From assembly GCA_019347945.1 (NCBI GenBank), contig JAHWKK010000011.1, positions 1 through 64,000 of the forward strand: 64,000 nt of DNA. Direction: 5' to 3'. This document shows positions 1 to 64,000 of the stretch, in pieces; within the stretch, counting starts at the first letter, position 1; each line of letters begins with the position of its first letter. A model generated the notes under the pieces. The model was not told the DNA's origin and searched no databases. It saw nothing but the letters and a program-made list of their open reading frames with translations. Source of the DNA: Acidobacteriota bacterium (GTDB lineage: Bacteria; Acidobacteriota; Thermoanaerobaculia; Gp7-AA8; JAHWKK01). Both the position numbers and the translations under genes were made by a program.

Positions 1-347
1 GGCGGCCACGCGAGGGACCCCGCTGGTTGGCCCAGCCACACCACGCTAAGCCCTGCATGTGGGTCGAAGTCCAACAATTTCGTGGTCGTTTCATTAGGAG
101 CAATTGACCGACGCAACGCGCCGCTAAAGCGGAAATGAACTTGAAAGCCGGCGCTTCGCTGGGCCTGAATGTACTCATTCTGGAGGTCCCTCGCTTGCCC
201 GCCCGCAGGTACGCCGAATCGAGCCAATTCGCAAGCTCGCCGCCCGCTCGGGACGACGGGGCGGGGTGAATGCAGGGCTGAGAGTCCGAAGAGGTTACCT
301 TCGCGGCGTCTCTTCTTTCACTCTTCACTCTTCACTCTTCGTCCCCC
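1..347. repeat. Gene-free stretch with rearranged dispersed-repeat copy A and a GAAGAGTGA array
   Basis: No convincing gene is visible. Bases about 60-130 match, in reverse orientation, parts of the dispersed element seen at 1670-1915, 12388-12665 and 26058-26305. The recognisable words are TCGAAGTCCAACAATTTCG, CGTTTCATTAGGAG and AATTGACCG, but the two halves are joined in a different order, so this copy is rearranged or truncated. Bases 318-340 are tandem TCACTCTTC units, read as GAAGAGTGA on the minus strand, ending 7 bases from the stop codon of the next gene. Confidence 0.6.
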
Positions 348-1496
348 TCAGCGTCTCCGGACCGCGCGTCGTCTCGTCGACGGCGCATCGAACCGGTAGA
401 CGGCGCCGCCGCCGAGATCCGCGACGTAAATCTCTCCGTCGCGATCCTCGCCGAAAGTGGAAATTCTGAACACGGTGTCGAACAGCACCTCGGTCGTCCA
501 TTCGCCTCCGACGCGCTGCGCAGTCCAGATCTTCCCGCTGCAGAAGTCGCCGTAAACGAACCGCCCGAAGAGCTCGCTGACGCGCCCTCCTCGATAGACG
601 TAGCCCGCGGTAACGGCGCACCCGTCGCTCCTTCCGTACGCGAGGATCGGATCGACGAGGTCCGCACTCGAACATCCGGAGGAGGGGGAGAAGCAGGCAA
701 AGCCTTCCTTACGGTTCCAGCCGTAATTCAACCCACCCGGAGAGCCGACCGGCTCGAAGTCGATCTCCTCGAAACGGTTCTGGCCGACGTCGCCCGCGTA
801 GAAATCACCCGTCAGCCGGTCGAACGAGAACCGCCATGGGTTCCTCAGTCCGAAGGCCCAGATCTCCGCTCGCGCCGCCGTACCGACGAACGGATTGTCG
901 GGGGGAATCGAGTAGCGGCCGTAGCTGCCGTCCGGAGTCGTCGAGATGCGGAGAATCTTTCCGAGAAGCGTGTCGAGTCGCTGGCCGTTGCCCATCGGAT
1001 CGCCCCCGTCTCCGCCATCGCCCGTCGCAATCCAGAGATGCCCGTCCGGCCCGAACGCGATCTGGCCGCCGTTATGATTCGAGAAGGGCTGGGAAATCGT
1101 CAGCAGGATCGACTCCGTCGAGGGTGCAGCGGTCCCCGAGCCGGAATCGAAGTCAAAACGCGAGATACGAGTATTTCCCGCCGACGATTCGGTGTAATTG
1201 ACGTAGATGTGCGCTGGCGGGTTTTCCGCCGGGTCGATCGCGACACCGAGCAGTCCTCTTTCCCCACAGCAGCGCACGCGGCTCCGGATGTCGAGAATGA
1301 CCGAGCGCGATCCATCGGGTCGCAGCGCGACGATCCTCCCGGGTTGCTCGGCGACGAAAAGCCGCGCGTCGTGAGGAGTCGATGCAATCGCGACCGGCTG
1401 GTCGAGACCCGAGGCGATCTGGCTGAGCACCACCCCGGCTTTTGCAACGGGACCGAGGAAAGCCACAGCGAGCACGACCGTGCAGATTCGTGGCAT
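348..1496 (-). CDS. Secreted PQQ-dependent sugar dehydrogenase-like beta-propeller
   Basis: A predicted 382-residue exported protein of the glucose/sorbosone dehydrogenase family, soluble six-bladed propellers that oxidise aldose sugars with PQQ in the periplasm. The family signature NHNGG followed by FGPDG and GDGGDGGDP lies near residues 140-170; the His of NHNGG is the catalytic base in characterised members. GERGLLGVAIDP and GLRNPWRFSFD are further propeller motifs. Residues 1 to about 20 form a signal peptide. I chose the ATG at 1496 over the upstream in-frame ATG at 1520 because GGAG lies 6 bases before it and the signal peptide then starts cleanly. Substrate and true PQQ binding are not shown by sequence. 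It seems to be a single-gene unit. Confidence 0.85.
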   Translation of the reverse strand: MPRICTVVLAVAFLGPVAKAGVVLSQIASGLDQPVAIASTPHDARLFVAEQPGRIVALRPDGSRSVILDIRSRVRCCGERGLLGVAIDPAENPPAHIYVNYTESSAGNTRISRFDFDSGSGTAAPSTESILLTISQPFSNHNGGQIAFGPDGHLWIATGDGGDGGDPMGNGQRLDTLLGKILRISTTPDGSYGRYSIPPDNPFVGTAARAEIWAFGLRNPWRFSFDRLTGDFYAGDVGQNRFEEIDFEPVGSPGGLNYGWNRKEGFACFSPSSGCSSADLVDPILAYGRSDGCAVTAGYVYRGGRVSELFGRFVYGDFCSGKIWTAQRVGGEWTTEVLFDTVFRISTFGEDRDGEIYVADLGGGAVYRFDAPSTRRRAVRRR

Positions 1497-1954
1497 GTAT
1501 TCTCCAATCCGGAAGCCCATCCGGTTAATCCCGGCCGTGCGGCCCGGTTGCCGGTGGTCGGTCGCCTGGGAAGAGTGAAGAGTGAAGAGTGAAGAGTGAA
1601 AGAAGAGGCGCCGCGAAGGTTACCTCTTCAGACTCTCATTCTTCCTTCACGACCTGCCCCCCGGATCCTTCGCAGTCCTTCGGCGGCTCCTAATGAAACG
1701 ACCATGAAATTGTTGGACTTCGACCCTTTACAGCGCTTCGCTTGGTCTGATGTCCCAACCTTCGAGGTCCTTCGCCTGCCCGCCCGACCGCCCGCTCAGG
1801 ATGACGTTGGTTTGAGTACCCGAGTTCGGTTGTTTATGCACTCACGGGTGTCATTTCCGTTTCACGGCGCAAGGCGCCGGTCACTGCTCAGGATGAGGAG
1901 TGCTTTGGGTTCCGCGAGAGCAACCAACAATCCCTGATCCCTGATCCCTAATCC
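1497..1954. repeat. Repeat-rich intergenic region: GAAGAGTGA array, dispersed repeat copy B, GGGATCA array
   Basis: Three repeat classes lie side by side. Bases 1570-1601 are tandem GAAGAGTGA followed by AAAGAAGAGGCGCCGCGAAGG, the same sequence that follows the array at 12684. Bases about 1670-1915 are a nearly full copy of the dispersed element, plus orientation, very similar to 26058-26305. Bases 1932-1982 are tandem TCCCTGATCCCTAATCCCTG, running into the 3' end of the neighbouring oxidoreductase gene. An open frame across copy B is not a gene, because the same peptide recurs wherever the repeat occurs. Confidence 0.7.
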
Positions 1955-2947
1955 CTAATCCCTGATCCCTGCTCCCTGATCCCCGACCACAAGAACAATC
2001 TTGCCGGAGCTGGCGCGGGACTCGATCCGGTCGTGCGCGCGGGCGGCCTGGTCGAGCGGATAGCGCGAATCGATTCGAACGTCGAGCGCGCCTCCGGCGA
2101 CCATACCGAGCACCTCCCCCGCCCGGTGGCGCAACTGCTCCGTCGTCTCGACATAGTGACCGAGCGACGGCCGCGTCAGGTAAAAGGATCCGCGAGAGAG
2201 ATTGGTCAGCTCGAATGCGGGGACCGGACCGCTCGACTGGCCGAACGAGACGAGCATTCCCCTCGTTGCAAGGCAGGCGAGACTGTCCGAGAAGGTCGTC
2301 CTGCCGACCGAGTCGTAAACGACCTCCACCCCCTTGTTCTCCGAGAGTTTTCCGATCTCGTCTGCGAAATCCGTTTCGGTATAGAGGATGACCTGGTCGG
2401 CGCCCGCCTCCCGGACGAGCTCCGCCTTTTCCTCGCTGCTCGTCGTTGCGAACACGGTCACACCAAGACGCTCGAGCATCTGAACGAGCAGCAGTCCCAC
2501 CCCTCCGGCACCCGCATGAACGAGAGCCCGGTCACCGTGGCGCAGATGGATCGTGTCGTGAGCGAGGTAATGCGCCGTCATCCCCTGGAGCATGCAGGCT
2601 GCGGCGAGCTCGAATGAAATGTTCTCGCCGAACGGGACGAGCCGGCCGGCCGGAATCACGGCGTATTCGGCATACGAGCCGGTGAAGGGTGCCCAGGCGA
2701 CACGCGCCCCCGGTTCGAGATCGCGAACGCCCTCCCCGACCGAATGAACGACACCGGCTCCCTCCTGCCCCGGCGTGAACGGAAGCTCTCTCGGATAGAG
2801 CCCGGTACGATGGTAGACGTCGATGAAGTTCACACCCGCCGCCATCACTTCGACGACGACCTCTCCTTCACCCGGCTCCGGAATCTCAGTTTCAATCAAC
2901 TCCAGCACATCGCTTCCGCCGGTTCTGCTCACCGAGACCGTTCTCAT
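1955..2947 (-). CDS. NAD(P)H:quinone oxidoreductase, zinc-free MDR family
   Basis: About 330 residues of a medium-chain dehydrogenase/reductase of the quinone oxidoreductase type, cytoplasmic, reducing quinones or enones with NADPH. Visible features are the GroES-like N-terminal half with GVNFIDVYHRTGLYP (about residues 42-56), PGQEGAG, and the Rossmann motif HAGAGGVGLLLVQ near residue 145. Structural-zinc cysteines are absent, as expected for this subfamily. The ATG at 2947 is preceded by AGAGGAAGG at good spacing; a further upstream start is possible but adds an unrelated segment. The final residues (roughly GDQGAGIRD) are encoded by the GGGATCA tandem array, which also provides the TAG stop. 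It is divergent from phhB, 56 bases apart. Confidence 0.88.
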   Translation of the reverse strand: MRTVSVSRTGGSDVLELIETEIPEPGEGEVVVEVMAAGVNFIDVYHRTGLYPRELPFTPGQEGAGVVHSVGEGVRDLEPGARVAWAPFTGSYAEYAVIPAGRLVPFGENISFELAAACMLQGMTAHYLAHDTIHLRHGDRALVHAGAGGVGLLLVQMLERLGVTVFATTSSEEKAELVREAGADQVILYTETDFADEIGKLSENKGVEVVYDSVGRTTFSDSLACLATRGMLVSFGQSSGPVPAFELTNLSRGSFYLTRPSLGHYVETTEQLRHRAGEVLGMVAGGALDVRIDSRYPLDQAARAHDRIESRASSGKIVLVVGDQGAGIRD

Positions 2948-3003
2948 GGGGACCCCTTCCTCTGCCGACCTCTCATCTTCACCCCACCATATAATGACCT
3001 CGC

Positions 3004-3345
3004 ATGGAGGATCTCGCCGAAAAGCATTGCATCCCCTGCCGCGGTGGCGTTCCCGTCCTGACGGCAGAGGAGATCGCACCCCTCCTGGAACAGCTCGAAG
3101 CGGGCTGGACCGTCATCGACGATCATCACCTCGAAAAGGAGTGGGTGTTCAGCGACTTTGCAACCGCGCTCGCGTTCACCAACCGGGCGGGAGCCATCGC
3201 CGAGGAGGAAGGCCATCATCCCGACATCGAGCTCGGATGGGGCCGGGTCAAGGTCACGATCTGGACTCACAAGATCGACGGACTGACCGAAAGCGATTTC
3301 ATCCTCGCGGCAAAGATCGACAAACAAGCCGGGTCGGCGGACTAG
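3004..3345 (+). CDS. phhB: 4a-hydroxytetrahydrobiopterin dehydratase
   Basis: A 113-residue protein of the pterin-4a-carbinolamine dehydratase family, which dehydrates 4a-hydroxytetrahydrobiopterin and so recycles the pterin cofactor of aromatic amino acid hydroxylases. The family signature EEGHHPDIELGWGRVKV (about residues 75-91), followed by TH and GLTESD, contains the active-site histidines. Length matches the family. No pterin-dependent hydroxylase is next to it, so its partner must lie elsewhere or it may have a molybdopterin-related role as proposed for some homologues. Its 3' end overlaps the convergent small membrane protein gene by 4 bases. Confidence 0.93.
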   Translation: MEDLAEKHCIPCRGGVPVLTAEEIAPLLEQLEAGWTVIDDHHLEKEWVFSDFATALAFTNRAGAIAEEEGHHPDIELGWGRVKVTIWTHKIDGLTESDFILAAKIDKQAGSAD

Positions 3346-3596
3346 TCGGACTTGTCGGACGGGTCGGACGGGTCGGATGGGCCGGATGGGCCGGCCGGGG
3401 TTGATCCAAGCTGCCGCCGGTCGGGAGTACCTCGCGGAACGGTGCGGCGATCCTTCCTCCGTTTCACCCACTGCCGGACGCGGTTCGCCGCCGACTTGCC
3501 GATTGCAAAAAGCAGAAGTCTCGCCGGAAGCCACGCCAGACCGATCGCGACAACCACCGCGAGGCAGGCGACGAAGACGATTCCAATCTGAGACAT
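3342..3596 (-). CDS. Small single-pass membrane protein with repeat-encoded Ser-Asp-Pro tail
   Basis: An 84-residue protein of unknown function. Residues about 5-33 form one hydrophobic transmembrane helix, followed by a strongly basic segment (KRRKDRR). The last 14 residues (SGPSDPSDPSDKSD) are translated from a tandem TCGGACGGG array, so the tail was probably acquired when the repeat expanded. AAGGAG is well placed before the ATG, which supports it as a real gene. It starts 30 bases after the stop of the NtrC-type regulator on the same strand and could be cotranscribed with it. The array recurs at about 5053 and 56805. Confidence 0.6.
   Translation of the reverse strand: MSQIGIVFVACLAVVVAIGLAWLPARLLLFAIGKSAANRVRQWVKRRKDRRTVPRGTPDRRQLGSTPAGPSGPSDPSDPSDKSD
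3345..3400. repeat. TCCGACGGG tandem array
   Basis: Tandem near-identical 9-10-base units (TCGGACGGG / TCGGATGGGCC) between two convergent genes; they are read through as the C-terminus of the minus-strand small membrane protein. Related arrays lie at 5053-5103 and 56805-56832. Confidence 0.75.
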
Positions 3597-3626
3597 CCGT
3601 TTTCTCTCCTTGTGACGTTCCGGCAG

Positions 3627-4982
3627 TCACTCCCTCTGGATTCCATATTGATCGATCTTCTTGTAGAGATTCGAACGAGGTGTTCCGATCGCCTCCGCCG
3701 TTTTGGAGACGTTCCAGCCGTGCTCACGCAGCTTCGCGAGAATGAAGCTCTTCTCCGCCTGATCCTTGAAGTCCTGCAGCGTATTGATCTGCAACGCCCC
3801 GGTGATGATTTCCGCCGGCAGCTGGAACATCTCGCCCGGAAGGTCACTCGCATCGATCTCGTCTCCGGGTGACATGATGACGAGCCGCTCGACGACGTTT
3901 CGCAGCTCGCGGACGTTTCCGCGCCACGGCGCCTCCCGGAGCGCTTTCTTCGCCGCCGTCGTGAACGTCTTGGCCTTGTGAGCGTACCGCGCCGCGAATA
4001 GCGCCGCGAAGTGATCGGCGAGCAGAGGAATGTCGTCCCGTCGCTCCCGCAGCGAGGGGGTTCGGATCGGGATCACATTCAGCCGGTAGAACAAGTCATC
4101 CCGGAAACGCCCCTCCTCGATGGCTTGCCGCAAGTCCTTGTTCGTTGCGGCAATCACCCGGACATCGACATTCACCACCGAAGCGGCGCCGACCGGCTCG
4201 ACTTCACCCTCCTGCAGAACGCGGAGCACCTTCGCCTGCGTCCTTCCCGACATATCGCCGACCTCGTCGAGAAAAATCGTCCCGCCATCCGCAGCCACGA
4301 ACTTTCCCGTCTGTTTCCGGGTAGCCCCCGTGAACGAGCCCTTTTCGTGTCCGAACAGCTCCGATTCAATCAGTTCTTCGGGAATCGCGGCGCAGTTGAC
4401 CTGGACGAATGGCTTCGAACGCCGCTCGGAAAGCTCGTGAATCTCTCGCGCGACCAGTTCCTTGCCCGTTCCGCTCTCCCCTTCGATCAGGACGGTCGCC
4501 GAGGTCGGCGCGGCTTTGCGGATCTGCTCGCGGAGCGTGTGAATCTCGGCCGATTCCCCGACGATCACCTGCTCCCGCTCCTGCTGGCGCTTCAGCTCGC
4601 GGTTCTCTCCACGAAGTGAGCTCTGTTCGGTCGCATTGCGAACCGCGACCAGCAGCCGGTCACGATTCAGCGGCTTCTCGAGAAAGTCCCACGCACCCTT
4701 TCGCGTCGCTTCCACCGCCGTCTGAATGTCCCCGTGGCCCGAGATCATGACGACGGGCACGCCGATCTTTCGCTCCGAGAGGTTGTCGAGCACTTCCATT
4801 CCGTCGAGTACCGGCATCTTCACGTCGAGCAGCACCACATCGAAAGGCTCGGCGGCGAGGCGCTCGATCCCGTCGCTTCCGGAGCGGGACTCGTGAACCT
4901 GGTAGCCCTCATACTCGAGAATCATCCGGATCGCATCACGAACCGAGCTCTCGTCATCGATGATCAGTACACGCCTCGGCAT
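3627..4982 (-). CDS. NtrC-family sigma-54-dependent response regulator
   Basis: A 451-residue regulator with the full three-domain layout. Residues 1-120 are a receiver domain (LIIDDE, phosphoacceptor Asp in VVLLDVKMP, Lys in EKPLNRDR). Residues about 140-375 are the AAA+ domain with Walker A GESGTGKE, the sigma-54 contact loop read here as GSFTGA instead of the usual GAFTGA, and Walker B FLDEVGDM. The C-terminus is a Fis-type helix-turn-helix (NVSKTAEAIGTPRSNLYKKI). It should activate sigma-54 promoters after phosphorylation by a histidine kinase. No kinase gene is adjacent, so it is an orphan here and its target is unknown. Confidence 0.95.
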   Translation of the reverse strand: MPRRVLIIDDESSVRDAIRMILEYEGYQVHESRSGSDGIERLAAEPFDVVLLDVKMPVLDGMEVLDNLSERKIGVPVVMISGHGDIQTAVEATRKGAWDFLEKPLNRDRLLVAVRNATEQSSLRGENRELKRQQEREQVIVGESAEIHTLREQIRKAAPTSATVLIEGESGTGKELVAREIHELSERRSKPFVQVNCAAIPEELIESELFGHEKGSFTGATRKQTGKFVAADGGTIFLDEVGDMSGRTQAKVLRVLQEGEVEPVGAASVVNVDVRVIAATNKDLRQAIEEGRFRDDLFYRLNVIPIRTPSLRERRDDIPLLADHFAALFAARYAHKAKTFTTAAKKALREAPWRGNVRELRNVVERLVIMSPGDEIDASDLPGEMFQLPAEIITGALQINTLQDFKDQAEKSFILAKLREHGWNVSKTAEAIGTPRSNLYKKIDQYGIQRE

Positions 4983-5052
4983 CCCTTTCGACCTCGCTTG
5001 CGGAATCCACGCCGCATTCTCTCAGAGTTTTTGCGCATCGGCCGTCGGTAAG

Positions 5053-5103
5053 GTCTGACACGTCCGACGGGTCTGACAGGTCCGACACGCCCGACAGGTC
5101 CCG
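5053..5103. repeat. TCCGAC/TCTGAC tandem array
   Basis: About five imperfect 10-base units (GTCTGACACG, GTCCGACGGG, GTCTGACAGG and so on) in the 180-base gap between the regulator and the DUF3187 gene. Same family as 3345-3400 and 56805-56832. Confidence 0.75.
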
Positions 5104-5162
5104 CGAGAACCGTCCTCGAGGACTGATCCGCCAAAGAGGGCCGACGGTTCGGCCACGCAGGT

Positions 5163-6245
5163 TCAGCGAAGTTTCGAAAGTCTCGTGAGACCGATCTGCA
5201 CGACGAGATCCGAACTGTTCTCGAAGCTTTTGACGTTTTCTCCAACCGCGATGTGAATCGCGGTCCGATCGGTGATCATGTGGCGCAGCGCCACAGTCAC
5301 CTGCCATATCGCGTCAGAGAGCTCCTCGAAGCCGAGATCGCGCAGAGGGGACTCCCATGTGCCGGCCTGCAGCAGAAACGCCGTGGAGCCCGTGGCTTTC
5401 CATCCGACGGCCACGGAACCCGAGGAGACGAACTGCGCCGGTGTCCCGAGGGTCTCGTGCTTCCCGAGCCGGGTCATGAAAGCGGAGGCGTGTGCGGTCA
5501 GGCGCCGGCCCGCGTGGCTCGCCATCAGACCGAACGACGCGTCCGCGCTCCCCGACCCTCTCAGAGTCGAAGCATCGCCAGTGGGGAGCTCCAGCGACGT
5601 GACGACGCCCCATCGCACGGTCTCGCTCCCGCGGTACGGACGCGACCAGGCACCATGAAGCGCGATGTCGCCGATCTCACTCCCCACCATCCCGTTCGTC
5701 GCATCGAACGTCCGGCCGGGAACGCGCACGAAGTAATCATCCTGGCGTGCAAAGGTCCTCTCATCGTCCCTCAGCCCGAATGCCTCGTGGAATCCCTCGA
5801 TGATCTCATCCGCCCACCCTCCGTGATAACTCATGACCGGCAGGTCGATCGCGAACTGGTAGCCGTCGCCGAAGGAGCGAACGGCGCGGAAGGTCGTGGT
5901 CTGGACTTCACCGTCGACCACGAAAAGGGGCCCCTTGAATTGATCGGCCGCATGCCGGATCGAAACCGACTCATCGTCGAGCTCGCGGAGACTGTCCGCA
6001 AAGAGTCGCGACTTCGCAAACGAATTCGCCGACGTCGTCGTCAGCCCGAGCTTCCATTGTGAGTCCTGAACCGCCGAGCTCCAGCCACCAGGCTGAAGAA
6101 AACCCTGCGTCAGCAGAAACCCGTCCCGAACCGGCAGCGGATCGAGCAGCTCGGAGGCACCGGCGTCCCCACCGGTCAACGCCCCTGCGAGAAGCAAAGC
6201 GGAAACGATTCTCAGAATGCGCCCGAGCGAAAAACGATGACTCAT
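5163..6245 (-). CDS. DUF3187-like outer-membrane protein
   Basis: A 360-residue exported protein. The N-terminus has a signal peptide (about residues 1-30, LLLAGALTGGDAGAS), then DPLPVRDGFLLTQGFLQ and alternating beta-rich segments up to a C-terminal strand, as expected for an outer-membrane barrel. LELPTGDASTLRGSGS matches the LPTGEQGTLRGSGG segment of the protein at 53414-54463, so the two are paralogues; both fit DUF3187. Function is unknown for this family. It starts inside the stop codon of the Rrf2 regulator (ATGA overlap), so the two are translationally coupled and probably coregulated by it. Confidence 0.72.
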   Translation of the reverse strand: MSHRFSLGRILRIVSALLLAGALTGGDAGASELLDPLPVRDGFLLTQGFLQPGGWSSAVQDSQWKLGLTTTSANSFAKSRLFADSLRELDDESVSIRHAADQFKGPLFVVDGEVQTTTFRAVRSFGDGYQFAIDLPVMSYHGGWADEIIEGFHEAFGLRDDERTFARQDDYFVRVPGRTFDATNGMVGSEIGDIALHGAWSRPYRGSETVRWGVVTSLELPTGDASTLRGSGSADASFGLMASHAGRRLTAHASAFMTRLGKHETLGTPAQFVSSGSVAVGWKATGSTAFLLQAGTWESPLRDLGFEELSDAIWQVTVALRHMITDRTAIHIAVGENVKSFENSSDLVVQIGLTRLSKLR

Positions 6246-6661
6246 GATGCGATTGCCTCCTTTACATCCCGAACGAAATCCGCGAGCGTCCTCGATCGGA
6301 GATAACCCGCAAACGCCTCTTCCGCATCGGCGGTATACGTCGCGAGAATTCTGCAGACCGAGCTGCCGACCGGACAGTCCGGATTCGTATCTTCGTGAAC
6401 GCGCATGACGGTCCGCTCCTCGACGGCGTGATAAATGTCGAGCAGCGAGATTTTCTCCGGAGAACGGAGCAGCATCGCTCCCCCTCGCCGGCCGGCCTGC
6501 ACCGTCACCAGACCCGATGCCGAGAGCAAACCCATCAGTCTTCGGATCACCACCGGATTCGTATTCACGCTCGAAGCGACGAGATCCGAGCTCACCGGCT
6601 GTCCGGCTCGCAACGCGAGAAGCGCCAGGGCGTGGAGGGCGACTGCGAATCGACTGTTCAT
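6242..6661 (-). CDS. Rrf2-family transcriptional regulator
   Basis: A 139-residue winged-helix DNA-binding protein of the Rrf2 family. The N-terminus SRFAVALHALALLAL and the wing around VQAGRRGGAMLL are typical. Iron-sulfur sensing members (IscR, NsrR) use three cysteines; only two are visible here (DCPVGSSVC, about residues 96-103), so it may be closer to the YwnA/CymR-like branch or use an altered cluster. It is the first gene of a two-gene unit with the DUF3187 barrel (4-base overlap), suggesting it controls that gene and itself. Confidence 0.88.
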   Translation of the reverse strand: MNSRFAVALHALALLALRAGQPVSSDLVASSVNTNPVVIRRLMGLLSASGLVTVQAGRRGGAMLLRSPEKISLLDIYHAVEERTVMRVHEDTNPDCPVGSSVCRILATYTADAEEAFAGYLRSRTLADFVRDVKEAIAS

Positions 6662-7034
6662 AGGGTCGAGGATGATCCACGGGGGTTGTCCGCGGATGCT
6701 TCTCGGAAATGGAACAAACTACATTACACTTAATTCCTTTGCCCTTCTTTACGTACGAATCGGCGTTTCACAGGTTTGAGCTGAGGTGATAGGGAGAAGG
6801 GCGCGCGGCGGGAGCGACGCGTCAGGGCCGCGCAAACGCGGCTGAAGGTTCGAGGTTTCGGTTTGAGCAACAGCCCGTTCAGACCCGGCCTAGGCCCGTC
6901 CTTCGGCGGCTCCTTATGAACCGGCAGTACGATCAGCGCTCCGCTTGGTCTGAGAATGCGGGCAGGCTCGCAAACTGGGAACCGTTCACTGGCAACCGGC
7001 AACCGGCGACCGAAAAAAGATAGACTCGACCCCC
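6662..7034. other. Intergenic region with AT-rich promoter segment and decayed repeat copy
   Basis: Bases about 6700-6760 are clearly AT-rich compared with the rest and probably hold the promoter of the minus-strand Rrf2 gene. Bases about 6897-6952 (CTTCGGCGGCTCCT, then GCTCCGCTTGGTCTGA) match the two ends of the first part of the dispersed 250-base element with the middle altered, so this is a decayed copy. Bases near 6995 carry CAACCGG units in tandem. No gene is visible. Confidence 0.45.
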
Positions 7035-8024
7035 ATGTCAGCCGTCACACATGCTTCTCCCCCCGACAAAGCCCCGATTCTCTCCAGTCTCGGTCCCGAG
7101 CCGTGGAAGGTTCCATGGTGGAAACCGGCGAAGGGGGACCGCCTCACCTTCCTCTATCTCGTCGGGATTCACCTACTCGCCCTGGTCGGGCTGATCCTCT
7201 TTCCCACCCCCGGCTGGAAGATCGCGCTGGTCACGGTGGGCGTCGCGTGGCTCGGCGGCTTTGGAGTCACGATCGGATACCACCGCTGTCTCGCCCATAC
7301 GGCGCTTCGGCTCCATCCGGTGGTCCGCCACAGCCTGATCTTCTTCGCGATGTTCGGAGGCTCCGGCTCCCCCGATTCGTGGACAGCCAACCATCGACAG
7401 CATCATTCGAAAGTCGAGACTCCGGAAGACATCTCGAGCCCGTGGGTCGGCGGGTTCTGGTGGTCGCATCTCCGGTGGCTCTGGCAGGCGGGAGAGGTTC
7501 CACTCGACCGATGGTGTCCCGATCTCGACCAGCCGCAGTACCGGATATGGAACCGGCTTCAGATTCCGATTCTCGCGGTCTCACTTTTCGGGGGACTTCT
7601 CTTCGGTGCGGCGGCCTTCTTCTGGTTCGGCCCGATGCGGCTCGTCGTGTCGCTCCACGCGCAATGCTTCGTCAACAGCATCGCGCACATGAGAGAGGAC
7701 CGGCTGGAAGGAGAAGATTCCTCACAGAACATCACATGGCTCGGTTTTCTTCACTTCTTCCAGGGGGAGAACTGGCACGCGAATCATCATGCGAAGCCGT
7801 CGGTCGCCCGCTTCGGGTGGACTCCGTGGCAGCTCGACTTCGGGTGGTACGCCATCGTTCTGCTCGAAAAGCTCGGACTGGCAACGAGGGTCAAACGTCC
7901 CGATCTTCAACGGTTGGAGGTTGGAGGTTGGAGGTTGGAGGTTGGAGGTTGGAGGTCAGTGTCGGTTCGTCATCCTGAGCCGCCGAAGGACGGCGAAGGA
8001 TCTGGGGAGTGGATGAAAGGGTGA
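7035..8024 (+). CDS. Acyl-CoA desaturase (stearoyl-CoA 9-desaturase type), first copy
   Basis: A 329-residue integral-membrane diiron desaturase that introduces a double bond into fatty acyl chains. The three histidine boxes are HRCLAH (about residue 82), NHRQHH (about 120) and NWHANHH (about 252), separated by hydrophobic spans in the usual order. The functional protein seems to end near residue 295; the remaining roughly 35 residues (RLEVGGWRLEVGGWR and on) are translated from a TTGGAGG tandem array and then from a CATCCTGAGCCGCCGAAGG repeat. The tail is therefore an accident of repeat growth. A second desaturase follows about 260 bases downstream. Confidence 0.9.
   Translation: MSAVTHASPPDKAPILSSLGPEPWKVPWWKPAKGDRLTFLYLVGIHLLALVGLILFPTPGWKIALVTVGVAWLGGFGVTIGYHRCLAHTALRLHPVVRHSLIFFAMFGGSGSPDSWTANHRQHHSKVETPEDISSPWVGGFWWSHLRWLWQAGEVPLDRWCPDLDQPQYRIWNRLQIPILAVSLFGGLLFGAAAFFWFGPMRLVVSLHAQCFVNSIAHMREDRLEGEDSSQNITWLGFLHFFQGENWHANHHAKPSVARFGWTPWQLDFGWYAIVLLEKLGLATRVKRPDLQRLEVGGWRLEVGGWRSVSVRHPEPPKDGEGSGEWMKG
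7913..7955. repeat. TTGGAGG tandem array inside the end of the desaturase gene
   Basis: About six consecutive TTGGAGG heptamers in the reading frame of the upstream desaturase. They are followed at about 7971-8010 by GTCATCCTGAGC(CGCCGAAGGACGGCGAAGG), a short repeat also seen at 25960 and 53273, and at 8030-8080 by the partner repeat ending GGGCTCAGAATGACGAG, also seen near 23470 and 53160. Confidence 0.8.
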
Positions 8025-8285
8025 CTTACGACCCCCGCCCAGATTCTTCGCCCGTGCTCCGCCGGGCTCAGAATGACGAGTGCTTTGCTCTTCAAACTGA
8101 ATCCTGAATCCTGCCCCCTGAATCCTGTCTCCTCCAACCTCAAACCTCCGATCTTCACACGGTCTCAGAATTGCAATTAAGTACAGATAACATCAGTTGT
8201 TGCAACGTACAATCTATGGATCAGCCAGCTCGTGGACCGTTCTCGTGAGTCGTGCCGGTTGAAGAGAGGGCATAACTGGAGCGAA

Positions 8286-9428
8286 ATGAACACGACAATC
8301 GACAACACCCCGCGAAAACGACCCGGAACGATCGACTATCCCGTCATGTCGTTCCTCATGCTGACCCCGATCGTCGGCATCATCGGAACGGCACTCTACA
8401 CCTGGCACGTCGGCTTCGAGCCGTGGATGCTGATTCTCGCGCTCGGGATGTACCTCGCGGTCGGCCTGTCGATCTGCGCGGGCTACCATCGGTTCTTCTC
8501 GCACAAGAGCTACGAGGCTTCCCGGCCAGTCCAGATCTTCTACGCGATCTTCGGAGCAATGGCGGCACAGAACTCGATCCTCACCTGGTCGGCGAGTCAC
8601 CGGGTTCATCACCAGTACGTCGACCGTGACTGGGATCCCTACAACATTCAGCGCGGCTTCTGGTGGGCGCACATCCTCTGGATCTTCCACCGACACGACG
8701 AGCCGGACGTCGAGAGAAACGCGAGCGATCTGCTCAAAAACCCGATCGTGATGTGGCAGCATCGCTGGTACAAGACCATTCTGATCGTCGGTGGCTTCGG
8801 ACTCCCGATGCTGATCGGCGGAATCTTCGGCAATGTGATCGCCGGACTGCTCTGGGGCGGATTCCTCAGACTCGTCGTGATTCACCACACGACCTTTTTC
8901 GTCAATTCACTCGCTCACTACGTCGGCCGGCCGACGTACAACGCAGACGTCTCGGCACGCGACAACTGGGCCGTAGCACTGCTGACGCTCGGCGAGGGCT
9001 ATCACAGCTTTCATCACCGGTTCCCGGCCGACTTCCGCAATGGCATCCGCTGGTATCACTGGGATCCGGCGAAGTGGTTCATCGCGGGGCTCCGGGCGAC
9101 CGGGCTTGCCCGCGATCTCCGCTCGACACCGCCACCGCAGGTCGAGCGCGCGAAAATGGACGCATTCGTTCGGCTCATCGACTCGCACGAGAGCGGAATC
9201 GCCGAGAACATCCGGCATCTGATCACTGATGCGTCCGAGCATCTCGACAAGGCGTTTGCCCTCTGGCGCCAGCACCTCGAAGAGAAGTCGCGGAGTGCGT
9301 CGAGCGCGTGGAGAGAATCCCGGCGGAAGGCGCGGGACCACATCCGCCACGCACGGCGCCAGTGGAGACGAGCGATCGATCTCGCGTCGGTCACCCGGGA
9401 CGGCGGTCTCGGCGACGCTTCGGTCTGA
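8286..9428 (+). CDS. Acyl-CoA desaturase, second copy, with helical C-terminal extension
   Basis: A 380-residue membrane diiron fatty-acid desaturase. Histidine boxes are HRFFSH (about residue 65), SHRVHH (about 102) and YHSFHHRF (about 240). After the catalytic part ends near residue 275 there is an unusual, strongly charged extension of about 100 residues rich in Glu, Arg and Lys with heptad-like spacing, likely an amphipathic or coiled helix. I chose the ATG at 8286 (MNTTIDNT) because the upstream in-frame start adds a segment from a repeat border. It differs enough from the 7035 copy that different chain-length or position specificity is plausible. Confidence 0.9.
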   Translation: MNTTIDNTPRKRPGTIDYPVMSFLMLTPIVGIIGTALYTWHVGFEPWMLILALGMYLAVGLSICAGYHRFFSHKSYEASRPVQIFYAIFGAMAAQNSILTWSASHRVHHQYVDRDWDPYNIQRGFWWAHILWIFHRHDEPDVERNASDLLKNPIVMWQHRWYKTILIVGGFGLPMLIGGIFGNVIAGLLWGGFLRLVVIHHTTFFVNSLAHYVGRPTYNADVSARDNWAVALLTLGEGYHSFHHRFPADFRNGIRWYHWDPAKWFIAGLRATGLARDLRSTPPPQVERAKMDAFVRLIDSHESGIAENIRHLITDASEHLDKAFALWRQHLEEKSRSASSAWRESRRKARDHIRHARRQWRRAIDLASVTRDGGLGDASV

Positions 9429-9637
9429 GGTTCCGACTGTCAGATCACCGAGCAGAACTAATCGAGGGGGAGCGCTACGCCACACCTGTTCGACAACGCG
9501 TCCGGCGCAATCTTCCGGGAAGGATCTGACGCGACCTTCGGACCGCCCTCGAAAGGATCTTCCTGAAGCGCTACATATGCGAAAAGGCACATTTCAACGT
9601 TAAAGTAGCGCCTTTCGACACATAAAAAACGCAATTC

Positions 9638-10858
9638 TCAACGGCCTAAACCGAGGTCTTCGCCGGAGAAGAAAATCTCGAAACCGAAACCGATGTGCCA
9701 GGCCAGATCGCGAGACTGGGTGGGGTCGTCCTTCGGCCAGGTGACACCGGTGACGACCTGACCGAAAAACCATTCCCGGAGCATTCGCTGCCGGTAGGTC
9801 ACGCGCGTGCCGTAGACCTCGATCGGGACGACGCGTTCGGTCTCGCCATCGATGCCGATGAACCACGACGCGGCGCGATCATTCGAGAACCCGTGGTACA
9901 GCGTGATGCCCGTATCCCAGTCGAGTCCCTCGGTTTCGTCATCGTGAATGACATTGCCGACCCAGCGGACGAGTGTGCGTGTGCCGACCGGGCGCTCGAA
10001 ATCGACTCTGGTGCCGGTCCCCACTCCTCGCTGGTTCGTCCAGTAAAGAGTCTGTCGCGCCCGGAGGAGACTGTCGTCGCCGATCAGCCAGAGATAGCGG
10101 TACTGGCCGCGCACGAAGGGGTCGATCGGCGACTCCACCTCGATGCCGACGTCGAAATCGAGCGAGCTCCGGTCGTTGCCCACGGGCCGGTACCCGAGTC
10201 CGAGAAGCCAGTCCTGGTTGCCCTCCCGCTCGAAGAACGCGGGGAGGAAATCGAGTTGCCGTTCGGTTCCCGAGAGGAAGTCCTGCGTGTCCTCGCGCCC
10301 CAGAAACGCGTTGACCCTGTGCTCGAGATTGGGAAAATCCACGCGGACTTTCAGCGTCCCGTCGATCTCGACACCTTCGAACTCGTCGTAGACCAGGAGG
10401 GCCCCCACCCGTCCGTTGGTCCGCCTGGCTTCCTCGTCGAATCGCTGGTTGCCGAAGAATCCGTCGAACCAGGCGGCCGATTCGCACACTGATTCGAAAA
10501 CCTCCCGGCGGAATTGATCGAGCCTCGGCTCGTCGGGATCGTTTTCCACCGAGCAGGGATCGCGCGGCCGACCCTTCGCTTCGCCGGTGTCTTCTCCGGG
10601 TTGTTCCGTCGTTGCAGCGGGCTCCTCCCCTTCCGGCTCCGCAGCCGCCTCGGGATCCCGTTCGTCCTGCGTGGAGTCGGCAGGGTCAGGCTCGCCGGGA
10701 ACTTCAGGGGTCTCAGCCGCACGATCGTCTTGCGCGGGGGGCGTCGCCTCCTGCGCAGTGACAGAGCTGGCGAGGATGAGTATCGCGAACAGCACGAGCG
10801 ATCGAATGCGGATGGGCGAGGTGCGGACGACGCGCGTCGCAGTCGCAGGTTCGTTCAT
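9638..10858 (-). CDS. Exported acidic-linker beta-rich protein, function unknown
   Basis: About 406 residues. A signal peptide (RIRSLVLFAILILASSVTAQ) is followed by roughly 80 residues of low-complexity linker rich in Glu, Pro, Asp and Ala, then a C-terminal domain of about 300 residues with many alternating beta segments and Trp/Tyr-rich strand ends (for example RGQYRYLWLIGDDSLL). This suggests an outer-membrane or periplasmic beta-barrel-like domain anchored through a flexible linker. CAGGAG lies 12 bases before the ATG at 10858; another in-frame ATG at 10879 is possible. I do not recognise the family. It faces the second desaturase gene convergently. Confidence 0.6.
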   Translation of the reverse strand: MNEPATATRVVRTSPIRIRSLVLFAILILASSVTAQEATPPAQDDRAAETPEVPGEPDPADSTQDERDPEAAAEPEGEEPAATTEQPGEDTGEAKGRPRDPCSVENDPDEPRLDQFRREVFESVCESAAWFDGFFGNQRFDEEARRTNGRVGALLVYDEFEGVEIDGTLKVRVDFPNLEHRVNAFLGREDTQDFLSGTERQLDFLPAFFEREGNQDWLLGLGYRPVGNDRSSLDFDVGIEVESPIDPFVRGQYRYLWLIGDDSLLRARQTLYWTNQRGVGTGTRVDFERPVGTRTLVRWVGNVIHDDETEGLDWDTGITLYHGFSNDRAASWFIGIDGETERVVPIEVYGTRVTYRQRMLREWFFGQVVTGVTWPKDDPTQSRDLAWHIGFGFEIFFSGEDLGLGR

Positions 10859-11113
10859 TCGGATTTCATTCTCCTGCATGTATTCGTCATTCGGCTGGGA
10901 AGAAACAACCCGTCGAGTGTTCGCTGTACGCCCCCGGGAGGCAACGCCGGAGAAGCGAACGAAATACCATAATTGGTGCTGCGGCTTTCGAGCCAGCCGT
11001 TCCGGGCTCGATGACGGGCTCGGCGGGGAGTGCCGGCGAGTGCGAACAGGAATGACGAATCGCCAGCGCGGGCGATAGAATACGGCAGAATCGATCGAGG
11101 GACGAACCATCTG

Positions 11114-12289
11114 ATGCATCACAGACTGGCACTCACCGTTGCGCTCCTCTTCTTTCTCGGGACGTTCGCCACCTCCTGCCGGACCGCCTCCCCCTCGCTC
11201 GACGTCGCTCGGACGGATCCGCCGACTGAGACCCCGAGCTGCAAAAACGACAGACTCACCTCATATCCCGCGCTTCTCGTTTTCGCGCCGCATCCCGATG
11301 ATGAGGTTCTCGGATTCGCCGGTCTCATCGACGCCTACCTTCAGCAGGGAAAGCCGGTGAAGATCGTCGTCACCACCGACGGCGATGCGTACTGCGTCGC
11401 GTGCCGCTTCTGGAAGACGAGCTCGTTCGAGAGCACGATGTGCAGCGAAAGGGACCTGAGGAACTTCGAAACGCCGGAGATCGACAGCTTCGCCGAGATC
11501 CGCCGGTCCGAGAGCACCGCGGCCTCGGCGCTGTTCGGATTGCCGGCGCCGATGTTTCTCGGCTATCCGGACACCGGACTCGGCGCCGCGTGGCGGAACA
11601 TTCGATCGAACGCGCTCGATCGTCCGCTGCGGCGAAGCGATTTCTCGAACTGTGCCGACTGTGAATCCCCCTGCGGCTACGGCGGCGGAAGCGAGACCGC
11701 TCTCACCGCGAAGACGCTGCTCGACTCGCTTCGCCGGGAGATCGAAACGGCTCCCGAAGGAGCTCTGCTCGCGACCACGCACTGGCTCGACGGGCACGGT
11801 GATCATGCGGGGCTCGGAAGCATCGTCCGGAAGCTCAACGACGAGCTCGCTCCCGCCGGGCAGCACCCGATGGTCTTCGCCGTCATCCATGCCCACACTC
11901 CGAAGACGACGGATCATCCCGACTGCTGGTATCCGGCACCGGCGGCGCCGGAGTGTCCATGCATGGACGAGCATCGTGCACTCGCCGATCCCGGCCGGGT
12001 AGCGCGGCTCGCGAGCCACAGGTTCCGGCCCGAATCACCCGGCGCGCTGCCGGACGACGCGCATTACGGCAGCGAGCTTCAGTTCTGCCTCCCCGAGCGG
12101 CTCTACCGCGGCGAGGACGCCCTGAAGCGCCGCGCAGTGCTGATGTTCGCGTCGCAGCTCGGCCATCTCGCCCGGGACGGCTCGCATCCGGAGGGGCTCG
12201 AAGGGATCGTCGACTGCAACGGATATCTGCTGGCCTTCATCCGAAGCACCGAGCCATTCGTGCTCGTCGATCCGCGCGCCGGGCGGTGA
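11114..12289 (+). CDS. Exported PIG-L/LmbE-type deacetylase
   Basis: About 391 residues of the PIG-L family of zinc-dependent N-deacetylases, which act on N-acetylglucosamine-containing conjugates. The metal motif PHPDDE is at about residue 61 and the second ligand region HGDHAG at about 226. The N-terminus is a signal peptide ending FATSC, a possible though imperfect lipobox, so it may be a periplasmic lipoprotein. A Cys-rich insertion (CADCESPCGY, also CVAC and CPC) is not usual for the family and may form disulfides. The ATG at 11114 gives a clean signal peptide. Substrate cannot be inferred. Confidence 0.85.
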   Translation: MHHRLALTVALLFFLGTFATSCRTASPSLDVARTDPPTETPSCKNDRLTSYPALLVFAPHPDDEVLGFAGLIDAYLQQGKPVKIVVTTDGDAYCVACRFWKTSSFESTMCSERDLRNFETPEIDSFAEIRRSESTAASALFGLPAPMFLGYPDTGLGAAWRNIRSNALDRPLRRSDFSNCADCESPCGYGGGSETALTAKTLLDSLRREIETAPEGALLATTHWLDGHGDHAGLGSIVRKLNDELAPAGQHPMVFAVIHAHTPKTTDHPDCWYPAPAAPECPCMDEHRALADPGRVARLASHRFRPESPGALPDDAHYGSELQFCLPERLYRGEDALKRRAVLMFASQLGHLARDGSHPEGLEGIVDCNGYLLAFIRSTEPFVLVDPRAGR

Positions 12290-12853
12290 TCCGAAGCGGG
12301 GACAGGTGAGAACTTCGGCCTCGGATGATGACGGTCGGTTTTGCGAGAGCAGACATTCGTCCATGATCGTCGCTTCGCGCAAACACAACACTCGTCATTC
12401 TGAGCAAATTGACCGGCGCGTTGCGCCGGTGAAGCGGGAATGAAAACCGGAGCCCGCAAAACTCCGCACCCCATACTCAAACCGACGTCGTCCCGAGCGG
12501 GCGGTCGGGTTGGGCAAGCGAGGAGCCTGCCCTGAGGGGTGATGGGTGGGGGAAACCGAAGGGACTTGCAGGTTGGGACATCAGCCCAAGCGAAGCGCTG
12601 CAAAAGGTCGAAGTCCACGCAATTTCGTCGTCGTTTCATTAGGAGCCGCCGAAGGACGGCGAAGAATCCGGGCGGGGGAAATTGAAGAGTGAAGAGTGAA
12701 AGAAGAGGCGCCGTGTAAAGTAAGATCGGCTAAGATCCCGGCGACGCGGTCGTCCACTCGCGGTCCATGCAACGGACGAGGCCGGAAGGTGCCTGCTTCG
12801 ATCACGCGACTGGACGAACCGTCCGGCAACCGAGACTCTCAGCGAGGTGAAGG
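12290..12853. repeat. Repeat-rich intergenic region with dispersed element copy C
   Basis: Bases about 12388-12665 are a reverse-orientation copy of the dispersed element, with the shared words AATTGACCGGCGC, AAGCGAAGCGCTGCAAA, GGTCGAAGTCC and GTTTCATTAGGAG. It is followed at about 12684-12700 by a GAAGAGTGA array and AAAGAAGAGGCGCC, the same order as at 1570. The last 100 bases precede the symporter gene and presumably hold its promoter. No gene is visible. Confidence 0.65.
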
Positions 12854-14761
12854 ATGGTCGTGATCGCAACAATCGTCCCGTTCGTGACGCTCGACTGGAT
12901 CTGGACGGCGCTCTTCATCGCGTTGATGATCGTCTGCGGCGTCATTTTTTACCGCCTCGGCAAGCGCAGCGAATCCGACTTCTTCCTCGCCGGACGAGGT
13001 CTCCCCTGGTGGCTTCCCGCTACCTCGGTCTACGCCACCCATACCGCGACCGACACTCCTATGTGGATCGGTGGAACGATCTACCGCTGGGGGATGCGCG
13101 GCATCTGGTACCCGTTCTTCAGCGCATGGTGCGCCGTCTCTCCTTTCGTCTCGACCCGCATCTTCCGCCGCTCGCTCGCGATGAGCCAGGCCGAATGGCA
13201 GAGCCTCCGCTACTCCGGACTCGGCTCGCACCTGCTCCGCGGATGGCTCGCCGGATGGCAGACCTTCATGAACATGTTCGTGGTCGCCTGGGTCTCGGCC
13301 GCGATGGGGAAGGTCTGCACGTATCTCTTCGGCTGGCCGTCGTGGCTCGGAATCGTGTTCTTCACGACAATCTGCGCGATCTACGTCCTCGCCGCAGGCT
13401 ACTGGGGCGTCGTGATGGCCGACTTCCAGCAGGGGCTGATCAGTTTCGCGGTGATCACGCTCGTCTCGCTGTGGGGGATCGCCGAGGCGGGCGGGCCGAC
13501 CGCGATCGTCGACCGCCTCGCGACGCTCGGGGAAGGATGGCGAACTAACCCCTTCCACTTCGACGCCTTCTGGGGCCTCGACCCGGCGCAGTTCTACGCG
13601 CTCGACCTCATCACGCTCCTCTTCATGGCGCTTCTCGGCGGGCTCGGCATGGGGAACTTCATCGACTGGTACCCGGAGGCGCAGCGCATCCAGAGCGCGC
13701 GAAGCGTCCGCGACGCCTCCTACTCGATCTGGGCGGGCGGGCTCGCCGCGATCTTCCGCAATTCTTTCTGGGCAGTCTCAATCCTCGCGTTCTTCGTGAT
13801 GTTTCCCGCGATCCAGGATCCCGGAACCTATGAATTCGGCTGGTTCCGGCTCGGATTCGACTACATGCCGGCGGGGCTGATCGGAATGCTCTTCGCGGCC
13901 GTCATCGCGATCCACCTCTCGACGATCTCCACGCATCTGAACCTCGGTGCGCTCTACGCGACCCGCGACCTCTATCATCACTACGTCAATCCGAAAGCGG
14001 GCGAGCCGCATCTGGTTCGCGTCGGACGGATCAGCACGCTGCTGCTGCTGATCGGAAGCTTCGTTCTCGCGCTCTCGATGGAGTCGATCACCGCCTGGCT
14101 GATCTTCGCGCTGTGGCTCCAGGCGGCGGGCATCTGGGTCCCGTCGATCCTCCAGGTTCTCTGGTGGCGGTTCAATTCGTGGGCGTACCTGGCGAGCTGG
14201 ATCGCGAACCTGGCGATGAGCTGGCTCGTCGTCTTCGTCCTGCCGGCGCTCGGCGTTCTGCCGCAGCTCCCCGACTGGGCCAACTTCTGGCTGCTCGCGA
14301 TCCTGGTCGGTCTCGTCTACTTCCCCGTCTGCTTCCTCACCAAACCGGACGACATGGACCATCTGGTCGAGTACTACGTGCAGGCGCGGCCTGCCGGGTG
14401 GTGGGCGCCGGTGCGGAAGGAAGCCATCCGCCGCGGGCTGATGACGGCCGAGGTTTCGCAGCGGAAGGACTGGTTCGCTCAGGACTGGACGCCCGAGGAG
14501 GCCGACGACTGGACGCGCCACGACGTCTTCGCGGCGATCCTGTCGGCGATCTGCTACCTTCTCGTCGCGGTCGGAGTTGCCGGCGCACTCCTGATGCGAA
14601 TGTGGGGCTTCGTCGCGATCCTCGGCGCCGTCGTCTGTGCCTGGCTGATGTTCCGGATCATCGATCCGAAACTCAAGGCGCTGTCAGAGGCCTTCGAGCT
14701 CAAACAGGGCGGTCATCTCGAACGGGTGAATCGGAAGCAGCGGTGGGAGGAGCACGCATGA
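12854..14761 (+). CDS. Sodium:solute symporter (SSS family)
   Basis: A 635-residue polytopic inner-membrane transporter with about 13 hydrophobic helices. The early segment ESDFFLAGRGLPWWLPATSV is the typical SSS signature near residues 37-56. Substrates of the family include proline, sugars and carboxylates; this sequence does not let me choose. The C-terminal roughly 120 residues contain a soluble stretch before a final helix pair. Its stop overlaps the start of the next gene (ATGA), so the small membrane protein downstream is probably an accessory subunit. Confidence 0.9.
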   Translation: MVVIATIVPFVTLDWIWTALFIALMIVCGVIFYRLGKRSESDFFLAGRGLPWWLPATSVYATHTATDTPMWIGGTIYRWGMRGIWYPFFSAWCAVSPFVSTRIFRRSLAMSQAEWQSLRYSGLGSHLLRGWLAGWQTFMNMFVVAWVSAAMGKVCTYLFGWPSWLGIVFFTTICAIYVLAAGYWGVVMADFQQGLISFAVITLVSLWGIAEAGGPTAIVDRLATLGEGWRTNPFHFDAFWGLDPAQFYALDLITLLFMALLGGLGMGNFIDWYPEAQRIQSARSVRDASYSIWAGGLAAIFRNSFWAVSILAFFVMFPAIQDPGTYEFGWFRLGFDYMPAGLIGMLFAAVIAIHLSTISTHLNLGALYATRDLYHHYVNPKAGEPHLVRVGRISTLLLLIGSFVLALSMESITAWLIFALWLQAAGIWVPSILQVLWWRFNSWAYLASWIANLAMSWLVVFVLPALGVLPQLPDWANFWLLAILVGLVYFPVCFLTKPDDMDHLVEYYVQARPAGWWAPVRKEAIRRGLMTAEVSQRKDWFAQDWTPEEADDWTRHDVFAAILSAICYLLVAVGVAGALLMRMWGFVAILGAVVCAWLMFRIIDPKLKALSEAFELKQGGHLERVNRKQRWEEHA

Positions 14762-15192
14762 TCAGCGAAGCGATCGGGAAAATCCTCGGTATGGCGATGG
14801 CCTACGCGGTCAGCGCTCTCGGCCTCCTTCTCGCCTACTACAACTATCGAAAGCGCGTGGTGAAGGCCGAGCGCGTGATGAGCGGAACCGCCTGGGTCGT
14901 CGTCGCCATCGTCTTCCTCGCCATCGGAGCCGGCGCCTGGACCATCATGCAGATCGCGGGAGCCGAAGCCGAAGCTGTGATCGAGCAGGCGGAACCGCAC
15001 GTGGTCGACGACGCGCCGATTGCGGAGGAAACCGTTCCGGCTCCGGAGCCGTCGCCCGACCGTGCGGCACTCCCGGTGCGCACCGAGCGGTGGCCGTGGA
15101 TCGGCATCGTGATACCGGCCTCGATCTTCCTCGTGGCGACGTGGCTCACCGCGGCGCTGCACCACCACTTCTCGGCCAAGCGCCCCGAGTGA
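14758..15192 (+). CDS. Small three-helix membrane partner of the symporter
   Basis: A 144-residue hypothetical membrane protein with hydrophobic helices near residues 10-27, 45-65 and 113-132, separated by an acidic Pro-rich periplasmic or cytoplasmic linker (EETVPAPEPSPDRAALP). It is translationally coupled to the symporter gene by a 4-base overlap, which suggests a stabilising or modulating subunit. I do not recognise a named family. The stop is followed within a few bases by a TTGGAGG array. Confidence 0.65.
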   Translation: MISEAIGKILGMAMAYAVSALGLLLAYYNYRKRVVKAERVMSGTAWVVVAIVFLAIGAGAWTIMQIAGAEAEAVIEQAEPHVVDDAPIAEETVPAPEPSPDRAALPVRTERWPWIGIVIPASIFLVATWLTAALHHHFSAKRPE

Positions 15193-15195
15193 TGC

Positions 15196-15374
15196 GGGGT
15201 TGGAGATTGGAGGTTGGAGGTTGGAAGTTGGAAGTTGGAGGTTTCTTCGAGTCGCCGCTGGACGAAGAGGGACTGTCTGGACTGAGTGGACCGATGCTCG
15301 GATCCAACAGTTCTGTTCGTCCGCCAGGTCCGGAACGTTTCCAACCTCCAACTTCCAACCTCGAACCTCCAACC
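15196..15374. repeat. Inverted pair of TTGGAGG / CCTCCAA arrays between convergent genes
   Basis: Bases 15199-15242 are tandem TTGGAGG/TTGGAAG; bases 15340-15374 are the reverse complement (CCAACCTCCAACTTCCAACC). They flank about 100 bases of ordinary sequence, so a transcript from either strand could fold into a long stem. The position, filling exactly the gap between two convergent genes, would suit a bidirectional terminator, although the arrays may simply be two independent insertions. Confidence 0.7.
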
Positions 15375-15378
15375 CAGC

Positions 15379-16554
15379 TCAGACGTGGAACATCGGCTCG
15401 CCGATGACGGCGCCGAGCAGCGGGCGGAACCGGTCGGCGTCGTACAGCCGGTCGACGTCGACCCGCCTCTGTCCCTCTCCCGTTTTCTGGATCGGCACCG
15501 CGGCGTAAAGCCCTCCGACACTCGCGACCAGTTTTCCGGTCTCGCCCCGATGCGCGAGATTCGCCGCGATCCGGCCGTAGTTCTTGGCGACGAGCTGGTC
15601 GAACGAGTCGGGCGGGCCGGAGCGCATCAGATAGGCTAGCCGCTGCTCGATCACACGCTGACCGCTCCGTTTCTCGAAATAGCGAGCAACGTATTCGCCC
15701 GCGCCACCGAGCCGGCGGTTGCCGGCCCCGTCCGCCTCGCCGTGCTCGAATCGTTCGCCACCAACCGGGTGCGCGCCCTCGGAGACGGTTACGATCGCAT
15801 AGCCGCTCGGATTCGACCTCCGATCCTGGTCGATCAGCTCGTACAGCCGCTCGACATCGAACGGAACCTCGGCGATCACGGCCCGGTGCGCGCCCGAGAG
15901 ATACGCTGTCAGGAGACACGTTTCGCCGTTGTAGCGCCCGAAGAGCTCGACCACGAGAAGCCGCTCGTGGGAACCCGCCGTCGTCCGAAGGTCATTGATG
16001 AAGCTCACCGAGCGGGTCACTGCCGTCGAGAAGCCGACGCAGTAGTCGGTTCCGAACACGTCGTTGTCGACCGTCTTCGGGATCCCGATCACCGGAACTC
16101 CTTCGGAGTCGAGCCGGCGGCCGAAGGTCAGCGTGCCGTCGCCGCCGATCACGACCACGGTATCGAGCCGGAGCCGCTCGATCGCTTCCATCGCATGGCG
16201 TGTCAGATCGAACCTTCCGGCAGAATTCGGTTCGGGAAGCGATCCCTCGAGATGCTCCGGCACCTCGCCTCTGGCGACGTTGGCAGGGTTGAAGCGCGTC
16301 GTGTGGAGAACCGTCCCGCCGCTTCGGTCGATCGTGCGTGTATTCGCCGTGCCGAGGGGTACGAGCCACTCGCCTGTCTCATGCTCGTCGCCCGGACGGA
16401 GATGGAGGAGGGATTTCCAACCCCGACGTAATCCGAGAACCTCGTGGCCGTCCTCGGTCGCCGTCGCGGCGAATGACTTGAGGACCACGTTCAGACCCGG
16501 TACGTCACCGCCGCCGGTCAGAATGCCGATTCGTTTTCTCTTCTGCAATGTCAC
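15379..16554 (-). CDS. pfkA: 6-phosphofructokinase (PfkA family)
   Basis: About 391 residues of the PfkA family, which phosphorylates fructose 6-phosphate in glycolysis. Visible motifs are GILTGGGDVPGLN (near the N-terminus), GGDGTLTFGRRL (about residue 137), PKTVDNDVFGTD (about 160) and EGAHPVGG. Gly in GGDG points to ATP use, whereas PPi-dependent enzymes have Asp there; the Lys of PKTVDND occurs in PPi enzymes and in the ATP-using long or group X clade, which this protein probably represents. The start is uncertain: TTG at 16569, GTG at 16560 or GTG at 16554; I chose 16554 because AGGG lies 6 bases before it. Confidence 0.9.
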   Translation of the reverse strand: MTLQKRKRIGILTGGGDVPGLNVVLKSFAATATEDGHEVLGLRRGWKSLLHLRPGDEHETGEWLVPLGTANTRTIDRSGGTVLHTTRFNPANVARGEVPEHLEGSLPEPNSAGRFDLTRHAMEAIERLRLDTVVVIGGDGTLTFGRRLDSEGVPVIGIPKTVDNDVFGTDYCVGFSTAVTRSVSFINDLRTTAGSHERLLVVELFGRYNGETCLLTAYLSGAHRAVIAEVPFDVERLYELIDQDRRSNPSGYAIVTVSEGAHPVGGERFEHGEADGAGNRRLGGAGEYVARYFEKRSGQRVIEQRLAYLMRSGPPDSFDQLVAKNYGRIAANLAHRGETGKLVASVGGLYAAVPIQKTGEGQRRVDVDRLYDADRFRPLLGAVIGEPMFHV

Positions 16555-16963
16555 GTGCACCCTGGTCAAACCGATCGATTCGCTCGCGATCTTTCTTCGA
16601 AAAACGACGTGATCATGATGTGTGAGTCAAGGACATGACGGAATCCTCTCGATGAAACCTTACCTTGGACGACGCATCTGTCGCCCCTCCAGGGCTCGAA
16701 TCTGGTACGTCTTCGGACCCGGGGTTCCGCGGCTTCGCCGCTCCACCCCACGCTACTTTATGCCGCACCTCCGGCGCTCACAAACGCGCTCGCGATTCCG
16801 TCTGCTCAATCCAAAAACGTAAGGATCGATCCGCCCCGGCAGGGCCGACACAAGATCGGCTCGCTCTGGCAGACGCGATCATAAGGATCGATCCGCCCCG
16901 GCAGGGCCGACAGATCTCGCGTCATGGAATAGCGGAAACAGTCGCGGATCTTAGGTTCGATCA
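16555..16963. repeat. Intergenic region with palindromic element and 30-base direct repeat
   Basis: Bases 16721-16749 form a symmetric hairpin (GGGGT-TCC-GCGGC-TTC-GCCGC-TCC-ACCCC). A 30-base sequence beginning AAGGATCGATCCGCCCC occurs identically at 16821-16850 and 16883-16912. These look like dispersed extragenic palindromic elements. The last bases precede the thioredoxin-like gene. No gene or RNA was recognised. Confidence 0.6.
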
Positions 16964-17622
<659 letters not shown>

Positions 17623-17626
<4 letters not shown>

Positions 17627-17895
17627 AGCGTTTTCTTTCTGCCGTTTTCCTGATCGTAGCGTCGATCACCGGAGCGGAGGAAATCGACCCGGTAAGCTGT
17701 CGCGCGACGGCGGCCGACACTTCGATCCCCGTGCAGTACGAGGGTAACGAGTACTTCGTGACGAATGCGGAATGTCGCGACGCGTTTCTCGCCGCGCCGG
17801 AGCGATACGCACAACTTTTCGATGCACTCGCCGAGCTCGAGACCGAAGGACGTGAAGCTCCGGCCGAGCAGCCGGCCTCGCTCGTTCCGAGCTGA
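17623..17895 (+). CDS. Small exported YHS-like protein
   Basis: A 90-residue protein with a signal peptide (about residues 1-17) and a YHS-like core: DPVSC, then YEGNEYFVTNAECRDAFLAAP (about residues 23-60; metal-ligand cysteines visible). It overlaps the thioredoxin-like gene by ATGA and is presumably its partner or substrate in periplasmic metal or thiol handling. The frame closes at a TGA at 17893-17895, but the same frame stays open downstream apart from a second TGA 9 bases later and continues as the 17917-18444 barrel-like protein. Confidence 0.72.
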
Positions 17896-17916
17896 CCCGG
17901 CTGACCCGGCGAGGGA

Positions 17917-18444
17917 ATGGGGGTCCGGGGGACCGCCGACGACACCAGATGGGAGCTTTCTCATCGCTACATCACCGATCAGATCCCACGAGCGACGCAT
18001 CGGACGATTGTGACGCATCAGCTCCATCCCGATCTGAAGATCGGCCTCGAGTGGAACGCGCAGGCCGATGAGATCGGCCTCGTGGCGAACTGGCGGGCGG
18101 TTTCCGAGACCGAGCTTCGGCCCGCCGTGGTCTTCGGTACGAGCTCAGACCGGATTGGAACGCCCGACGGCCAGTCGTACTTCGTGACCGTCAGCAAGAG
18201 CCTCCACCACCTCACGGATCTGGCGATCGCTCCCTATGCCGGAGCGAGCTACAGCGAGCACGAGGATGGTTTCATCTACCCCTTCGGAGTCAACGTCGCT
18301 CTCGGCCGGAACTGGTCGGCGATGCTGAGCAACGACGGCGTTCACACCCATCTCTCCTCGACATGGTCGTGGCGTCGCACCAGTCTCACACTCCTCGCGG
18401 TGAGACTCGAGGACCCCGGTCTGACGGTCGGCCTCCGGTTCTGA
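17917..18444 (+). CDS. Beta-barrel-like protein without its own signal peptide
   Basis: About 175 residues of alternating polar and hydrophobic beta strands ending in a C-terminal Phe (LTVGLRF), the usual end of outer-membrane barrels. It has no signal peptide, and the only start (ATG at 17917) has GAGGGA touching it with no proper spacing. It lies in the same reading frame as the small YHS protein, separated only by two TGA codons contained in a tandem 9-base duplication (TGACCCGGC twice). It could be the C-terminal part of a split gene, a read-through product or a remnant. Confidence 0.5.
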   Translation: MGVRGTADDTRWELSHRYITDQIPRATHRTIVTHQLHPDLKIGLEWNAQADEIGLVANWRAVSETELRPAVVFGTSSDRIGTPDGQSYFVTVSKSLHHLTDLAIAPYAGASYSEHEDGFIYPFGVNVALGRNWSAMLSNDGVHTHLSSTWSWRRTSLTLLAVRLEDPGLTVGLRF

Positions 18445-18529
18445 ATCGAGTATGCCTGCCAAATAACCCGTTACGAATCCCTTTCAGCCGCATCCTCCGC
18501 GGCAATCCGGTGCTAAGCTCGCCTTTCGT

Positions 18530-18547
18530 TCGCCCGGGACCGGGCGA
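18530..18547. promoter_or_regulatory. 8+8 inverted repeat upstream of cysK
   Basis: Perfect inverted repeat TCGCCCGG-GA-CCGGGCGA, ending 20 bases before the cysK ATG and just upstream of its AAGGAG ribosome binding site. The 2-base spacer is too short for a stable hairpin loop at full stem length, so an operator for a dimeric regulator is the better guess; a translation-affecting hairpin is possible. Confidence 0.45.
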
Positions 18548-18567
18548 TTCTGCAAAGGAGCTCTTCC

Positions 18568-19515
18568 ATGATCTACAGCAACATACTCGAGACGATCGGT
18601 TACACCCCGGTGGTTCGCATCAACAAGCTCGCGCCCTCCGGCGTCGAGATGTACGTCAAGATCGAAGCGTTCAATCCGCTCGGCTCGGTCAAGGACCGCC
18701 TCGCCATCGGCATCATCGAGGACGCCGAACGAAAGGGCGAGCTGAAGAAAGGACAGACCGTGATCGAGGCGACCTCAGGTAACACCGGGATCGCACTCGC
18801 GATGGTCTGCGCTGCGAAAGGCTACCCGTTCGTCGCGGTCATGGCCGACTCGTTCTCCGTCGAGCGCCGCAAACTGATGAAGTTCCTCGGAGCAAAGGTG
18901 ATTCTGACGCCGGCGGCCGAGCGCGGATCCGGCATGGTGAAGAAAGCCGAGGAGCTCGCGAAGAAGCACGGCTGGTTTCTCACCCGCCAGTTCGAGAACG
19001 AAGCGAATCCCGCCTACCACCGCAACACCACCGGCCCGGAGATCCTCCGCGACTTCGCCTCGAAACGTCTCGACTACTGGGTGACTGGCTGGGGAACCGG
19101 AGGAACCCTCACTGGTGCCGGGCAGATGCTCAAGGCTGCTCGTCCCGGCATACAGATCATCGTGACCGAGCCCGCGGTTGCGAGCATGCTCGACGGAAAA
19201 GAATGGGCATCGCACCCGATCCAGGGATGGACTCCGGATTTCGTCCCGGCAGTACTCGATCGTGACATTTACGACCGGAACGTCCCCGTCAGCAATGAAG
19301 AGGCGATCAACGCCTCGCGATCGCTCGCGAAGGAGGAGGGGATCTTCTGCGGGATCTCGAGCGGCGGAACGTTCGCGGCGGCATTGAAGATCGCGAAGGA
19401 AGCGGAAAAGGGATCTGTTATCCTGGCGATGCTTCCCGACACCGGCGAGCGCTACCTCTCGACGCCGCTTTTCGAGGGGATCACCGAGACATCGGACGAC
19501 GCGCAGTTGCCGTAG
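18568..19515 (+). CDS. cysK: Cysteine synthase A (O-acetylserine sulfhydrylase)
   Basis: A 315-residue PLP enzyme that makes cysteine from O-acetylserine and sulfide in the cytoplasm. The PLP lysine lies in NPLGSVKDR (about residue 44), the substrate loop in TSGNTG (about 70) and the phosphate cradle in GWGTGGTLTG (about 176); SSGGTFAAA and LPDTGERYLST are also typical. Length matches CysK rather than CysM. It stands alone after the YHS cluster; the 8+8 inverted repeat just upstream may be its operator. Confidence 0.96.
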   Translation: MIYSNILETIGYTPVVRINKLAPSGVEMYVKIEAFNPLGSVKDRLAIGIIEDAERKGELKKGQTVIEATSGNTGIALAMVCAAKGYPFVAVMADSFSVERRKLMKFLGAKVILTPAAERGSGMVKKAEELAKKHGWFLTRQFENEANPAYHRNTTGPEILRDFASKRLDYWVTGWGTGGTLTGAGQMLKAARPGIQIIVTEPAVASMLDGKEWASHPIQGWTPDFVPAVLDRDIYDRNVPVSNEEAINASRSLAKEEGIFCGISSGGTFAAALKIAKEAEKGSVILAMLPDTGERYLSTPLFEGITETSDDAQLP

Positions 19516-19577
19516 CAAAGCCCTTCGTCCCCGTCGAACTGCGTTCTACGCGTCCGAAGAGGATCATTGGATCGGTA

Positions 19578-21155
19578 TCAATCGACCGGCGACCAGGATC
19601 TGGGTCGCTGATGCGGGACTGCGAGACGCACCTCGTGAGTGATGTTGTCGGTAATGCTGACGAAGGCCCAGTGCCGAAGATCCTCCGAGTCCGGAACGAT
19701 CTCGACTCGAACCGAACGGACGTCGTCGATGCCCTGGTAGATCTGGTCGAGGCTGAGCTGCGCGTAACTCGCTCGGATCGGAAGTCCATTGAACCTGAAG
19801 GCCGTATCCGGTTGCCGAAGCACAACTCGGATCTCTACCGCCAACTCCTCCTCGAACGCCCCATCGTAAACGCGGACCGTAACGGTTGAGGGTCGCGCGT
19901 CCGGCTGGTAGATCCTGAGCATTCGCCTGTATCGATCGAATCCCGCCACGCCGAGAATCTGAATCGGTCCTCGTAGAAAGTCCTCTTCGAAGACTATAGG
20001 AAGATCGACTCCCCAGCTATCGTTCACGCGCGACGTTTCGCGAACGCGATGGATGAACGAGAGGTCGTCCCCCCGCCGGCGATCGTACCTCAGAAGGTAT
20101 CCCGGAAAATCGGGCGAGGATGGAATCTGGAGCTCGGCTACGAGTCGAGGTTCCAACATCTTCGTTGCAATGACGGGGCAGGGGACCGGGCAACTGTTGG
20201 AGAGCGGAAAGAGAAACGCGCTCGTGTCCCCATCGAGAAAGGCCGAGGTTTCGGTGACCCACCTCGTACCCCCAACGCCGCCCGTTTTTGGCACCACGAG
20301 GGGCAACATAACCGTTCCAACGTCGGCAAGCCCCACATGGAACCCGCGCTCGCTCGAGTTGTTCGCTCCATTCGGATCCGTTCCGTCTGCAAAAGTCACG
20401 TACGACCTGATCACATTCGAGGAGGGAACACCGAGCGTAGCGAAGTCGACGAAGATCTCGCGTCGTTCACCCGCGAGGAGACCAAAGTTTCCGCAAACGA
20501 AGTGTCGCTCGTCGAAATGGCAATCCGCTCCCGACAGAGCGGTCGCGGACCCAAGAAACGGAAGATCGATTGCGACAGCGAGATCGTGCGCAGCATCCGG
20601 ACCGAGGTTTGTGACTGTCGTCGACAAACGCACGGTCGAGTCCAGAGCGACTGGATCCGGGCTGAAAGCCTGGCTGACAACGACATCCGAGAGCGACGGG
20701 GCAGCTGAAATGGGGCCCTGCAGATCGAAGCTCAGCTCATCCGTGGCCTGTTCCAAAGCGCTCGATCCATACGTATACGTGAAGATGGCCCCCTCGGCGC
20801 GGTACATCGCTGCGCTGTTGCTCATTCTCAACTCGAAGGCGTGTTGAACGTTCGTATTTTCTTCGAGAGATGGAACCCCGCAACGAACATTCGAAGCCAG
20901 CTCGGCTCCGGAACAGTGGAATTCAGCAATCGCTCCCAAAAACGTGGCGCCATCGAGCTCGACGTTGTAGCTCAGGTTGCGGATGTCCCCCGGCCCCGCG
21001 TTACGGACTGTGACTTCCAACCGGACCTGCTCTCCATGATGGGGCGCGGGGTTGGTCATCGTCGCTGACAAGACGAGTCTGGGACGCTCGACCTGCGCGA
21101 AGAGCGGAAGAGTCAGAAAAGTTGCGAACGTGGCGATCAGGGGGAGCTTGCGCAT
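19578..21155 (-). CDS. Exported protein with DUF11/CARDB-like repeats
   Basis: About 525 residues. After a signal peptide (MRKLPLIATFATFLTLPLFAQ) come two Ig-like beta domains of the DUF11/CARDB type: TNPAPHHGEQVRLEVTVRNA (about residues 33-52) and VVVSQAFSPDPVALDSTVRL with TVTNLGPDAAHDL (about 160-195). The second half (from about 300) is beta-rich with no motif I recognise. Each DUF11-like domain has a Cys pair. Such proteins are usually surface or secreted adhesin-like products. The ATG at 21155 has GGAGG at good spacing. Base composition looks less GC-rich than neighbours, which could reflect transfer. Confidence 0.72.
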   Translation of the reverse strand: MRKLPLIATFATFLTLPLFAQVERPRLVLSATMTNPAPHHGEQVRLEVTVRNAGPGDIRNLSYNVELDGATFLGAIAEFHCSGAELASNVRCGVPSLEENTNVQHAFELRMSNSAAMYRAEGAIFTYTYGSSALEQATDELSFDLQGPISAAPSLSDVVVSQAFSPDPVALDSTVRLSTTVTNLGPDAAHDLAVAIDLPFLGSATALSGADCHFDERHFVCGNFGLLAGERREIFVDFATLGVPSSNVIRSYVTFADGTDPNGANNSSERGFHVGLADVGTVMLPLVVPKTGGVGGTRWVTETSAFLDGDTSAFLFPLSNSCPVPCPVIATKMLEPRLVAELQIPSSPDFPGYLLRYDRRRGDDLSFIHRVRETSRVNDSWGVDLPIVFEEDFLRGPIQILGVAGFDRYRRMLRIYQPDARPSTVTVRVYDGAFEEELAVEIRVVLRQPDTAFRFNGLPIRASYAQLSLDQIYQGIDDVRSVRVEIVPDSEDLRHWAFVSITDNITHEVRLAVPHQRPRSWSPVD

Positions 21156-21411
21156 CCAGGGTCCTCCGGGACTTTTCAATATTTACCTCTCTTACAAGCG
21201 ACTCTCGAGTTATGTTCCCCGACCTCCTGAGTCCGAGAGGGACTCTCTTGCTCGTTTTGACTGGCTCGGGTCCTTGCGCTTCTCGGTTCCCGGAATTTGA
21301 GAACCAGGGCTGAGATATGCCGGCCGGCCTTCGCCAGCCTTCCGATCCCGATCAAAAGACACGACAGCCGACCTTGACCCTTCCATCATTGGCTCGTAAT
21401 CTCCATCGATC

Positions 21412-22287
21412 ATGTGCTCGCCAATTCGACCCCTCCTCTTTCTGCTGATAACGCTCCTCCTCGTTGCCTGCACGCACGTCCGCCAGCCGGGCGAGGTCAA
21501 CCAGGGAGTCGCAGTCTCGGAGGACGGGACGAGAATCGCGTACGACGTGCGCGGCAGCGGCGAGCCGGCGCTCGTCTTCGTCCACTGCTGGGCCTGCGAT
21601 CGTGAGTTCTGGCGTGAGCAGGCGAATGAATTCGCGGACGATTACACGGTGGTGACGCTCGACCTCGCGGGCCACGGCGACTCGGGGAGGGGGCGGAGCA
21701 ACTGGACGGTCACCGGCCTCGCGGCCGACGTCGAAGCGGTCGTCGACGATCTCGATCTCGATCGCGTGATCCTGATCGGCCATTCGATGGGGGGTCCGGT
21801 CTCACTCGCGGCCGCCGCCCGGATGCCCGGCCGCGTCGAGGGAATCGTCGCCGTCGATACGCTCCACAATGTCGAAATGGAGATGCCGGAGGAACAGCAG
21901 GAGCGGATCGTCGGCGCCTTCGCGAACGACTTCGACGCGACAGTCGAGCAGTTCGTCCCGATGCTGACCCGGAACGCGGATCAGGCGCTCGTCGCATGGA
22001 TGACCGAGCGCGCGAAGGCCGCCGACCGGACCGCCGTCGTCGAGCTGATGAAGGATTTCATGACCGTCGACGAGGCCGCGCTGCTGCGCGCCGCGGGAGC
22101 TCCGATCCGCGCGATCAACGCGGCGCCTCACCCGCCGATACTGGCACCCACCGCGATCGAGATCAACCGGAAGTACGCCGACTTCGATGCCGTCCTCATC
22201 GATGAAGTCGGTCACTACATTCAGCTCGAGCGCCCCGAGGAGTTCAACACGAAGCTCCGCGAGGTTCTCGAATCGCTGAGCCGCTGA
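21412..22287 (+). CDS. Alpha/beta-hydrolase lipoprotein
   Basis: A 291-residue lipoprotein: signal peptide with lipobox LLVAC at residues 17-20. The hydrolase fold shows the oxyanion segment VFVHCWACD, DLAGHGDSG, the nucleophile elbow GHSMGGP (Ser near residue 125) and the catalytic His in EVGHYIQLERPEEF (about 266). The acid residue is probably Asp near residue 255. It should be an outer- or inner-membrane-anchored esterase or lipase-like enzyme facing the periplasm; the substrate is unknown. Single-gene unit. Confidence 0.9.
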   Translation: MCSPIRPLLFLLITLLLVACTHVRQPGEVNQGVAVSEDGTRIAYDVRGSGEPALVFVHCWACDREFWREQANEFADDYTVVTLDLAGHGDSGRGRSNWTVTGLAADVEAVVDDLDLDRVILIGHSMGGPVSLAAAARMPGRVEGIVAVDTLHNVEMEMPEEQQERIVGAFANDFDATVEQFVPMLTRNADQALVAWMTERAKAADRTAVVELMKDFMTVDEAALLRAAGAPIRAINAAPHPPILAPTAIEINRKYADFDAVLIDEVGHYIQLERPEEFNTKLREVLESLSR

Positions 22288-22376
22288 GGTTCGGCCTGCG
22301 ACTTCGAGACTTGACGCGGAACGCTGGGCGAAGCCCGAAGCGAACCCCACGGAGAGCAATACTCGCGCAATCGCCC

Positions 22377-22853
22377 TCACGAACGCGTGGCGGCCGGAGC
22401 GCCTCGCACCCAGCCGATGTAATCGGTGGGCGCGGGCTCGGCGCCTGCGTCGCGGAGCAGGATGCTCACCTGACCCCGATGATTCATTCCGTGCAGCGCG
22501 ACGTGGACGAGAATGTCGTCGAGCCGCGTGTCGAACGCCCGCCCGGCGCTGTTCGTGTAGTGAATCAGCCGATCCAGGTCCTCGGCACGAACGCCGTCGA
22601 GGAACGACTGGTAGCGCAGCCGCGCCCGCTCGGAAAGAGCCCCACAGCTCTCCAGTGATGCCTCCGGCCACACGGCGACGCTCTGCTCCGCCCCCTCGAT
22701 CCGGTCCAGCCAGACGAGCTCGGCACCAACGACGTGCGCGTAAATCTCGAGCACTCTCGCCGGAGCTGCGACGGCCCGCCGCAGCGCGCCGAGCACCTCC
22801 GCGTCGGCCCACCACATGTGCTCGAAGAGGCGACGAAGATCGACGTGAATCAT
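22377..22853 (-). CDS. DinB-family putative metal-dependent protein
   Basis: A 158-residue four-helix-bundle protein of the DinB/YfiT superfamily, which includes thiol transferases and many uncharacterised stress proteins. The three metal histidines are visible: one in YAHVVGAELVWLDR (about residue 42) and two in HVALHGMNHRGQV (about 125-134). The ATG at 22853 fits the family N-terminus; a GTG 9 bases upstream is an alternative. No informative neighbour. Confidence 0.85.
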   Translation of the reverse strand: MIHVDLRRLFEHMWWADAEVLGALRRAVAAPARVLEIYAHVVGAELVWLDRIEGAEQSVAVWPEASLESCGALSERARLRYQSFLDGVRAEDLDRLIHYTNSAGRAFDTRLDDILVHVALHGMNHRGQVSILLRDAGAEPAPTDYIGWVRGAPAATRS

Positions 22854-22980
22854 CCGGTCCACGAGACCGATGCTACACCCGGCCCTAGCCGGGCGACACC
22901 GAGGACCAGGGATGAAAATGATCGAGGAAGGAGCGGCTGCACGCCGCCCTCACCCTCCCGCTCGTTTCGTCAGGGTCGCC

Positions 22981-23238
<258 letters not shown>

Positions 23239-23651
23239 GAGTCACCTCCTTCAGTCTGACGCGGTCGAATGGTTCCTCTCGGCATTGGAGAGGGGCAAAA
23301 TCAGCCATCAGAACCTTCAAACGCCGCACCAAAATCTCAATCCTGAAAACCGCACAGTTCCACCAAAGGGACGACGATCCGGGAAGGTAGCGCCGGTTTG
23401 TAACCGGCCGTTCCGCCGCAGGCTCGTGAGTGAAAGTGACGAGTGAGCGGCAACGGAGACTCACGAACCCCCGGCCCAGATTCTTCGCCCGCGCTGCGCC
23501 GGGCTCAAAATGACGAGTGCCTTACTCATCGCTCGTGGCTCGTCACTCGTCACTCTTCTCTTACTCATCGCTCATCGCTCGTCACTCGTCACTCTTCTCT
23601 TACTCATCGCTCGTCGCTCGTCACTCGTCACTCTCTTTCACTCTTCACTCT
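23239..23651. repeat. Intergenic region with long TCACTCTTC/TCACTCGTC array
   Basis: Bases 23519-23660 are a dense array of 9-base words TCACTCTTC, TCACTCGTC and CTCATCGCTCG in a higher-order pattern repeated about three times. Before it, about 23465-23518, lies the CCCAGATTCTTCGCCCG...GGCTCAAAATGACGAG repeat also seen near 8030 and 53160. Bases 23290-23400 are plain sequence with nothing recognisable. The array runs into the end of the next minus-strand gene and supplies its stop. Confidence 0.75.
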
Positions 23652-25787
23652 TCACTCTTCGCCCCGCAGCTCCTGAACGATCCGCCTCGCGTTCTCCGCG
23701 TTCGGATACTCCGGATCCATCTCCAGGGCACGCGAGTAGTAGTCGAGCGCCTGCTGCGGTCTCCCGAGCTCGCGATGGAACTCGCCGACGCTGTCGTAGA
23801 GGTTTGCGACGTTCGGGTGAGCCCGGATGGCGGCCATCAGAAGCCGCAGACCCGCCTCCGGCTGTCCGGCCGAGGCGAGCTCGTAGGCGAGCCGGTTGAG
23901 GTTGTCGGGGCCCGCGGCTCCGTCCGGGTCGAGCTCGAGGGACTTCTGCAGCAGCGGTTTCGCGCTCTCCTCGTCTCCCGTCGCGATGTAGAGAACCGCC
24001 AGATTCGCATGCGTGTCGTCGGATTCGGGATACAGCTCGACCGCGGTGCGCGCGAGATCGAATGCCGTCGCGACGTCCCCCTGGACGAAAGCCGTTCGCA
24101 TCGAACGCTCGAGCTTTCCCGAGTAGTCCGGGTACACCGACGCGCCTTCGAAAGCGCTTCCGAGTCGGGCGCGCAGCATCGCCGTATCGGTCGCAGCGTC
24201 GATGTCGATTCCGCTCGTTTCCGCGGTCCAGGTTCTCGTCCAGTCGGTGGTCCACCGCTCGATCATCCGCTCGAACGCGGGGTCGAACGTCAGCCCAGCG
24301 CTCTCTCCCGGATTTGCGCGATACCAGGCGATGTAATCGACGAACATCGGGATGACGCCGCCCGAGTAGTAGATTTCGAGATCGCGCTCGTTCGCCTCGA
24401 GCGTGTGCGCGATGTGGGAGACCATCGCGACGAATGCCTCGTTCGCCGCCGGATGGACGCCGCGCTGCAGCCTCTGGGATGCCTCCTCCTCCGGAAGATT
24501 CACGATCGCGTTGAAGTACTCGAACGCATCGCGCAGCGCCGCCCGGTCGCTGGTGAGCGGCTCGCCGAACTGATCGTAGTGACGCATTCCGAAGTCGAAT
24601 GCGGCGTCGATTCCGCGAAGGAGTGCCCGCTCCTTTTCCGTCCTCGCCCAGTATCGGATCTGCCACGGCTCGTCCATGACGATCTCGAACAGCCGGAACG
24701 CGTATTCGGCTGAGTCGGAGCTCTCGAAGTTGATGGCCACCGCTGCGGCGAATCGCTCGTTCGGAAGCACCAGCAGGTAGGTCCTCGTTTCCGCCTGCGC
24801 GCCGCCGTGACCGACGGCGAAGCGCCCGTTGCCGGTGTTGGTCCCCCAACCGAATCCGTAGCCGATGTTGCGCCCCTCGCGGGTCGACTGCGCGGTCCAC
24901 ATCCGGCTGCGCGTTTCGTCGCTCAGAACTTTGCCTTCCCACAGCCCCTTCGCGAACCGCAGCATGTCGGGCACCGTCGAGCGCGTTCCACCGCCTGCGA
25001 ACCGGCTGCTGATGTCGACGTACTCGCTTCGCCTCAGCTCCCCGTCGACCATCTCGTACCCTTCGACCCGATGCGGGATGATCGCCCGCGGGTCGTCCAT
25101 CCGCGTGTCTTCCATCCCCAGCGGCTTCCAGACGTTCTCGGTCAAGAACTCGCCGTAGGACTGGCCGCTCGCTTCCTCGATCACCGCACCGAGCAGGTTG
25201 AATCCGTAGCTCGTGTAGCTGTAGCGCGTTCCGGGTTCCGCCACGAGATCGAAATTCTGGAACACCGCGAGCGACTCCCGCGTGCTCATCGGCTCCCTGA
25301 AGTGCCCTTCGAGGTCGTAGTTGCGATAGTGGCTGATCCCGCCGAGATGCCCGAGAAGCTGACGGATCGTGACCGGATGCGCCTTCCGCGGAAAGTACTC
25401 CACGTACTCCTGGACCTCGGCGTCGAGGTCGATCTTCCCCTGCTCGACGAGCGTCAGTATCCCCACCGCGGTCATCGGCTTCGTCACCGAGGCCATCCGA
25501 TACGCCGATTCCGCTTTCGCCGGAACCTTGTTCTCGAGATCCGCGTAGCCGAATCCCTTTGCCCAGACGAAATCATCCTTCACGAAGCCGATCGTCAGCC
25601 CGACCGCCCCTTCGGTTTTCATCAGCCGCGCAACCATCTGCTCGATCTCGCGGATCTCGTCCGCGGCGGCGACGGCGGGCGTCGCGATCCGAACCGGCGG
25701 CGGCGTTTCGACCGGAGGTGCCGTCGCGCATCCGGCCAGAAGCGTGAGCATCGTGAAGGTGAGTCGGTATCGGGCAATCGTCATCAT
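23652..25787 (-). CDS. Serine hydrolase (class C beta-lactamase fold) lipoprotein with C-terminal TPR domain
   Basis: A 711-residue lipoprotein (lipobox LLAGC, residues 16-20). Residues about 45-370 form a beta-lactamase/esterase-type serine hydrolase with the SxxK motif in MASVTKPM (about residue 97). The second motif is read as YSYTSYGFN, not the classical YxN. Residues about 560-711 are tetratricopeptide repeats (for example DYYSRALEMDPEYPNAENAR). Such fusions are common hydrolases acting on peptidoglycan-like peptides or esters; beta-lactam resistance is not implied. The last three residues (GEE) and the stop are encoded by the first GAAGAGTGA unit of the downstream array. Confidence 0.88.
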   Translation of the reverse strand: MMTIARYRLTFTMLTLLAGCATAPPVETPPPVRIATPAVAAADEIREIEQMVARLMKTEGAVGLTIGFVKDDFVWAKGFGYADLENKVPAKAESAYRMASVTKPMTAVGILTLVEQGKIDLDAEVQEYVEYFPRKAHPVTIRQLLGHLGGISHYRNYDLEGHFREPMSTRESLAVFQNFDLVAEPGTRYSYTSYGFNLLGAVIEEASGQSYGEFLTENVWKPLGMEDTRMDDPRAIIPHRVEGYEMVDGELRRSEYVDISSRFAGGGTRSTVPDMLRFAKGLWEGKVLSDETRSRMWTAQSTREGRNIGYGFGWGTNTGNGRFAVGHGGAQAETRTYLLVLPNERFAAAVAINFESSDSAEYAFRLFEIVMDEPWQIRYWARTEKERALLRGIDAAFDFGMRHYDQFGEPLTSDRAALRDAFEYFNAIVNLPEEEASQRLQRGVHPAANEAFVAMVSHIAHTLEANERDLEIYYSGGVIPMFVDYIAWYRANPGESAGLTFDPAFERMIERWTTDWTRTWTAETSGIDIDAATDTAMLRARLGSAFEGASVYPDYSGKLERSMRTAFVQGDVATAFDLARTAVELYPESDDTHANLAVLYIATGDEESAKPLLQKSLELDPDGAAGPDNLNRLAYELASAGQPEAGLRLLMAAIRAHPNVANLYDSVGEFHRELGRPQQALDYYSRALEMDPEYPNAENARRIVQELRGEE

Positions 25788-26397
25788 TCGTTCTTCCGGA
25801 ATTCGGCTGTCGTCTGGATCAGCGCTCCCAGTCTATGAGTAACGGGAGAACTGCCGGGAGGTTTCAGATTCAAACGAGTGGCGCGGGGCGCGGGACGCGC
25901 GGCTCGGGGCTCGGGACGCTGGGCGAACGGCGTGCAAAAGGATGATTGAAGAATGGAGCATTCGTCATCCTGAGCCGCCGAAGGACGGCGAAGGATCTGG
26001 GGGCAGGTCGTGAATCGACGTAATGTCTCTTCGCATCATTCATTCACGAGCCCCCGCCCAGATCCTTCGCCGTCCTTCGGCGGCTCCTAATGAAACAACC
26101 ATGAAATTGTCGGAGTTCGACCCTTTGCAGCGCTTCGCTTGGTCTGATGTCCCAACCTGCGAGGTCCTTCGCCTGCCCGCCCGACCGCCCGCTCAGGATG
26201 ACGTCGGCTTGAGTATGCGAGTGCGGTTGTTTCTGCACTCACAGGTGTCATTTCCGCTTCACCGTCGCAAACGCGCCGGTGAATTGCTCAGGATGACGAC
26301 TGCTTCACTCGTCAATTCACTCGTCACTCGCCTCTCTTCACTCTTCTCTCTTCTCCGTTCACTCTTCTCTCTTCACTCTTCACTCTTCTCCCTTACC
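25788..26397. repeat. Intergenic region with dispersed element copy D and TCACTCTTC array
   Basis: Bases about 25960-26003 carry GTCATCCTGAGC(CGCCGAAGGACGGCGAAGG). Bases about 26058-26305 are a near-complete plus-orientation copy of the dispersed element; by eye it differs from copy B (1670-1915) at roughly two dozen positions over about 240 bases. Bases about 26310-26395 are TCACTCTTC/TCTCTTC words ending at the penicillin-acylase-family stop codon. No gene is visible. Confidence 0.75.
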
Positions 26398-29211
26398 TCA
26401 TCGCAGCCACGGAATGCTCGGCACCGGCCGGAGCACCGACGGGAACGACTCGTTGGTCAGCCACATCGGCAGAAGATTCAGGTGGAACGGGCTTCCCAGA
26501 CTCCCGCTCGTCCCGCCCGGCAGGCTCGTCTCCGCCCGGATTCCGTCGCCCGTCGCCTCCGCGGCGAAGCGTCTCGCGGGACCACTGCCGAACATGAATT
26601 CGTTGACGCCATCCGCCCGCGCGTTGTGCGAGGAAGCATCGATGGTTCCGAATCCTCCATCGGTCGGAATCCCCGGGAGCCCCGGTAGCGGCGCAGGAAC
26701 CAGGCCCCCTGCAGGAGGCACGCTCAGCGGACCGCCGAGAGGATGATCGAAGACGATTCGGTGCAGCTTGCCCCAGTTCCAGTCGTTCATGTCGGTCGAC
26801 CGGCCAAAGGCGGGCGCGAATTCTTCACTCGTGATCAACCCGATGGCGTCCCCGACGCTCTTGAGAATCAGGATGTCGCGCCGGGTCGAAGGGTCGTCCA
26901 CGCCGGGAACGTTGAAGAAGTTCAGCCCCGAGGCTCCGACGCCTCTCGTTGTTTCCCAGTTGTCGAGGAAATTGCGGAGCGAGCTGAGGGTCGAACCGCT
27001 GCCCGGCCGCGGGAGACCTCTACCGGCGCCCTGTTCGATCGCCCCGATCACCGTATCGATCGTGTTCGCGATGAACCGCCCGCGCCATACGCTGTAGATC
27101 GTGGCGGCGACGCTGTGGGCGATTTCGGTCTCCGAGGGACTCGAGAGCTGCCCGTTCTCGTCGCTGGCGTCAAATCCCTCGGGGATGCCGGTCGGCGTCG
27201 AGAAATCCCAGCTCGACAATCTCGCCACCGCGGCCTGAATCGGCGGGCTCGCGGCGAACTGCGCCAGTCCGGGATGCGCGCCCGGAGTGCGGGCGTTGTC
27301 GAAAGCCTGGATGATCCACGGCACGAAGTACTCCGCGTCGACCATGACCGTATCGGCCTGCATCTGCTGTATTTCCTCGAACGAGATCGTCTCGCCGTTG
27401 GCGATCTTCGCCTCGATCATCTCCGTGACGCGCTCACCGCGGAATCCGTCGTAACCAACATTGAGATAGAAGATCCCGCCGGTCGGCCGGAGCTGATTGA
27501 GCGGGTTGTTGTCGAGGGTCGTTCCGGCCGGGTCATTGTTCGCGTTCACGAAAAATCCGGCGGGCGGATTGACGATCTGCGGCATCTCCGAGAACGGAAG
27601 GATCGCATTCGGGGTCGCCTGCGCCGGAGGGGGATTCAGATTGCGGATCCAGTCGTTGCCGCCGGTACCGTTGCGGATGAAGAACGGAGGGAGTCCGTTG
27701 ACCGTCCCCGCTTCGAGATCTTCCCGCAGCGGCAGCTCGGCGCTCGTGAAGTACCCGTAGTCGCCGCTCGAGTCGAGAACCGCCCAATTCTGCGAGCCGA
27801 AATCGAACCACCGCAGCGCGTCACGGAACTCCTCGATCGTCGAAGACCGGCTCACGCGGCGAAGCATCTCGATCTCCTGCGTCGCATTGAATCCGGTGTA
27901 CTGGACGCTCAGCGCGGTGCCTGCCTGGACGTCGAGAGCGATGATCGGTGCGTTGCGGCGAACCACGATGAGGCTCGCGCGCGGGATCGATCCTCCCGGG
28001 GGTATCGTCTGCAGCGAATTGTTCACCCCATCTCCAATCGTGTTCACACGCCAGGTCTGCAGAACGGGAAAGAGCCACTCGACGTCGTCGCCATGTCGCG
28101 TGGCGAGCCCCGCCAGGGCCTGCGGCACGACCACGATCTCCTCGGCGAAGACGTCGGTGACGTCCATCGGATTGACCGTGGCGCCCCACGCGAGGTCCGG
28201 CGTGCGGCCGACGGCCACGTACGGAACTCCCGCGAAGCTCATCCCGATCACGTTGATGTCGCCGGCCTGGAGAGCGTTCGGATAGAACGTCGAAGGCGTA
28301 TCGAGCGCGAGGTGAGGATCGTTGGCGATCATCGGCTGGCCCGATGCGGACAGTTGCGGACCGATCCCCCACTCGTTCGAACCGAGGAAGAAATCCGGGT
28401 CCATCACGTCGCTGAGATACGGAGAGGAGAAGGCCTGCGACACGCTCTCTGCGAGATCGAGCACGCCCTCCGGAAGGGCTTGTGCGGCGGCTTCGTACGC
28501 TTTGTAGAGCTCTTCTTTCGAAGCCGGCGCGGTCGTCGTCATCCCCTTTCCTGCGATGGCGCTCGCATCCGGAACCGTGGAGGCATCACCGAAAGGCTCG
28601 ATGCGGAAGAGATCCTCGAAGAACATCGCCGTACCGTTGAATCCGACCGCGTTTCCGACCTGCACCCAGGTGAGAAAGGCAATCGTCCGGTCGGTGTCGA
28701 GATCGAAGGAAAGCCCGAACGCCAGGAGCTTGGCGATCGACAGTGTGTCGATCGGCGTCCACGGCGGAACCTCGGTGATCTCGAGCGCGCCGTACTCGGC
28801 CGGGAGCTCGTTGGTCGCGAGCCAGGCATTCACTCCCTTCGCATAGCCCATCAGCGCCTCCCGCGTATCGGGCGCGGTGCGAGCCCAGGAACCCTCGGCG
28901 GCACGCCGCAGCCCGAGCGTACGAAGGAGGACGTCGTTCGACAATGCTGGCTGTCCGACGAGCTCCGCGAGCGTTCCACTCGCGAGTCGCCGGTTGAAAT
29001 CCATCTGGAAGAAACGATCCTCCGCGTGGACCCAGCCCTGCAGGAAGAGCAGATCGTGCTCGTTCAGCGCGAAGATGTGCGCCACACCGAGGTCATCCCG
29101 CGTGATCGTCCCCGCTTTCTTCATCCCGGGCAGCTTGAATCTTTCGGTCTGTGCCGAGACCGACAGCGTGAAGATGATCGTCACCAGGGTAATCGCGATT
29201 CGACGCCACAT
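26398..29211 (-). CDS. Penicillin acylase family (Ntn-hydrolase) amidase
   Basis: A 937-residue exported Ntn-hydrolase. Signal peptide MWRRIAITLVTIIFTLSVSA; alpha-chain region with DDLGVAHIFALNEHDLLFLQG and AEDRFFQMDFNRR (about residues 35-75); the autoprocessing nucleophile Ser in LGSNEWGIGP near residue 280, followed by NDPHLALDTPS. It should self-cleave into alpha and beta subunits and hydrolyse amide-linked acyl groups; the family includes penicillin, N-acyl-homoserine-lactone and cyclic lipopeptide acylases. The ATG at 29211 follows AGGAGGT at 6 bases; an upstream in-frame start would put the signal peptide at residue 20. Confidence 0.92.
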   Translation of the reverse strand: MWRRIAITLVTIIFTLSVSAQTERFKLPGMKKAGTITRDDLGVAHIFALNEHDLLFLQGWVHAEDRFFQMDFNRRLASGTLAELVGQPALSNDVLLRTLGLRRAAEGSWARTAPDTREALMGYAKGVNAWLATNELPAEYGALEITEVPPWTPIDTLSIAKLLAFGLSFDLDTDRTIAFLTWVQVGNAVGFNGTAMFFEDLFRIEPFGDASTVPDASAIAGKGMTTTAPASKEELYKAYEAAAQALPEGVLDLAESVSQAFSSPYLSDVMDPDFFLGSNEWGIGPQLSASGQPMIANDPHLALDTPSTFYPNALQAGDINVIGMSFAGVPYVAVGRTPDLAWGATVNPMDVTDVFAEEIVVVPQALAGLATRHGDDVEWLFPVLQTWRVNTIGDGVNNSLQTIPPGGSIPRASLIVVRRNAPIIALDVQAGTALSVQYTGFNATQEIEMLRRVSRSSTIEEFRDALRWFDFGSQNWAVLDSSGDYGYFTSAELPLREDLEAGTVNGLPPFFIRNGTGGNDWIRNLNPPPAQATPNAILPFSEMPQIVNPPAGFFVNANNDPAGTTLDNNPLNQLRPTGGIFYLNVGYDGFRGERVTEMIEAKIANGETISFEEIQQMQADTVMVDAEYFVPWIIQAFDNARTPGAHPGLAQFAASPPIQAAVARLSSWDFSTPTGIPEGFDASDENGQLSSPSETEIAHSVAATIYSVWRGRFIANTIDTVIGAIEQGAGRGLPRPGSGSTLSSLRNFLDNWETTRGVGASGLNFFNVPGVDDPSTRRDILILKSVGDAIGLITSEEFAPAFGRSTDMNDWNWGKLHRIVFDHPLGGPLSVPPAGGLVPAPLPGLPGIPTDGGFGTIDASSHNARADGVNEFMFGSGPARRFAAEATGDGIRAETSLPGGTSGSLGSPFHLNLLPMWLTNESFPSVLRPVPSIPWLR

Positions 29212-29326
29212 TTGGAACCTCCTGAAGTCTTCGTTAGTGGCCGATTGTATACGACCGAATTCCGGTTTCATGAGATCTGAGCCGGGTACGGGTTAGAATC
29301 AGGCTTCGAATCGAATGGGGGGCGTT

Positions 29327-29947
29327 ATGAGACGAGTCGGAATCCTGCTGATCAGTGCTGCGATGGCGAGCGCGCCGGTATTGGCGCAGGACGTCGATCT
29401 GGCGGTCTGGGGTGTGAGCCACACGTTCCAGGGCGACAATCGGATCGACGACGTCAATGACATCGACATTGAATTCGACGAGAACATCGGTTTCGGCCTG
29501 ACCGGTGACCTCCACTGGACGGATCTCTTCTCGACCGAGATCGGCGTCTACGCGCTCGATGCCGACGGGACCTTGAACCTCGGTTTTCTCGACGAGCGGA
29601 TCGATCTCGGGTCGCTCGACGTGATGCCGGTCACCGCCACGCTCCGGGCGCATTTCGGGACTGATCGGTTCGACGTCTATGTCGGGGCCGGCGGCGCCTG
29701 GGTGATGTTCGACGATCTCAGCAGTGTGGATCTGCGGGAGGGCGGGACCGAGTTCATCGAGATCGACGACGAGCTGACCTGGCTCGCCAACGCCGGGCTC
29801 ACATTCTGGCTGAACGAAGGTTTCGGGATCGGAGTCGACGCCAAATGGATCGCGCTCGAGGCCGACACCCTCTCCGATACGGGCGAGGCCATCCCCCTCG
29901 AGCTCGACCCCCTCATGATCTCCGGCGGACTCATCCTCCGCTTCTGA
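29327..29947 (+). CDS. OmpW-like outer-membrane protein
   Basis: About 206 residues: signal peptide (MRRVGILLISAAMASAPVLA), then an eight-strand barrel pattern ending in Phe (GGLILRF). The PVTATLRAHFG segment and GVGAGGAW-like turn (YVGAGGAWVMFDD) match OmpW-family barrels, which form small hydrophobic channels in the outer membrane. Divergent from the acylase gene. Ligand unknown. Confidence 0.8.
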   Translation: MRRVGILLISAAMASAPVLAQDVDLAVWGVSHTFQGDNRIDDVNDIDIEFDENIGFGLTGDLHWTDLFSTEIGVYALDADGTLNLGFLDERIDLGSLDVMPVTATLRAHFGTDRFDVYVGAGGAWVMFDDLSSVDLREGGTEFIEIDDELTWLANAGLTFWLNEGFGIGVDAKWIALEADTLSDTGEAIPLELDPLMISGGLILRF

Positions 29948-29979
29948 TTGGCAAATTACGGGCTTGCGCGATGTCCCCA

Positions 29980-30285
29980 TCACCGGGAGGCCGAAGCGCC
30001 TGCTGAGCCGCCCCGTCTCGAGCTTGCGCAATGGAGGGCGAGCCTCTGGCGATCCTCGAACCTCCAACCTCAAACCTCAAACCTGTTTTTCACCGGGAGG
30101 GCGAAGCGCCTGCTGAGCCGCCCCGTAACGAGCTTGCGCAAATGCAACCGACTGCCGGGAGGGGGCGGGCCTATAGCGAGCCGCGAACCCCCAACCTCCA
30201 ACCTCCAACCTGTTCTCATCGGCGAAGCGCCTGCTGAGCCGCCCCGTAACGAGCTTGCGCGAACGCAAACGATGAGCGGGCGCGC
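29980..30285. repeat. Three tandem copies of a roughly 115-base unit
   Basis: A 37-base core (GCGAAGCGCCTGCTGAGCCG, then CCCCGTAACGAGCTTGCGC) occurs at about 29993, 30102 and 30222, each separated by AACCTCCAACC/AACCTCAAACC arrays (30056-30083, 30186-30212). One frame reads EAPAEPPRNELA, but stops and frame changes between copies rule out a gene. It fills the gap between the OmpW-like gene and the HEPN/MNT pair. Confidence 0.8.
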
Positions 30286-30334
30286 GATACGCGTGTGCAC
30301 TCTCGCCCCGCCCAGCCGTGCTAACTTTCCCTCG

Positions 30335-30727
30335 ATGGCCGACCGCTCAGCCGACTGGTTCAGTCAAGCCGAACGAGATCTGCGTCAGGCCGAGCTCTCG
30401 AAGTCGGAGCAGATCCACGAATGGGCCTGTTTCGCGGCGCAGCAGGCCGCGGAGAAAGCCATCAAGGCGCTCCACCTGGCCAGCGGTCAGGAAGCGTGGG
30501 GCCACGTCGTCCGCAAACTTCTCGAGGAGCTCCCTCTGGAGCCACCCCCGGAGCTGCTGGAGAAGGCGCGCGTCCTCGACTCGTTCTACATTCCCGCGCG
30601 TCATCCGAACGGTCACGCCGAAGGTGCCGCCTTCGAGCACTACGGTGAGATGCAGAGCATGGAGGCGATCCGATATGCCAGTGAAATCCTCGACTTCGTC
30701 CGTACTCGTATGGCCGAAAAAGGCTGA
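30335..30727 (+). CDS. HEPN-domain protein, putative toxin RNase
   Basis: About 130 residues of the HEPN superfamily. The N-terminal helix ADWFSQAERDLRQAELSK and CFAAQQAAEKAIKAL are typical. The RNase motif Rx4-6H is present as RHPNGH (about residues 89-94), so the catalytic residues of HEPN ribonuclease toxins are conserved. The gene overlaps the MNT-type nucleotidyltransferase downstream by 53 bases, giving the classical HEPN/MNT (HepT/MntA, type VII) toxin-antitoxin order, in which the MNT partner adenylylates the HEPN protein. Confidence 0.87.
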   Translation: MADRSADWFSQAERDLRQAELSKSEQIHEWACFAAQQAAEKAIKALHLASGQEAWGHVVRKLLEELPLEPPPELLEKARVLDSFYIPARHPNGHAEGAAFEHYGEMQSMEAIRYASEILDFVRTRMAEKG

Positions 30728-31025
30728 CGTAGTCCGGGCCGTCGAGTCGTGGGCGGCCGCGACCCGTTCGGGTCACTCGGGCATCGTCGGCATCGGCTAT
30801 TACGGCTCGCTCCGGCGGGATGACTGGGGAGTGGGGAGCGACGTCGACCTCGTCGTGGTGGTCGAGTCCTCCCGACGCCGCGCGATCGAAAGGCCGCTGG
30901 ATTTCGATCTCTCTTCGATTCCCGTTCCCGCGGACCTGCTCGTCTTCACGGCTGAAGAGTGGGGTGCGCTCGAGCGCCGGAAAGACCGCTTCGCCCGTGA
31001 GATGCGGGACGTCGTCTGGCTCTGA
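30675..31025 (+). CDS. MNT-type minimal nucleotidyltransferase, putative antitoxin
   Basis: About 116 residues with the minimal nucleotidyltransferase motif GSx10DxD (GSLRRDDWGVGSDVD, about residues 43-57). In characterised HepT/MntA pairs this protein transfers AMP to a tyrosine of the HEPN toxin. The start is uncertain: the ATG at 30675 lies inside the HEPN gene, and a later GTG is possible. The overlap supports translational coupling. A strong hairpin lies downstream at 31192-31210. Confidence 0.85.
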   Translation: MPVKSSTSSVLVWPKKADVVRAVESWAAATRSGHSGIVGIGYYGSLRRDDWGVGSDVDLVVVVESSRRRAIERPLDFDLSSIPVPADLLVFTAEEWGALERRKDRFAREMRDVVWL

Positions 31026-31422
31026 AAGGGCATTGTATCGGACGAAGCGCATTCGATCGCTCACGCCGGACAACCTCGATCACTCCTTCTCAATCCCTCC
31101 TTTCCCCGAGCAGCGGCACGCCGACCGGTCTCGAAAGCTTGCCGGGCATCCGTTGAGGGCGTGCCCCGAGGGCGAACCGAATTGCCAACACCGCCGGCTG
31201 GAAGCCGGCGCTTTGTCAGCTCGCCCTACGAACGGAGCGATGACTCCTCGGCCGTCGTAGACAGCTCGAGCCCTGTTTCGGAAGCTGCACCTGCGGTCCG
31301 CCGAGAGCTGTCTCGCGACCCTAAAATGACTCCGAAAACGGGGTGATAAGCATCGAGGGATTTATGGGATCACTCACTGGACATTACTGGCCCTCTGAGA
31401 TAGCGTCCTCACGCACCTCACG
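31026..31422. other. Gene-free stretch with strong hairpin
   Basis: Nothing recognisable apart from the hairpin at 31192-31210: CGCCGGCT-GGA-AGCCGGCG, an 8-base perfect stem followed by CTTTG. It could end the HEPN/MNT transcript, although no T-run follows; the same type of palindrome is a common extragenic repeat. The last 50 bases must carry the ribosome binding site for the membrane protein gene, but no good Shine-Dalgarno is seen. Confidence 0.45.
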
Positions 31423-33273
31423 ATGGTACCCACACACGAGCGATCCCTTATCCGATACTGGCTCGCGATCATCGGGGGCACCTGTGTTGCGCTATATCTT
31501 TCATCGTTCCGGGGAGTGGTCCCGATATGGATTTTCCCTCAGGGAGAAGGAGGGATCTGGATCGATGAAGCATCCCGGGTCCTCGACGGTGACGTCATGT
31601 ATCGGGACTTTTTCGAGTTCGTGGGTCCAGTGGTCGTCCACTTCAATGCGATATGGCTCTGGTTGACGAACGAAAGTGCAATGGGAGCGGTCCTCAGCGT
31701 TGCGCTAATTGGGTTGGTTCTGACCTTACAGCTCATTTCGATATCCAGACGAATACTGCCGGAAAGCGCATGGCAGTTTCTCCCGCCACTTCTCTTCCTA
31801 CCAATCTATCTCTCGTACAGCCCGGGAAATCACAAGTGGTTTACGTGGATGCTCGTAATCGCAGCCATCCAGCTGATCTCGCGGTCAGCGAGAACTCGGA
31901 TCGATGAGAGCGCAGGGGGTGCGCTGCTCGGCCTGAGTATTCTTTCAACACAGGATATCGGCCTTGCGGCCAGTCTGGCGGTGCTCGTTGCACTCGCCAG
32001 GGTTGACATGGCCGGTGGTTTGCGCACCCTCGCTGTGATGGCGCTCAGCGTCGGGGTGGGATTCGGCACGCTGGTGTCAGTCGCAGGCCGAGAGCCCATG
32101 TTCGAAGCGATGATCCTTTTCCCTCTCGAGAACTACAAAAAGCCAAATCCCGGACTAGCCTTCTCGTTGTTGGGCGCTACACCGCGGAAGCTCATCTACG
32201 TTCCGAGGCTGATCTTCTGGTGGTCGACAGTCCTTGCTGGCGTCGTCGCAGCCCTCTCGATCACGATGGCGAGTAAACGATCGGCGATTGCCCTGGAAGC
32301 ATTGGCCCTTGCGGGTCTGGGCTCGACCCTGGCAATTTCGCTGACACGGGCTATGGAGCCCGTTCAGCTTGCGGCTGCCGGAACCTGCCTTCTGATACCG
32401 CTGGCATTGTGGTTTTCGAAATCGACGCATTACAAGGCCGCGGTAATAATGACGATTCTGTTGCTCGCTACAGGCTCCTATACTGCCCTCACCACGCTTG
32501 CGGCCAGACAATTCCGCTTCGCGACTCTGATCCATACCCCTCGAGGCTCGATCTGGAGCATGGTGCCGTCACCCGAACTCCAGGGACTAATCAACCTCAC
32601 GAAGCCGGGGGATCCAACATTCCTCTTCCCGGATAAGGGTGGATTCTACTTTCTGTCGGATACCTGTAACGTCACCGCATACCCCTATCTCCAGGATATG
32701 GCTTTCTCACCCATGTCTCAGGTCTACGAGGCGATCGAGCAGATTGAAGCGGCGCGGCCGACTGTCGGGATTTTTGACGCCACCAGACTGTACTCAAGAC
32801 GAAGCCCATCGGAAAGCACCCTTCGTCCGCTCATTACCTACATCCTCGAACGATATGAGCTCGACCCGACTGGTCTCGCCGTCAAAAAAAACGTTGCCGG
32901 CAAACCATCGCCGCCGGCCAGGTCGATCCCTATCACGACGGCGCCATCACGAGTTGATCCGAGAATACTAGGTCACCTGAGGTCACGATTGGGGGTCGAG
33001 GTCACGATTGGGGGTCAGGTCTTCGTTTTTCGGTTCCTCGCGCATTTTCGAGATCGCAGGCCGGGAGATGCAGGAAATCCCTGCCGCGAACCCCGAATGT
33101 TTCGTGTTCCGGACGCATTGAAGGCGTATGTTTCTTCCTGCCGGGAGTATGCTTGCGGGGGCCGGGGCCCCCCGCGAGTCGGGGCTGGAGCCCCGACTCG
33201 CGGCGCTCAACCTCCGCGACATGGCTCTTCAATGGCACGGACACGTTTGCCGAAGCCGAGTGCGGTCATCTGA
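31423..33273 (+). CDS. GT-C/ArnT-like membrane glycosyltransferase-like protein with anomalous tail
   Basis: A 616-residue integral-membrane protein. The N-terminal GIWIDEASRVLDGDVMYRDF with an acidic DE pair, between a first helix and further helices (residues about 45-64), matches the first periplasmic loop of GT-C transferases that use polyprenyl-phosphate sugars. About ten helices follow, then a soluble region from about residue 360. From about residue 490 the sequence looks unlike protein: Arg/Pro/Gly-rich and partly encoded by a direct repeat at 32987-33017. The natural C-terminus was probably lost to a frameshift near the A-run at 32885. Composition is less GC-rich than neighbours. It converges on the phosphodiesterase gene with an 8-base overlap. 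Confidence 0.62.
   Translation: MVPTHERSLIRYWLAIIGGTCVALYLSSFRGVVPIWIFPQGEGGIWIDEASRVLDGDVMYRDFFEFVGPVVVHFNAIWLWLTNESAMGAVLSVALIGLVLTLQLISISRRILPESAWQFLPPLLFLPIYLSYSPGNHKWFTWMLVIAAIQLISRSARTRIDESAGGALLGLSILSTQDIGLAASLAVLVALARVDMAGGLRTLAVMALSVGVGFGTLVSVAGREPMFEAMILFPLENYKKPNPGLAFSLLGATPRKLIYVPRLIFWWSTVLAGVVAALSITMASKRSAIALEALALAGLGSTLAISLTRAMEPVQLAAAGTCLLIPLALWFSKSTHYKAAVIMTILLLATGSYTALTTLAARQFRFATLIHTPRGSIWSMVPSPELQGLINLTKPGDPTFLFPDKGGFYFLSDTCNVTAYPYLQDMAFSPMSQVYEAIEQIEAARPTVGIFDATRLYSRRSPSESTLRPLITYILERYELDPTGLAVKKNVAGKPSPPARSIPITTAPSRVDPRILGHLRSRLGVEVTIGGQVFVFRFLAHFRDRRPGDAGNPCREPRMFRVPDALKAYVSSCREYACGGRGPPRVGAGAPTRGAQPPRHGSSMARTRLPKPSAVI
32984..33020. repeat. Direct repeat GGTCACGATTGGGGGTC
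   Basis: Two adjacent copies of GGTCACGATTGGGGGTC within the 3' part of the membrane protein frame, followed by AGGTCTTCG. The style resembles short REP-like elements and supports the idea that this end of the frame is not original coding sequence. Confidence 0.55.
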
Positions 33274-34996
33274 GATATCCGAGGCTTCGGAGCTGCTGGA
33301 TCGTGAACTCCTGGTTTTCGTGAGTCGTCCAGTAGTCCGGTTCGAGGTCCGCGTACGAGGCGACTCGCGTCTGGACTTCCTCGATACCAGGGAATGGCTC
33401 CGCCATCATTCGATCTGACGGAAGGCTGAGCAGAGCGAGAAGCGATGGCAGAACTCCCTGGATCGAGCATCGGCCGGCCTCGCTCGTCGGGGGAGCGGGC
33501 GAAATGATGACGAGCCCGTCCGGCGAGAGATAGTGTTCGAAATCTCCGAAATCCCACCCGTGGTCGGACATCAGAAAGACCGTTGCGTCGTCGCCAAACG
33601 CTTTCGTCAGCATCCCCACGGTGCGATCGAGCTCCTGATACGCCTCTGCAAGCCGGGGTGAGAGGGGTTCCGCGGAAACCGATGGGCCGAGCCTGTGCTT
33701 CAGCATGTCGAGCGCGTGCGTGTAATAGATGCCGAGGTCGTAGCGTTGCGAGGCGAACATCTCCGCCGCCAGACGCGACTGCCGTCGCTCTCGACGAAGC
33801 TCCTTCGAGTGGTCGAGAGGGGTGAGTTTCTCGAATTCATTACGGTCATCGTCCGGCTCGTTGGTCCACCGGGTTCGTCCGAAGCGGGACGAGAATGCCT
33901 CCCATTCGCTCATGCGAGGTACGACGAAGGTTCCATCCACTCGCTCCGGCGCCTCGGGGAACGGAAGAGGATCGAACACCGCGACATGTCGGCCTGCCCT
34001 GGTCGCGATCGTCCAGAGCGGGGGTCGCTCGAGATCGCGGCTCGTGATCGGCCGCGAGCTCCACAGCCAATCGGGTCCCGCGGCCGGCAGAACGCGTTCG
34101 AGCATCCAGAGCGAATGAAATCCGAAGCGCGGCAGGCGGACGATCTCGTGCGACAGCCCCGCGAAACTCCATCGTTCGTAAGCACCGACGCCGTTTGATG
34201 GCGATGGCGCTCCGGTATAGGCAGTCGTCCAGATCTCCGCCGAGAATTTGTAATTCTCGTTATCCAGGCCGCAGGCTCGTCCCGATTCGAGGAGCTTCCG
34301 GAGATTTGGAAGATGATTCGATTCGGTCAGGTCAGCGGCAATGTTCGGATCGAGCCCGTCGATACCGATGAAGAGCAGCCGGCCGGCCGGCTGAACGCCG
34401 CTCGCAACGGTTGCGGAGCCCGCGTGAAGAAGACCGAGTCTCTCGATCGCCTCCGTTCGTTCACGGTCCGGCTCGAATGCCGTCACGATCAATACAAATG
34501 TCGCATTGATGACGATGACCACGAGGACCATCGCGGCGGCCCAGCGGAGCCCGGACAGGTGAGCCGTTTTCACCGCGATCCCGATGATCGTGATCGCCGC
34601 CAGAATGGCAGCGATCAGGAACGACGCTCCGATCAGTCCAAGGTGTGGATCGATGGACAGAAACTGGTGTGCGGGCTCGAAGCGGACGGCCCATGTCAGG
34701 AGGAACAGGGCCGCAACGTAAAGGCCCACGGCGGTTCGGAGCGGAGGAGAGCCGACCCGGCGGCTCCATAGATGTGCGGCGACCGTCAGCAGCGCGATGC
34801 CCGGCATCAGAAAGATGAAGAAATGTCCTGCGAGAAGGACGAGATCCCGGGTCGTGAGCCAACGGTCGTTGATTGCGAAGGTCCAGACGGCGAGCGCCGC
34901 AGAGATGACGGGCGCCGTGGCCACCGCAAGCAGGACGAGACGCATCGTTGAATGGCCCGGCCGGGATTCGCTCTTCATCCGTACGCGATGATACAT
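33266..34996 (-). CDS. Membrane-anchored alkaline-phosphatase-superfamily phosphodiesterase
   Basis: A 576-residue protein with about six N-terminal transmembrane helices (residues about 18-175) and a periplasmic type I phosphodiesterase/nucleotide pyrophosphatase-like domain. Metal-site motifs are LLFIGIDGLDPN (about residue 210), HALDMLKH (about 425) and MSDHGWDFGDFEHY (about 475). Substrates of such domains include phosphodiesters in lipids and glycans. It ends in LRSLGYLR, almost the same as the C-terminus of the next protein (LRSLGYLQ). The start at 34996 has AAAGGAA before it; ATGs at 34978 and 34945 are alternatives. Confidence 0.85.
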   Translation of the reverse strand: MYHRVRMKSESRPGHSTMRLVLLAVATAPVISAALAVWTFAINDRWLTTRDLVLLAGHFFIFLMPGIALLTVAAHLWSRRVGSPPLRTAVGLYVAALFLLTWAVRFEPAHQFLSIDPHLGLIGASFLIAAILAAITIIGIAVKTAHLSGLRWAAAMVLVVIVINATFVLIVTAFEPDRERTEAIERLGLLHAGSATVASGVQPAGRLLFIGIDGLDPNIAADLTESNHLPNLRKLLESGRACGLDNENYKFSAEIWTTAYTGAPSPSNGVGAYERWSFAGLSHEIVRLPRFGFHSLWMLERVLPAAGPDWLWSSRPITSRDLERPPLWTIATRAGRHVAVFDPLPFPEAPERVDGTFVVPRMSEWEAFSSRFGRTRWTNEPDDDRNEFEKLTPLDHSKELRRERRQSRLAAEMFASQRYDLGIYYTHALDMLKHRLGPSVSAEPLSPRLAEAYQELDRTVGMLTKAFGDDATVFLMSDHGWDFGDFEHYLSPDGLVIISPAPPTSEAGRCSIQGVLPSLLALLSLPSDRMMAEPFPGIEEVQTRVASYADLEPDYWTTHENQEFTIQQLRSLGYLR

Positions 34997-35105
34997 GGCC
35001 GGTTCCTTTCAACCACCGGTCTCCGGGTCTTCGCCACCGGACGAGTGAACGGCTATTCTTTGATCGAGCTATACCAGCGGGAGCGGCTCTGAAGAGCACT
35101 GAAAC

Positions 35106-37034
35106 TCACTGAAGATAACCGAGGGATCGTAGTCGCCTTTCGGTTTCGGGATCGAGCTCGGCGGGAGCCGACCGTGGTGCTGCCTCCACTGCATTGCGCC
35201 AGTCATTCACCCGTGTCGCCATTTCATTCGCCCGATCACTCGGAGCCAGATTGTGTCTTTCCATCGAATCAGTCGCAAGATCGTAAAGCTCGACGTTGCC
35301 ATTCCATCCCACGATCACCTTCCATCGCCCGTCTACGAGCGCGGTGCCGGGACGGCGCGCCGGTGAGGAGGCGAGCGCGCCCCTCATCGGGAAAGTTTCG
35401 CTGATCACTGGATAGTCCGCCTCCCGCTCCGCCATGATCGCCCAGGCGTTGATCAGACTCACCGGCTCGTCAATCACCGTTCCGGTCCTCTGGCCCGGGC
35501 GTTTCACCACGAACGGCACCCGGATCTGATCGTCGTAATTCGTCGAACCGTGGCCGATGAATCCATGTTCGCCGAACGACTCCCCGTGATCGGAGATGAC
35601 GATGATCAGCGTTTCGTCGTAGAGACCGCGCGTGCGCAATTCCTCGAACAGGCGCCCGAGCTGATCGTCGACATGGGCAATCGCTCCGTCGTACTGGGAG
35701 ATCAGATGGGCCCGTTGTCTGCCACTGATCTCGAGATTCCCCTTCCCCATCGCGCCCTGGAGGCCATCGGCGAGATCGAGCGACTCCGTTGGATCCCTCC
35801 CCTCGAACCGATCGTCGAATGGAGGCGGAGGAATCCGAGGGACGTGAGCGTCCATGTAGTTGATCGTCAGAAAGAACGTCCTGTTCCTGGGCCGCCCATC
35901 ATCGAGATACCGCAGGACGAGCCCGGTGATCTCTTCGGCGGGACGAGGGATGAGCCGCGCCCGCCGAGGGAGCTCGATCATCGATTCCACGAGTCTGCCG
36001 ATCCCGTTTCGAAGGTAGAAATTCCATTGAGATCCAAGCGGAATGCGCGACGGTCGTGCATCGAGATGATGGAAACCCTGATCGAGACCGAACTTGTCGC
36101 CGAAATAGGCGAAGTTCGACGCAATCGAAGCCGTCGCATAACCGCGTGCCGCCAGCTCCTCAGCGAGCGTCAGCGACTCGTCTGGCAGAGCCCGACCCCA
36201 CGCCGCCCCCTCATCGTAGTGCGCACCGTGCTCCGAGGCGAACTGCCCGGTGAAGACGGATCCCATCGTCGAGAGCGTCATGTTCGAAGGTGCGTACGCG
36301 CGCCGGTACACGGTCGCGGCTTCTGCAAAATCATCGAGATGAGGGGTGGTTCTTCTCTGGTAACCGTACAGCGACATGTGATCCGCACGAACGGTGTCGA
36401 GGACGATCAGGAGGATGTTCGGTGCGGCGGCCGGGGATGGAACCGAAAGGGTCGGGACGATACGGGGTCCTGGCGGAACGATCGCGAGCGCTCCCGCCAT
36501 AATCGCGGCGGAGAGAGCGAGTGTCGCCGGAGAAGGGATCGAAGCCTTGCTCCTCCGCAGCGCGAACGCGACTACGGCGATTGCAAAGATGCTGGCGATG
36601 GCTGCCGCGCCTCGCACCATACGGGTCTCGCCGTAGAGCATCTCGCGCGCGATCCAGAGCGGCGCGAGGAGCATCAGGCTCACCATCCACCCGTTCATCC
36701 TCATGGCAAGAGCGATGACGCCGGCGGTCAGCGGGATCAAGAGGGCAAGCGAAGCCGGCGTTGTGGCGAAATTGAGAAGGAAGAGAAGGACCAGCGCGGG
36801 CGCCGCCATTGGGCCGAGGAGCATCCCCGCGAGCGGATAAATGACGAGGAGGACCAGGGTGAAGGCGGGGTGAGGAGGGACGAAAGTGTCCGGAAAGATG
36901 AAACGTCCTCCATAGACGACGAGAAGCGCCTCGATGGCTCCGTACGCGGCCCATACCCCGGCACCCTCGAGTTTTGCGCGCCAGCCGCTCCATGCAGTGC
37001 TCCGCGGAGATCTGAACTGCCGCCAGAGACTCAT
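35106..37034 (-). CDS. Membrane sulfatase-like (LtaS-type) enzyme
   Basis: A 642-residue protein with about seven N-terminal helices (to about residue 190) and a sulfatase-fold catalytic domain. Motifs are NILLIVLDTVRADHMSLYGY (about 207-226), the nucleophile region APSNMTLSTMGSVFTG, and VISDHGESFGEHGF (about 475). The site lacks the C/SxPxR motif needed for formylglycine, so a Ser or Thr nucleophile is expected, as in phosphoethanolamine or glycerophosphate transferases. The C-terminus is LRSLGYLQ. Same strand and 109 bases upstream of the phosphodiesterase gene; probable surface-polymer modification role. Confidence 0.87.
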   Translation of the reverse strand: MSLWRQFRSPRSTAWSGWRAKLEGAGVWAAYGAIEALLVVYGGRFIFPDTFVPPHPAFTLVLLVIYPLAGMLLGPMAAPALVLLFLLNFATTPASLALLIPLTAGVIALAMRMNGWMVSLMLLAPLWIAREMLYGETRMVRGAAAIASIFAIAVVAFALRRSKASIPSPATLALSAAIMAGALAIVPPGPRIVPTLSVPSPAAAPNILLIVLDTVRADHMSLYGYQRRTTPHLDDFAEAATVYRRAYAPSNMTLSTMGSVFTGQFASEHGAHYDEGAAWGRALPDESLTLAEELAARGYATASIASNFAYFGDKFGLDQGFHHLDARPSRIPLGSQWNFYLRNGIGRLVESMIELPRRARLIPRPAEEITGLVLRYLDDGRPRNRTFFLTINYMDAHVPRIPPPPFDDRFEGRDPTESLDLADGLQGAMGKGNLEISGRQRAHLISQYDGAIAHVDDQLGRLFEELRTRGLYDETLIIVISDHGESFGEHGFIGHGSTNYDDQIRVPFVVKRPGQRTGTVIDEPVSLINAWAIMAEREADYPVISETFPMRGALASSPARRPGTALVDGRWKVIVGWNGNVELYDLATDSMERHNLAPSDRANEMATRVNDWRNAVEAAPRSAPAELDPETERRLRSLGYLQ

Positions 37035-37159
37035 CGCGGTTCAGAATAGCAGTCCGCAGGGAACGGAGACAACGCTCCGAGCCTCCTGTCCGACAGCTGA
37101 CTGATGCTGATCGGAAGCGCCGGCGGCCACCCTCGGTCGGATCGGACCCAAAAGGGCCA

Positions 37160-37963
37160 TCACCTGCGCCTGATAAAGCGCCGCACGCTCGCGGCCATTC
37201 TGAAAAGAGGGTGTCTCTCTATCCTCTCCAGGCGCTCCGAACGCATTCGGTAGTGCGTCATTTCCTCTTTCAACGGAACGATCTGATTCATCGTCGCGAG
37301 CGAGTCGATCGAGAAAGCGTAGTCCGGCTCGTGGAAGAGCATCCAGGTCTGCCCTCCGATGTGGAACCATTCGAGCTTCCGACACTTCAGCCCCGCTTCG
37401 ACCGCGAGCTGTTCGATGGTGGACACGCGATAACGGACGGTATCTGGATACACCCACGCATCCCCTTCGTAGTCGTGGTCACTTTCCACGAAACTCGCTG
37501 CGAAGAGGCCGTGTGGCTTAAGCGATTTCCGCACCTCGTTCAAACAACGCTTTATCTGGGAAAGGGAAGCATGAGAGAAAATCGATTGTGCAAGAACGAA
37601 ATCGAACTGCACGCCGAAACCCGAGCAGGGGAAATCGGCTTCGTAAAGGAATCGCGGTTTCTTCAAAGCCGCGAGCTCGGAGCCAATCTCGCGGTCGATT
37701 CCTTCCTCGACGAGCCATCGCTCAGGCTCGATACCGAAATAGCGTTCGGGCAGCAGGTAGACGAGAAAGAGTTTACCCGCACGCAGGGATCCGCAACCGA
37801 TGTCGAGCAAGGTGTGCTCCTGGCGCAGGCCGAGCAGAGTCATCAGGGAGAACTGCATGTGTGAAAAGATGTCGTAGGTCTGAGTGTCTCCTACGAAGGC
37901 TCGATAGTGACGGCTGCCCGGCGTGGTACCGGCTCCCGTATCAGGTTTCGCGTTTCGGCTCAT
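37160..37963 (-). CDS. SAM-dependent methyltransferase (class I)
   Basis: A 267-residue Rossmann-fold methyltransferase with SAM motif LLDIGCGSLRAGKLF (about residues 53-66), acidic GIEPE and motif IV region DFVLAQSIFSHAS. Orthologous domains often lie in polysaccharide or lipid gene clusters. On the same strand as the sulfatase-like gene (125 bases) and formyltransferase-like gene (77 bases), suggesting one transcription unit acting on a surface polymer. Target unknown. Confidence 0.87.
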   Translation of the reverse strand: MSRNAKPDTGAGTTPGSRHYRAFVGDTQTYDIFSHMQFSLMTLLGLRQEHTLLDIGCGSLRAGKLFLVYLLPERYFGIEPERWLVEEGIDREIGSELAALKKPRFLYEADFPCSGFGVQFDFVLAQSIFSHASLSQIKRCLNEVRKSLKPHGLFAASFVESDHDYEGDAWVYPDTVRYRVSTIEQLAVEAGLKCRKLEWFHIGGQTWMLFHEPDYAFSIDSLATMNQIVPLKEEMTHYRMRSERLERIERHPLFRMAASVRRFIRRR

Positions 37964-38040
37964 TTCGTAACGCGGGGTTCGTCGATGGGTTTCAGCTTTT
38001 TGTTTTTCGGTTCCATGTACATTTCGTATTCGGAAGCATT

Positions 38041-38826
38041 CTACTCGTGGAGAAACACCCGTCCGTCGCGACAGTACAGAGTGAACCGATCACGATCCCG
38101 GTCGATCGAGCCCGGCCGTTTCGAATGCGACTCCTCATCGAATGCCGAGACGCGCCGATAAGTCGCGCCGACATCCTCCCGGTAATGAGGAAGGAGACCG
38201 TGGAGAAAATGCCAGACGCGCTCGGCCGGCCACGTCTCCCAGTCGATCGTTCTCGAACGGTCGGGTACTCGCGGCGCCTGCGTGACCGTCACGGGATCCT
38301 GCGGCACGGTCTCCGCGGAGCCGCGTGCGATGGCATCGAGCGTTTCAACCAGCAGCCGTGCACCCTCGGCTCGCACTCTGACAGCGAGATCGTCGACCGG
38401 CAACCCCCGCTCGAGCGGGAACGAGATCCTCGCGTGGATGTCGCCGGCATCGAGCTCCGGCGTCACGCAGTGAACCGTTACGCCGGTTTCCCGGTCGTCC
38501 TCGTGGTAGATCCAGAAGAATGGGAGCGGTCCCCGGTGTCGCGGGAGAAGGGACGGATGCGCGTTGATCGCCGGAACGGTCAGCGCGCTTTCCGGCAGAA
38601 GCCAGGGGAAGCCCGCGATGCAAACGATCTCCGCACCGTAGCTCGCGGGATCAAAGGTCGCGAGATCCTCGCGGCCGATCTCGATCCTCCTGTGCAGGAG
38701 GTTGCCGAGACGGGCCCTGAGCCCCCGGCGCTTCGGAACGACGTAGCCCACCACCTCGTGCCGGCGCCGGATCGCATCCAGTGCGGCCGATGCCGAGCCC
38801 CCTTCGCCGAGCAGTAGAACTTTCAC
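38041..38826 (-). CDS. Formyltransferase-fold protein (sugar or amino formyltransferase-like)
   Basis: A 261-residue protein of the methionyl-tRNA formyltransferase fold. The catalytic triad pattern is visible: INAHPSLLPRHRGPLPFFW (Asn and His, about residues 97-115) and LDAGDI (Asp, about 137). It is too short and too divergent for Fmt; such proteins in polysaccharide loci N-formylate amino sugars. It starts with GTG at 38826, overlapping the stop of the asparagine-synthetase-like gene (GTGA), so the two are translationally coupled. The C-terminus may bind substrate. Confidence 0.85.
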   Translation of the reverse strand: MKVLLLGEGGSASAALDAIRRRHEVVGYVVPKRRGLRARLGNLLHRRIEIGREDLATFDPASYGAEIVCIAGFPWLLPESALTVPAINAHPSLLPRHRGPLPFFWIYHEDDRETGVTVHCVTPELDAGDIHARISFPLERGLPVDDLAVRVRAEGARLLVETLDAIARGSAETVPQDPVTVTQAPRVPDRSRTIDWETWPAERVWHFLHGLLPHYREDVGATYRRVSAFDEESHSKRPGSIDRDRDRFTLYCRDGRVFLHE

Positions 38827-40697
38827 GACAGCCCGAACCCCTCGAGCCAGAGCGACGCCGTGTAGGCACGCCACACCGCCAGCCCGTCGTCATGCGATCC
38901 GTAGAAGTAGTCCTCGATGAACGCCTCGAGCTTCCGCGGATCGGTGAACGGGATTTCGCCGATCGTCGAGCAGATCTGCTCGCGATGTTCACGCAGATCG
39001 ATCCATTCATTCGAGGAGACGATGGCTCGTTTGGCTCTTCGCTCCGTGACCTTTGGTGAAACGATCCCGCGCGCGGTCTCGAGAAGCACGCGCTTCCGCT
39101 CTCCCCCGGCAACCTTCAGCCTCGCCGGGAGGCGAAATGCCAGCTCGACGATCCGGTGGTCGAGATAGGGCACCCGCGCTTCGACTCCATGGGCCATCGA
39201 ATTGCGATCCTGATGCTCGAGCGTCGACGGAAGGTTGGTGCGGAACGTCTGACTGAACAGAATCGAATTGAGCGCCTCGTCGAATGGACCATCCTCCCAC
39301 CTGGCGAGAGGAGTCTCGACCGCGCCGTCGAGCCAGCCGTAGGATGGCACGCGGCGCCGGATGAGCTCTCCCCTGAGCACAGATGCCGCCATCCGAAGCG
39401 CCCACCGGCCGTCCCTCCGAGCCGCGCCGATCAGATCCCGCATTGCGGCGCGGAGCTGGCCGCGGCGGATGAGATCGACGAGATGCGCCTTTTCGTAGAA
39501 GCCGTACCCGGCGAAGATCTCGTCGGCACCGGCGCCATCGAGCACGACTTTGAGCCCGTGCTCCGAGGTCATCTGGTAGATCCGGTAATGCGCGAGGAGA
39601 TCGAATCCGAGAAGCGGTTCCCCCTGCGCCATCACGACGTCCCGCGCCAGGCTCCAGCCCTCGTGGGGACTGAACAGGTCGAAGGTCGCATCGATCCCAC
39701 CCTGCTCGATGACCGCGCGGGCGAACTCCGTTTCATCGAGTCGAGAATCCTTGTGCGCGAAGGTGAACGAGACGACCGGGCGGTCGAGCCGCGCAACCGC
39801 CAGGCGCGCGAGAGTCGACGAATCGAGCCCTCCCGAAAGAAGGATCCCGACGGGGACGTCCGCGCGCAGATGTTCGCCCACCGAGCGGCCGAGCAGCGAG
39901 CGCAGCTCCGTCACGGACTGGCCCGCGTCCGCGTTCTCGTCGACGCCCCCTTCGAGTTGCCAGAACTCGCGGAAGACCGGCGGTCTCGGGTCGCGGAGAT
40001 CGATCTCGAAAATGCTCGCAGCCGGTACGGGACCGACTCCCTCGAAAAACGTTCCGTCGCGGTCCTGCGGCGGAAGCCCTCGCATGAACTCGACGAGGCG
40101 GTAGGAGTCGACGCGGGGACCAGAGTCCGAAGCTCGCGCAACGGTTGCCGGCTCGGAGCCGAACACGATCCGCGAGGTCCCAGCCGAGACATACATCGGC
40201 TTGATGCCGAGCCGGTCGCGGCTTCCAACCAGCACACCCCGTTCGAGGTCGATGATGAAAATCGCCCACATCCCCCGAAATCTCCGGAATGCGTCGTCTC
40301 CCCACCGTTCCCAGGCCGCGAGCGCCACTTCGGTGTCGCTCCGGGTCGAGAGCTCGATACCCTCCCGTTCGAGCTCGTCCCTCAGTTCGACGTAGTTGTA
40401 GATCTCGCCGTTGAGAGCGATCCATCGTCTGCCGCGTCGCAGCGGAGCGTCCGCCCCGGGATCGAGATCGATGATCCTGAGCCGCCGGAAGGAGAGGACG
40501 AGGCGGGCCCGAGCGAGCTCTTTTTCCGGGATCGCCCTGATGAAGTCGTAGCGCGTGCCTTCCATAGATTCGGAGACGACGAGAAGTCCCTCGCCGTCGG
40601 GACCGCGGTGGCGGAGGTCGTCGTGCATCCGCGCGAGCGTGGATCGCGACAGGGGCGCTGCACCGTGACTGCGGAGGATCAGACCGATGCCGCACAT
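38823..40697 (-). CDS. asnB: Asparagine synthetase (glutamine-hydrolysing)-like protein 1
   Basis: A 624-residue AsnB-type enzyme. Starting at the ATG at 40697 gives MCGIGLIL with the glutaminase nucleophile Cys2, which fixes the start. The glutaminase half shows HRGPDGEG and NGEIYNY; the synthetase half has the ATP pyrophosphatase loop LLSGGLDSS (about residue 300) and AHGVEARVPYLDHR (about 540). In polysaccharide clusters such enzymes amidate sugars or other carboxylates instead of making asparagine. It is coupled to the formyltransferase gene. It is paralogous to the protein at 48402-50273. Confidence 0.9.
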   Translation of the reverse strand: MCGIGLILRSHGAAPLSRSTLARMHDDLRHRGPDGEGLLVVSESMEGTRYDFIRAIPEKELARARLVLSFRRLRIIDLDPGADAPLRRGRRWIALNGEIYNYVELRDELEREGIELSTRSDTEVALAAWERWGDDAFRRFRGMWAIFIIDLERGVLVGSRDRLGIKPMYVSAGTSRIVFGSEPATVARASDSGPRVDSYRLVEFMRGLPPQDRDGTFFEGVGPVPAASIFEIDLRDPRPPVFREFWQLEGGVDENADAGQSVTELRSLLGRSVGEHLRADVPVGILLSGGLDSSTLARLAVARLDRPVVSFTFAHKDSRLDETEFARAVIEQGGIDATFDLFSPHEGWSLARDVVMAQGEPLLGFDLLAHYRIYQMTSEHGLKVVLDGAGADEIFAGYGFYEKAHLVDLIRRGQLRAAMRDLIGAARRDGRWALRMAASVLRGELIRRRVPSYGWLDGAVETPLARWEDGPFDEALNSILFSQTFRTNLPSTLEHQDRNSMAHGVEARVPYLDHRIVELAFRLPARLKVAGGERKRVLLETARGIVSPKVTERRAKRAIVSSNEWIDLREHREQICSTIGEIPFTDPRKLEAFIEDYFYGSHDDGLAVWRAYTASLWLEGFGLS

Positions 40698-40840
40698 CAG
40701 CAGCGCTCCCGCGGCGAGGATCGCAATCTGATGCGTCCCGAGGAGAACTCCGGAAACGGAGACGCGCACGAGTTCGGGTTGAGGAATTTCAAATCGAGCC
40801 GAAGGGGCGTGGTAGACTGAATCCCGTTTCGAGGTCCGCC

Positions 40841-41707
40841 ATGTTCCAACGCATCACTGAAATCTATCATTACCTGGGCGATCTTCTCCCCGAAGCGGAA
40901 CCGTGGCATGGCCTGGCGCGGACAGCGATCGTGATCGCGGTATTCGGCTCGGTCGTGGTCGCGCTCGAGATCTACTATCGCCGGAACCTCTCGCGCTACC
41001 GGCGGAAGGGCTTCGCGACGGACGTGGTTTACAGCTTCTTCTATCAGGGCGGGCTCTACAACCTGCTCATTTACATTCCGGTCTTCGGCTCGCTCCAGCA
41101 GAGCCTCGACTTCGCGAGTCTGGGTCTCCTCGAATCGATCCCCGTGGTTCCGGGCTTCATCCTGTTCTGGCTCGTCGCGGACTTCCTGGGGTATTGGATC
41201 CACCGGCTGCAGCACACCTCTCCGCTCCTCTGGGCCTTCCACAGGATTCATCACGCTCCAGAGGAGATTACGTTTTTGACTTCAAATCGGAACCACGTGT
41301 TCGATCAGTTCATCGCGAACGCGATCATGTTCGTACCGATTCTGATTCTCGGCGTCCCGAAAACGGTCTGGATTCCGATGCTGATTGCCCACTCGCTGCT
41401 GGAGTCGCTGCAGCACGCGGCCCTCGCCTGGAAGTTCGGCCCGCTCTACCGGGTCGTCGTCAGCCCACTTTTCCACAACCTCCACCACTCGGCGGACGAG
41501 AACGAGTACAACGGCAACTACGCGAAGATCCTCTCTGTCTGGGATTTCGTCTTCGGGACGGCGGTGGACCGCGACGAGCTGCCCAGGCGCTACGGAATCG
41601 AGGGAGTGCAAATCCCCGATTCATTCAGAGGTCAGCTGCTGACGCCGTTCGTCGATATCTGGCGTGAACGGATTCGAACCCCGAAGAGAGTGTCCCCCGC
41701 GTCATGA
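40841..41707 (+). CDS. Sterol desaturase/fatty acid hydroxylase family membrane diiron protein 1
   Basis: A 288-residue integral-membrane oxygenase of the fatty acid hydroxylase superfamily. The histidine motifs HRLQH (about residue 127), HRIHH (about 139), HSLLESLQH (about 187) and HNLHHS (about 212) form the diiron site, separated by hydrophobic spans in the usual order. Related enzymes hydroxylate or desaturate sterols, carotenoids and lipids. It starts the plus-strand run of iron enzymes and overlaps the next gene, a paralogue, by 4 bases. Confidence 0.9.
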   Translation: MFQRITEIYHYLGDLLPEAEPWHGLARTAIVIAVFGSVVVALEIYYRRNLSRYRRKGFATDVVYSFFYQGGLYNLLIYIPVFGSLQQSLDFASLGLLESIPVVPGFILFWLVADFLGYWIHRLQHTSPLLWAFHRIHHAPEEITFLTSNRNHVFDQFIANAIMFVPILILGVPKTVWIPMLIAHSLLESLQHAALAWKFGPLYRVVVSPLFHNLHHSADENEYNGNYAKILSVWDFVFGTAVDRDELPRRYGIEGVQIPDSFRGQLLTPFVDIWRERIRTPKRVSPAS

Positions 41708-42549
41708 ACTGGTTCGAAGAGATCATCGCGACCCTGCCGGTCGGCGAGATTCCGAGCCTCACGATGAAGAGTCTCGGCTTCTACGCCGCGCTCGTGGTCG
41801 GATTCGTCGTTCTCGAGCGGGTGCTCGGGAAGGATGTTCAGCGCTATCGCCAGAAGACGGTCGCCTACGACTTCATCTACTGCATCTTCTACAACGGCGG
41901 TTACCTGACACTGATCGTCTTCCCCTTCCTCAAGATCACCGAGTGGTCACTCGCACCTCACGGAATCGATCTGCTGCCGGGGATGTCGATGATCCCGGCC
42001 GTCATCATCTTTTATCTGGCGACCGACTTCGTGTTCTACTGGTCGCATCGCGCGCTCCACTCGAAACTGCTGTGGCCGTTTCACTCGATCCACCACTCGC
42101 AGCGCGAGCTCACATTTCTGACGACGGCGCGATTCCACGTGTTTGACGTGATGTTCCTGACGCTGACGACGGCGGTGCCCGCAGTGCTTCTCGGATTCCC
42201 GAGCCAAGCCGTCTATCTGACGGTTCTGCTCATGGCGCAGGACAAGGTGCAGCACGCCAACCTCGACTGGACGTATGGCCCCCTCTACGGGCTCTTCGTG
42301 AGCCCGCGGTTCCATCGGATCCATCACTCGGCGGAGCCGGACGCGCACGGTCACAACTTCGGGCGGCTCTTCTCGGTCTGGGACTACGTGTTCGGCACGG
42401 CGCATCACAGCAAGGAAGAGCCCGCGGAGTTCGGTGTCCGGGACCTCGAGCTTCCGGAATCGTTCCGCGCGCATTTCACCTACCCGTTCCGGACGCTCTG
42501 GTCGATGTACGGCAGGCCGCGCAAGCCGACCGAGTCACGGGTCTACTGA
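41704..42549 (+). CDS. Sterol desaturase/fatty acid hydroxylase family membrane diiron protein 2
   Basis: A 281-residue paralogue of the preceding protein, with histidine motifs HRALH, HSIHHSQ, QHANLDW and HRIHHSAEPDAHGHNFG. The conserved ending segment FSVWDYVFGT corresponds to LSVWDFVFGT in the first protein. The 4-base ATGA overlap shows translational coupling; a pair may act as a heteromer or on successive positions. Divergent strand changes follow: the Asp/Asn-hydroxylase-like gene is on the minus strand 61 bases away. Confidence 0.9.
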   Translation: MNWFEEIIATLPVGEIPSLTMKSLGFYAALVVGFVVLERVLGKDVQRYRQKTVAYDFIYCIFYNGGYLTLIVFPFLKITEWSLAPHGIDLLPGMSMIPAVIIFYLATDFVFYWSHRALHSKLLWPFHSIHHSQRELTFLTTARFHVFDVMFLTLTTAVPAVLLGFPSQAVYLTVLLMAQDKVQHANLDWTYGPLYGLFVSPRFHRIHHSAEPDAHGHNFGRLFSVWDYVFGTAHHSKEEPAEFGVRDLELPESFRAHFTYPFRTLWSMYGRPRKPTESRVY

Positions 42550-42610
42550 GAAAACCCCACCCAGAAACGTGACGGTGCGGAAACCTTTTTTCCGTTGCGG
42601 GAGATCGGGA

Positions 42611-43273
42611 TCAGTTGGCGAGGCCGAGCTTCAGCCGGATCCTTCTTGGAATCGACTGGCGGATGAAGTAGCCCGTCAGGCGGCCATGTCCCACCGGATC
42701 GCCCGCGGAGAGAAGATCGTCGAGCTCCGGCGAGATCAGAAGGTCGACCACGAGATGGATCCGGTCGCTCGCGCCGTCGTTCCGAACCGCATGGGGAAAG
42801 CGGACGTCGACGCGCCAGGTCTCCCCTTCTCTCATCCGGACGACGCGGTCGGCCACGGTGAAGGTGACGCGATCGTTGGTCTGGAGCGGGACGTGGAGCC
42901 GGACCAGATTCGGATCGATCTCCTCCATCGGGTCGGAGTGGCGGCGAATGATCCCGCCGGGTCGCAGCCGCATCAGTCTCACCCGGTTTCGCTCCCCCGG
43001 GAAACGGTCGATCGCCACCTGTAGTGCAGGGGTGCGCTCCAGCGCCTCGGTGGCCGCGAAGCCGGCTCCCCGGCTCCGCTGATTCGTCCGGTCGCCGCCC
43101 TGCGCCCAGAGCGAAACGGACTCCCACCCGCCGTTGTGGTACGGCCCCTCGTGGACCTGCCACCATTCCTCGGGAAATGGGCGAACCTCGGCCATGATGG
43201 CCGCGGTTTCGAAGTCGAGAGGCGCGCGGACCGCGATCGGGTACGGCGCCAGGAAACGATTGAGTTGACCCAT
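42611..43273 (-). CDS. Aspartyl/asparaginyl beta-hydroxylase-like iron/2-oxoglutarate protein
   Basis: A 220-residue protein with the Asp/Asn beta-hydroxylase-like fold. RRHSDPMEEIDPNLVRLHVP (about residues 111-130) carries the first metal His and a substrate or 2-oxoglutarate Arg; VRFPHAVRNDGASDRIHLVV (about 159-178) carries the second His and the Arg that binds 2-oxoglutarate. Family members hydroxylate Asp or Asn side chains in peptides or proteins. The ATG at 43273 precedes MGQLNRF; ATG at 43294 is possible. Its gene is head-to-head with the PqqD-like gene, so it may share a promoter region with the peptide cluster. Confidence 0.8.
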   Translation of the reverse strand: MGQLNRFLAPYPIAVRAPLDFETAAIMAEVRPFPEEWWQVHEGPYHNGGWESVSLWAQGGDRTNQRSRGAGFAATEALERTPALQVAIDRFPGERNRVRLMRLRPGGIIRRHSDPMEEIDPNLVRLHVPLQTNDRVTFTVADRVVRMREGETWRVDVRFPHAVRNDGASDRIHLVVDLLISPELDDLLSAGDPVGHGRLTGYFIRQSIPRRIRLKLGLAN

Positions 43274-43325
43274 GCTCCGCCTACCCTCTATCATGACGCA
43301 ACTTCTCAGGGTCCGTCCAAAGAGA

Positions 43326-43640
43326 ATGATGAGCACCACCAAATCCGATACTCGTTACCGCAGCAATCCCGCGGTGGAGGCGGCTCCGCTTCAGAACGAG
43401 TCAGTGCTCTTCAATCCGGAAACGAACCGCTTCTGCCTCCTCAATCGAACGATGGCGTTCATCTGGTCGAATCTCGAGGGCTCGCCTACCGAGCGCGAGC
43501 TGATCGATCAGGTCTGCAACAAGTATTCGGGTACGAGCCGCGAAACGGTGGAGTCGGATGTCCGAGCGGCGCTCGAATCCCTCGTTGACCTCGGCCTGGT
43601 CGCCGTGGAAGATCAATCCGTGGAACAAAGCGCTTCGTGA
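43326..43640 (+). CDS. PqqD-like RiPP recognition element protein
   Basis: About 104 residues with the PqqD fold: FNPETNRFCLLNRTMAFIW (about residues 30-48), then a helical half ELIDQVCNKY and VRAALESLVDLGLVAVED. PqqD-like proteins bind the leader of ribosomal peptides and present the core to modifying enzymes. The start is uncertain; I chose ATG at 43326, an upstream ATG at 43293 would add 11 residues and nearly touch the divergent gene. It is 19 bases before the small peptide gene, which is the expected position of a recognition element partner. Confidence 0.85.
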   Translation: MMSTTKSDTRYRSNPAVEAAPLQNESVLFNPETNRFCLLNRTMAFIWSNLEGSPTERELIDQVCNKYSGTSRETVESDVRAALESLVDLGLVAVEDQSVEQSAS

Positions 43641-43659
43641 GAAGCGAAGGAGGATAGAC

Positions 43660-43797
43660 ATGAAGGAAAGCGATGAAACTCTGAACAACGAAGCAGCCGA
43701 GGAGTACGAGGCGCCCACCGTCCGGGTGCTTGACGAAGCGGAAGTCCTGGCTGCGATCCAGATCAATGCCACCGGAACCAGTTGGTGGGTGATGTAG
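43660..43797 (+). CDS. Candidate RiPP precursor peptide, 45 residues
   Basis: A short gene with a perfect AAGGAGG eight bases before its ATG at 43660. The peptide has an acidic Asn/Glu-rich N-terminus (residues 1-15), then YEAPTVRVLDEAEVLAA (16-32), in which YxxP recalls the leader motif bound by recognition elements of lasso-peptide systems, and a hydrophobic end IQINATGTSWWVM (33-45) that is a plausible core. There is no classical lasso core Gly followed by Asp or Glu at positions 7-9, and no Cys. It lies directly between the PqqD-like and HprK-like genes, with the next gene overlapping its stop. Precursor status is inference from position and layout. Confidence 0.72.
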   Translation: MKESDETLNNEAAEEYEAPTVRVLDEAEVLAAIQINATGTSWWVM

Positions 43798-44762
43798 CTC
43801 GGATTTCGGGCAGCTGCGGCTCCTCAGGGTCACCTTTCATTCTCAAAGAAGCCTCCCCTTTCCCGTGCCGCTTCCAGCTCGGCGATGCTGTCGTGTCGAT
43901 CGAGGGTGATTCAGCTCTCGAGCGAAGGTTCAGCGCCATTCTCGGTGATTGCGCGACTGAGAAGGCCCATCGGGATCTCCCGTCCGTATCCGTGACCGTC
44001 CTCGAAGGTCGAGCTGTTCTCGCCTACCCCGGATCCCGCCTTGATCTCGGCGGGTTTCTCGTGGGGCTGATGGGAGCCGCGGCGCTTCCGGTCTCGGACG
44101 ACGCGGTCCTGCTCGGGGGAGCGAACGAGTGGCGGGGGCAGGTCGCCAACCTCGCGATCAACGTCGCAATGGCAATCCAGCCCGGCGTGATGTTCTTCCA
44201 CGCCGGATCGGTCAGCCTTTCCGGCCGGGGGGCCATGATCGTAGGGCCGAAGGGAGCGGGCAAGTCGACCCTTTCGCTCGCACTCGCCGCCCGCGGACAC
44301 CAGATCCTCGGAGACGAGCTGGCCGCCGTCCGGGTCTCGACCGGAGTTCTCCTTCCCGTGCCCCGCGCATGCTCGATCCGCCCCGGCATCAGGAGCAAGC
44401 TGATCAGACGGCGGCTCGAGGCGCTCGACGCTGAGCAAGAGACCCTGCCCGACGGTTCGATCAGACAGCGGGTGAGGCTCACCAGCCTCTTTCCCGGAAT
44501 CGAATTCTCTCCGGTGCCTCTCCACGCCGTGATCTTCCTCCGCTCGTTCGCGGGCAAACCAAGGCTCGAGCGCTTTGCTCCGACGCTGGAGGATTCGACG
44601 CTCCTTCAAACGCTTGGTGCCGGCCTTCTCCCTCCGGATCCTCTGCGCGCCTTCCGTCTGCTACGGATTCTCACCTCGAAACCCGCATATCATCTGGATG
44701 TCGGCGCGCCCGAGGCGACGTCCGCACTCATCGAACGAACGATGGAGGAATCATGTCACTGA
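43782..44762 (+). CDS. HprK-related kinase-like protein
   Basis: About 326 residues. The middle shows a P-loop GPKGAGKSTLSLAL (about residues 150-163) preceded by FFHAGSVSLSGRGAMIV and followed by GHQILGDELAAV, the HPr kinase C-domain pattern with an acidic Walker-B-like site. Related kinases accompany PqqD-like and NTP_transf_5 proteins in peptide-modification and exosortase-linked loci and in some lasso clusters, where the peptide C-terminal residue is phosphorylated. The start is TTG at 43782 or GTG at 43785, inside the peptide gene; no other start is available upstream of the conserved region. It overlaps the next gene by 10 bases. Confidence 0.8.
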   Translation: MVGDVARISGSCGSSGSPFILKEASPFPCRFQLGDAVVSIEGDSALERRFSAILGDCATEKAHRDLPSVSVTVLEGRAVLAYPGSRLDLGGFLVGLMGAAALPVSDDAVLLGGANEWRGQVANLAINVAMAIQPGVMFFHAGSVSLSGRGAMIVGPKGAGKSTLSLALAARGHQILGDELAAVRVSTGVLLPVPRACSIRPGIRSKLIRRRLEALDAEQETLPDGSIRQRVRLTSLFPGIEFSPVPLHAVIFLRSFAGKPRLERFAPTLEDSTLLQTLGAGLLPPDPLRAFRLLRILTSKPAYHLDVGAPEATSALIERTMEESCH

Positions 44763-45310
44763 CCGTACGACAGCGAGCCGAATGGATCGCCACCTTCCGC
44801 TACACCGAGGTCTTTCTCATGGAAACGCTGGCCAGATGGACCCCGACGACTCCGGAAATGGAGGTGAAAGTTCTCTTCGGCCGTCACATCTGGGAGACGG
44901 CGCAGCATGCCGATGCGCTCGGGAAACGGACCTACGAGCAGCGCGCGCCGATGCACTTCACCCAGGCTCCCGACGATCAGTTCTCGTCGTGGCTGGATGA
45001 GATGGCGACGGTCGAGGGAGCTGCCGACCGGCTCGCGGCGATGTACGACATCACGATTCCGGCGCTGGGGAAGCTCTACGATAAGTATCTCGATCTGACC
45101 GACCACCTGCTCGATGCGCCGAGCGTGAAAGTGATCGAGCGGATCCGCTGGGGAGTCGAGAGGATGACGACGGATGTGGAAGAGCTCCGCGAAAAACTTC
45201 CCGGACTCCGGGAACGCAGCGACCGGATCGCGAGTCTGCAGAAATCGCTCGAAGCGACTGACCGGTTCGTCGTCCACCGTCGCGACGTTGCCGAGGAGGC
45301 GTCGGCATGA
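44753..45310 (+). CDS. Ferritin-like protein 1 (putative diiron, short)
   Basis: A 185-residue, mostly helical protein. EVFLMETLARW and IWETAQHADALGKR (about residues 17-60) give the E and ExxH pattern of ferritin-like diiron sites; later VIERIRWGVERM (about 126-137) supplies further Glu residues but no clear second ExxH, so the site may be incomplete. Strong GGAGG before the ATG. It is the first of three consecutive ferritin-like genes, each overlapping the next, so the proteins are probably made in fixed amounts and may form a complex. Confidence 0.68.
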   Translation: MSLTVRQRAEWIATFRYTEVFLMETLARWTPTTPEMEVKVLFGRHIWETAQHADALGKRTYEQRAPMHFTQAPDDQFSSWLDEMATVEGAADRLAAMYDITIPALGKLYDKYLDLTDHLLDAPSVKVIERIRWGVERMTTDVEELREKLPGLRERSDRIASLQKSLEATDRFVVHRRDVAEEASA

Positions 45311-46116
45311 ACCGCGAAACGATCGAAATCAGAGGCTTCACTCTACGAAAGGACCCCGCCCGCGAGGAGTGTTTCACCGTCGTCCACCGCGACGTCGACA
45401 TGCACGAGTATGCGGACATGTCGCTCGTGGCGAGACAGGAGCGACTCCACCGGCACATGAACAACGAGATCGGCGGGATCGAGATCGCGGCGCAGATGCT
45501 GGTTGACTTTCCCGACGCTCCGTGGGAGCTGCGGATGGAGCTCGCGCGTCAGTGCTGGGACGAAACGCGTCACGTGGAGCTGCTCCACCGGCGGCTCGTG
45601 GAGCTGGGGGGCCACAAGGGGCAGTTCCCGATCTCCAACTTCGAATGGTGCGTGACGAATCTCCTCGACCACATTGCCGCCCGCCTGGCGCTGCAGAACC
45701 GCACCCTCGAGGCTGGGCAGATGGACATCCTCGGCAAGATCACGCGCGCCTGGCGGGAGGTCGGCGACGATGAGACTGCGCGCGTGCTCGAAGGCATTCT
45801 GGCCGACGAGATTCAGCACGTTCGCTTCGCCAACCAGTGGATTCGACGAATGGTGGAAAAGGACAGACGAGTTCTGCTCGCAGTCGCAAACGCGATGGTA
45901 ACTCTTCGAAGGGCAAACGATGCTCTTGCGCCGGAGCCCGGCGAAGTCAACAAAGTCGGGGTGCCCGTGTCGAATCCAAACAATAAGACTCTCGATGTGA
46001 ATATCACGGATCGAAAAATAGCCGATTTCACGGATGAGGAAATCGAAGTAGTGCTGCGGCAGGCGGGATTCAAGTCGATCGCGCCAACCGACAAAGGCGC
46101 AGGGGCAACAGCGTGA
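45307..46116 (+). CDS. DUF455-like ferritin-fold putative diiron enzyme 2
   Basis: A 269-residue protein. The diiron ligand set of the ferritin-like fold is visible in order: HMNNEIGGIEIAAQ (about residues 49-62), WDETRHVELL (about 85-94), LQNRTLEAG (about 130) and LADEIQHVRF (about 164-173). This matches the DUF455 group. Related ferritin-like oxidases act on small molecules and on tRNA or peptides. It starts in the stop of the preceding gene and ends in the start of the next (GTGA). Confidence 0.83.
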   Translation: MNRETIEIRGFTLRKDPAREECFTVVHRDVDMHEYADMSLVARQERLHRHMNNEIGGIEIAAQMLVDFPDAPWELRMELARQCWDETRHVELLHRRLVELGGHKGQFPISNFEWCVTNLLDHIAARLALQNRTLEAGQMDILGKITRAWREVGDDETARVLEGILADEIQHVRFANQWIRRMVEKDRRVLLAVANAMVTLRRANDALAPEPGEVNKVGVPVSNPNNKTLDVNITDRKIADFTDEEIEVVLRQAGFKSIAPTDKGAGATA

Positions 46117-46853
46117 AACCATTGCCAGAGCATCTGTTCGGCGACGAGCCAGCGCGGGATGAAAGATTTCACGTCGAGCAGAGATGGATCAATCTCGCGA
46201 ACTACGCCAACGGCGATCCGAAGAAGGAGTTCGAGTTCTTCCATCGCCAGATGAACGAGGAGATCAACGGGCTCGAGAACTCGGCTCGCTGCATCAGCGA
46301 CTTTCCCGATGTGGACTGGGATCTCCGGATGCAGCTCGCCCGGCAATGCTCGGACGAAGCCCGTCACGTCGTGATGTTCCGCGAGATTTTCGAGCGGCGC
46401 GGAGGGGAAGTCGGGCAGTTCCCGATCATCAACTTCCAGTACCGGATCATCACCCGTCTCGACTCGCTCGCAGCGAGGATGGCCGTGCAGAACCGGAGCT
46501 TCGAAGCGGACGGGCTCGATGCGATCCGCTTCGCACTCGAAGAGGCGCGCGAGAGCGGGGACGAGGAGCTGGCGACGCTTTTCGATGCGCAGCTCGCCGA
46601 TGAGATCAACCATGTCCGCTTCGCCAATCAGTGGATCCACATTCTCGCGAAGCGCAATCCGGCGGTCGTGCTGAGCGTTGCGCGGGCGCTCACCGAGGCG
46701 CAGCAGGCATTTCAGTCGACGATGGAGGGGGATACGGCAACGGTCAGGTACGAAGTCAATGATCAGGTTCGGAAAGAGGCAGGCTTCGACGAGAACGAGG
46801 TACGTCTCGCGCGAGAGGCCTCGATCCAGCGGAGGGTCGGCGGGACGTCATGA
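46113..46853 (+). CDS. DUF455-like ferritin-fold putative diiron enzyme 3
   Basis: A 246-residue paralogue of the preceding protein, GTG start at 46113. Ligand motifs are QMNEEINGLENSA (about residues 47-59), SDEARHVVMF (about 82-91), VQNRSFEADG (about 127) and LADEINHVRFANQW (about 160-173). The two paralogues share QFPI(S/I)NF and DEI(Q/N)HVRFANQWI, so they come from a duplication. They may form a heterodimer. The C-terminus after residue 210 is shorter and charged. Coupled by ATGA to the membrane protein gene. Confidence 0.83.
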   Translation: MKPLPEHLFGDEPARDERFHVEQRWINLANYANGDPKKEFEFFHRQMNEEINGLENSARCISDFPDVDWDLRMQLARQCSDEARHVVMFREIFERRGGEVGQFPIINFQYRIITRLDSLAARMAVQNRSFEADGLDAIRFALEEARESGDEELATLFDAQLADEINHVRFANQWIHILAKRNPAVVLSVARALTEAQQAFQSTMEGDTATVRYEVNDQVRKEAGFDENEVRLAREASIQRRVGGTS

Positions 46854-47950
46854 CCGAGCTGGTCCTCCCGAGCGCGAGTGCGCAGGAGAGCCCGATCGCG
46901 CCGGCGACGGCCGAAGCTGCGATCGCACGGGGCTGGATCCAGTCCCCAGCATTCGACCTGGCGCTTTTCGTTCTCTCTCCGATCGTGGGTCTCGTGATCG
47001 TATTCGCGGCCCTGGCGCATCCTATGGGGGCGATGCTCGGTGTGGCGGCGGCCTTCGCGCTCGGTATTCCGCATTACGTCTCGACGCTCACCTTCTATCT
47101 CGGTGACGAGAACCGCACGCACTATTTCAGCCGGCCACTCGCCTTCTTCGCGGCACCCGTCGTCATCTTGGGTCTCGTACTCGTCCTGCGGCTCGTCGAC
47201 CTCCACTCGCCGGTCATTATCGTGATCTTCGTCTGGAACATCTGGCACGTCTCGCTGCAGAGCGCCGGGATTCTCGCAATCTATCGCAACCTGAACGGCG
47301 GACCGGATAGCGAAAAGAGGCTCGCCAAGACGGCTCTTTTCACTCTCGGCGCGACGATGGCCTTCTGGAACCCCGCGACGTTTCCGCCACTCCACGATTT
47401 CATCGAGGGTATCCGGATCGGAGCATATCGAGCGCTGACGCTGACGCTGCTGACGGTGGCCACGACATCCGTTCTCGCGCTCGGCTGGAAGATTCTTCGG
47501 CGCAACCGGCGGATCTCGGCAGCCGAGGGAGCCTTTCTGATCACGAGCCTTCTCCTGTTCCATCCGTATCTCTGGGTCGTCGACGGCGAGCTGGCGACGC
47601 TCGCGATGCTTAGCGGGCATTTCATTCAGTACCTGGCGATTGTCTGGCTGCTGAACGCGAGAAAGTACGCGGCTGCCGAAGGTTCGCGAACCCAGCGGAT
47701 GCTGGGGGGGATCGGGCGGAATCCTGCGCTCGTGATCGGCTTCATGCTCGCGGTCGGCCTCAGCGCATGGCTGGCCTCGAGGGGCGCCACGTATCTCGGC
47801 GTGCCGATGGCGTTCGTGATCGCTCTGAACTCGCTCGCGCTGATTCACTTCCATCTCGACGGTCAGATCTGGGCATTTCGACATCCTTTCGTCCGGCGCA
47901 CGATCGGGCCGTTTCTGATGCCGGAGTCCCGCCGGGCCCGGAATGAATGA
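46850..47950 (+). CDS. His-rich polytopic membrane protein, function unknown
   Basis: A 366-residue protein with about nine hydrophobic helices. Conserved-looking histidines sit at helix edges: GIPHYVSTLTFYLGDENRTH, WNIWHVSLQ, LFHPYLW, GHFIQYLAIVWL and IHFHLDGQIWAFRHPF. This distribution recalls membrane metal enzymes such as the Brp/Blh carotenoid dioxygenase type (GxPH start), but I cannot confirm homology. It overlaps both neighbours (4 and 8 bases), so it belongs to the peptide gene cluster and could be a membrane oxidase or export component. Confidence 0.6.
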   Translation: MTELVLPSASAQESPIAPATAEAAIARGWIQSPAFDLALFVLSPIVGLVIVFAALAHPMGAMLGVAAAFALGIPHYVSTLTFYLGDENRTHYFSRPLAFFAAPVVILGLVLVLRLVDLHSPVIIVIFVWNIWHVSLQSAGILAIYRNLNGGPDSEKRLAKTALFTLGATMAFWNPATFPPLHDFIEGIRIGAYRALTLTLLTVATTSVLALGWKILRRNRRISAAEGAFLITSLLLFHPYLWVVDGELATLAMLSGHFIQYLAIVWLLNARKYAAAEGSRTQRMLGGIGRNPALVIGFMLAVGLSAWLASRGATYLGVPMAFVIALNSLALIHFHLDGQIWAFRHPFVRRTIGPFLMPESRRARNE

Positions 47951-48413
47951 GCGGCTGGCCGCGCCGGCCATGGAACTGCTGGCGCGTACGGGAAAGTCTT
48001 TTGAGGCGCCCGTCAGCGGATCCAGCATGGGCTCGACGATCCCGGAGGGATCCGTCGTTCTCGTCGTTCCATCGACTGAGCCGAGGCGGGGCGACGTCGT
48101 CGCGTTCCGCGAAGGGGAGAGGGTGATCGCGCACCGGCTCTTCTTCGCAGTCCGAGATCACCTCGTCGTGGTCGGCGACGGATACCCCGTGCCCGATCTT
48201 CCGGTTCCGCGTGAGCGCCTCCTCGGCCGGATCGAGAGAGTGAGGCGGACGGCGGAGTGGGAAGAGGTTCCCGGGCGGCCCGGGATCAATCCAGTTCCGC
48301 GACTCGCCGCGGCGATCGTCGCGCTCGCGCTGTTCATCTCGCCACTGCTGGCGAGGAAGCTCGCGGCGGGGATGATCCGGGTCCGGTCGCTGCCAGAGCG
48401 ATCAGACGGATGA
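47943..48413 (+). CDS. S24/S26 signal-peptidase-like serine protease
   Basis: About 156 residues. SGSSMGSTIPEGS (about residues 25-37) carries the Ser-x-Met pattern of signal peptidase/LexA-like proteases; RRGDVVAFREG and VIAHRLFFAV (about 49-73) fit the second and third conserved boxes, with His instead of Lys as the general base as in ER or archaeal-type enzymes. A C-terminal hydrophobic helix (about residues 117-136) anchors it. As the last gene of the coupled run it is the best candidate for cutting the leader of the precursor peptide. Confidence 0.75.
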   Translation: MNERLAAPAMELLARTGKSFEAPVSGSSMGSTIPEGSVVLVVPSTEPRRGDVVAFREGERVIAHRLFFAVRDHLVVVGDGYPVPDLPVPRERLLGRIERVRRTAEWEEVPGRPGINPVPRLAAAIVALALFISPLLARKLAAGMIRVRSLPERSDG

Positions 48414-50273
48414 CTCGCCGAACGCCTCGAACCACCGCTCGAGCGCGAGAATCATCCAGAGTCGTCTCGGATCCTCTTCGCGACGGACGAGCCGGGCGTC
48501 GAAAAGCTCGCTTCGTCCAAACCAGGGCGACTCCTGCGCGGCGACGAGGAGCGGGCGCAGGTCGGATTCGAGCCATCGCTTCTGGGGCGTACCGAAACCG
48601 AGGCTGTCCGTTCGCTCGACGATCTCCTCCGGCACGTACGGCTCGGCCACCGAATGGAGAATCCTCTTCCGCCGCCGGTCGTCCATCCTGAGCTCTGCCG
48701 GCAGCGAAAAGGCGAGCTCGACCAGCCGGTGATCAAGGAACGGAACTCTGGCCTCGAGCGAATGTGCCATCGAGTTCCGGTCGGTGATCCCGAGGACCGT
48801 CGGAATGTTCTCGAAAATGACGTCGCGCACCATGGTCCGGTTCATCGCGTCGAAAGGAAGGTCGAGATCGTCGTCATGCTCGAAAAGCTCACGTGCGATG
48901 AACCATCCCGGGAGATTCCATCGTGGAAGAATCCGGCGCCGGAGCGGAGAGAGGATCTCGCTCCGGACGAGCCGCAGCGGAAACCCGGGATCGCTCCGCG
49001 TGAACAGACCCGCGACGCGGAGAGCGTCGGTCCAACGCCGCTCCTCGGCGAGCGAGCGGACGAGCGTGGGCCGATGCCGGAGGTAGCCGGCGAAGAGCTC
49101 ATCGGCTCCCTGCCCGTCGAGCACGACCCCGACACTTTCCGCCGCGAGCCCGTGCGTCCGGTACTGCGCGGCCACCGGAAGCCCGGTTACCGGAGTCTCC
49201 TGGGCGAGGGTGATCCGGTCGAGATTGGCCGCCACCCACGCGGGGTCCATCGAGATCCGCTGGAGATCGATCGAGTATCGCTGCGCCACGGAGTTAATGA
49301 AGGGAGTCTCGTCGAGATGTCTTTCCGGTGCGTCCGGAAGAACGAATGAGAAGGACCGGCGGGTGCCATTCGAGACCGCAGCCAGCGCGGTGACGAGCGA
49401 CGAATCGAGGCCTCCGGACAGCAGCGTCCCCACGCCCACTTCTGCCGACAGGTGTTCGTTGATGGTTTCCCGCAGAAGCGAATCGAGCTGTTCGACCGCG
49501 TCGTCGTACGAGCCCTCGAATCGATCCGCGCCGAGCGTCCAGAACGTCTCGGGACGAAGCTCGACGGGATCGCCGAGACGGAATATCGCCGTTGACGCCG
49601 TGGGAAAATGCTCGATCCCCTCGAAGAACGTCCACGAGGGCCGTGGCCGCAGACCGGCGAGATAGCGGGCGATCGAGCGGCCATCGGGCGCAATCGGATC
49701 AGAGCCGGCAAAGACGATCTGTTTCGCCTCGGAGGCAAAGTCGATCGCGCCCGCGCGACGATGGACGAAGAGCGGCTTGATGCCCAGCCGGTCTCGCGAG
49801 ACGACGACTCGGCGCTTCTCGAGATCGATCAGCACCATCGCCCACATCCCGCGGAACTCGCGGAAGCAATCGGTTCCCCACTCGCGGAACGCGGCGAGCG
49901 CGACCTCCGTGTCGCTGTGCGTGGTGAACCGGTGCGAACGAGCTTCCAGACGCCGGCGGAGATCGCGGAAGTTGTAGATCTCGCCGTTGAAGGCGATCGC
50001 AAAACGGCCGTCGGGCGTGGACATCGGCTGCCGCGCACCCTCGTCGCAGTCCTGGATCCGGAGCCACCGGAAGGCGAGCGAGAGGATGACCGGAGCACCC
50101 GAGGCGGCCGCTTCGAGCTCCCCGGGAGATTCGCCGCGGATCAGCTCGAGACGCGAAGTGATCGCGAGAAACCCTTCGCCGTCCGGTCCGCGATGGCGGA
50201 TCGGGCGGTGCATCTGCAGGAGCCGGTCGACCTCGTGGCGCTCGTGCGAGAGGATCATGCTGATGCCGCACAT
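48402..50273 (-). CDS. asnB: Asparagine synthetase-like protein 2
   Basis: A 623-residue paralogue of the protein at 38823-40697. The ATG at 50273 gives MCGISMIL, with Cys2 as glutaminase nucleophile. Other motifs are HRGPDGEG, NGEIYNFRDL, LLSGGLDSS (about residue 300) and NSMAHSLEARVPFLDHRL (about 528-545). Its 3' end overlaps the peptidase gene by 12 bases in convergent orientation. In peptide clusters homologous enzymes act as cyclases or amidate carboxylates; here the neighbouring NTP_transf_5 genes and the PqqD/HprK genes make a peptide role possible, though ordinary asparagine synthesis cannot be excluded. Confidence 0.87.
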   Translation of the reverse strand: MCGISMILSHERHEVDRLLQMHRPIRHRGPDGEGFLAITSRLELIRGESPGELEAAASGAPVILSLAFRWLRIQDCDEGARQPMSTPDGRFAIAFNGEIYNFRDLRRRLEARSHRFTTHSDTEVALAAFREWGTDCFREFRGMWAMVLIDLEKRRVVVSRDRLGIKPLFVHRRAGAIDFASEAKQIVFAGSDPIAPDGRSIARYLAGLRPRPSWTFFEGIEHFPTASTAIFRLGDPVELRPETFWTLGADRFEGSYDDAVEQLDSLLRETINEHLSAEVGVGTLLSGGLDSSLVTALAAVSNGTRRSFSFVLPDAPERHLDETPFINSVAQRYSIDLQRISMDPAWVAANLDRITLAQETPVTGLPVAAQYRTHGLAAESVGVVLDGQGADELFAGYLRHRPTLVRSLAEERRWTDALRVAGLFTRSDPGFPLRLVRSEILSPLRRRILPRWNLPGWFIARELFEHDDDLDLPFDAMNRTMVRDVIFENIPTVLGITDRNSMAHSLEARVPFLDHRLVELAFSLPAELRMDDRRRKRILHSVAEPYVPEEIVERTDSLGFGTPQKRWLESDLRPLLVAAQESPWFGRSELFDARLVRREEDPRRLWMILALERWFEAFGESSV

Positions 50274-50358
50274 CATCGTGACTATAACGGGAGCGACCGG
50301 CCGAGCGAGCACGGCGGCGTTTTTCGGGAGTGTCGCGCGGAGACCGTATACTCGCAGC

Positions 50359-50560
50359 GTGGATCTGCCGCCGTCCATCTGGCAAAGACTCAACGATCTC
50401 GCCGGAAACTCCTCCTGGCCTCCGCGTCAGCCGCAAGCGATCGACGCGTTTCTCGCAAAGGCGCATTCCGAAAGGCTGATTCACCTTGCGCACGCTGCGG
50501 AATTTCGACGGCGAGCTCGGCATGGCGCTCGCGTCACGCCGAGGCCGGCGCGCGGAGGCA
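50359..50560 (+). pseudogene. Broken fragment of an NTP_transf_5 nucleotidyltransferase
   Basis: The N-terminus read from GTG at 50359 (VDLPPSIWQRLNDLAGNSSW, then ERLIHLAHAAEF) matches the intact protein at 52080 (MNLPASLWPRLNQFAGNETW, then ERLIHLAHAANF). Just after AAEF, near base 50506, one extra base shifts the frame; the next frame continues the match as DGELGMALASR against PGKLGQMLASR, after which similarity is lost. So this is a partial copy disabled by a single-base shift and truncation. It is divergent from the asparagine-synthetase-like gene. Confidence 0.72.
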
Positions 50561-50722
50561 TCGTCTTCAGGTGCGATTGGGTCCTGGCTGCGCGTTGGAA
50601 ACTCAGCTACTCAGGGTCCCGAACGGCCGCTTTCTGCTGGATGTCGTCGACGTCGGTCTCGATCAATCCCGTTGAACTGCTGCCGCGAAATCGGGTAATG
50701 TGTCCGCCTGAAGGAGTCGCCC

Positions 50723-51982
50723 ATGAAGAAAATCGTCTGCCTCGTTCTCATCTGCCTTCCCAACCTTGTCCTCCAGGCCCAGGATCGACCCCCGGAGGGT
50801 CCTGACGGTCTCGCGACAATCGTCGAGGCCGATACCCTCGCCGGACTGATCAATGGCCTCTACGGAGGTGATGGAATCCAGCTCAAAGAGTTCTTCGGCC
50901 ACGAAGCGCACTTCGAGGGCGAAGGCTTCATCCAGTTCGCGAGGACTCTTCAGTCGACACTCCAGTCGCGGTCGCTCTTTCCCATACCCTCTTCCGTCGG
51001 TGCCATCTCCTACTCGTTCAACGAACAGACGGGAACCTACGAGCGGGTCGAAGGCGCCCTCGGTCCCGTACTGGCCGAGCGTGGAACGACCAGCGGCAAG
51101 GGTTCTCTCAACATCACTCTCGGCTATTCGACTGCCGAGTTCAGCGAGCTCAACGGCAGCGAGGACATCGGTATCGTCCTGAGGCACTGCCTCCGCGAGG
51201 CATGCATCCTGAACAACGATCCCAACCTCCCGATCTATCAGGACTTCATCGATGTGACGATGAACATCAATCTGCGTACCGAAGCGGTCGTCGCATCGAT
51301 CGTCTACGGACTCACCGACGACATCGATGTCGGCCTGGTCCTCCCCTATCTTCACAATGATCTGACGGTCGAAACCAACGCGGTCATCATCAAACAGCCG
51401 GATTCGATCGAAGGCGTTCACAACTTCGACATCGAGCTCGAGACACCCCGGCAGTACGGACGGGCGAGCGCCACCGGCATCGGCGACATCATCGCGCGCA
51501 GTAAGTTCCGTCTCCCGGGCCAGCGCGCTTTCGACATGGCGGCCCTGGTCGACGTCAAATTTCCGTCCGGCAAGGAAGAGGATTTCCTCGGTTCGGGTGA
51601 CCTGACCGTCAAGGGAACGTTCGCGGCATCGAAGCGTGGCACGCGCTTCATCCCGCACGGAAACATCGGATACGAGCTGAACACGGACGACACGAGCCTT
51701 TCATTCTTCGAGTACAGGCTCGGATCCGAAGTATTCATCAATCCGCGGGTCACGCTCGCGCTCGACCTCATCGGGATCATCCGCCCGACGATCCCCGAGG
51801 AGTTCATCGTCGAGGAGCTCGACCTGCAGCTGCTCGATCGATCCGAGATCGACGGTTCGCTGGCGGCAAAGTTTCGAGTCACCGACAATGCCGTCGCCAT
51901 CGTCGATCTGCTCGTTCCACTCAACGACGGAGGAATCCGGCCGGACAACTCGATCACTTTCGGCCTGCAGTGGGGTCTGTAA
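50723..51982 (+). CDS. Outer-membrane transporter-like beta-barrel
   Basis: A 419-residue exported protein: signal peptide MKKIVCLVLICLPNLVLQAQ; many beta strands with FDMAALVDVKFPSGKEEDFL and GSGDLTVKGTFA (about residues 270-300), resembling outer-membrane barrels of the phenol-degradation MetA/transporter type. It ends in LQWGL. AAGGAG precedes the ATG. It sits between the broken and intact NTP_transf_5 copies, and its stop is followed immediately by a 34-base inverted repeat. Its substrate is unknown. Confidence 0.75.
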   Translation: MKKIVCLVLICLPNLVLQAQDRPPEGPDGLATIVEADTLAGLINGLYGGDGIQLKEFFGHEAHFEGEGFIQFARTLQSTLQSRSLFPIPSSVGAISYSFNEQTGTYERVEGALGPVLAERGTTSGKGSLNITLGYSTAEFSELNGSEDIGIVLRHCLREACILNNDPNLPIYQDFIDVTMNINLRTEAVVASIVYGLTDDIDVGLVLPYLHNDLTVETNAVIIKQPDSIEGVHNFDIELETPRQYGRASATGIGDIIARSKFRLPGQRAFDMAALVDVKFPSGKEEDFLGSGDLTVKGTFAASKRGTRFIPHGNIGYELNTDDTSLSFFEYRLGSEVFINPRVTLALDLIGIIRPTIPEEFIVEELDLQLLDRSEIDGSLAAKFRVTDNAVAIVDLLVPLNDGGIRPDNSITFGLQWGL

Positions 51983-51985
51983 GGT

Positions 51986-52077
51986 CGGGGTCGGGTCTGA
52001 ACTTGGAACTTAACTCCGAACAGACTATGGTTTTCTAACGATCTCGGAGTTAAGTTCCAAGTTCAGACCCGACCCCG
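51986..52077. repeat. 34-base perfect inverted repeat with 24-base loop
   Basis: Arms 51986-52019 and 52044-52077 are exact reverse complements; the left arm begins CGGGGTCGGGTCTGAACTTG. The loop is 24 bases and less GC-rich. It starts 3 bases after one stop codon and ends 2 bases before the next ATG. No T-run follows. It could end transcription of the barrel gene, hide the start of the next gene in its stem, or be a REPIN-type mobile extragenic element. Confidence 0.95.
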
Positions 52078-52079
52078 CC

Positions 52080-53132
52080 ATGAATCTCCCCGCCTCGCTC
52101 TGGCCCCGCCTCAATCAGTTCGCGGGAAACGAGACGTGGCCTCCGACCGAACCGCCAGCAGTCGAAAGGTTCATCGCTCAGGCCCGGACCGAGCGGCTCA
52201 TCCACCTCGCCCATGCCGCGAACTTTCCGGGAAAGCTCGGCCAGATGCTGGCTTCGAGAAGTGCGGAAACAATGGTCGCCCGAGCTGGCGTCGCCATGTT
52301 CCACGACGTTCTGAGGAAACTTGCAGAAATGGTCGATCCCATCCCGGTCATCCCGATCAAGGGGATAGCCTACGGCCTCTATCTCTACGACGAGCCGATT
52401 CTACGTCCCGGCGCGGACCTCGACGTCCTCGTTCCAATCGAGCACTACCAGGCAACCAATTCACTTCTGGAGTCGAAAGGATATCTCCGCACCTACCCAT
52501 TCGGCATCACCGGTCACCATCCCGAATATCACGAGTCGAACATCCGCTTCGGCAACGTCCTGCTCGAGGTGCATCACTCGCTGATTCAGCGAAGCCGGCA
52601 TACCGTCCCGTACGAAATGATTTTCGAACGATCGGTACCACTGACCGATCAGCCGAACGTCCGGAGAATGAGCGACATCGATACCCTGCTCGCCCACTGC
52701 CTCGGGTTCGCCAAGGAGCACTTTCAGATGACGCTCTCTCACTGGCTCGATCTCTGGCTGCTGCTCCATCAGCCCGCGATCGTCGCAGCCGACCCTGCGG
52801 AGATCATCGAAGAAGCAGAAAGTTGGTCCGTCCTGACCGGCTTTCTGAGCTCCCTCCGGACGCTCCCGTCACTCTTTCCCGAGAGCAATGACCACACACT
52901 CGTACTCGCCGCCCAAAGGCTTCCCGCCCGCTCGATCCCGCCCCGCCAGGTCCTCGCCTCGCGCAATCGAAAGAGCCGTCTCGCCCAGATCTACATCAAA
53001 TTCCGCGCGCTCGACGGCTGGACCCGACGCTGCGCCTTTGCCGTTCAGTTCCTCAGGATGCAGATCGAGACAAGGCTCGGTCTGATTGAGGAGCGCGGCG
53101 ACGAAGAACCTGGTGGCAGGGTCGTAACGTAA
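52080..53132 (+). CDS. NTP_transf_5 nucleotidyltransferase-like protein
   Basis: A 350-residue protein of the NTP_transf_5 family. The nucleotidyltransferase core is VIPIKGIAYGLYLYDEP, LRPGADLDVLVPI (about residues 93-122; acidic DLD pair) and SDIDTLLAHCLG (about 198). Homologues are found with PqqD-like and HprK-like proteins in peptide-modification and lasso-like clusters and are proposed to transfer nucleotides. The ATG lies 2 bases after a long hairpin with no visible ribosome binding site outside it, so translation may depend on coupling or hairpin opening. A broken partial copy lies 1.7 kb upstream. Confidence 0.8.
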   Translation: MNLPASLWPRLNQFAGNETWPPTEPPAVERFIAQARTERLIHLAHAANFPGKLGQMLASRSAETMVARAGVAMFHDVLRKLAEMVDPIPVIPIKGIAYGLYLYDEPILRPGADLDVLVPIEHYQATNSLLESKGYLRTYPFGITGHHPEYHESNIRFGNVLLEVHHSLIQRSRHTVPYEMIFERSVPLTDQPNVRRMSDIDTLLAHCLGFAKEHFQMTLSHWLDLWLLLHQPAIVAADPAEIIEEAESWSVLTGFLSSLRTLPSLFPESNDHTLVLAAQRLPARSIPPRQVLASRNRKSRLAQIYIKFRALDGWTRRCAFAVQFLRMQIETRLGLIEERGDEEPGGRVVT

Positions 53133-53413
53133 GTGACGAGTGAGCGGCAACGAATCACGATCCCCCGCCCAGATTCTCGCCCGCGCTCCGCCGGGCTCAG
53201 AATGACGAGTGTTGTGTCTGCGCGAAGCGACGATCATGGACGTATGTTTAGTCTCGCCACATTCGAAAACTCGTCATCCTGAGCCGCCGAAGGACGGCGA
53301 AGGATCTGGGGGCAGGCTCGTGAGTGAACAGTGAGAGCATGGAGACGTTACCTTCGCGGCGTCTCTTCTTTTTTCACTCTTCACTCTTCACTCTTCTTCT
53401 TTCACGATCCCCT
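53133..53413. repeat. Repeat-filled gap: GTCATCCTGAGC elements and TCACTCTTC array
   Basis: Bases about 53155-53213 and 53273-53311 carry the two partner short repeats also seen near 7971-8080 and 25960. Bases about 53374-53402 are TCACTCTTC units preceded by CGCGGCGTCTCTTC, the same context as at 300-340. The array ends just after the stop of the minus-strand DUF3187 gene. No gene is visible. Confidence 0.7.
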
Positions 53414-54463
53414 TCACTTCTTCAGTGACCATCCGAGGTGAAGGCTCCAGTCGGCATCGATCCCGATCTGCGGGATGATCTGCTCGCCGATCTCGACGAT
53501 CCAGACGACGTCGCCGGTTTCGACAAACCCACCGAGGTGATAGTAGAGCGCCGGATCCTGCATGCTGGAGTCGGTAACGCCGCCGAGGGGTGAGCCGTCG
53601 AGCCTGACCGCGACTCGGCCGTGAAACGATCGCCAGACTCTCTGAGTGACGTCGAGGTGAAGGTGTGCAACGTGCGATCGTTCGAGCCCCAGCAGATCGC
53701 CCGACGGATCGAGCCAGCTGAAACCCGCTCCCGCCGTCCACCTCCTCTTCGGCCTCTGCCAGCTTCCAACCCAGCCGACCGTCACGTCGATGCCTCCGCT
53801 CCCGCGCAATGTTCCCTGTTCCCCGGTCGGAAGATCGAGCGCAACTCCAAAGCGATGATGCGGGCGGTTCTCGAGCCGGCGCGTCAGTCCGATCGTGACG
53901 TCGCCGACTCCGCTGCCCTCGAGATCATCCCCCCGGAACAGCACCCCCCGATCGGTCTGCATGTAAAACGCCGTCGACCCTCGTGCGAAAAGATCGCGCC
54001 CGAGCGTCTTCCCCTCCGGAATGACGTCGTGCACATTCTCCGAAACGGAATCCAGCGACGGGGATCCGATCGAGATCCAGGGGACCTGCAGCGACAACAC
54101 CCATCCTGCAGGGAGGCCCGTCGCGGCGACCATGTCGGCTCTCCAACCCTCGATGTCGAGGTGGTACGCACCGTCGTCCGGGAAGGCAGCCTCGATGCTC
54201 TCTACCTCGTCCAGACGCAACGGCTCCCGGATCCGCTCGTTCACCGTTCGGATCCGCCGGGTGTGCCACGAACCGTCCCACTGGTTGAAGTACGTCGAGA
54301 TCAGCGAGAATCGCCACTCCCCCTCCGGCACCAGAACGAAAAATGCCGGCTCCAGCCTCGTAGAGCCGAACTCGGTGGAATCCGTGGGCGCGCTCAGAAA
54401 CAACTGCTCGCTGGAAGCTCCGCCGGTTGCGAGGAGAAGTACGAGAAAGACCGCCCGAAACAT
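53414..54463 (-). CDS. DUF3187 outer-membrane protein, second copy
   Basis: A 349-residue exported protein: signal peptide MFRAVFLVLLLATGGASSEQ, then NQWDGSWHTRRIR, RADMVAATGLPAGWVLSLQV and LDLPTGEQGTLRGSGGIDVT (about residues 215-234), and a C-terminal strand ending HLGWSLKK. The LPTG-LRGSG segment and general layout make it a paralogue of 5163-6245. DUF3187 barrels have no known function. I chose the ATG at 54463 because it begins a clean signal peptide; upstream frame extension lacks protein-like sequence. Confidence 0.78.
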   Translation of the reverse strand: MFRAVFLVLLLATGGASSEQLFLSAPTDSTEFGSTRLEPAFFVLVPEGEWRFSLISTYFNQWDGSWHTRRIRTVNERIREPLRLDEVESIEAAFPDDGAYHLDIEGWRADMVAATGLPAGWVLSLQVPWISIGSPSLDSVSENVHDVIPEGKTLGRDLFARGSTAFYMQTDRGVLFRGDDLEGSGVGDVTIGLTRRLENRPHHRFGVALDLPTGEQGTLRGSGGIDVTVGWVGSWQRPKRRWTAGAGFSWLDPSGDLLGLERSHVAHLHLDVTQRVWRSFHGRVAVRLDGSPLGGVTDSSMQDPALYYHLGGFVETGDVVWIVEIGEQIIPQIGIDADWSLHLGWSLKK

Positions 54464-54544
54464 CGGCGAAGTATACAAATCCCGAATCGGATCGCGATCG
54501 AAAAGGGTTCGATCGTTGCAATCGCAAGATGCCGGAGGATACGA

Positions 54545-54778
54545 ATGAGAGACGAAATGCTTGCCGCCGTCGTTCGGCGGGCGATGGAACACCAGAGCTT
54601 CAGACGAGCCCTGATCGAGGAGCCGCGGGCCGCGCTCGATGCGCATGGCTTCGCGCTCGAGGATGAAGAGTTTCGACAGATCGAGAAGCTCGGCAGCGAG
54701 CTCGCAGCGGACGACTCCCGCGAATCGCTGGAACGGATCGCGGATCGTTTCGGAGTGCAGCCGGAAAAGTTCGCCTGA
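54545..54778 (+). CDS. Small NHLP-clan (Os1348-like) leader-type peptide
   Basis: A 77-residue protein with GGAGGA six bases before its ATG. VVRRAMEHQSFRRALIEEPR (about residues 9-28) and ALDAHGFALEDEEFRQIEKL (about 30-49) follow the pattern of NHLP/Os1348 clan proteins, where F(R)xxLlxdPxaaLxxxGfxLtxeE defines a helical leader of some ribosomal peptides. The C-terminal 20 residues (to FGVQPEKFA) would be a core if it is a precursor, but there is no Cys or Gly-rich stretch. Divergent from DUF3187 and convergent with DUF72. Function inferred from pattern only. Confidence 0.65.
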   Translation: MRDEMLAAVVRRAMEHQSFRRALIEEPRAALDAHGFALEDEEFRQIEKLGSELAADDSRESLERIADRFGVQPEKFA

Positions 54779-54793
54779 GCCGCGTGCGACGGC

Positions 54794-55528
54794 TCAGTCC
54801 GCGAGTCCGAGCATCTGTTTCAACCGGGCGGCATCGCTCGGGGCATGCGCCTTCTGGTCGTTGTCGAAGAAGATCCAGACACTCTCCATGCTGGCTCGCC
54901 AATGCTCGATTCGCTCGGCCCACTCGTGAAGGGTGTCGTCTCCGTAACTCCCCTCGTAGGCCCGCTCGGATGGTCCGTGCAGCCGTACGTAAACGAAATC
55001 GGTCGTGACCTCGATCGGGCTCTGAAAACCGCGGAGATCGTAGATACAGAAAGCCGCGCCGTGCCGGCGGAGCGTTTCCACGACGTCGCCCTCGAGCCAG
55101 CTCCGGTCCCGCAGCTCGAATGCGTACCGATACGAGTCCGGCAGCACCGAAAGGAACTCGTCGAGCCGTTCAACGTTCTTCTTCCAACGAGGGGGTAGCT
55201 GAAAGACGACCGGGCCGGCGACGTCGCGAAGCGGCTCGATCGCCTCGAAGAACCGCCTCACCGGCTCCTTCGGGTCCTTCAGCTTTTTCATGTGGGTGAT
55301 GAACCGACTCCCCTTGATTGCGAAGCGGAAGTCCGGGGGCGCAGCCTCCCGCCAACCCTCCACGGCGGAGTCCGTCGGAAGCCGGTAGAACGTATTGTTG
55401 ATCTCGACGCAGTCGAAGGTCTCGGCATAGCGATCGAACATCTCCGGCGATTTGACGTCCTTCGGGTACCAGTTCCCGATCCAGTGGTCGTAATGCCAGC
55501 CCGATGTTCCGATTCTGATCTCGGTCAT
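54794..55528 (-). CDS. DUF72 (YecE-like) protein
   Basis: A 244-residue TIM-barrel protein of the DUF72 family. Conserved segments are IRIGTSGWHYDHWIGNWYP, VEINNTFYRLP, IKGSRFITHMKKLKD, VVFQLPPRWKKN and DFVYVRLHGP. The biochemical function of the family is unknown. It ends just after the small NHLP-like gene on the opposite strand and starts divergently from the thioesterase/TetR pair. Confidence 0.93.
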   Translation of the reverse strand: MTEIRIGTSGWHYDHWIGNWYPKDVKSPEMFDRYAETFDCVEINNTFYRLPTDSAVEGWREAAPPDFRFAIKGSRFITHMKKLKDPKEPVRRFFEAIEPLRDVAGPVVFQLPPRWKKNVERLDEFLSVLPDSYRYAFELRDRSWLEGDVVETLRRHGAAFCIYDLRGFQSPIEVTTDFVYVRLHGPSERAYEGSYGDDTLHEWAERIEHWRASMESVWIFFDNDQKAHAPSDAARLKQMLGLAD

Positions 55529-55591
55529 ACGCGGAGCCGGTGCGAGGGACGGGCCGGAGGCCGGCCCGGCGATCGATTCCGAAATTGTTCC

Positions 55592-55660
55592 TTGCTAAAA
55601 AGCACGATCGTTCGTATACTAAGCATAAAACAGAACGACCGCTCGTTTACCAAGGAGATC
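55592..55660 (+). promoter_or_regulatory. Promoter with two ACGA-N4-TCGT operators for the thioesterase/TetR unit
   Basis: A -35 box TTGCTA (55592-55597) and a -10 box TATACT (55615-55620) are 17 bases apart. Inverted repeats ACGATCGTTCGT (55604-55615) and ACGACCGCTCGT (55635-55646) share the pattern ACGA-N4-TCGT; their centres are 31 bases apart, about three helix turns. One overlaps the spacer and -10 box, the other lies between promoter and AAGGAG (55652-55657). This is the layout of a repressor operator, most likely for the TetR protein encoded second in the unit. Confidence 0.7.
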
Positions 55661-55664
55661 CCGA

Positions 55665-56135
55665 ATGCCCGCATCCGCCCTCGACCTCACCGATTTTCAG
55701 CTCAATCCCAAATTCTCCACCTCCTCGCTCGTCCACTTCGACGAGCTCGACCCCTTTCAGATGCTCCACAACTCCCGCTACGCCGCCCACGTCGAGCGAG
55801 CGACCGTCGAGCTCTTCCGCTCGCTCGGATACACCTGGAAGCGCGACTCCAGCGAGAACCCCGACCAGATGCATGTCGTCCGCGACTTCCGGATCGAATT
55901 CCTCTCCCCCGCCGGTCCGGGTGCGATGGAGATCCGCCTCTGGGTCGAGCGTCTCGGCACGACCAGCTGCGTCTACGGCTTCGGCTGCTACAGCGCCGAC
56001 GGCCGCACGCTCCACGCTCGCGGCACCCGCGCCATCGTCAAGCTCGACCCCGACACCCGGACGCCGATACCATGGTCGGAGTCCTTCCGCGAGGCCCACA
56101 GGGCGCTTCTGAAAGACCTTCCGGCACTGCCATGA
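55665..56135 (+). CDS. 4-hydroxybenzoyl-CoA thioesterase-type acyl-CoA thioesterase
   Basis: A 156-residue hot-dog-fold protein. HFDELDPFQMLHNSRYAAHV (about residues 24-43) corresponds to the family active-site helix, with Asp before MLHN. It probably hydrolyses short or aromatic acyl-CoA thioesters in the cytoplasm. It overlaps the TetR gene by ATGA, and the shared promoter carries two operator-like palindromes, so expression is probably controlled by that repressor in response to an acyl-CoA or fatty-acid-like ligand. Confidence 0.85.
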   Translation: MPASALDLTDFQLNPKFSTSSLVHFDELDPFQMLHNSRYAAHVERATVELFRSLGYTWKRDSSENPDQMHVVRDFRIEFLSPAGPGAMEIRLWVERLGTTSCVYGFGCYSADGRTLHARGTRAIVKLDPDTRTPIPWSESFREAHRALLKDLPALP

Positions 56136-56752
56136 CGACCCGCGAAACGACGAAGGGGGAGCAAACTCGCCAGCTGATTCTCGATTCGGCTGCCGAGATC
56201 GCCTCCTCCGAGGGTCTCGAGGGGTTGACGATCGGCCGGCTCGCGTCGGAGCTCGGGATGAGCAAGAGCGGGCTCTTCGCTCATTTCGGCTCGAAGGAAG
56301 ATCTTCAGCTCGCAACCGTTGCCCGTGCGCGGGAACGCTTCGTGGAGGCCGTCTTCCGCCCCGCAATGAAGGCTCCCAGGGGAGTCGCTCGGCTCCGGGC
56401 CCTCTGCGACACCTGGCTCGACTACGCGATGCAGAAGATCTTCCCGGGCGGGTGCTTTTTCGCTGCCGCCGCCACCGAGTTCGACACGCGTCCCGGACCC
56501 GTCCGCGATGCCATTGCCGACGCCTGGCGGGAATGGCTCCTGACGCTCGAGGTCACAATCTCGAAAGCGAAGGAGCAGGGGGAGCTCTCGCCGGACATCG
56601 ATCCTCGACGCTTCGCCTACGAGCTCAATGCCATCGTCACCTCGGCGAACACGTACTCGCAGCTGCTCGGAGACGAAAGTGTGTGGGACGACACCCGGAT
56701 GACGGTTCGCGAGCGGCTGCGCTCGCTCGCCGCCGAGCCAGCGATTCAGTGA
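56132..56752 (+). CDS. TetR-family regulator
   Basis: A 206-residue repressor. The N-terminal helix-turn-helix is seen in LILDSAAEIASSEGLEGLTI and SELGMSKSGLFAHFGSKEDL (about residues 16-56). The ligand-binding half has a TetR_C-like pattern (WLDYAMQKIFPGGCFFAAAA). It starts in the stop of the thioesterase gene. The two ACGA-N4-TCGT sites at the promoter are its likely operators. Confidence 0.92.
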   Translation: MTTRETTKGEQTRQLILDSAAEIASSEGLEGLTIGRLASELGMSKSGLFAHFGSKEDLQLATVARARERFVEAVFRPAMKAPRGVARLRALCDTWLDYAMQKIFPGGCFFAAAATEFDTRPGPVRDAIADAWREWLLTLEVTISKAKEQGELSPDIDPRRFAYELNAIVTSANTYSQLLGDESVWDDTRMTVRERLRSLAAEPAIQ

Positions 56753-56804
56753 AGCTGACTCAACTTCATCGCGATCATAGGGTTGATCAGGGCGCCTGAT
56801 AAGC

Positions 56805-56832
56805 CGTCCGACGTGTCGGACCCGTCCGACAG
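56805..56832. repeat. Short TCCGAC array
   Basis: Three units (GTCCGACGTG, TCGGACCC, GTCCGACAGG) in the gap after the TetR gene. Same family as at 3345 and 5053. Confidence 0.6.
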
Positions 56833-56896
56833 GGCCACCGTTCACACTCGTGGCACCGATGCTGAACGCCACACACAGATCGACGGAGGTGCAGGA

Positions 56897-58399
56897 ATGA
56901 AAAGACTCTTTGTCCTCACGGCGCCGTTCCTCTTGATCGTTGCTACCGGATGCGGTCGCCTCGCGACGGGCGCGCTCGATCAGGCGAGCCTCTTCGACGT
57001 CGAGCACGACATCGTCGAGTACATTCAGGCTCCTTCCGGCTTTCAGGTCGCGAGCGTCGTCGAGGGGCTGACCTATCCGAGCGCAATGACCTTCGGTAGC
57101 GACGGGCGGATCTACGTTCTCGAGTCCTACACGCTCCCGGTCCCCGGATACGATGCGCGGATTCTGGTCATCGAGCGCGACGGCTCGATCGACGAGCTCG
57201 AGATCGATCAGAGGCCCGAAGGTGCCAGCGCGGTCGGTCTCACGGCGCACGAGGGATGGCTCTACTTCACCCATGAACAGCCGGACGGAACGTGGGGCGC
57301 GTTCCGCGTATCCGAGCGGGGAGGCAACGCAGAAACAGTCGCGACCGGCTTCCCGTCGACCGGCGATCACGATCTCAACCACATCGTCTTCAACGAACGC
57401 GGCGACCTCTTCGTCGGACAGGGGAGTGCCACCAACTCCGGCGTCGTCTCGTCGGCGGACCCGGTCAATCAGAAGTGGCTGAGCAAACACCCCGGCTTCA
57501 GCGACATCCCATGTAGGACGATCCGGCTCACAGGCAGCACTTTCCGCGAGGAGAACGCGCTGACCGAGGCGGAGGACGACATGACGACGACCGGTGCCTA
57601 CCAGGCGTATGGCGAGTCGGGTGCCACGACGATCGAGGGCCAGTCGATGTGCACGACCGCGATCTACCGAATCAGGCGCGGCTCGTCGGCTCCCGAGATG
57701 TACGCGTGGGGCCTGCGCAATCCGGTCGGCCTCGCGTTCGGACTCGATGGAAACCTTTACGTCGCGACGCACGGCGCCGACGTCCGGAGCACGAGACCGA
57801 TCGTCAACGATCCCGATGCCATCTATCGCGTTCGCGAGCGGGCCTGGTACGGGTGGCCCGACTTCGCGGGCGACCTCCGTCCGTTCACGGATCCGAGATA
57901 TACCCCACCGGAGAAACATCTGGCCGAAGGACACGACTCGATCGATTTCCTGATCGATCATGATGCGAGCGGTCTCAGGGCTCCCGACCGCTCACTCCTC
58001 GTCGCGGCTCTCGAAAAACACGCTGCGGTCGGAGGAATGGCCGTGATTCCTCGAAGCGGACCATTCTCCCGATGGGGAGGCCAGCTTCTGGTCGCGCAGA
58101 TGGGCGACTTCACGCCGCTGACCGATCCCACGATGGAGGGGAGATCTGGCTTTAGTGTGGTCGCGGTCGATCCGACGAACGGCAACGTGACGACCTTCGT
58201 CCGCAACCGCGGGACCGGGGACGCTCTCCCCTCTTCATCGCTCGGTCTCGATAAAGGTCTCGAGCGGCCCGTCGACGTTCGAATCGGGCCGGACGGCTAC
58301 GTCTACGTGCTCGACTACGGCGTGCTTGAGATCTCGGAAGACGGACAGAAGGTTCTCCCGAAAACCGGACGGATCTTCCGCGTGGAACCGTCGCGGTGA
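56897..58399 (+). CDS. Sugar-dehydrogenase-like beta-propeller lipoprotein
   Basis: A 500-residue lipoprotein (lipobox-like VATGC, residues 16-20). NHL/sorbosone-dehydrogenase-like propeller blades are visible: GLTYPSAMTFGSDGRIYVLE, GDHDLNHIVFNERGDLFVGQ, WGLRNPVGLAFGLDGNLYVA and GLERPVDVRIGPDGYVYVLD. The typical PQQ-binding NHNGG motif of the protein at 348 is replaced by DHDLNH, so cofactor use is uncertain. It is directly coupled (GTGA) to a TonB-dependent receptor gene, which suggests joint function in uptake or oxidation of a sugar-like or heme-like ligand. Confidence 0.8.
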   Translation: MKRLFVLTAPFLLIVATGCGRLATGALDQASLFDVEHDIVEYIQAPSGFQVASVVEGLTYPSAMTFGSDGRIYVLESYTLPVPGYDARILVIERDGSIDELEIDQRPEGASAVGLTAHEGWLYFTHEQPDGTWGAFRVSERGGNAETVATGFPSTGDHDLNHIVFNERGDLFVGQGSATNSGVVSSADPVNQKWLSKHPGFSDIPCRTIRLTGSTFREENALTEAEDDMTTTGAYQAYGESGATTIEGQSMCTTAIYRIRRGSSAPEMYAWGLRNPVGLAFGLDGNLYVATHGADVRSTRPIVNDPDAIYRVRERAWYGWPDFAGDLRPFTDPRYTPPEKHLAEGHDSIDFLIDHDASGLRAPDRSLLVAALEKHAAVGGMAVIPRSGPFSRWGGQLLVAQMGDFTPLTDPTMEGRSGFSVVAVDPTNGNVTTFVRNRGTGDALPSSSLGLDKGLERPVDVRIGPDGYVYVLDYGVLEISEDGQKVLPKTGRIFRVEPSR

Positions 58400-60381
58400 G
58401 ATCCCTTCCGGCGGCGTGCGCGCTCCTCTTCGCGCTGACAGCGAGCGCGCAGTCCTCCGGCGCGGAGAAACCGGAGCTTTCCGAAACCATCGTCGTCACG
58501 GCACAACGGGAGCCTCAGGCGATCGGCGACGCGGTGGCAACCGTGAGCATCATGGAAGAGGATGAGCTCTCCCAGCGCCCGGTCGCCGATCTCGCCGAGT
58601 TGATCGATGGATTCCCCGGAACATTGACGTTGCTCTCGGCTCCGGGAGGTGGCCGCCCAATGGTCGTCAGCCGCGGATTCTTCGGCGGCGGCGAAGTGGA
58701 GTACTTTCAACTCGTCGTGAACGGCTTTCCGGTTGGTGACGTGGAAACCGGACTCGTTCCGTTGACGCTCTACCCCGCATCCGTTCTCGAAAAGCTGGAA
58801 CTGCTCCGCACCGCCGGGTCCTCGGTCTGGGGCGACGTCGCGATGGGCGGAATGATCGACGTCACGACCCGGCGACCCACAGAGATCGACGCGTCACTGA
58901 CACTCGGTTCCGAAGGTCTGTTTCGCGTGGAAGGTCTCCTTCCGATCGCAGAGGGGGGCTCGTTGATCCTTGCCGGCTCGCACGCGGAGGGGGCGCGCCG
59001 GAACGCGGGGGAGGAAAATCTCCTCGTCGACGCGAATTATCCGATCTTCGAGTCGTGGCGAGCTCAGATCGCAGTGTCGAGCGTATCTTTCGAGGATCCC
59101 GGTCCGGTTCGAATCGACCAGGCAGCGTCCGATCCGGATGCCTCGAACGAGCTCTTCACCGACGACTCGTCCACGACGCTACGGATCATGGCGGGAATCA
59201 CCGGAGCTCATGACGACATCGACGGAAGCCTCTGGATCGCGTTTCGCCGTCTCGACCAGACGAGAACCCTTCTCTTCGCACCCGAGCTCGGTCTCACGGC
59301 AGACCGCGATCTCGAGGCGGGGATGATCGGTGTCCGGGCGCAAAGCCATCGCGCGCTCGAGCTCGCCGGGAAGACCGCCATTTTTCGGGGCGGCCTCGAG
59401 GCATCCTCCCGCGCGCTCGATCAGACCTGGCGGGACCGGGCGACTTCCACCTCGGGCAGGTCATCGGGCTCCCGGGTGGCAGCCGGGGTCTGGCTCGTCG
59501 GGACGGTCCCGCTATCGACGAGGATCGATCTCGAGGGAGGCCTGCGGTGGGACTCGATTCGGGACCGGTTCGATTCGCGATCGGCGGAGGACGAAGAGCT
59601 TTCCCCGCGAATCGGACTGAACCTCGACATCAGTGGAGATGGCAATGTGACCGCACGACTGCTCTGGGCGCGCGCATTCAAAGCTCCCGCGGTCGAGCAG
59701 CGCTTCGACCCGAGACCTCTCCCCGGATTCGACGGAACGACCTTCACGATATCGAACGAGCTCCTCCGCCCACAGAGAGCGACGCTCGTCGAAGGTGGTG
59801 TTCGCGTCGAACGAGGGCCGGCAGCATTCGATCTCGCGCTCTACGAGATGGATGTCACCGACGAGATCGATTTCGACTCCGCAACCTTCCGCTACGAAAA
59901 TCTCGCGGCGACCCGTCATCGAGGTGCCGAGCTCGAGATCACCGGATCGACCGGGGCGGTTCGCCACCGGGTTTCGTACACATGGATGGAAGTCGAGCCG
60001 GTCGCACCGGCCCGGGCATCGACCCAGCTCAAGAACATCCCCGAGCATCATGCGGATCTCTTTGCATCGGTGCCGGTCGGCCGGGTCGAGGCTTCTATCG
60101 GCGTTCACTGGATCGGTGAGCGCTTTCTCGATGATGCGAACCTCTTCAGGCTCGAGCCCGTGACGACGGTCGATTTGCGAGCCGCGACTTCGTGGGGTTC
60201 CTGGACCGGATGGATCGATCTCGCGAACATCACGGACCAGCGCTATCCGGAGGTCGGATTCATTCTGCGATCCCTCATCGACGGACGAGAGATCGCCGAG
60301 GTTTACCCATCTGGCGGGAGGTCGCTCCGGATGGGACTCAGCAGGACGTTCGGATCATCTGCCCGGGGCGGGCGGGACTGA
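58396..60381 (+). CDS. TonB-dependent outer-membrane receptor
   Basis: A 661-residue receptor, GTG start overlapping the preceding stop. Signal peptide to about residue 20; TonB box ETIVVTAQR (about 31-39); plug domain with LAELIDGFPGTLTLL, RGFFGGGEVEYFQLVVNGFP and GDVAMGGMIDVTTRRP (about 150-165); barrel strands to the C-terminus. The C-terminus is RTFGSSARGGRD, longer than the usual terminal Phe. It should import a ligand recognised by the partner propeller lipoprotein. Ligand unknown. Confidence 0.93.
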   Translation: MRSLPAACALLFALTASAQSSGAEKPELSETIVVTAQREPQAIGDAVATVSIMEEDELSQRPVADLAELIDGFPGTLTLLSAPGGGRPMVVSRGFFGGGEVEYFQLVVNGFPVGDVETGLVPLTLYPASVLEKLELLRTAGSSVWGDVAMGGMIDVTTRRPTEIDASLTLGSEGLFRVEGLLPIAEGGSLILAGSHAEGARRNAGEENLLVDANYPIFESWRAQIAVSSVSFEDPGPVRIDQAASDPDASNELFTDDSSTTLRIMAGITGAHDDIDGSLWIAFRRLDQTRTLLFAPELGLTADRDLEAGMIGVRAQSHRALELAGKTAIFRGGLEASSRALDQTWRDRATSTSGRSSGSRVAAGVWLVGTVPLSTRIDLEGGLRWDSIRDRFDSRSAEDEELSPRIGLNLDISGDGNVTARLLWARAFKAPAVEQRFDPRPLPGFDGTTFTISNELLRPQRATLVEGGVRVERGPAAFDLALYEMDVTDEIDFDSATFRYENLAATRHRGAELEITGSTGAVRHRVSYTWMEVEPVAPARASTQLKNIPEHHADLFASVPVGRVEASIGVHWIGERFLDDANLFRLEPVTTVDLRAATSWGSWTGWIDLANITDQRYPEVGFILRSLIDGREIAEVYPSGGRSLRMGLSRTFGSSARGGRD

Positions 60382-60386
60382 TTCGC

Positions 60387-60928
60387 TCAGGTGCGACGGC
60401 TCACCATCTCCACCAGCCTGGTCACCGTGTTCCAGTTGCGGGCGGTCACCGGGACCCCGAGCAGCCGCTCCACGCTCGCCGCGAGTTTCGACCGGCCGAT
60501 CCCGTCCGGAGCATACAGATAGAACACGTTCCCACGGATCTCGAACTGCTCCTTTTCGCTTCGCTTCGACTCGAGACCGTCCCGGTCGACGCTCCCGGCT
60601 GGCTTGCCCAGAAAGAACAAGTGGAGCGCCCCGGGATCTCTTTCCCCTCCGGACACGGGTTCTTCTTCACTGCCTCATTCAGCTCCGCCCCGCGGAGAAT
60701 CATCACCTGAGGCGCGAATTCATGGCGTTCTTCAATCGCTTTCGTGATCCGCTTCTCCAGGCCGCTCCGATTCTTTACGGGTGAGCTGAAGACGACGTTT
60801 CCGCTCTGGATGTGGGTCTCGGCGTCCTTCAGTCCGAGCTCGTCGAAAATCGCGCGAAGCTCGGGCATCGGAAGCCGGTGACGCCCTCCGACGTTGATGC
60901 CCCGCAGCAAGGCTACCCAGACTGGCAC
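60387..60928 (-). pseudogene. DUF1697 protein gene with apparent frameshift
   Basis: The N-terminal half (GTG at 60928: VALLRGINVGGRHRLPMPEL, THIQSGNVVFSSP) and the C-terminal half (LHLFFLGKPAG, NVFYLYAPDGIGRSKL, TARNWNTVTRL) are both typical DUF1697, but they lie in different frames. The switch occurs in the G/A-rich run near 60640 (GAGGGGAAAGAGA), a -1 shift. A one-base deletion in the genome, an assembly error or programmed slippage would all look like this. If restored it would be about 180 residues. Confidence 0.75.
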
Positions 60929-61188
60929 CGTTCAATCATCCCTCATTGGGAGGGATATCCGGCGATGCACTTTTTTTCGTTCAGGAACCGACAGCCACTA
61001 TTTTTGTCACAGACTCGCAATCATTCCCCTCCTCTGCCCTCGTTCGAGGCCAGGCTCGTTGACACCCGCACGTCTTTATGGTTTCTTTCGTCAGCCGCGA
61101 TCGACCAGCAGTTGCATTCGCAACCGGGATTCACGGCGTTTCCAGCCACCGAACGCTCCAGCCGAAGCTTCCAGGAGGTGTCACCACA

Positions 61189-62658
61189 GTGAAAGTCGAA
61201 GTCCAGACGCAGCTCAACCCGGAAAAGATCGACAATCTCTACGTGATGTTGACGGAGGGTTCCGACGCCCCCCTCAATCTGCCGGAGTCGCTCAACACGC
61301 TTCTGCGCGACATGATCGAAACTTCGGGCTTCAGCGGCAGATCGGAACAGATGGTCAGCCTGATCTCCGACGAGCCACGGAAACTCACCCTCGTCGGACT
61401 GGGAAAGGCGGAAAAGCTCGACCACAAAGTCGCCCGGGCAGGCTTTTTCCGGATTGCGCATCATGCGCAGAAGAACGTGGACGAGGAGATCGCGGTCGTT
61501 TTTCCGTACCGGGTCGGCGAGATGACCGACAAGGAGATGACGGTTTGGGCCGCGGATCAGCTCAGCCATGCAGACTACCGATACGACCGGTACCTGAGCG
61601 AAGAGGACGATGAGAATCAGAAAATCGAGATCCACGCCACGCTGATCGCGCCCGAGTCGATCGACAAAAAAACCGGCCGAAAGCTCTCGGAGGAATCTCA
61701 GAAGATCGCGGAAGCAGTTCGAACCGCGAAAGACCTCGCGAACGGGCCCGGCAACTTCATCACCCCTGAATATCTCGCGCAGCGCGCAGAGGAGCTTGCA
61801 AAGGAGTATGGATTCTCGTGCACGGTGTATGACAAGAAGGCGATCGAGAAGATGAAGATGGGGGGGCTTCTGGCGGTCAACCAGGGATCGGATCGCGAGC
61901 CCCGTTTCATCGTGATGGAGCACCGTCCGAGGAAGGCCGGCAAGACGATCTGCCTCGTCGGCAAGGGGATCACCTTCGATTCCGGCGGCATTTCGATCAA
62001 GCCTTCCGAGCGGATGGAAGAGATGAAGTTCGACATGTCGGGCGGAGCCGCCGTCATCGGAATGATGCAGGCGGTCGCGGCCCTCGGCATCCGTCACAAC
62101 GTGATCGGACTCGTCCCGGCGACGGAGAACCTCCCGAGCGGTCGCGCGTACAAGCCCGGCGACATCATCCGGACCATGTCGGGAAAGACGGTCGAGATCG
62201 TCAACACCGACGCCGAAGGGCGGATGATTCTCTGCGATGCGCTCCACTACTCGACCCGCTACGAGCCCGACCATCTGCTCGACTTCGCCACGCTCACGGG
62301 AGCGTGCGTAATCGCGCTGGGGACAGAGGCTTCGGGGCTCTTCTCGAACGATGATGAACTGGCTCGAAAGTTGATTGATGCAGGCGGACAGGTCGGCGAG
62401 AGACTCTGGAGATTGCCCGAGTGGGACGACTATCTCGAATGCATCCGCAGCGAGTGGGCGGACGTCAAGAATTCGGGTGGGCGCTCCGCCGGGGCGATCA
62501 CCGCAGCCGTGTTCCTCAAGCAGTTCGTGGAGTGCGACTCATGGGCTCACGTCGACATCGCCGGTACCGCATGGGCAGACAACAAGACAGCGAGAGAACG
62601 AAAGGGAGCGACCGGAGCCGGCGTACGCGCCACCATCCGCTTCCTGCAGTCGCTCTGA
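61189..62658 (+). CDS. pepA: Leucyl aminopeptidase (M17 family)
   Basis: A 489-residue cytosolic zinc/manganese aminopeptidase. Metal and active-site motifs are LVGKGITFDSGGISIKP (about residues 256-272), MKFDMSGGAAV and NTDAEGRMILCDAL (about 335-348). I chose the GTG at 61189 because CCAGGAGGTG lies about 9 bases upstream; an in-frame start at 61078 adds an unrelated segment. The N-terminal domain is shorter than in E. coli PepA. The 3' end overlaps the following lipoprotein frame. Confidence 0.94.
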   Translation: MKVEVQTQLNPEKIDNLYVMLTEGSDAPLNLPESLNTLLRDMIETSGFSGRSEQMVSLISDEPRKLTLVGLGKAEKLDHKVARAGFFRIAHHAQKNVDEEIAVVFPYRVGEMTDKEMTVWAADQLSHADYRYDRYLSEEDDENQKIEIHATLIAPESIDKKTGRKLSEESQKIAEAVRTAKDLANGPGNFITPEYLAQRAEELAKEYGFSCTVYDKKAIEKMKMGGLLAVNQGSDREPRFIVMEHRPRKAGKTICLVGKGITFDSGGISIKPSERMEEMKFDMSGGAAVIGMMQAVAALGIRHNVIGLVPATENLPSGRAYKPGDIIRTMSGKTVEIVNTDAEGRMILCDALHYSTRYEPDHLLDFATLTGACVIALGTEASGLFSNDDELARKLIDAGGQVGERLWRLPEWDDYLECIRSEWADVKNSGGRSAGAITAAVFLKQFVECDSWAHVDIAGTAWADNKTARERKGATGAGVRATIRFLQSL

Positions 62659-63725
62659 CGCTGCTCGCGATTCTGCTCGCCGGCTGCGGCGGCGCTGAGG
62701 GGTCTCAGGCCGCACCTCCGGAAACCGGGGCGGAGGAAGAAGAAATTGAATCCGCCGAATCGGCCGAATCGCCGGCGATGCGCTTTCTCCCGAGAGACGA
62801 GGACATCGAGGGATGGCGCCTGACCACCGACCCGCGCGTCTACATCGGTCCGGGTGCCCGACGATGGCTTGCCGGGGGTGCCGCGCCGTTTCTCGATTAC
62901 GGTCTCGTCGATCTCACCGTCGGGCGCTACGAGAGCGAGGTCGGAAACAAGGTCGCCACGGTCGAGCTCTTTCGCTTCCCCGATTTCGTCCAGGCCTTCG
63001 GTGCCTGGACCAGCCAGCGCGGCGGAAATACTGAGACCGTCGACCTCGGCAACTCCGCCTTTACCACCGACGAGTCGATCCAGGTCTGGAAAGGACCCTT
63101 CTTCATTCGCGTCATCGAGCTGGCCGCACCGAGCTCCGGCCCCCTCTCCGATCCCGGCGCGCAGAGCGTCGCTGCTTCCGACGATTCATCCGATGAGACC
63201 GAGCCCGCCGCGGAAGGCTCCATCGGGACTCTGACACGCGTCGTTCTCGAAGACATCCCCGCGGCGGAGGGGATGCCGGCGGTCCTCGGGTTTCTCCCGT
63301 CCACCCACCGGATTCCCGGTTCCGAAAAGTACAGCGTCCGCGAGGGGCTCGGAGTTACCTATCTCGGCAATTCATTCACCGTCGATTATGCGCTCCCGTC
63401 CGGCAGCCGGGTGACGGGACTGGCGCTCCCCGCTCCCGGCAAAGAGGTCGCCACGCAGATCCTCGAGGCCTACAAGTCCTTTTTCGAACGAAACGGACGC
63501 GTGCTCGACGCCGTACCGAACCTCGGGGAAGACAATTTCACCGCCGAGGATCAGTACAGGGGAAGGGTCGTCGCTCTACGCATCGACCGGTTCGTCGTCA
63601 TCTTCCAGGGCTTCGCGGAAATGCCCGAGCTCCAGGCGCTCGCGATCGAATCCGATCGCCGGATTCTCGATGCGATTCGAAGGGCGCTCGCACGGGCGGA
63701 AGCGGAGCGCCGCGAAAGAAGCTGA
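62571..63725 (+). CDS. DUF6599 lipoprotein
   Basis: About 384 residues with a lipobox ILLAGC (about residues 32-37), then an acidic linker and a DUF6599-like domain beginning FLPRDEDIEGWRLTTDP with FLDYGLVDLTVGRYE. The start is uncertain: the ATG at 62571 lies 88 bases inside pepA and gives a long basic n-region (RRTRHHPLP) before the hydrophobic core. Family function unknown; it is presumably anchored in the outer or inner membrane. Confidence 0.78.
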   Translation: MGRQQDSERTKGSDRSRRTRHHPLPAVALTLLAILLAGCGGAEGSQAAPPETGAEEEEIESAESAESPAMRFLPRDEDIEGWRLTTDPRVYIGPGARRWLAGGAAPFLDYGLVDLTVGRYESEVGNKVATVELFRFPDFVQAFGAWTSQRGGNTETVDLGNSAFTTDESIQVWKGPFFIRVIELAAPSSGPLSDPGAQSVAASDDSSDETEPAAEGSIGTLTRVVLEDIPAAEGMPAVLGFLPSTHRIPGSEKYSVREGLGVTYLGNSFTVDYALPSGSRVTGLALPAPGKEVATQILEAYKSFFERNGRVLDAVPNLGEDNFTAEDQYRGRVVALRIDRFVVIFQGFAEMPELQALAIESDRRILDAIRRALARAEAERRERS

Positions 63726-63749
63726 CTCCTCGGTAGCGAGGAATGACGG

Positions 63750-64000
63750 TTACGCCTCGACCAGACCATCGAAGCGCTCCCTCATGTCGCGAAGGTCGTT
63801 CTCTTCGCTGTGACATCGCTCGCCTGCGCGGAGGATCATCCGCGCATGCTCGAGAAGTATCTCCCGCCGGTCCGGCCGCTCGCAGCGGTCCAGGAGGTCG
63901 GCGATGCGTTCGAGCAGGCGGATCGTGACCGCGACACTCGAAGCTCCGTATTGTCGAATGTGATCGAACGCGGTATCGCAGATCCCGGGAAAGTCGAACG
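63750..64000 (-). CDS. C-terminal part of an unidentified, mostly helical protein (5' end outside the window)
   Basis: Eighty-three codons are visible. The sequence reads FDFPGICDTAFDHIRQYGAS, then VTIRLLERIADLLDRCERPD, with later EHARMILRAGERCHSEENDL, and stops at TAA 63750-63752. The helical IRQ-LLE pattern recalls the C-terminal region of DUF2254-type membrane proteins, but that assignment is weak. Only the minus strand keeps this frame open to the window edge. Confidence 0.5.
   Translation of the reverse strand, partial: FDFPGICDTAFDHIRQYGASSVAVTIRLLERIADLLDRCERPDRREILLEHARMILRAGERCHSEENDLRDMRERFDGLVEA

Follow-up and report, generated by a model that had tools for sequence, protein, structure and literature searches.

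A conserved Acidobacteriota gene set joining a PqqD-like protein, a Trp-Trp peptide and DUF455 ferritin-like proteins: a candidate RiPP-type pathway

Related peptide systems and layout of the locus

Several described systems resemble parts of the locus studied here. Lasso-peptide clusters with a kinase and a nucleotidyltransferase, such as paeninodin, pseudomycoidin and Bradymonas bsf, share with it a stand-alone PqqD-type RiPP recognition element (RRE), a YxxPx[L/I]-like leader, an HprK-like kinase, a nucleotidyltransferase and an AsnB-family protein; in lasso clusters the kinase and the nucleotidyltransferase accompany YxxPxL precursors (PMC10368454; PMC8498205), and HprK-like kinases in such gene sets phosphorylate the precursors (PMC8498205). 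In the MNIO (DUF692) RiPP pathways (methanobactin, 3-thiaGlu, biphenomycin-like), an iron oxygenase together with a recognition or partner protein oxidises a ribosomal peptide. The biosynthesis of PQQ and of mycofactocin relies on an RRE of the PqqD type and on a single short, conserved precursor in which one pair of residues is invariant. Lastly, orphan fusion proteins of Acidobacteriota (loci L075, L076, L074) carry, head to tail in one chain, the same two domains, Fer1 and DUF455, that are found as separate proteins in this study.

The locus described here lies on contig C11 of a 3.72-Mb genome (completeness 99.65%) from a soil-type bacterium; the window is the whole stretch of DNA that was analysed, 64,000 nucleotides. 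It differs from the lasso clusters named above in having no B2 protease, no acidic acceptor and only a plain asparagine-synthase AsnB; instead it has an S24/S26-type peptidase, a pair of DUF455 diiron proteins and a Trp-Trp core. Compared with the MNIO pathways, the enzyme family and metal site are others (ferritin-like DUF455) and the target is apparently Trp-Trp, whereas the difference from PQQ and mycofactocin is that the operon has diiron proteins in place of a radical SAM partner. The orphan fusions have no PqqD, kinase or peptidase belonging to the system nearby; here the two domains are split and the DUF455 part is duplicated.

The core is a tight plus-strand operon of eight genes at 43.3-48.4 kb, encoding in order PqqD, the peptide, the HprK-like kinase, Fer1, Fer2, Fer3, the membrane protein Mem and the S24/S26-type peptidase. 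The initial annotation had remarked that nearly every gene overlaps the next, and this holds at six of the seven junctions, by 4-16 bases; all the genes it had listed were found where it had placed them (PF05402, HprK_rel_A, PF04305 twice, PF00717, PF04116 twice and others). Flanking the operon are two FA_hydroxylase genes, an Asp/Asn-hydroxylase gene, two glutamine-dependent AsnB genes, a formyltransferase gene and an NTP_transf_5 gene. Repeats of 40-300 bases, with about 70-100% identity and several of them inverted, are dispersed through the window; they lie at approximately 1577-1905, 12343-12678, 25946-26305 and 53157-53399, among other places.

Conservation of the cassette and of the precursor peptide

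A search with the Fer2 protein across 297 genomes of the phylum returned two strong orthologues (53-57% identity), each near a second DUF455 gene, and the neighbourhoods of both hold PqqD, peptide, HprK, Fer1, Fer2, Fer3 and S26 genes. With the Fer1 alignment as query, a scan of a genome collection of 85,000 species detected six loci, of which five were new; a further one, in G307, came from a profile search across the class. The distinct loci number nine: the window, L020 (the same as L024), L021, L022, L023, L025, L026, L027 with L058, and L056. The eight besides the window come from at least eight other genomes, all Acidobacteriota but for one metagenome-assembled genome (MAG) labelled Proteobacteria; this label may be wrong, since only five available genomes belong to the group in which the MAG is placed. 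Organism labels are those of the records, and the named relatives are metagenome-assembled genomes throughout. HprK, Fer1, Fer2, Fer3 and S26 are present at all nine loci and PqqD and the peptide at eight. L027 and L058 are halves of one locus whose ends overlap by an exact 141 bases, the gene order is altered in L021 (Fer2 before HprK) with the content unchanged, and the Fer2 gene of L026 has an in-frame stop near its start. The initial annotation had proposed that support would come from finding this gene order, together with a short YxxP peptide, in further genomes, and that ferritin-like genes never found with PqqD-like or short-peptide genes would refute it; eight further loci, seven with PqqD and a YxxP...WW peptide, bear out the former, and the refuting outcome did not occur.

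L025 is the sole locus of the nine without PqqD and peptide. The peptide was sought in its genome and not found, and other PqqD genes lie elsewhere in that genome, one of them beside a Transglut_core3 gene. L025 is a decayed or rearranged cassette. At 8531-10001 of L025, where PqqD and peptide would be expected, a truncated 2OG-oxygenase-like frame continues into that of HprK. Two other observations concern the surroundings of the relatives. Proteins with an HTTM domain (vitamin-K-carboxylase-like) recur around the FA_hydroxylase and Mem genes of L020 (2330-3896, 13265-17095) and L023 (6579-12903), each apparently paired with a small membrane protein; one was confirmed by Pfam and the others were assigned by eye. 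Directly upstream of PqqD in L056 (11856-13286, minus strand), a protein weakly matches Cu2_monoox_C (peptidylglycine-hydroxylase type) and cytochrome c, and a C-terminal amidation or copper oxidation step is possible there.

The gene set and its conservation are observed directly, and so is the co-occurrence of Fer1 and the peptide. Close Fer1 homologues (E below 1e-60) occur among 149 genomes of the class in G000, G042, G298, G299 and G307, and a separate search for the peptide in the same 149 genomes returned precisely these five. Of 396 phylum genomes, only G000, G042 and G026, which belong to different families, have close homologues of both; G071 gave one weak, leader-only peptide match (E 6e-4). 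If genomes were independent, the probability of this coincidence would be 1.7e-9 in the class and 1e-7 in the phylum, figures that overstate the case since the genomes are related to one another and these loci themselves went into the peptide profile.

The precursor MKESDETLNNEAAEEYEAPTVRVLDEAEVLAAIQINATGTSWWVM (43660-43797, plus strand; 45 aa; eight homologues) is preceded by AGGAGG, a good ribosome-binding site, and has a YxxP leader motif and the tail ATGTSWWVM following IQIN. In the alignment of its homologues (eight sequences), Y, P, L, Q, W and W are invariant, and the YxxP tyrosine and the FQ motif (IQ in the window) lie at a distance of 17 residues in every one of the eight. The tails range from 9 to 17 residues (ATGTSWWVM, QSMSSWWVTASMR, AAQISSAGCWWSPPAGL, AAGTHMWWG, QSMAAWWVTASMR, QSMNTWWTMGVTCPCT, QAMQTWWMAGC and QSMAAWWVTGMC); Trp-Trp is their only invariant part, and they are otherwise variable, an arrangement that suits a small WW-derived product or a binding tail alike. 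A profile built from six peptides recovered a seventh, in a Vicinamibacteria genome, that was not among the six (E 1.1e-20). Elsewhere in the window, a 77-aa ORF (54545-54778, plus strand) shows weak similarity to the Os1348/NHLP leader RiPP families (NF038399, E 3.6e-7; TIGR03793, 6e-6; Frankia_peptide, 2.6e-6; all under cut-off) and, judged by these matches, is possibly a second precursor-like peptide near the cluster.

Proteins encoded in and beside the operon

Fer2 (45307-46116, plus strand; PF04305, E 4.8e-27) and its paralogue Fer3 (46113-46853, plus strand; E 4.4e-26) belong to DUF455, a family to which Pfam assigns no known function, with scores of 95.5 and 92.4 bits against a gathering score of 34.3. 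Both follow the diiron ligand pattern E ... D-E-x-R-H ... E ... A-D-E-x-x-H, and all six ligands are seen to be intact and invariant in 18 of 18 Fer2/Fer3 sequences (E54, E86, H89, E135, E168 and H171 in Fer2; E50, E82, H85, E131, E164 and H167 in Fer3). Because the pattern is invariant in these 18 sequences, Fer2 and Fer3 should each bind two irons. For Fer1 (44753-45310, plus strand) no Pfam or NCBIfam model matches. AlphaFold2 gives a confident helical bundle (pLDDT 89), and Foldseek relates it to ferritin-like stress proteins and to TenA/CADD-like proteins at weak E values of 0.01-0.1 (probability about 1.0, TM 0.5-0.6). In a nine-sequence alignment, the canonical E / ExxH / E / ExxH ligand set is not seen among the invariant residues of Fer1, which is ferritin-like by its predicted fold only. 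The initial annotation had counted three ferritin-like proteins; the count stands for Fer2 and Fer3, which are DUF455 members with intact ligands, and extends to Fer1 through its predicted fold alone.

Other Acidobacteriota encode single chains of about 480-530 aa that combine a Fer1-like with a DUF455-like domain (L075, 9769-11232; L074, 8912-10354; L076, 9018-10607; also L070); in G503, adjacent genes encode the two. The fusion protein of L075, the only one tried, matches no Pfam model. The PqqD, HprK and S26 genes of the system were not found beside these distant Fer1/DUF455 matches, many of which lie on loci of only 3.4 kb. Because the two domains are fused in single chains elsewhere, Fer1 and DUF455 probably form one complex, in which Fer1 would be a partner subunit and not a third canonical diiron enzyme. 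We infer that the complex predates the peptide system, which recruited it, the DUF455 part being then duplicated; the free-standing fusions and pairs without other cassette genes therefore point to something else as the ancestral substrate.

The PqqD-like protein (43329-43640, plus strand; PF05402, E 3.9e-15; eight of nine loci) has a longest ORF version beginning at 43272, and homologues favour the start near 43329. At these eight loci it is encoded beside a short precursor with a conserved leader motif. It is the only PqqD of its genome, where PqqE has no match above cut-off and only generic radical SAM scores were obtained, so that it looks dedicated to this locus; with no PqqE above cut-off, PQQ biosynthesis was rejected as an assignment. 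Two lookalikes of soluble quinoprotein sugar dehydrogenases, recognised by eye, lie in the window at 348-1520 (minus strand) and 56783-58399 (plus strand), in this genome without PqqE above cut-off. The HprK-related kinase (43782-44762, plus strand; all nine loci) matches HprK_rel_A (E 1.7e-13) and Hpr_kinase_C (E 1.2e-5) and has the Walker A motif GPKGAGKS. The HPr-rel-A system of NCBIfam was rejected, since HprK_rel_A (50 bits, cut-off 200) and PqqD_rel_X (29.7, cut-off 35) both fall under their equivalog cut-offs. The S24/S26-type peptidase (47943-48413, plus strand; PF00717, E 5.4e-8; sigpep_I_arch, E 8.6e-7; all nine loci) conserves G-x-SM and HR, one Ser and one His, and is the candidate leader protease.

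Mem (46850-47950, plus strand) is a His-rich, multi-helix membrane protein with invariant H75, H133, H257 and H333, for which no Pfam model matches and a fold search gave no usable match (best E 0.5). Within the 149 class genomes, homologues at E below 1e-150 are confined to four of the five genomes with the cassette; the fifth has its cassette on a short contig. Distant Mem homologues occupy orphan positions without PqqD. Just upstream of the operon, the two genes first described as sterol-desaturase-like oxygenases both match FA_hydroxylase, PF04116: FAH1 (40841-41707, plus strand; E 2.8e-29) and its paralogue FAH2 (41704-42549, plus strand; E 2.6e-28), which we regard as accessory; FAH1 also matches an OlsE-like model at 2e-28, under cut-off. 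FA_hydroxylase is present at five of nine loci and Mem at six, including cases where they lie elsewhere in the neighbourhood.

A proposed pathway and competing readings

The best reading, to which we give a probability of roughly two in three, is a new RRE-dependent RiPP-type pathway that oxidises a Trp-Trp core, its chemistry and product being inferred. The nine-locus cassette and the YxxP...WW peptides support the view of the initial annotation that this is a ribosomal-peptide system, with modification of the peptide as yet undemonstrated. PqqD would bind the YExP leader of the 45-aa precursor and present its short C-terminal tail; both this binding and the role of the peptide as substrate are inferred. 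The Fer1-Fer2-Fer3 complex may then use O2 to oxidise the tail by hydroxylation, cross-link or dehydrogenation, most likely at Trp-Trp because these are the only invariant residues there, the identity of the residues changed being again an inference. By analogy with phosphorylated lasso peptides, the HprK-like kinase would phosphorylate a Ser/Thr of the tail, and NTP_transf_5 would possibly cap the phosphate, as in phosphorylated or phosphoglycosylated lasso peptides. Leader removal, inferred like the order of the steps and the product, would fall to the S24/S26-type peptidase, and FA_hydroxylase, Mem and AsnB may carry out late steps, either at the membrane or on the C-terminus. We count against this reading that no product or modification has been demonstrated, that L025 lacks both peptide and PqqD, and that Fer1-DUF455 stands alone elsewhere.

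These last points bear on the alternative that survives best, an unlikely one, in which the peptide stays with the diiron complex as a small permanent subunit or adaptor, and a lipid or other small molecule is the substrate on which the enzymes act together with FA_hydroxylase and Mem. The occurrence of Fer1-DUF455 without the rest of the cassette, the membrane nature of FAH and Mem, and the retention of the enzymes in L025 without peptide all fit it. However, a YxxP leader with a dedicated PqqD and a peptidase is a RiPP arrangement, and HprK-like kinases of such sets phosphorylate precursors (PMC8498205). Slightly more doubtful still is excision of the tail to give a small redox cofactor derived from Trp-Trp, much as PQQ and mycofactocin are cut from peptides. 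That the peptide is single-copy in each genome, with an invariant residue pair between variable flanks, and that oxidases and a peptidase are conserved with it across distant lineages would agree with such a product, but no candidate user enzyme was identified, there is no second peptidase for trimming the C-terminal side, and the distribution is patchy (5 of 149 class genomes). With the same low likelihood, a redox cofactor or a pigment could arise if the DUF455 complex oxidatively fused both Trp residues, which, once cut out, would be a free counterpart of tryptophan tryptophylquinone.

A divergent lasso-peptide cluster, in which AsnB closes the macrolactam and HprK and NTP_transf_5 decorate the product, is very improbable and was rejected as largely refuted on sequence. 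The PqqD, HprK-like, nucleotidyltransferase and AsnB-like proteins and the YxxP leader do match the K- and N-bearing lasso clusters (PMC10368454; PMC8498205). Against this, no Transglut_core3 protein (B2, PF13471) was found in the 99.65%-complete genome, as the initial annotation had cautioned on failing to find the transglutaminase-like leader protease of lasso clusters, nor in G042, G414 (L023) or G416 (L026); some other cassette genomes have PF13471, on contigs apart from the cassette. Moreover, none of the eight peptides has an acidic residue, Asp or Glu, in the tail after the FQ/IQ motif, a test that assumes that the core starts there. AsnB1 (38823-40769, minus strand) and AsnB2 (48402-50393, minus strand), both likely accessory, score 371 and 384 bits on the asparagine-synthase model TIGR01536 (cut-off 267), whereas AsnB2 reaches only 177 bits on a lasso cyclase model with a cut-off of 525; four AsnB proteins are over the TIGR01536 cut-off and far under those of NF033535 and NF033561. 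Close AsnB genes lie beside the cassette at five of nine loci, as do homologues of NTP_transf_5 (52080-53132, plus strand; PF14907, E 1.2e-28; likely accessory). The Asp/Asn-hydroxylase gene of the initial annotation is present and has no support as a member of the system. Least probable of all is a chance neighbourhood of unrelated genes, which could appeal to the edge genes (Asp/Asn-hydroxylase-like and beta-barrel-like) not having been found at the other cassette loci but is refuted for the core, which recurs at nine loci from several families and orders.

Two further features lie near the AsnB1 and NTP_transf_5 genes. A formyltransferase-like gene (38044-38874, minus strand) adjoins AsnB1, and the pair also flanks the cassette of L020 (34% identity). 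At 50359-50505 (plus strand), 1.7 kb upstream of the full NTP_transf_5 gene and just before the gene at 50723-51982, a 49-codon copy of the start of that gene (59% identical) is a truncated NTP_transf_5 duplicate.

A literature search linking DUF455 with RiPP, PqqD or HprK found nothing relevant, and papers on DUF455 included none on RiPPs, judged by title; most subscription papers lay outside the search, and this is weak evidence. The system is probably, and not certainly, undescribed. Its novelty, under the RRE-dependent pathway that we favour, would lie in an oxidising complex of a new type and in a new family of precursors, both inferred. Two DUF455 copies with intact diiron sites are tied here to a defined, testable 45-residue peptide and to Fer1, a new partner family. 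Should the inference hold, RiPP biosynthesis would gain a new class of oxidising enzyme, DUF455 would gain a function, and a product built on an invariant Trp-Trp would be predicted in little-studied lineages known mostly from metagenomes, where the gene set may give rise to a natural product or cofactor of a new, peptide-derived kind.
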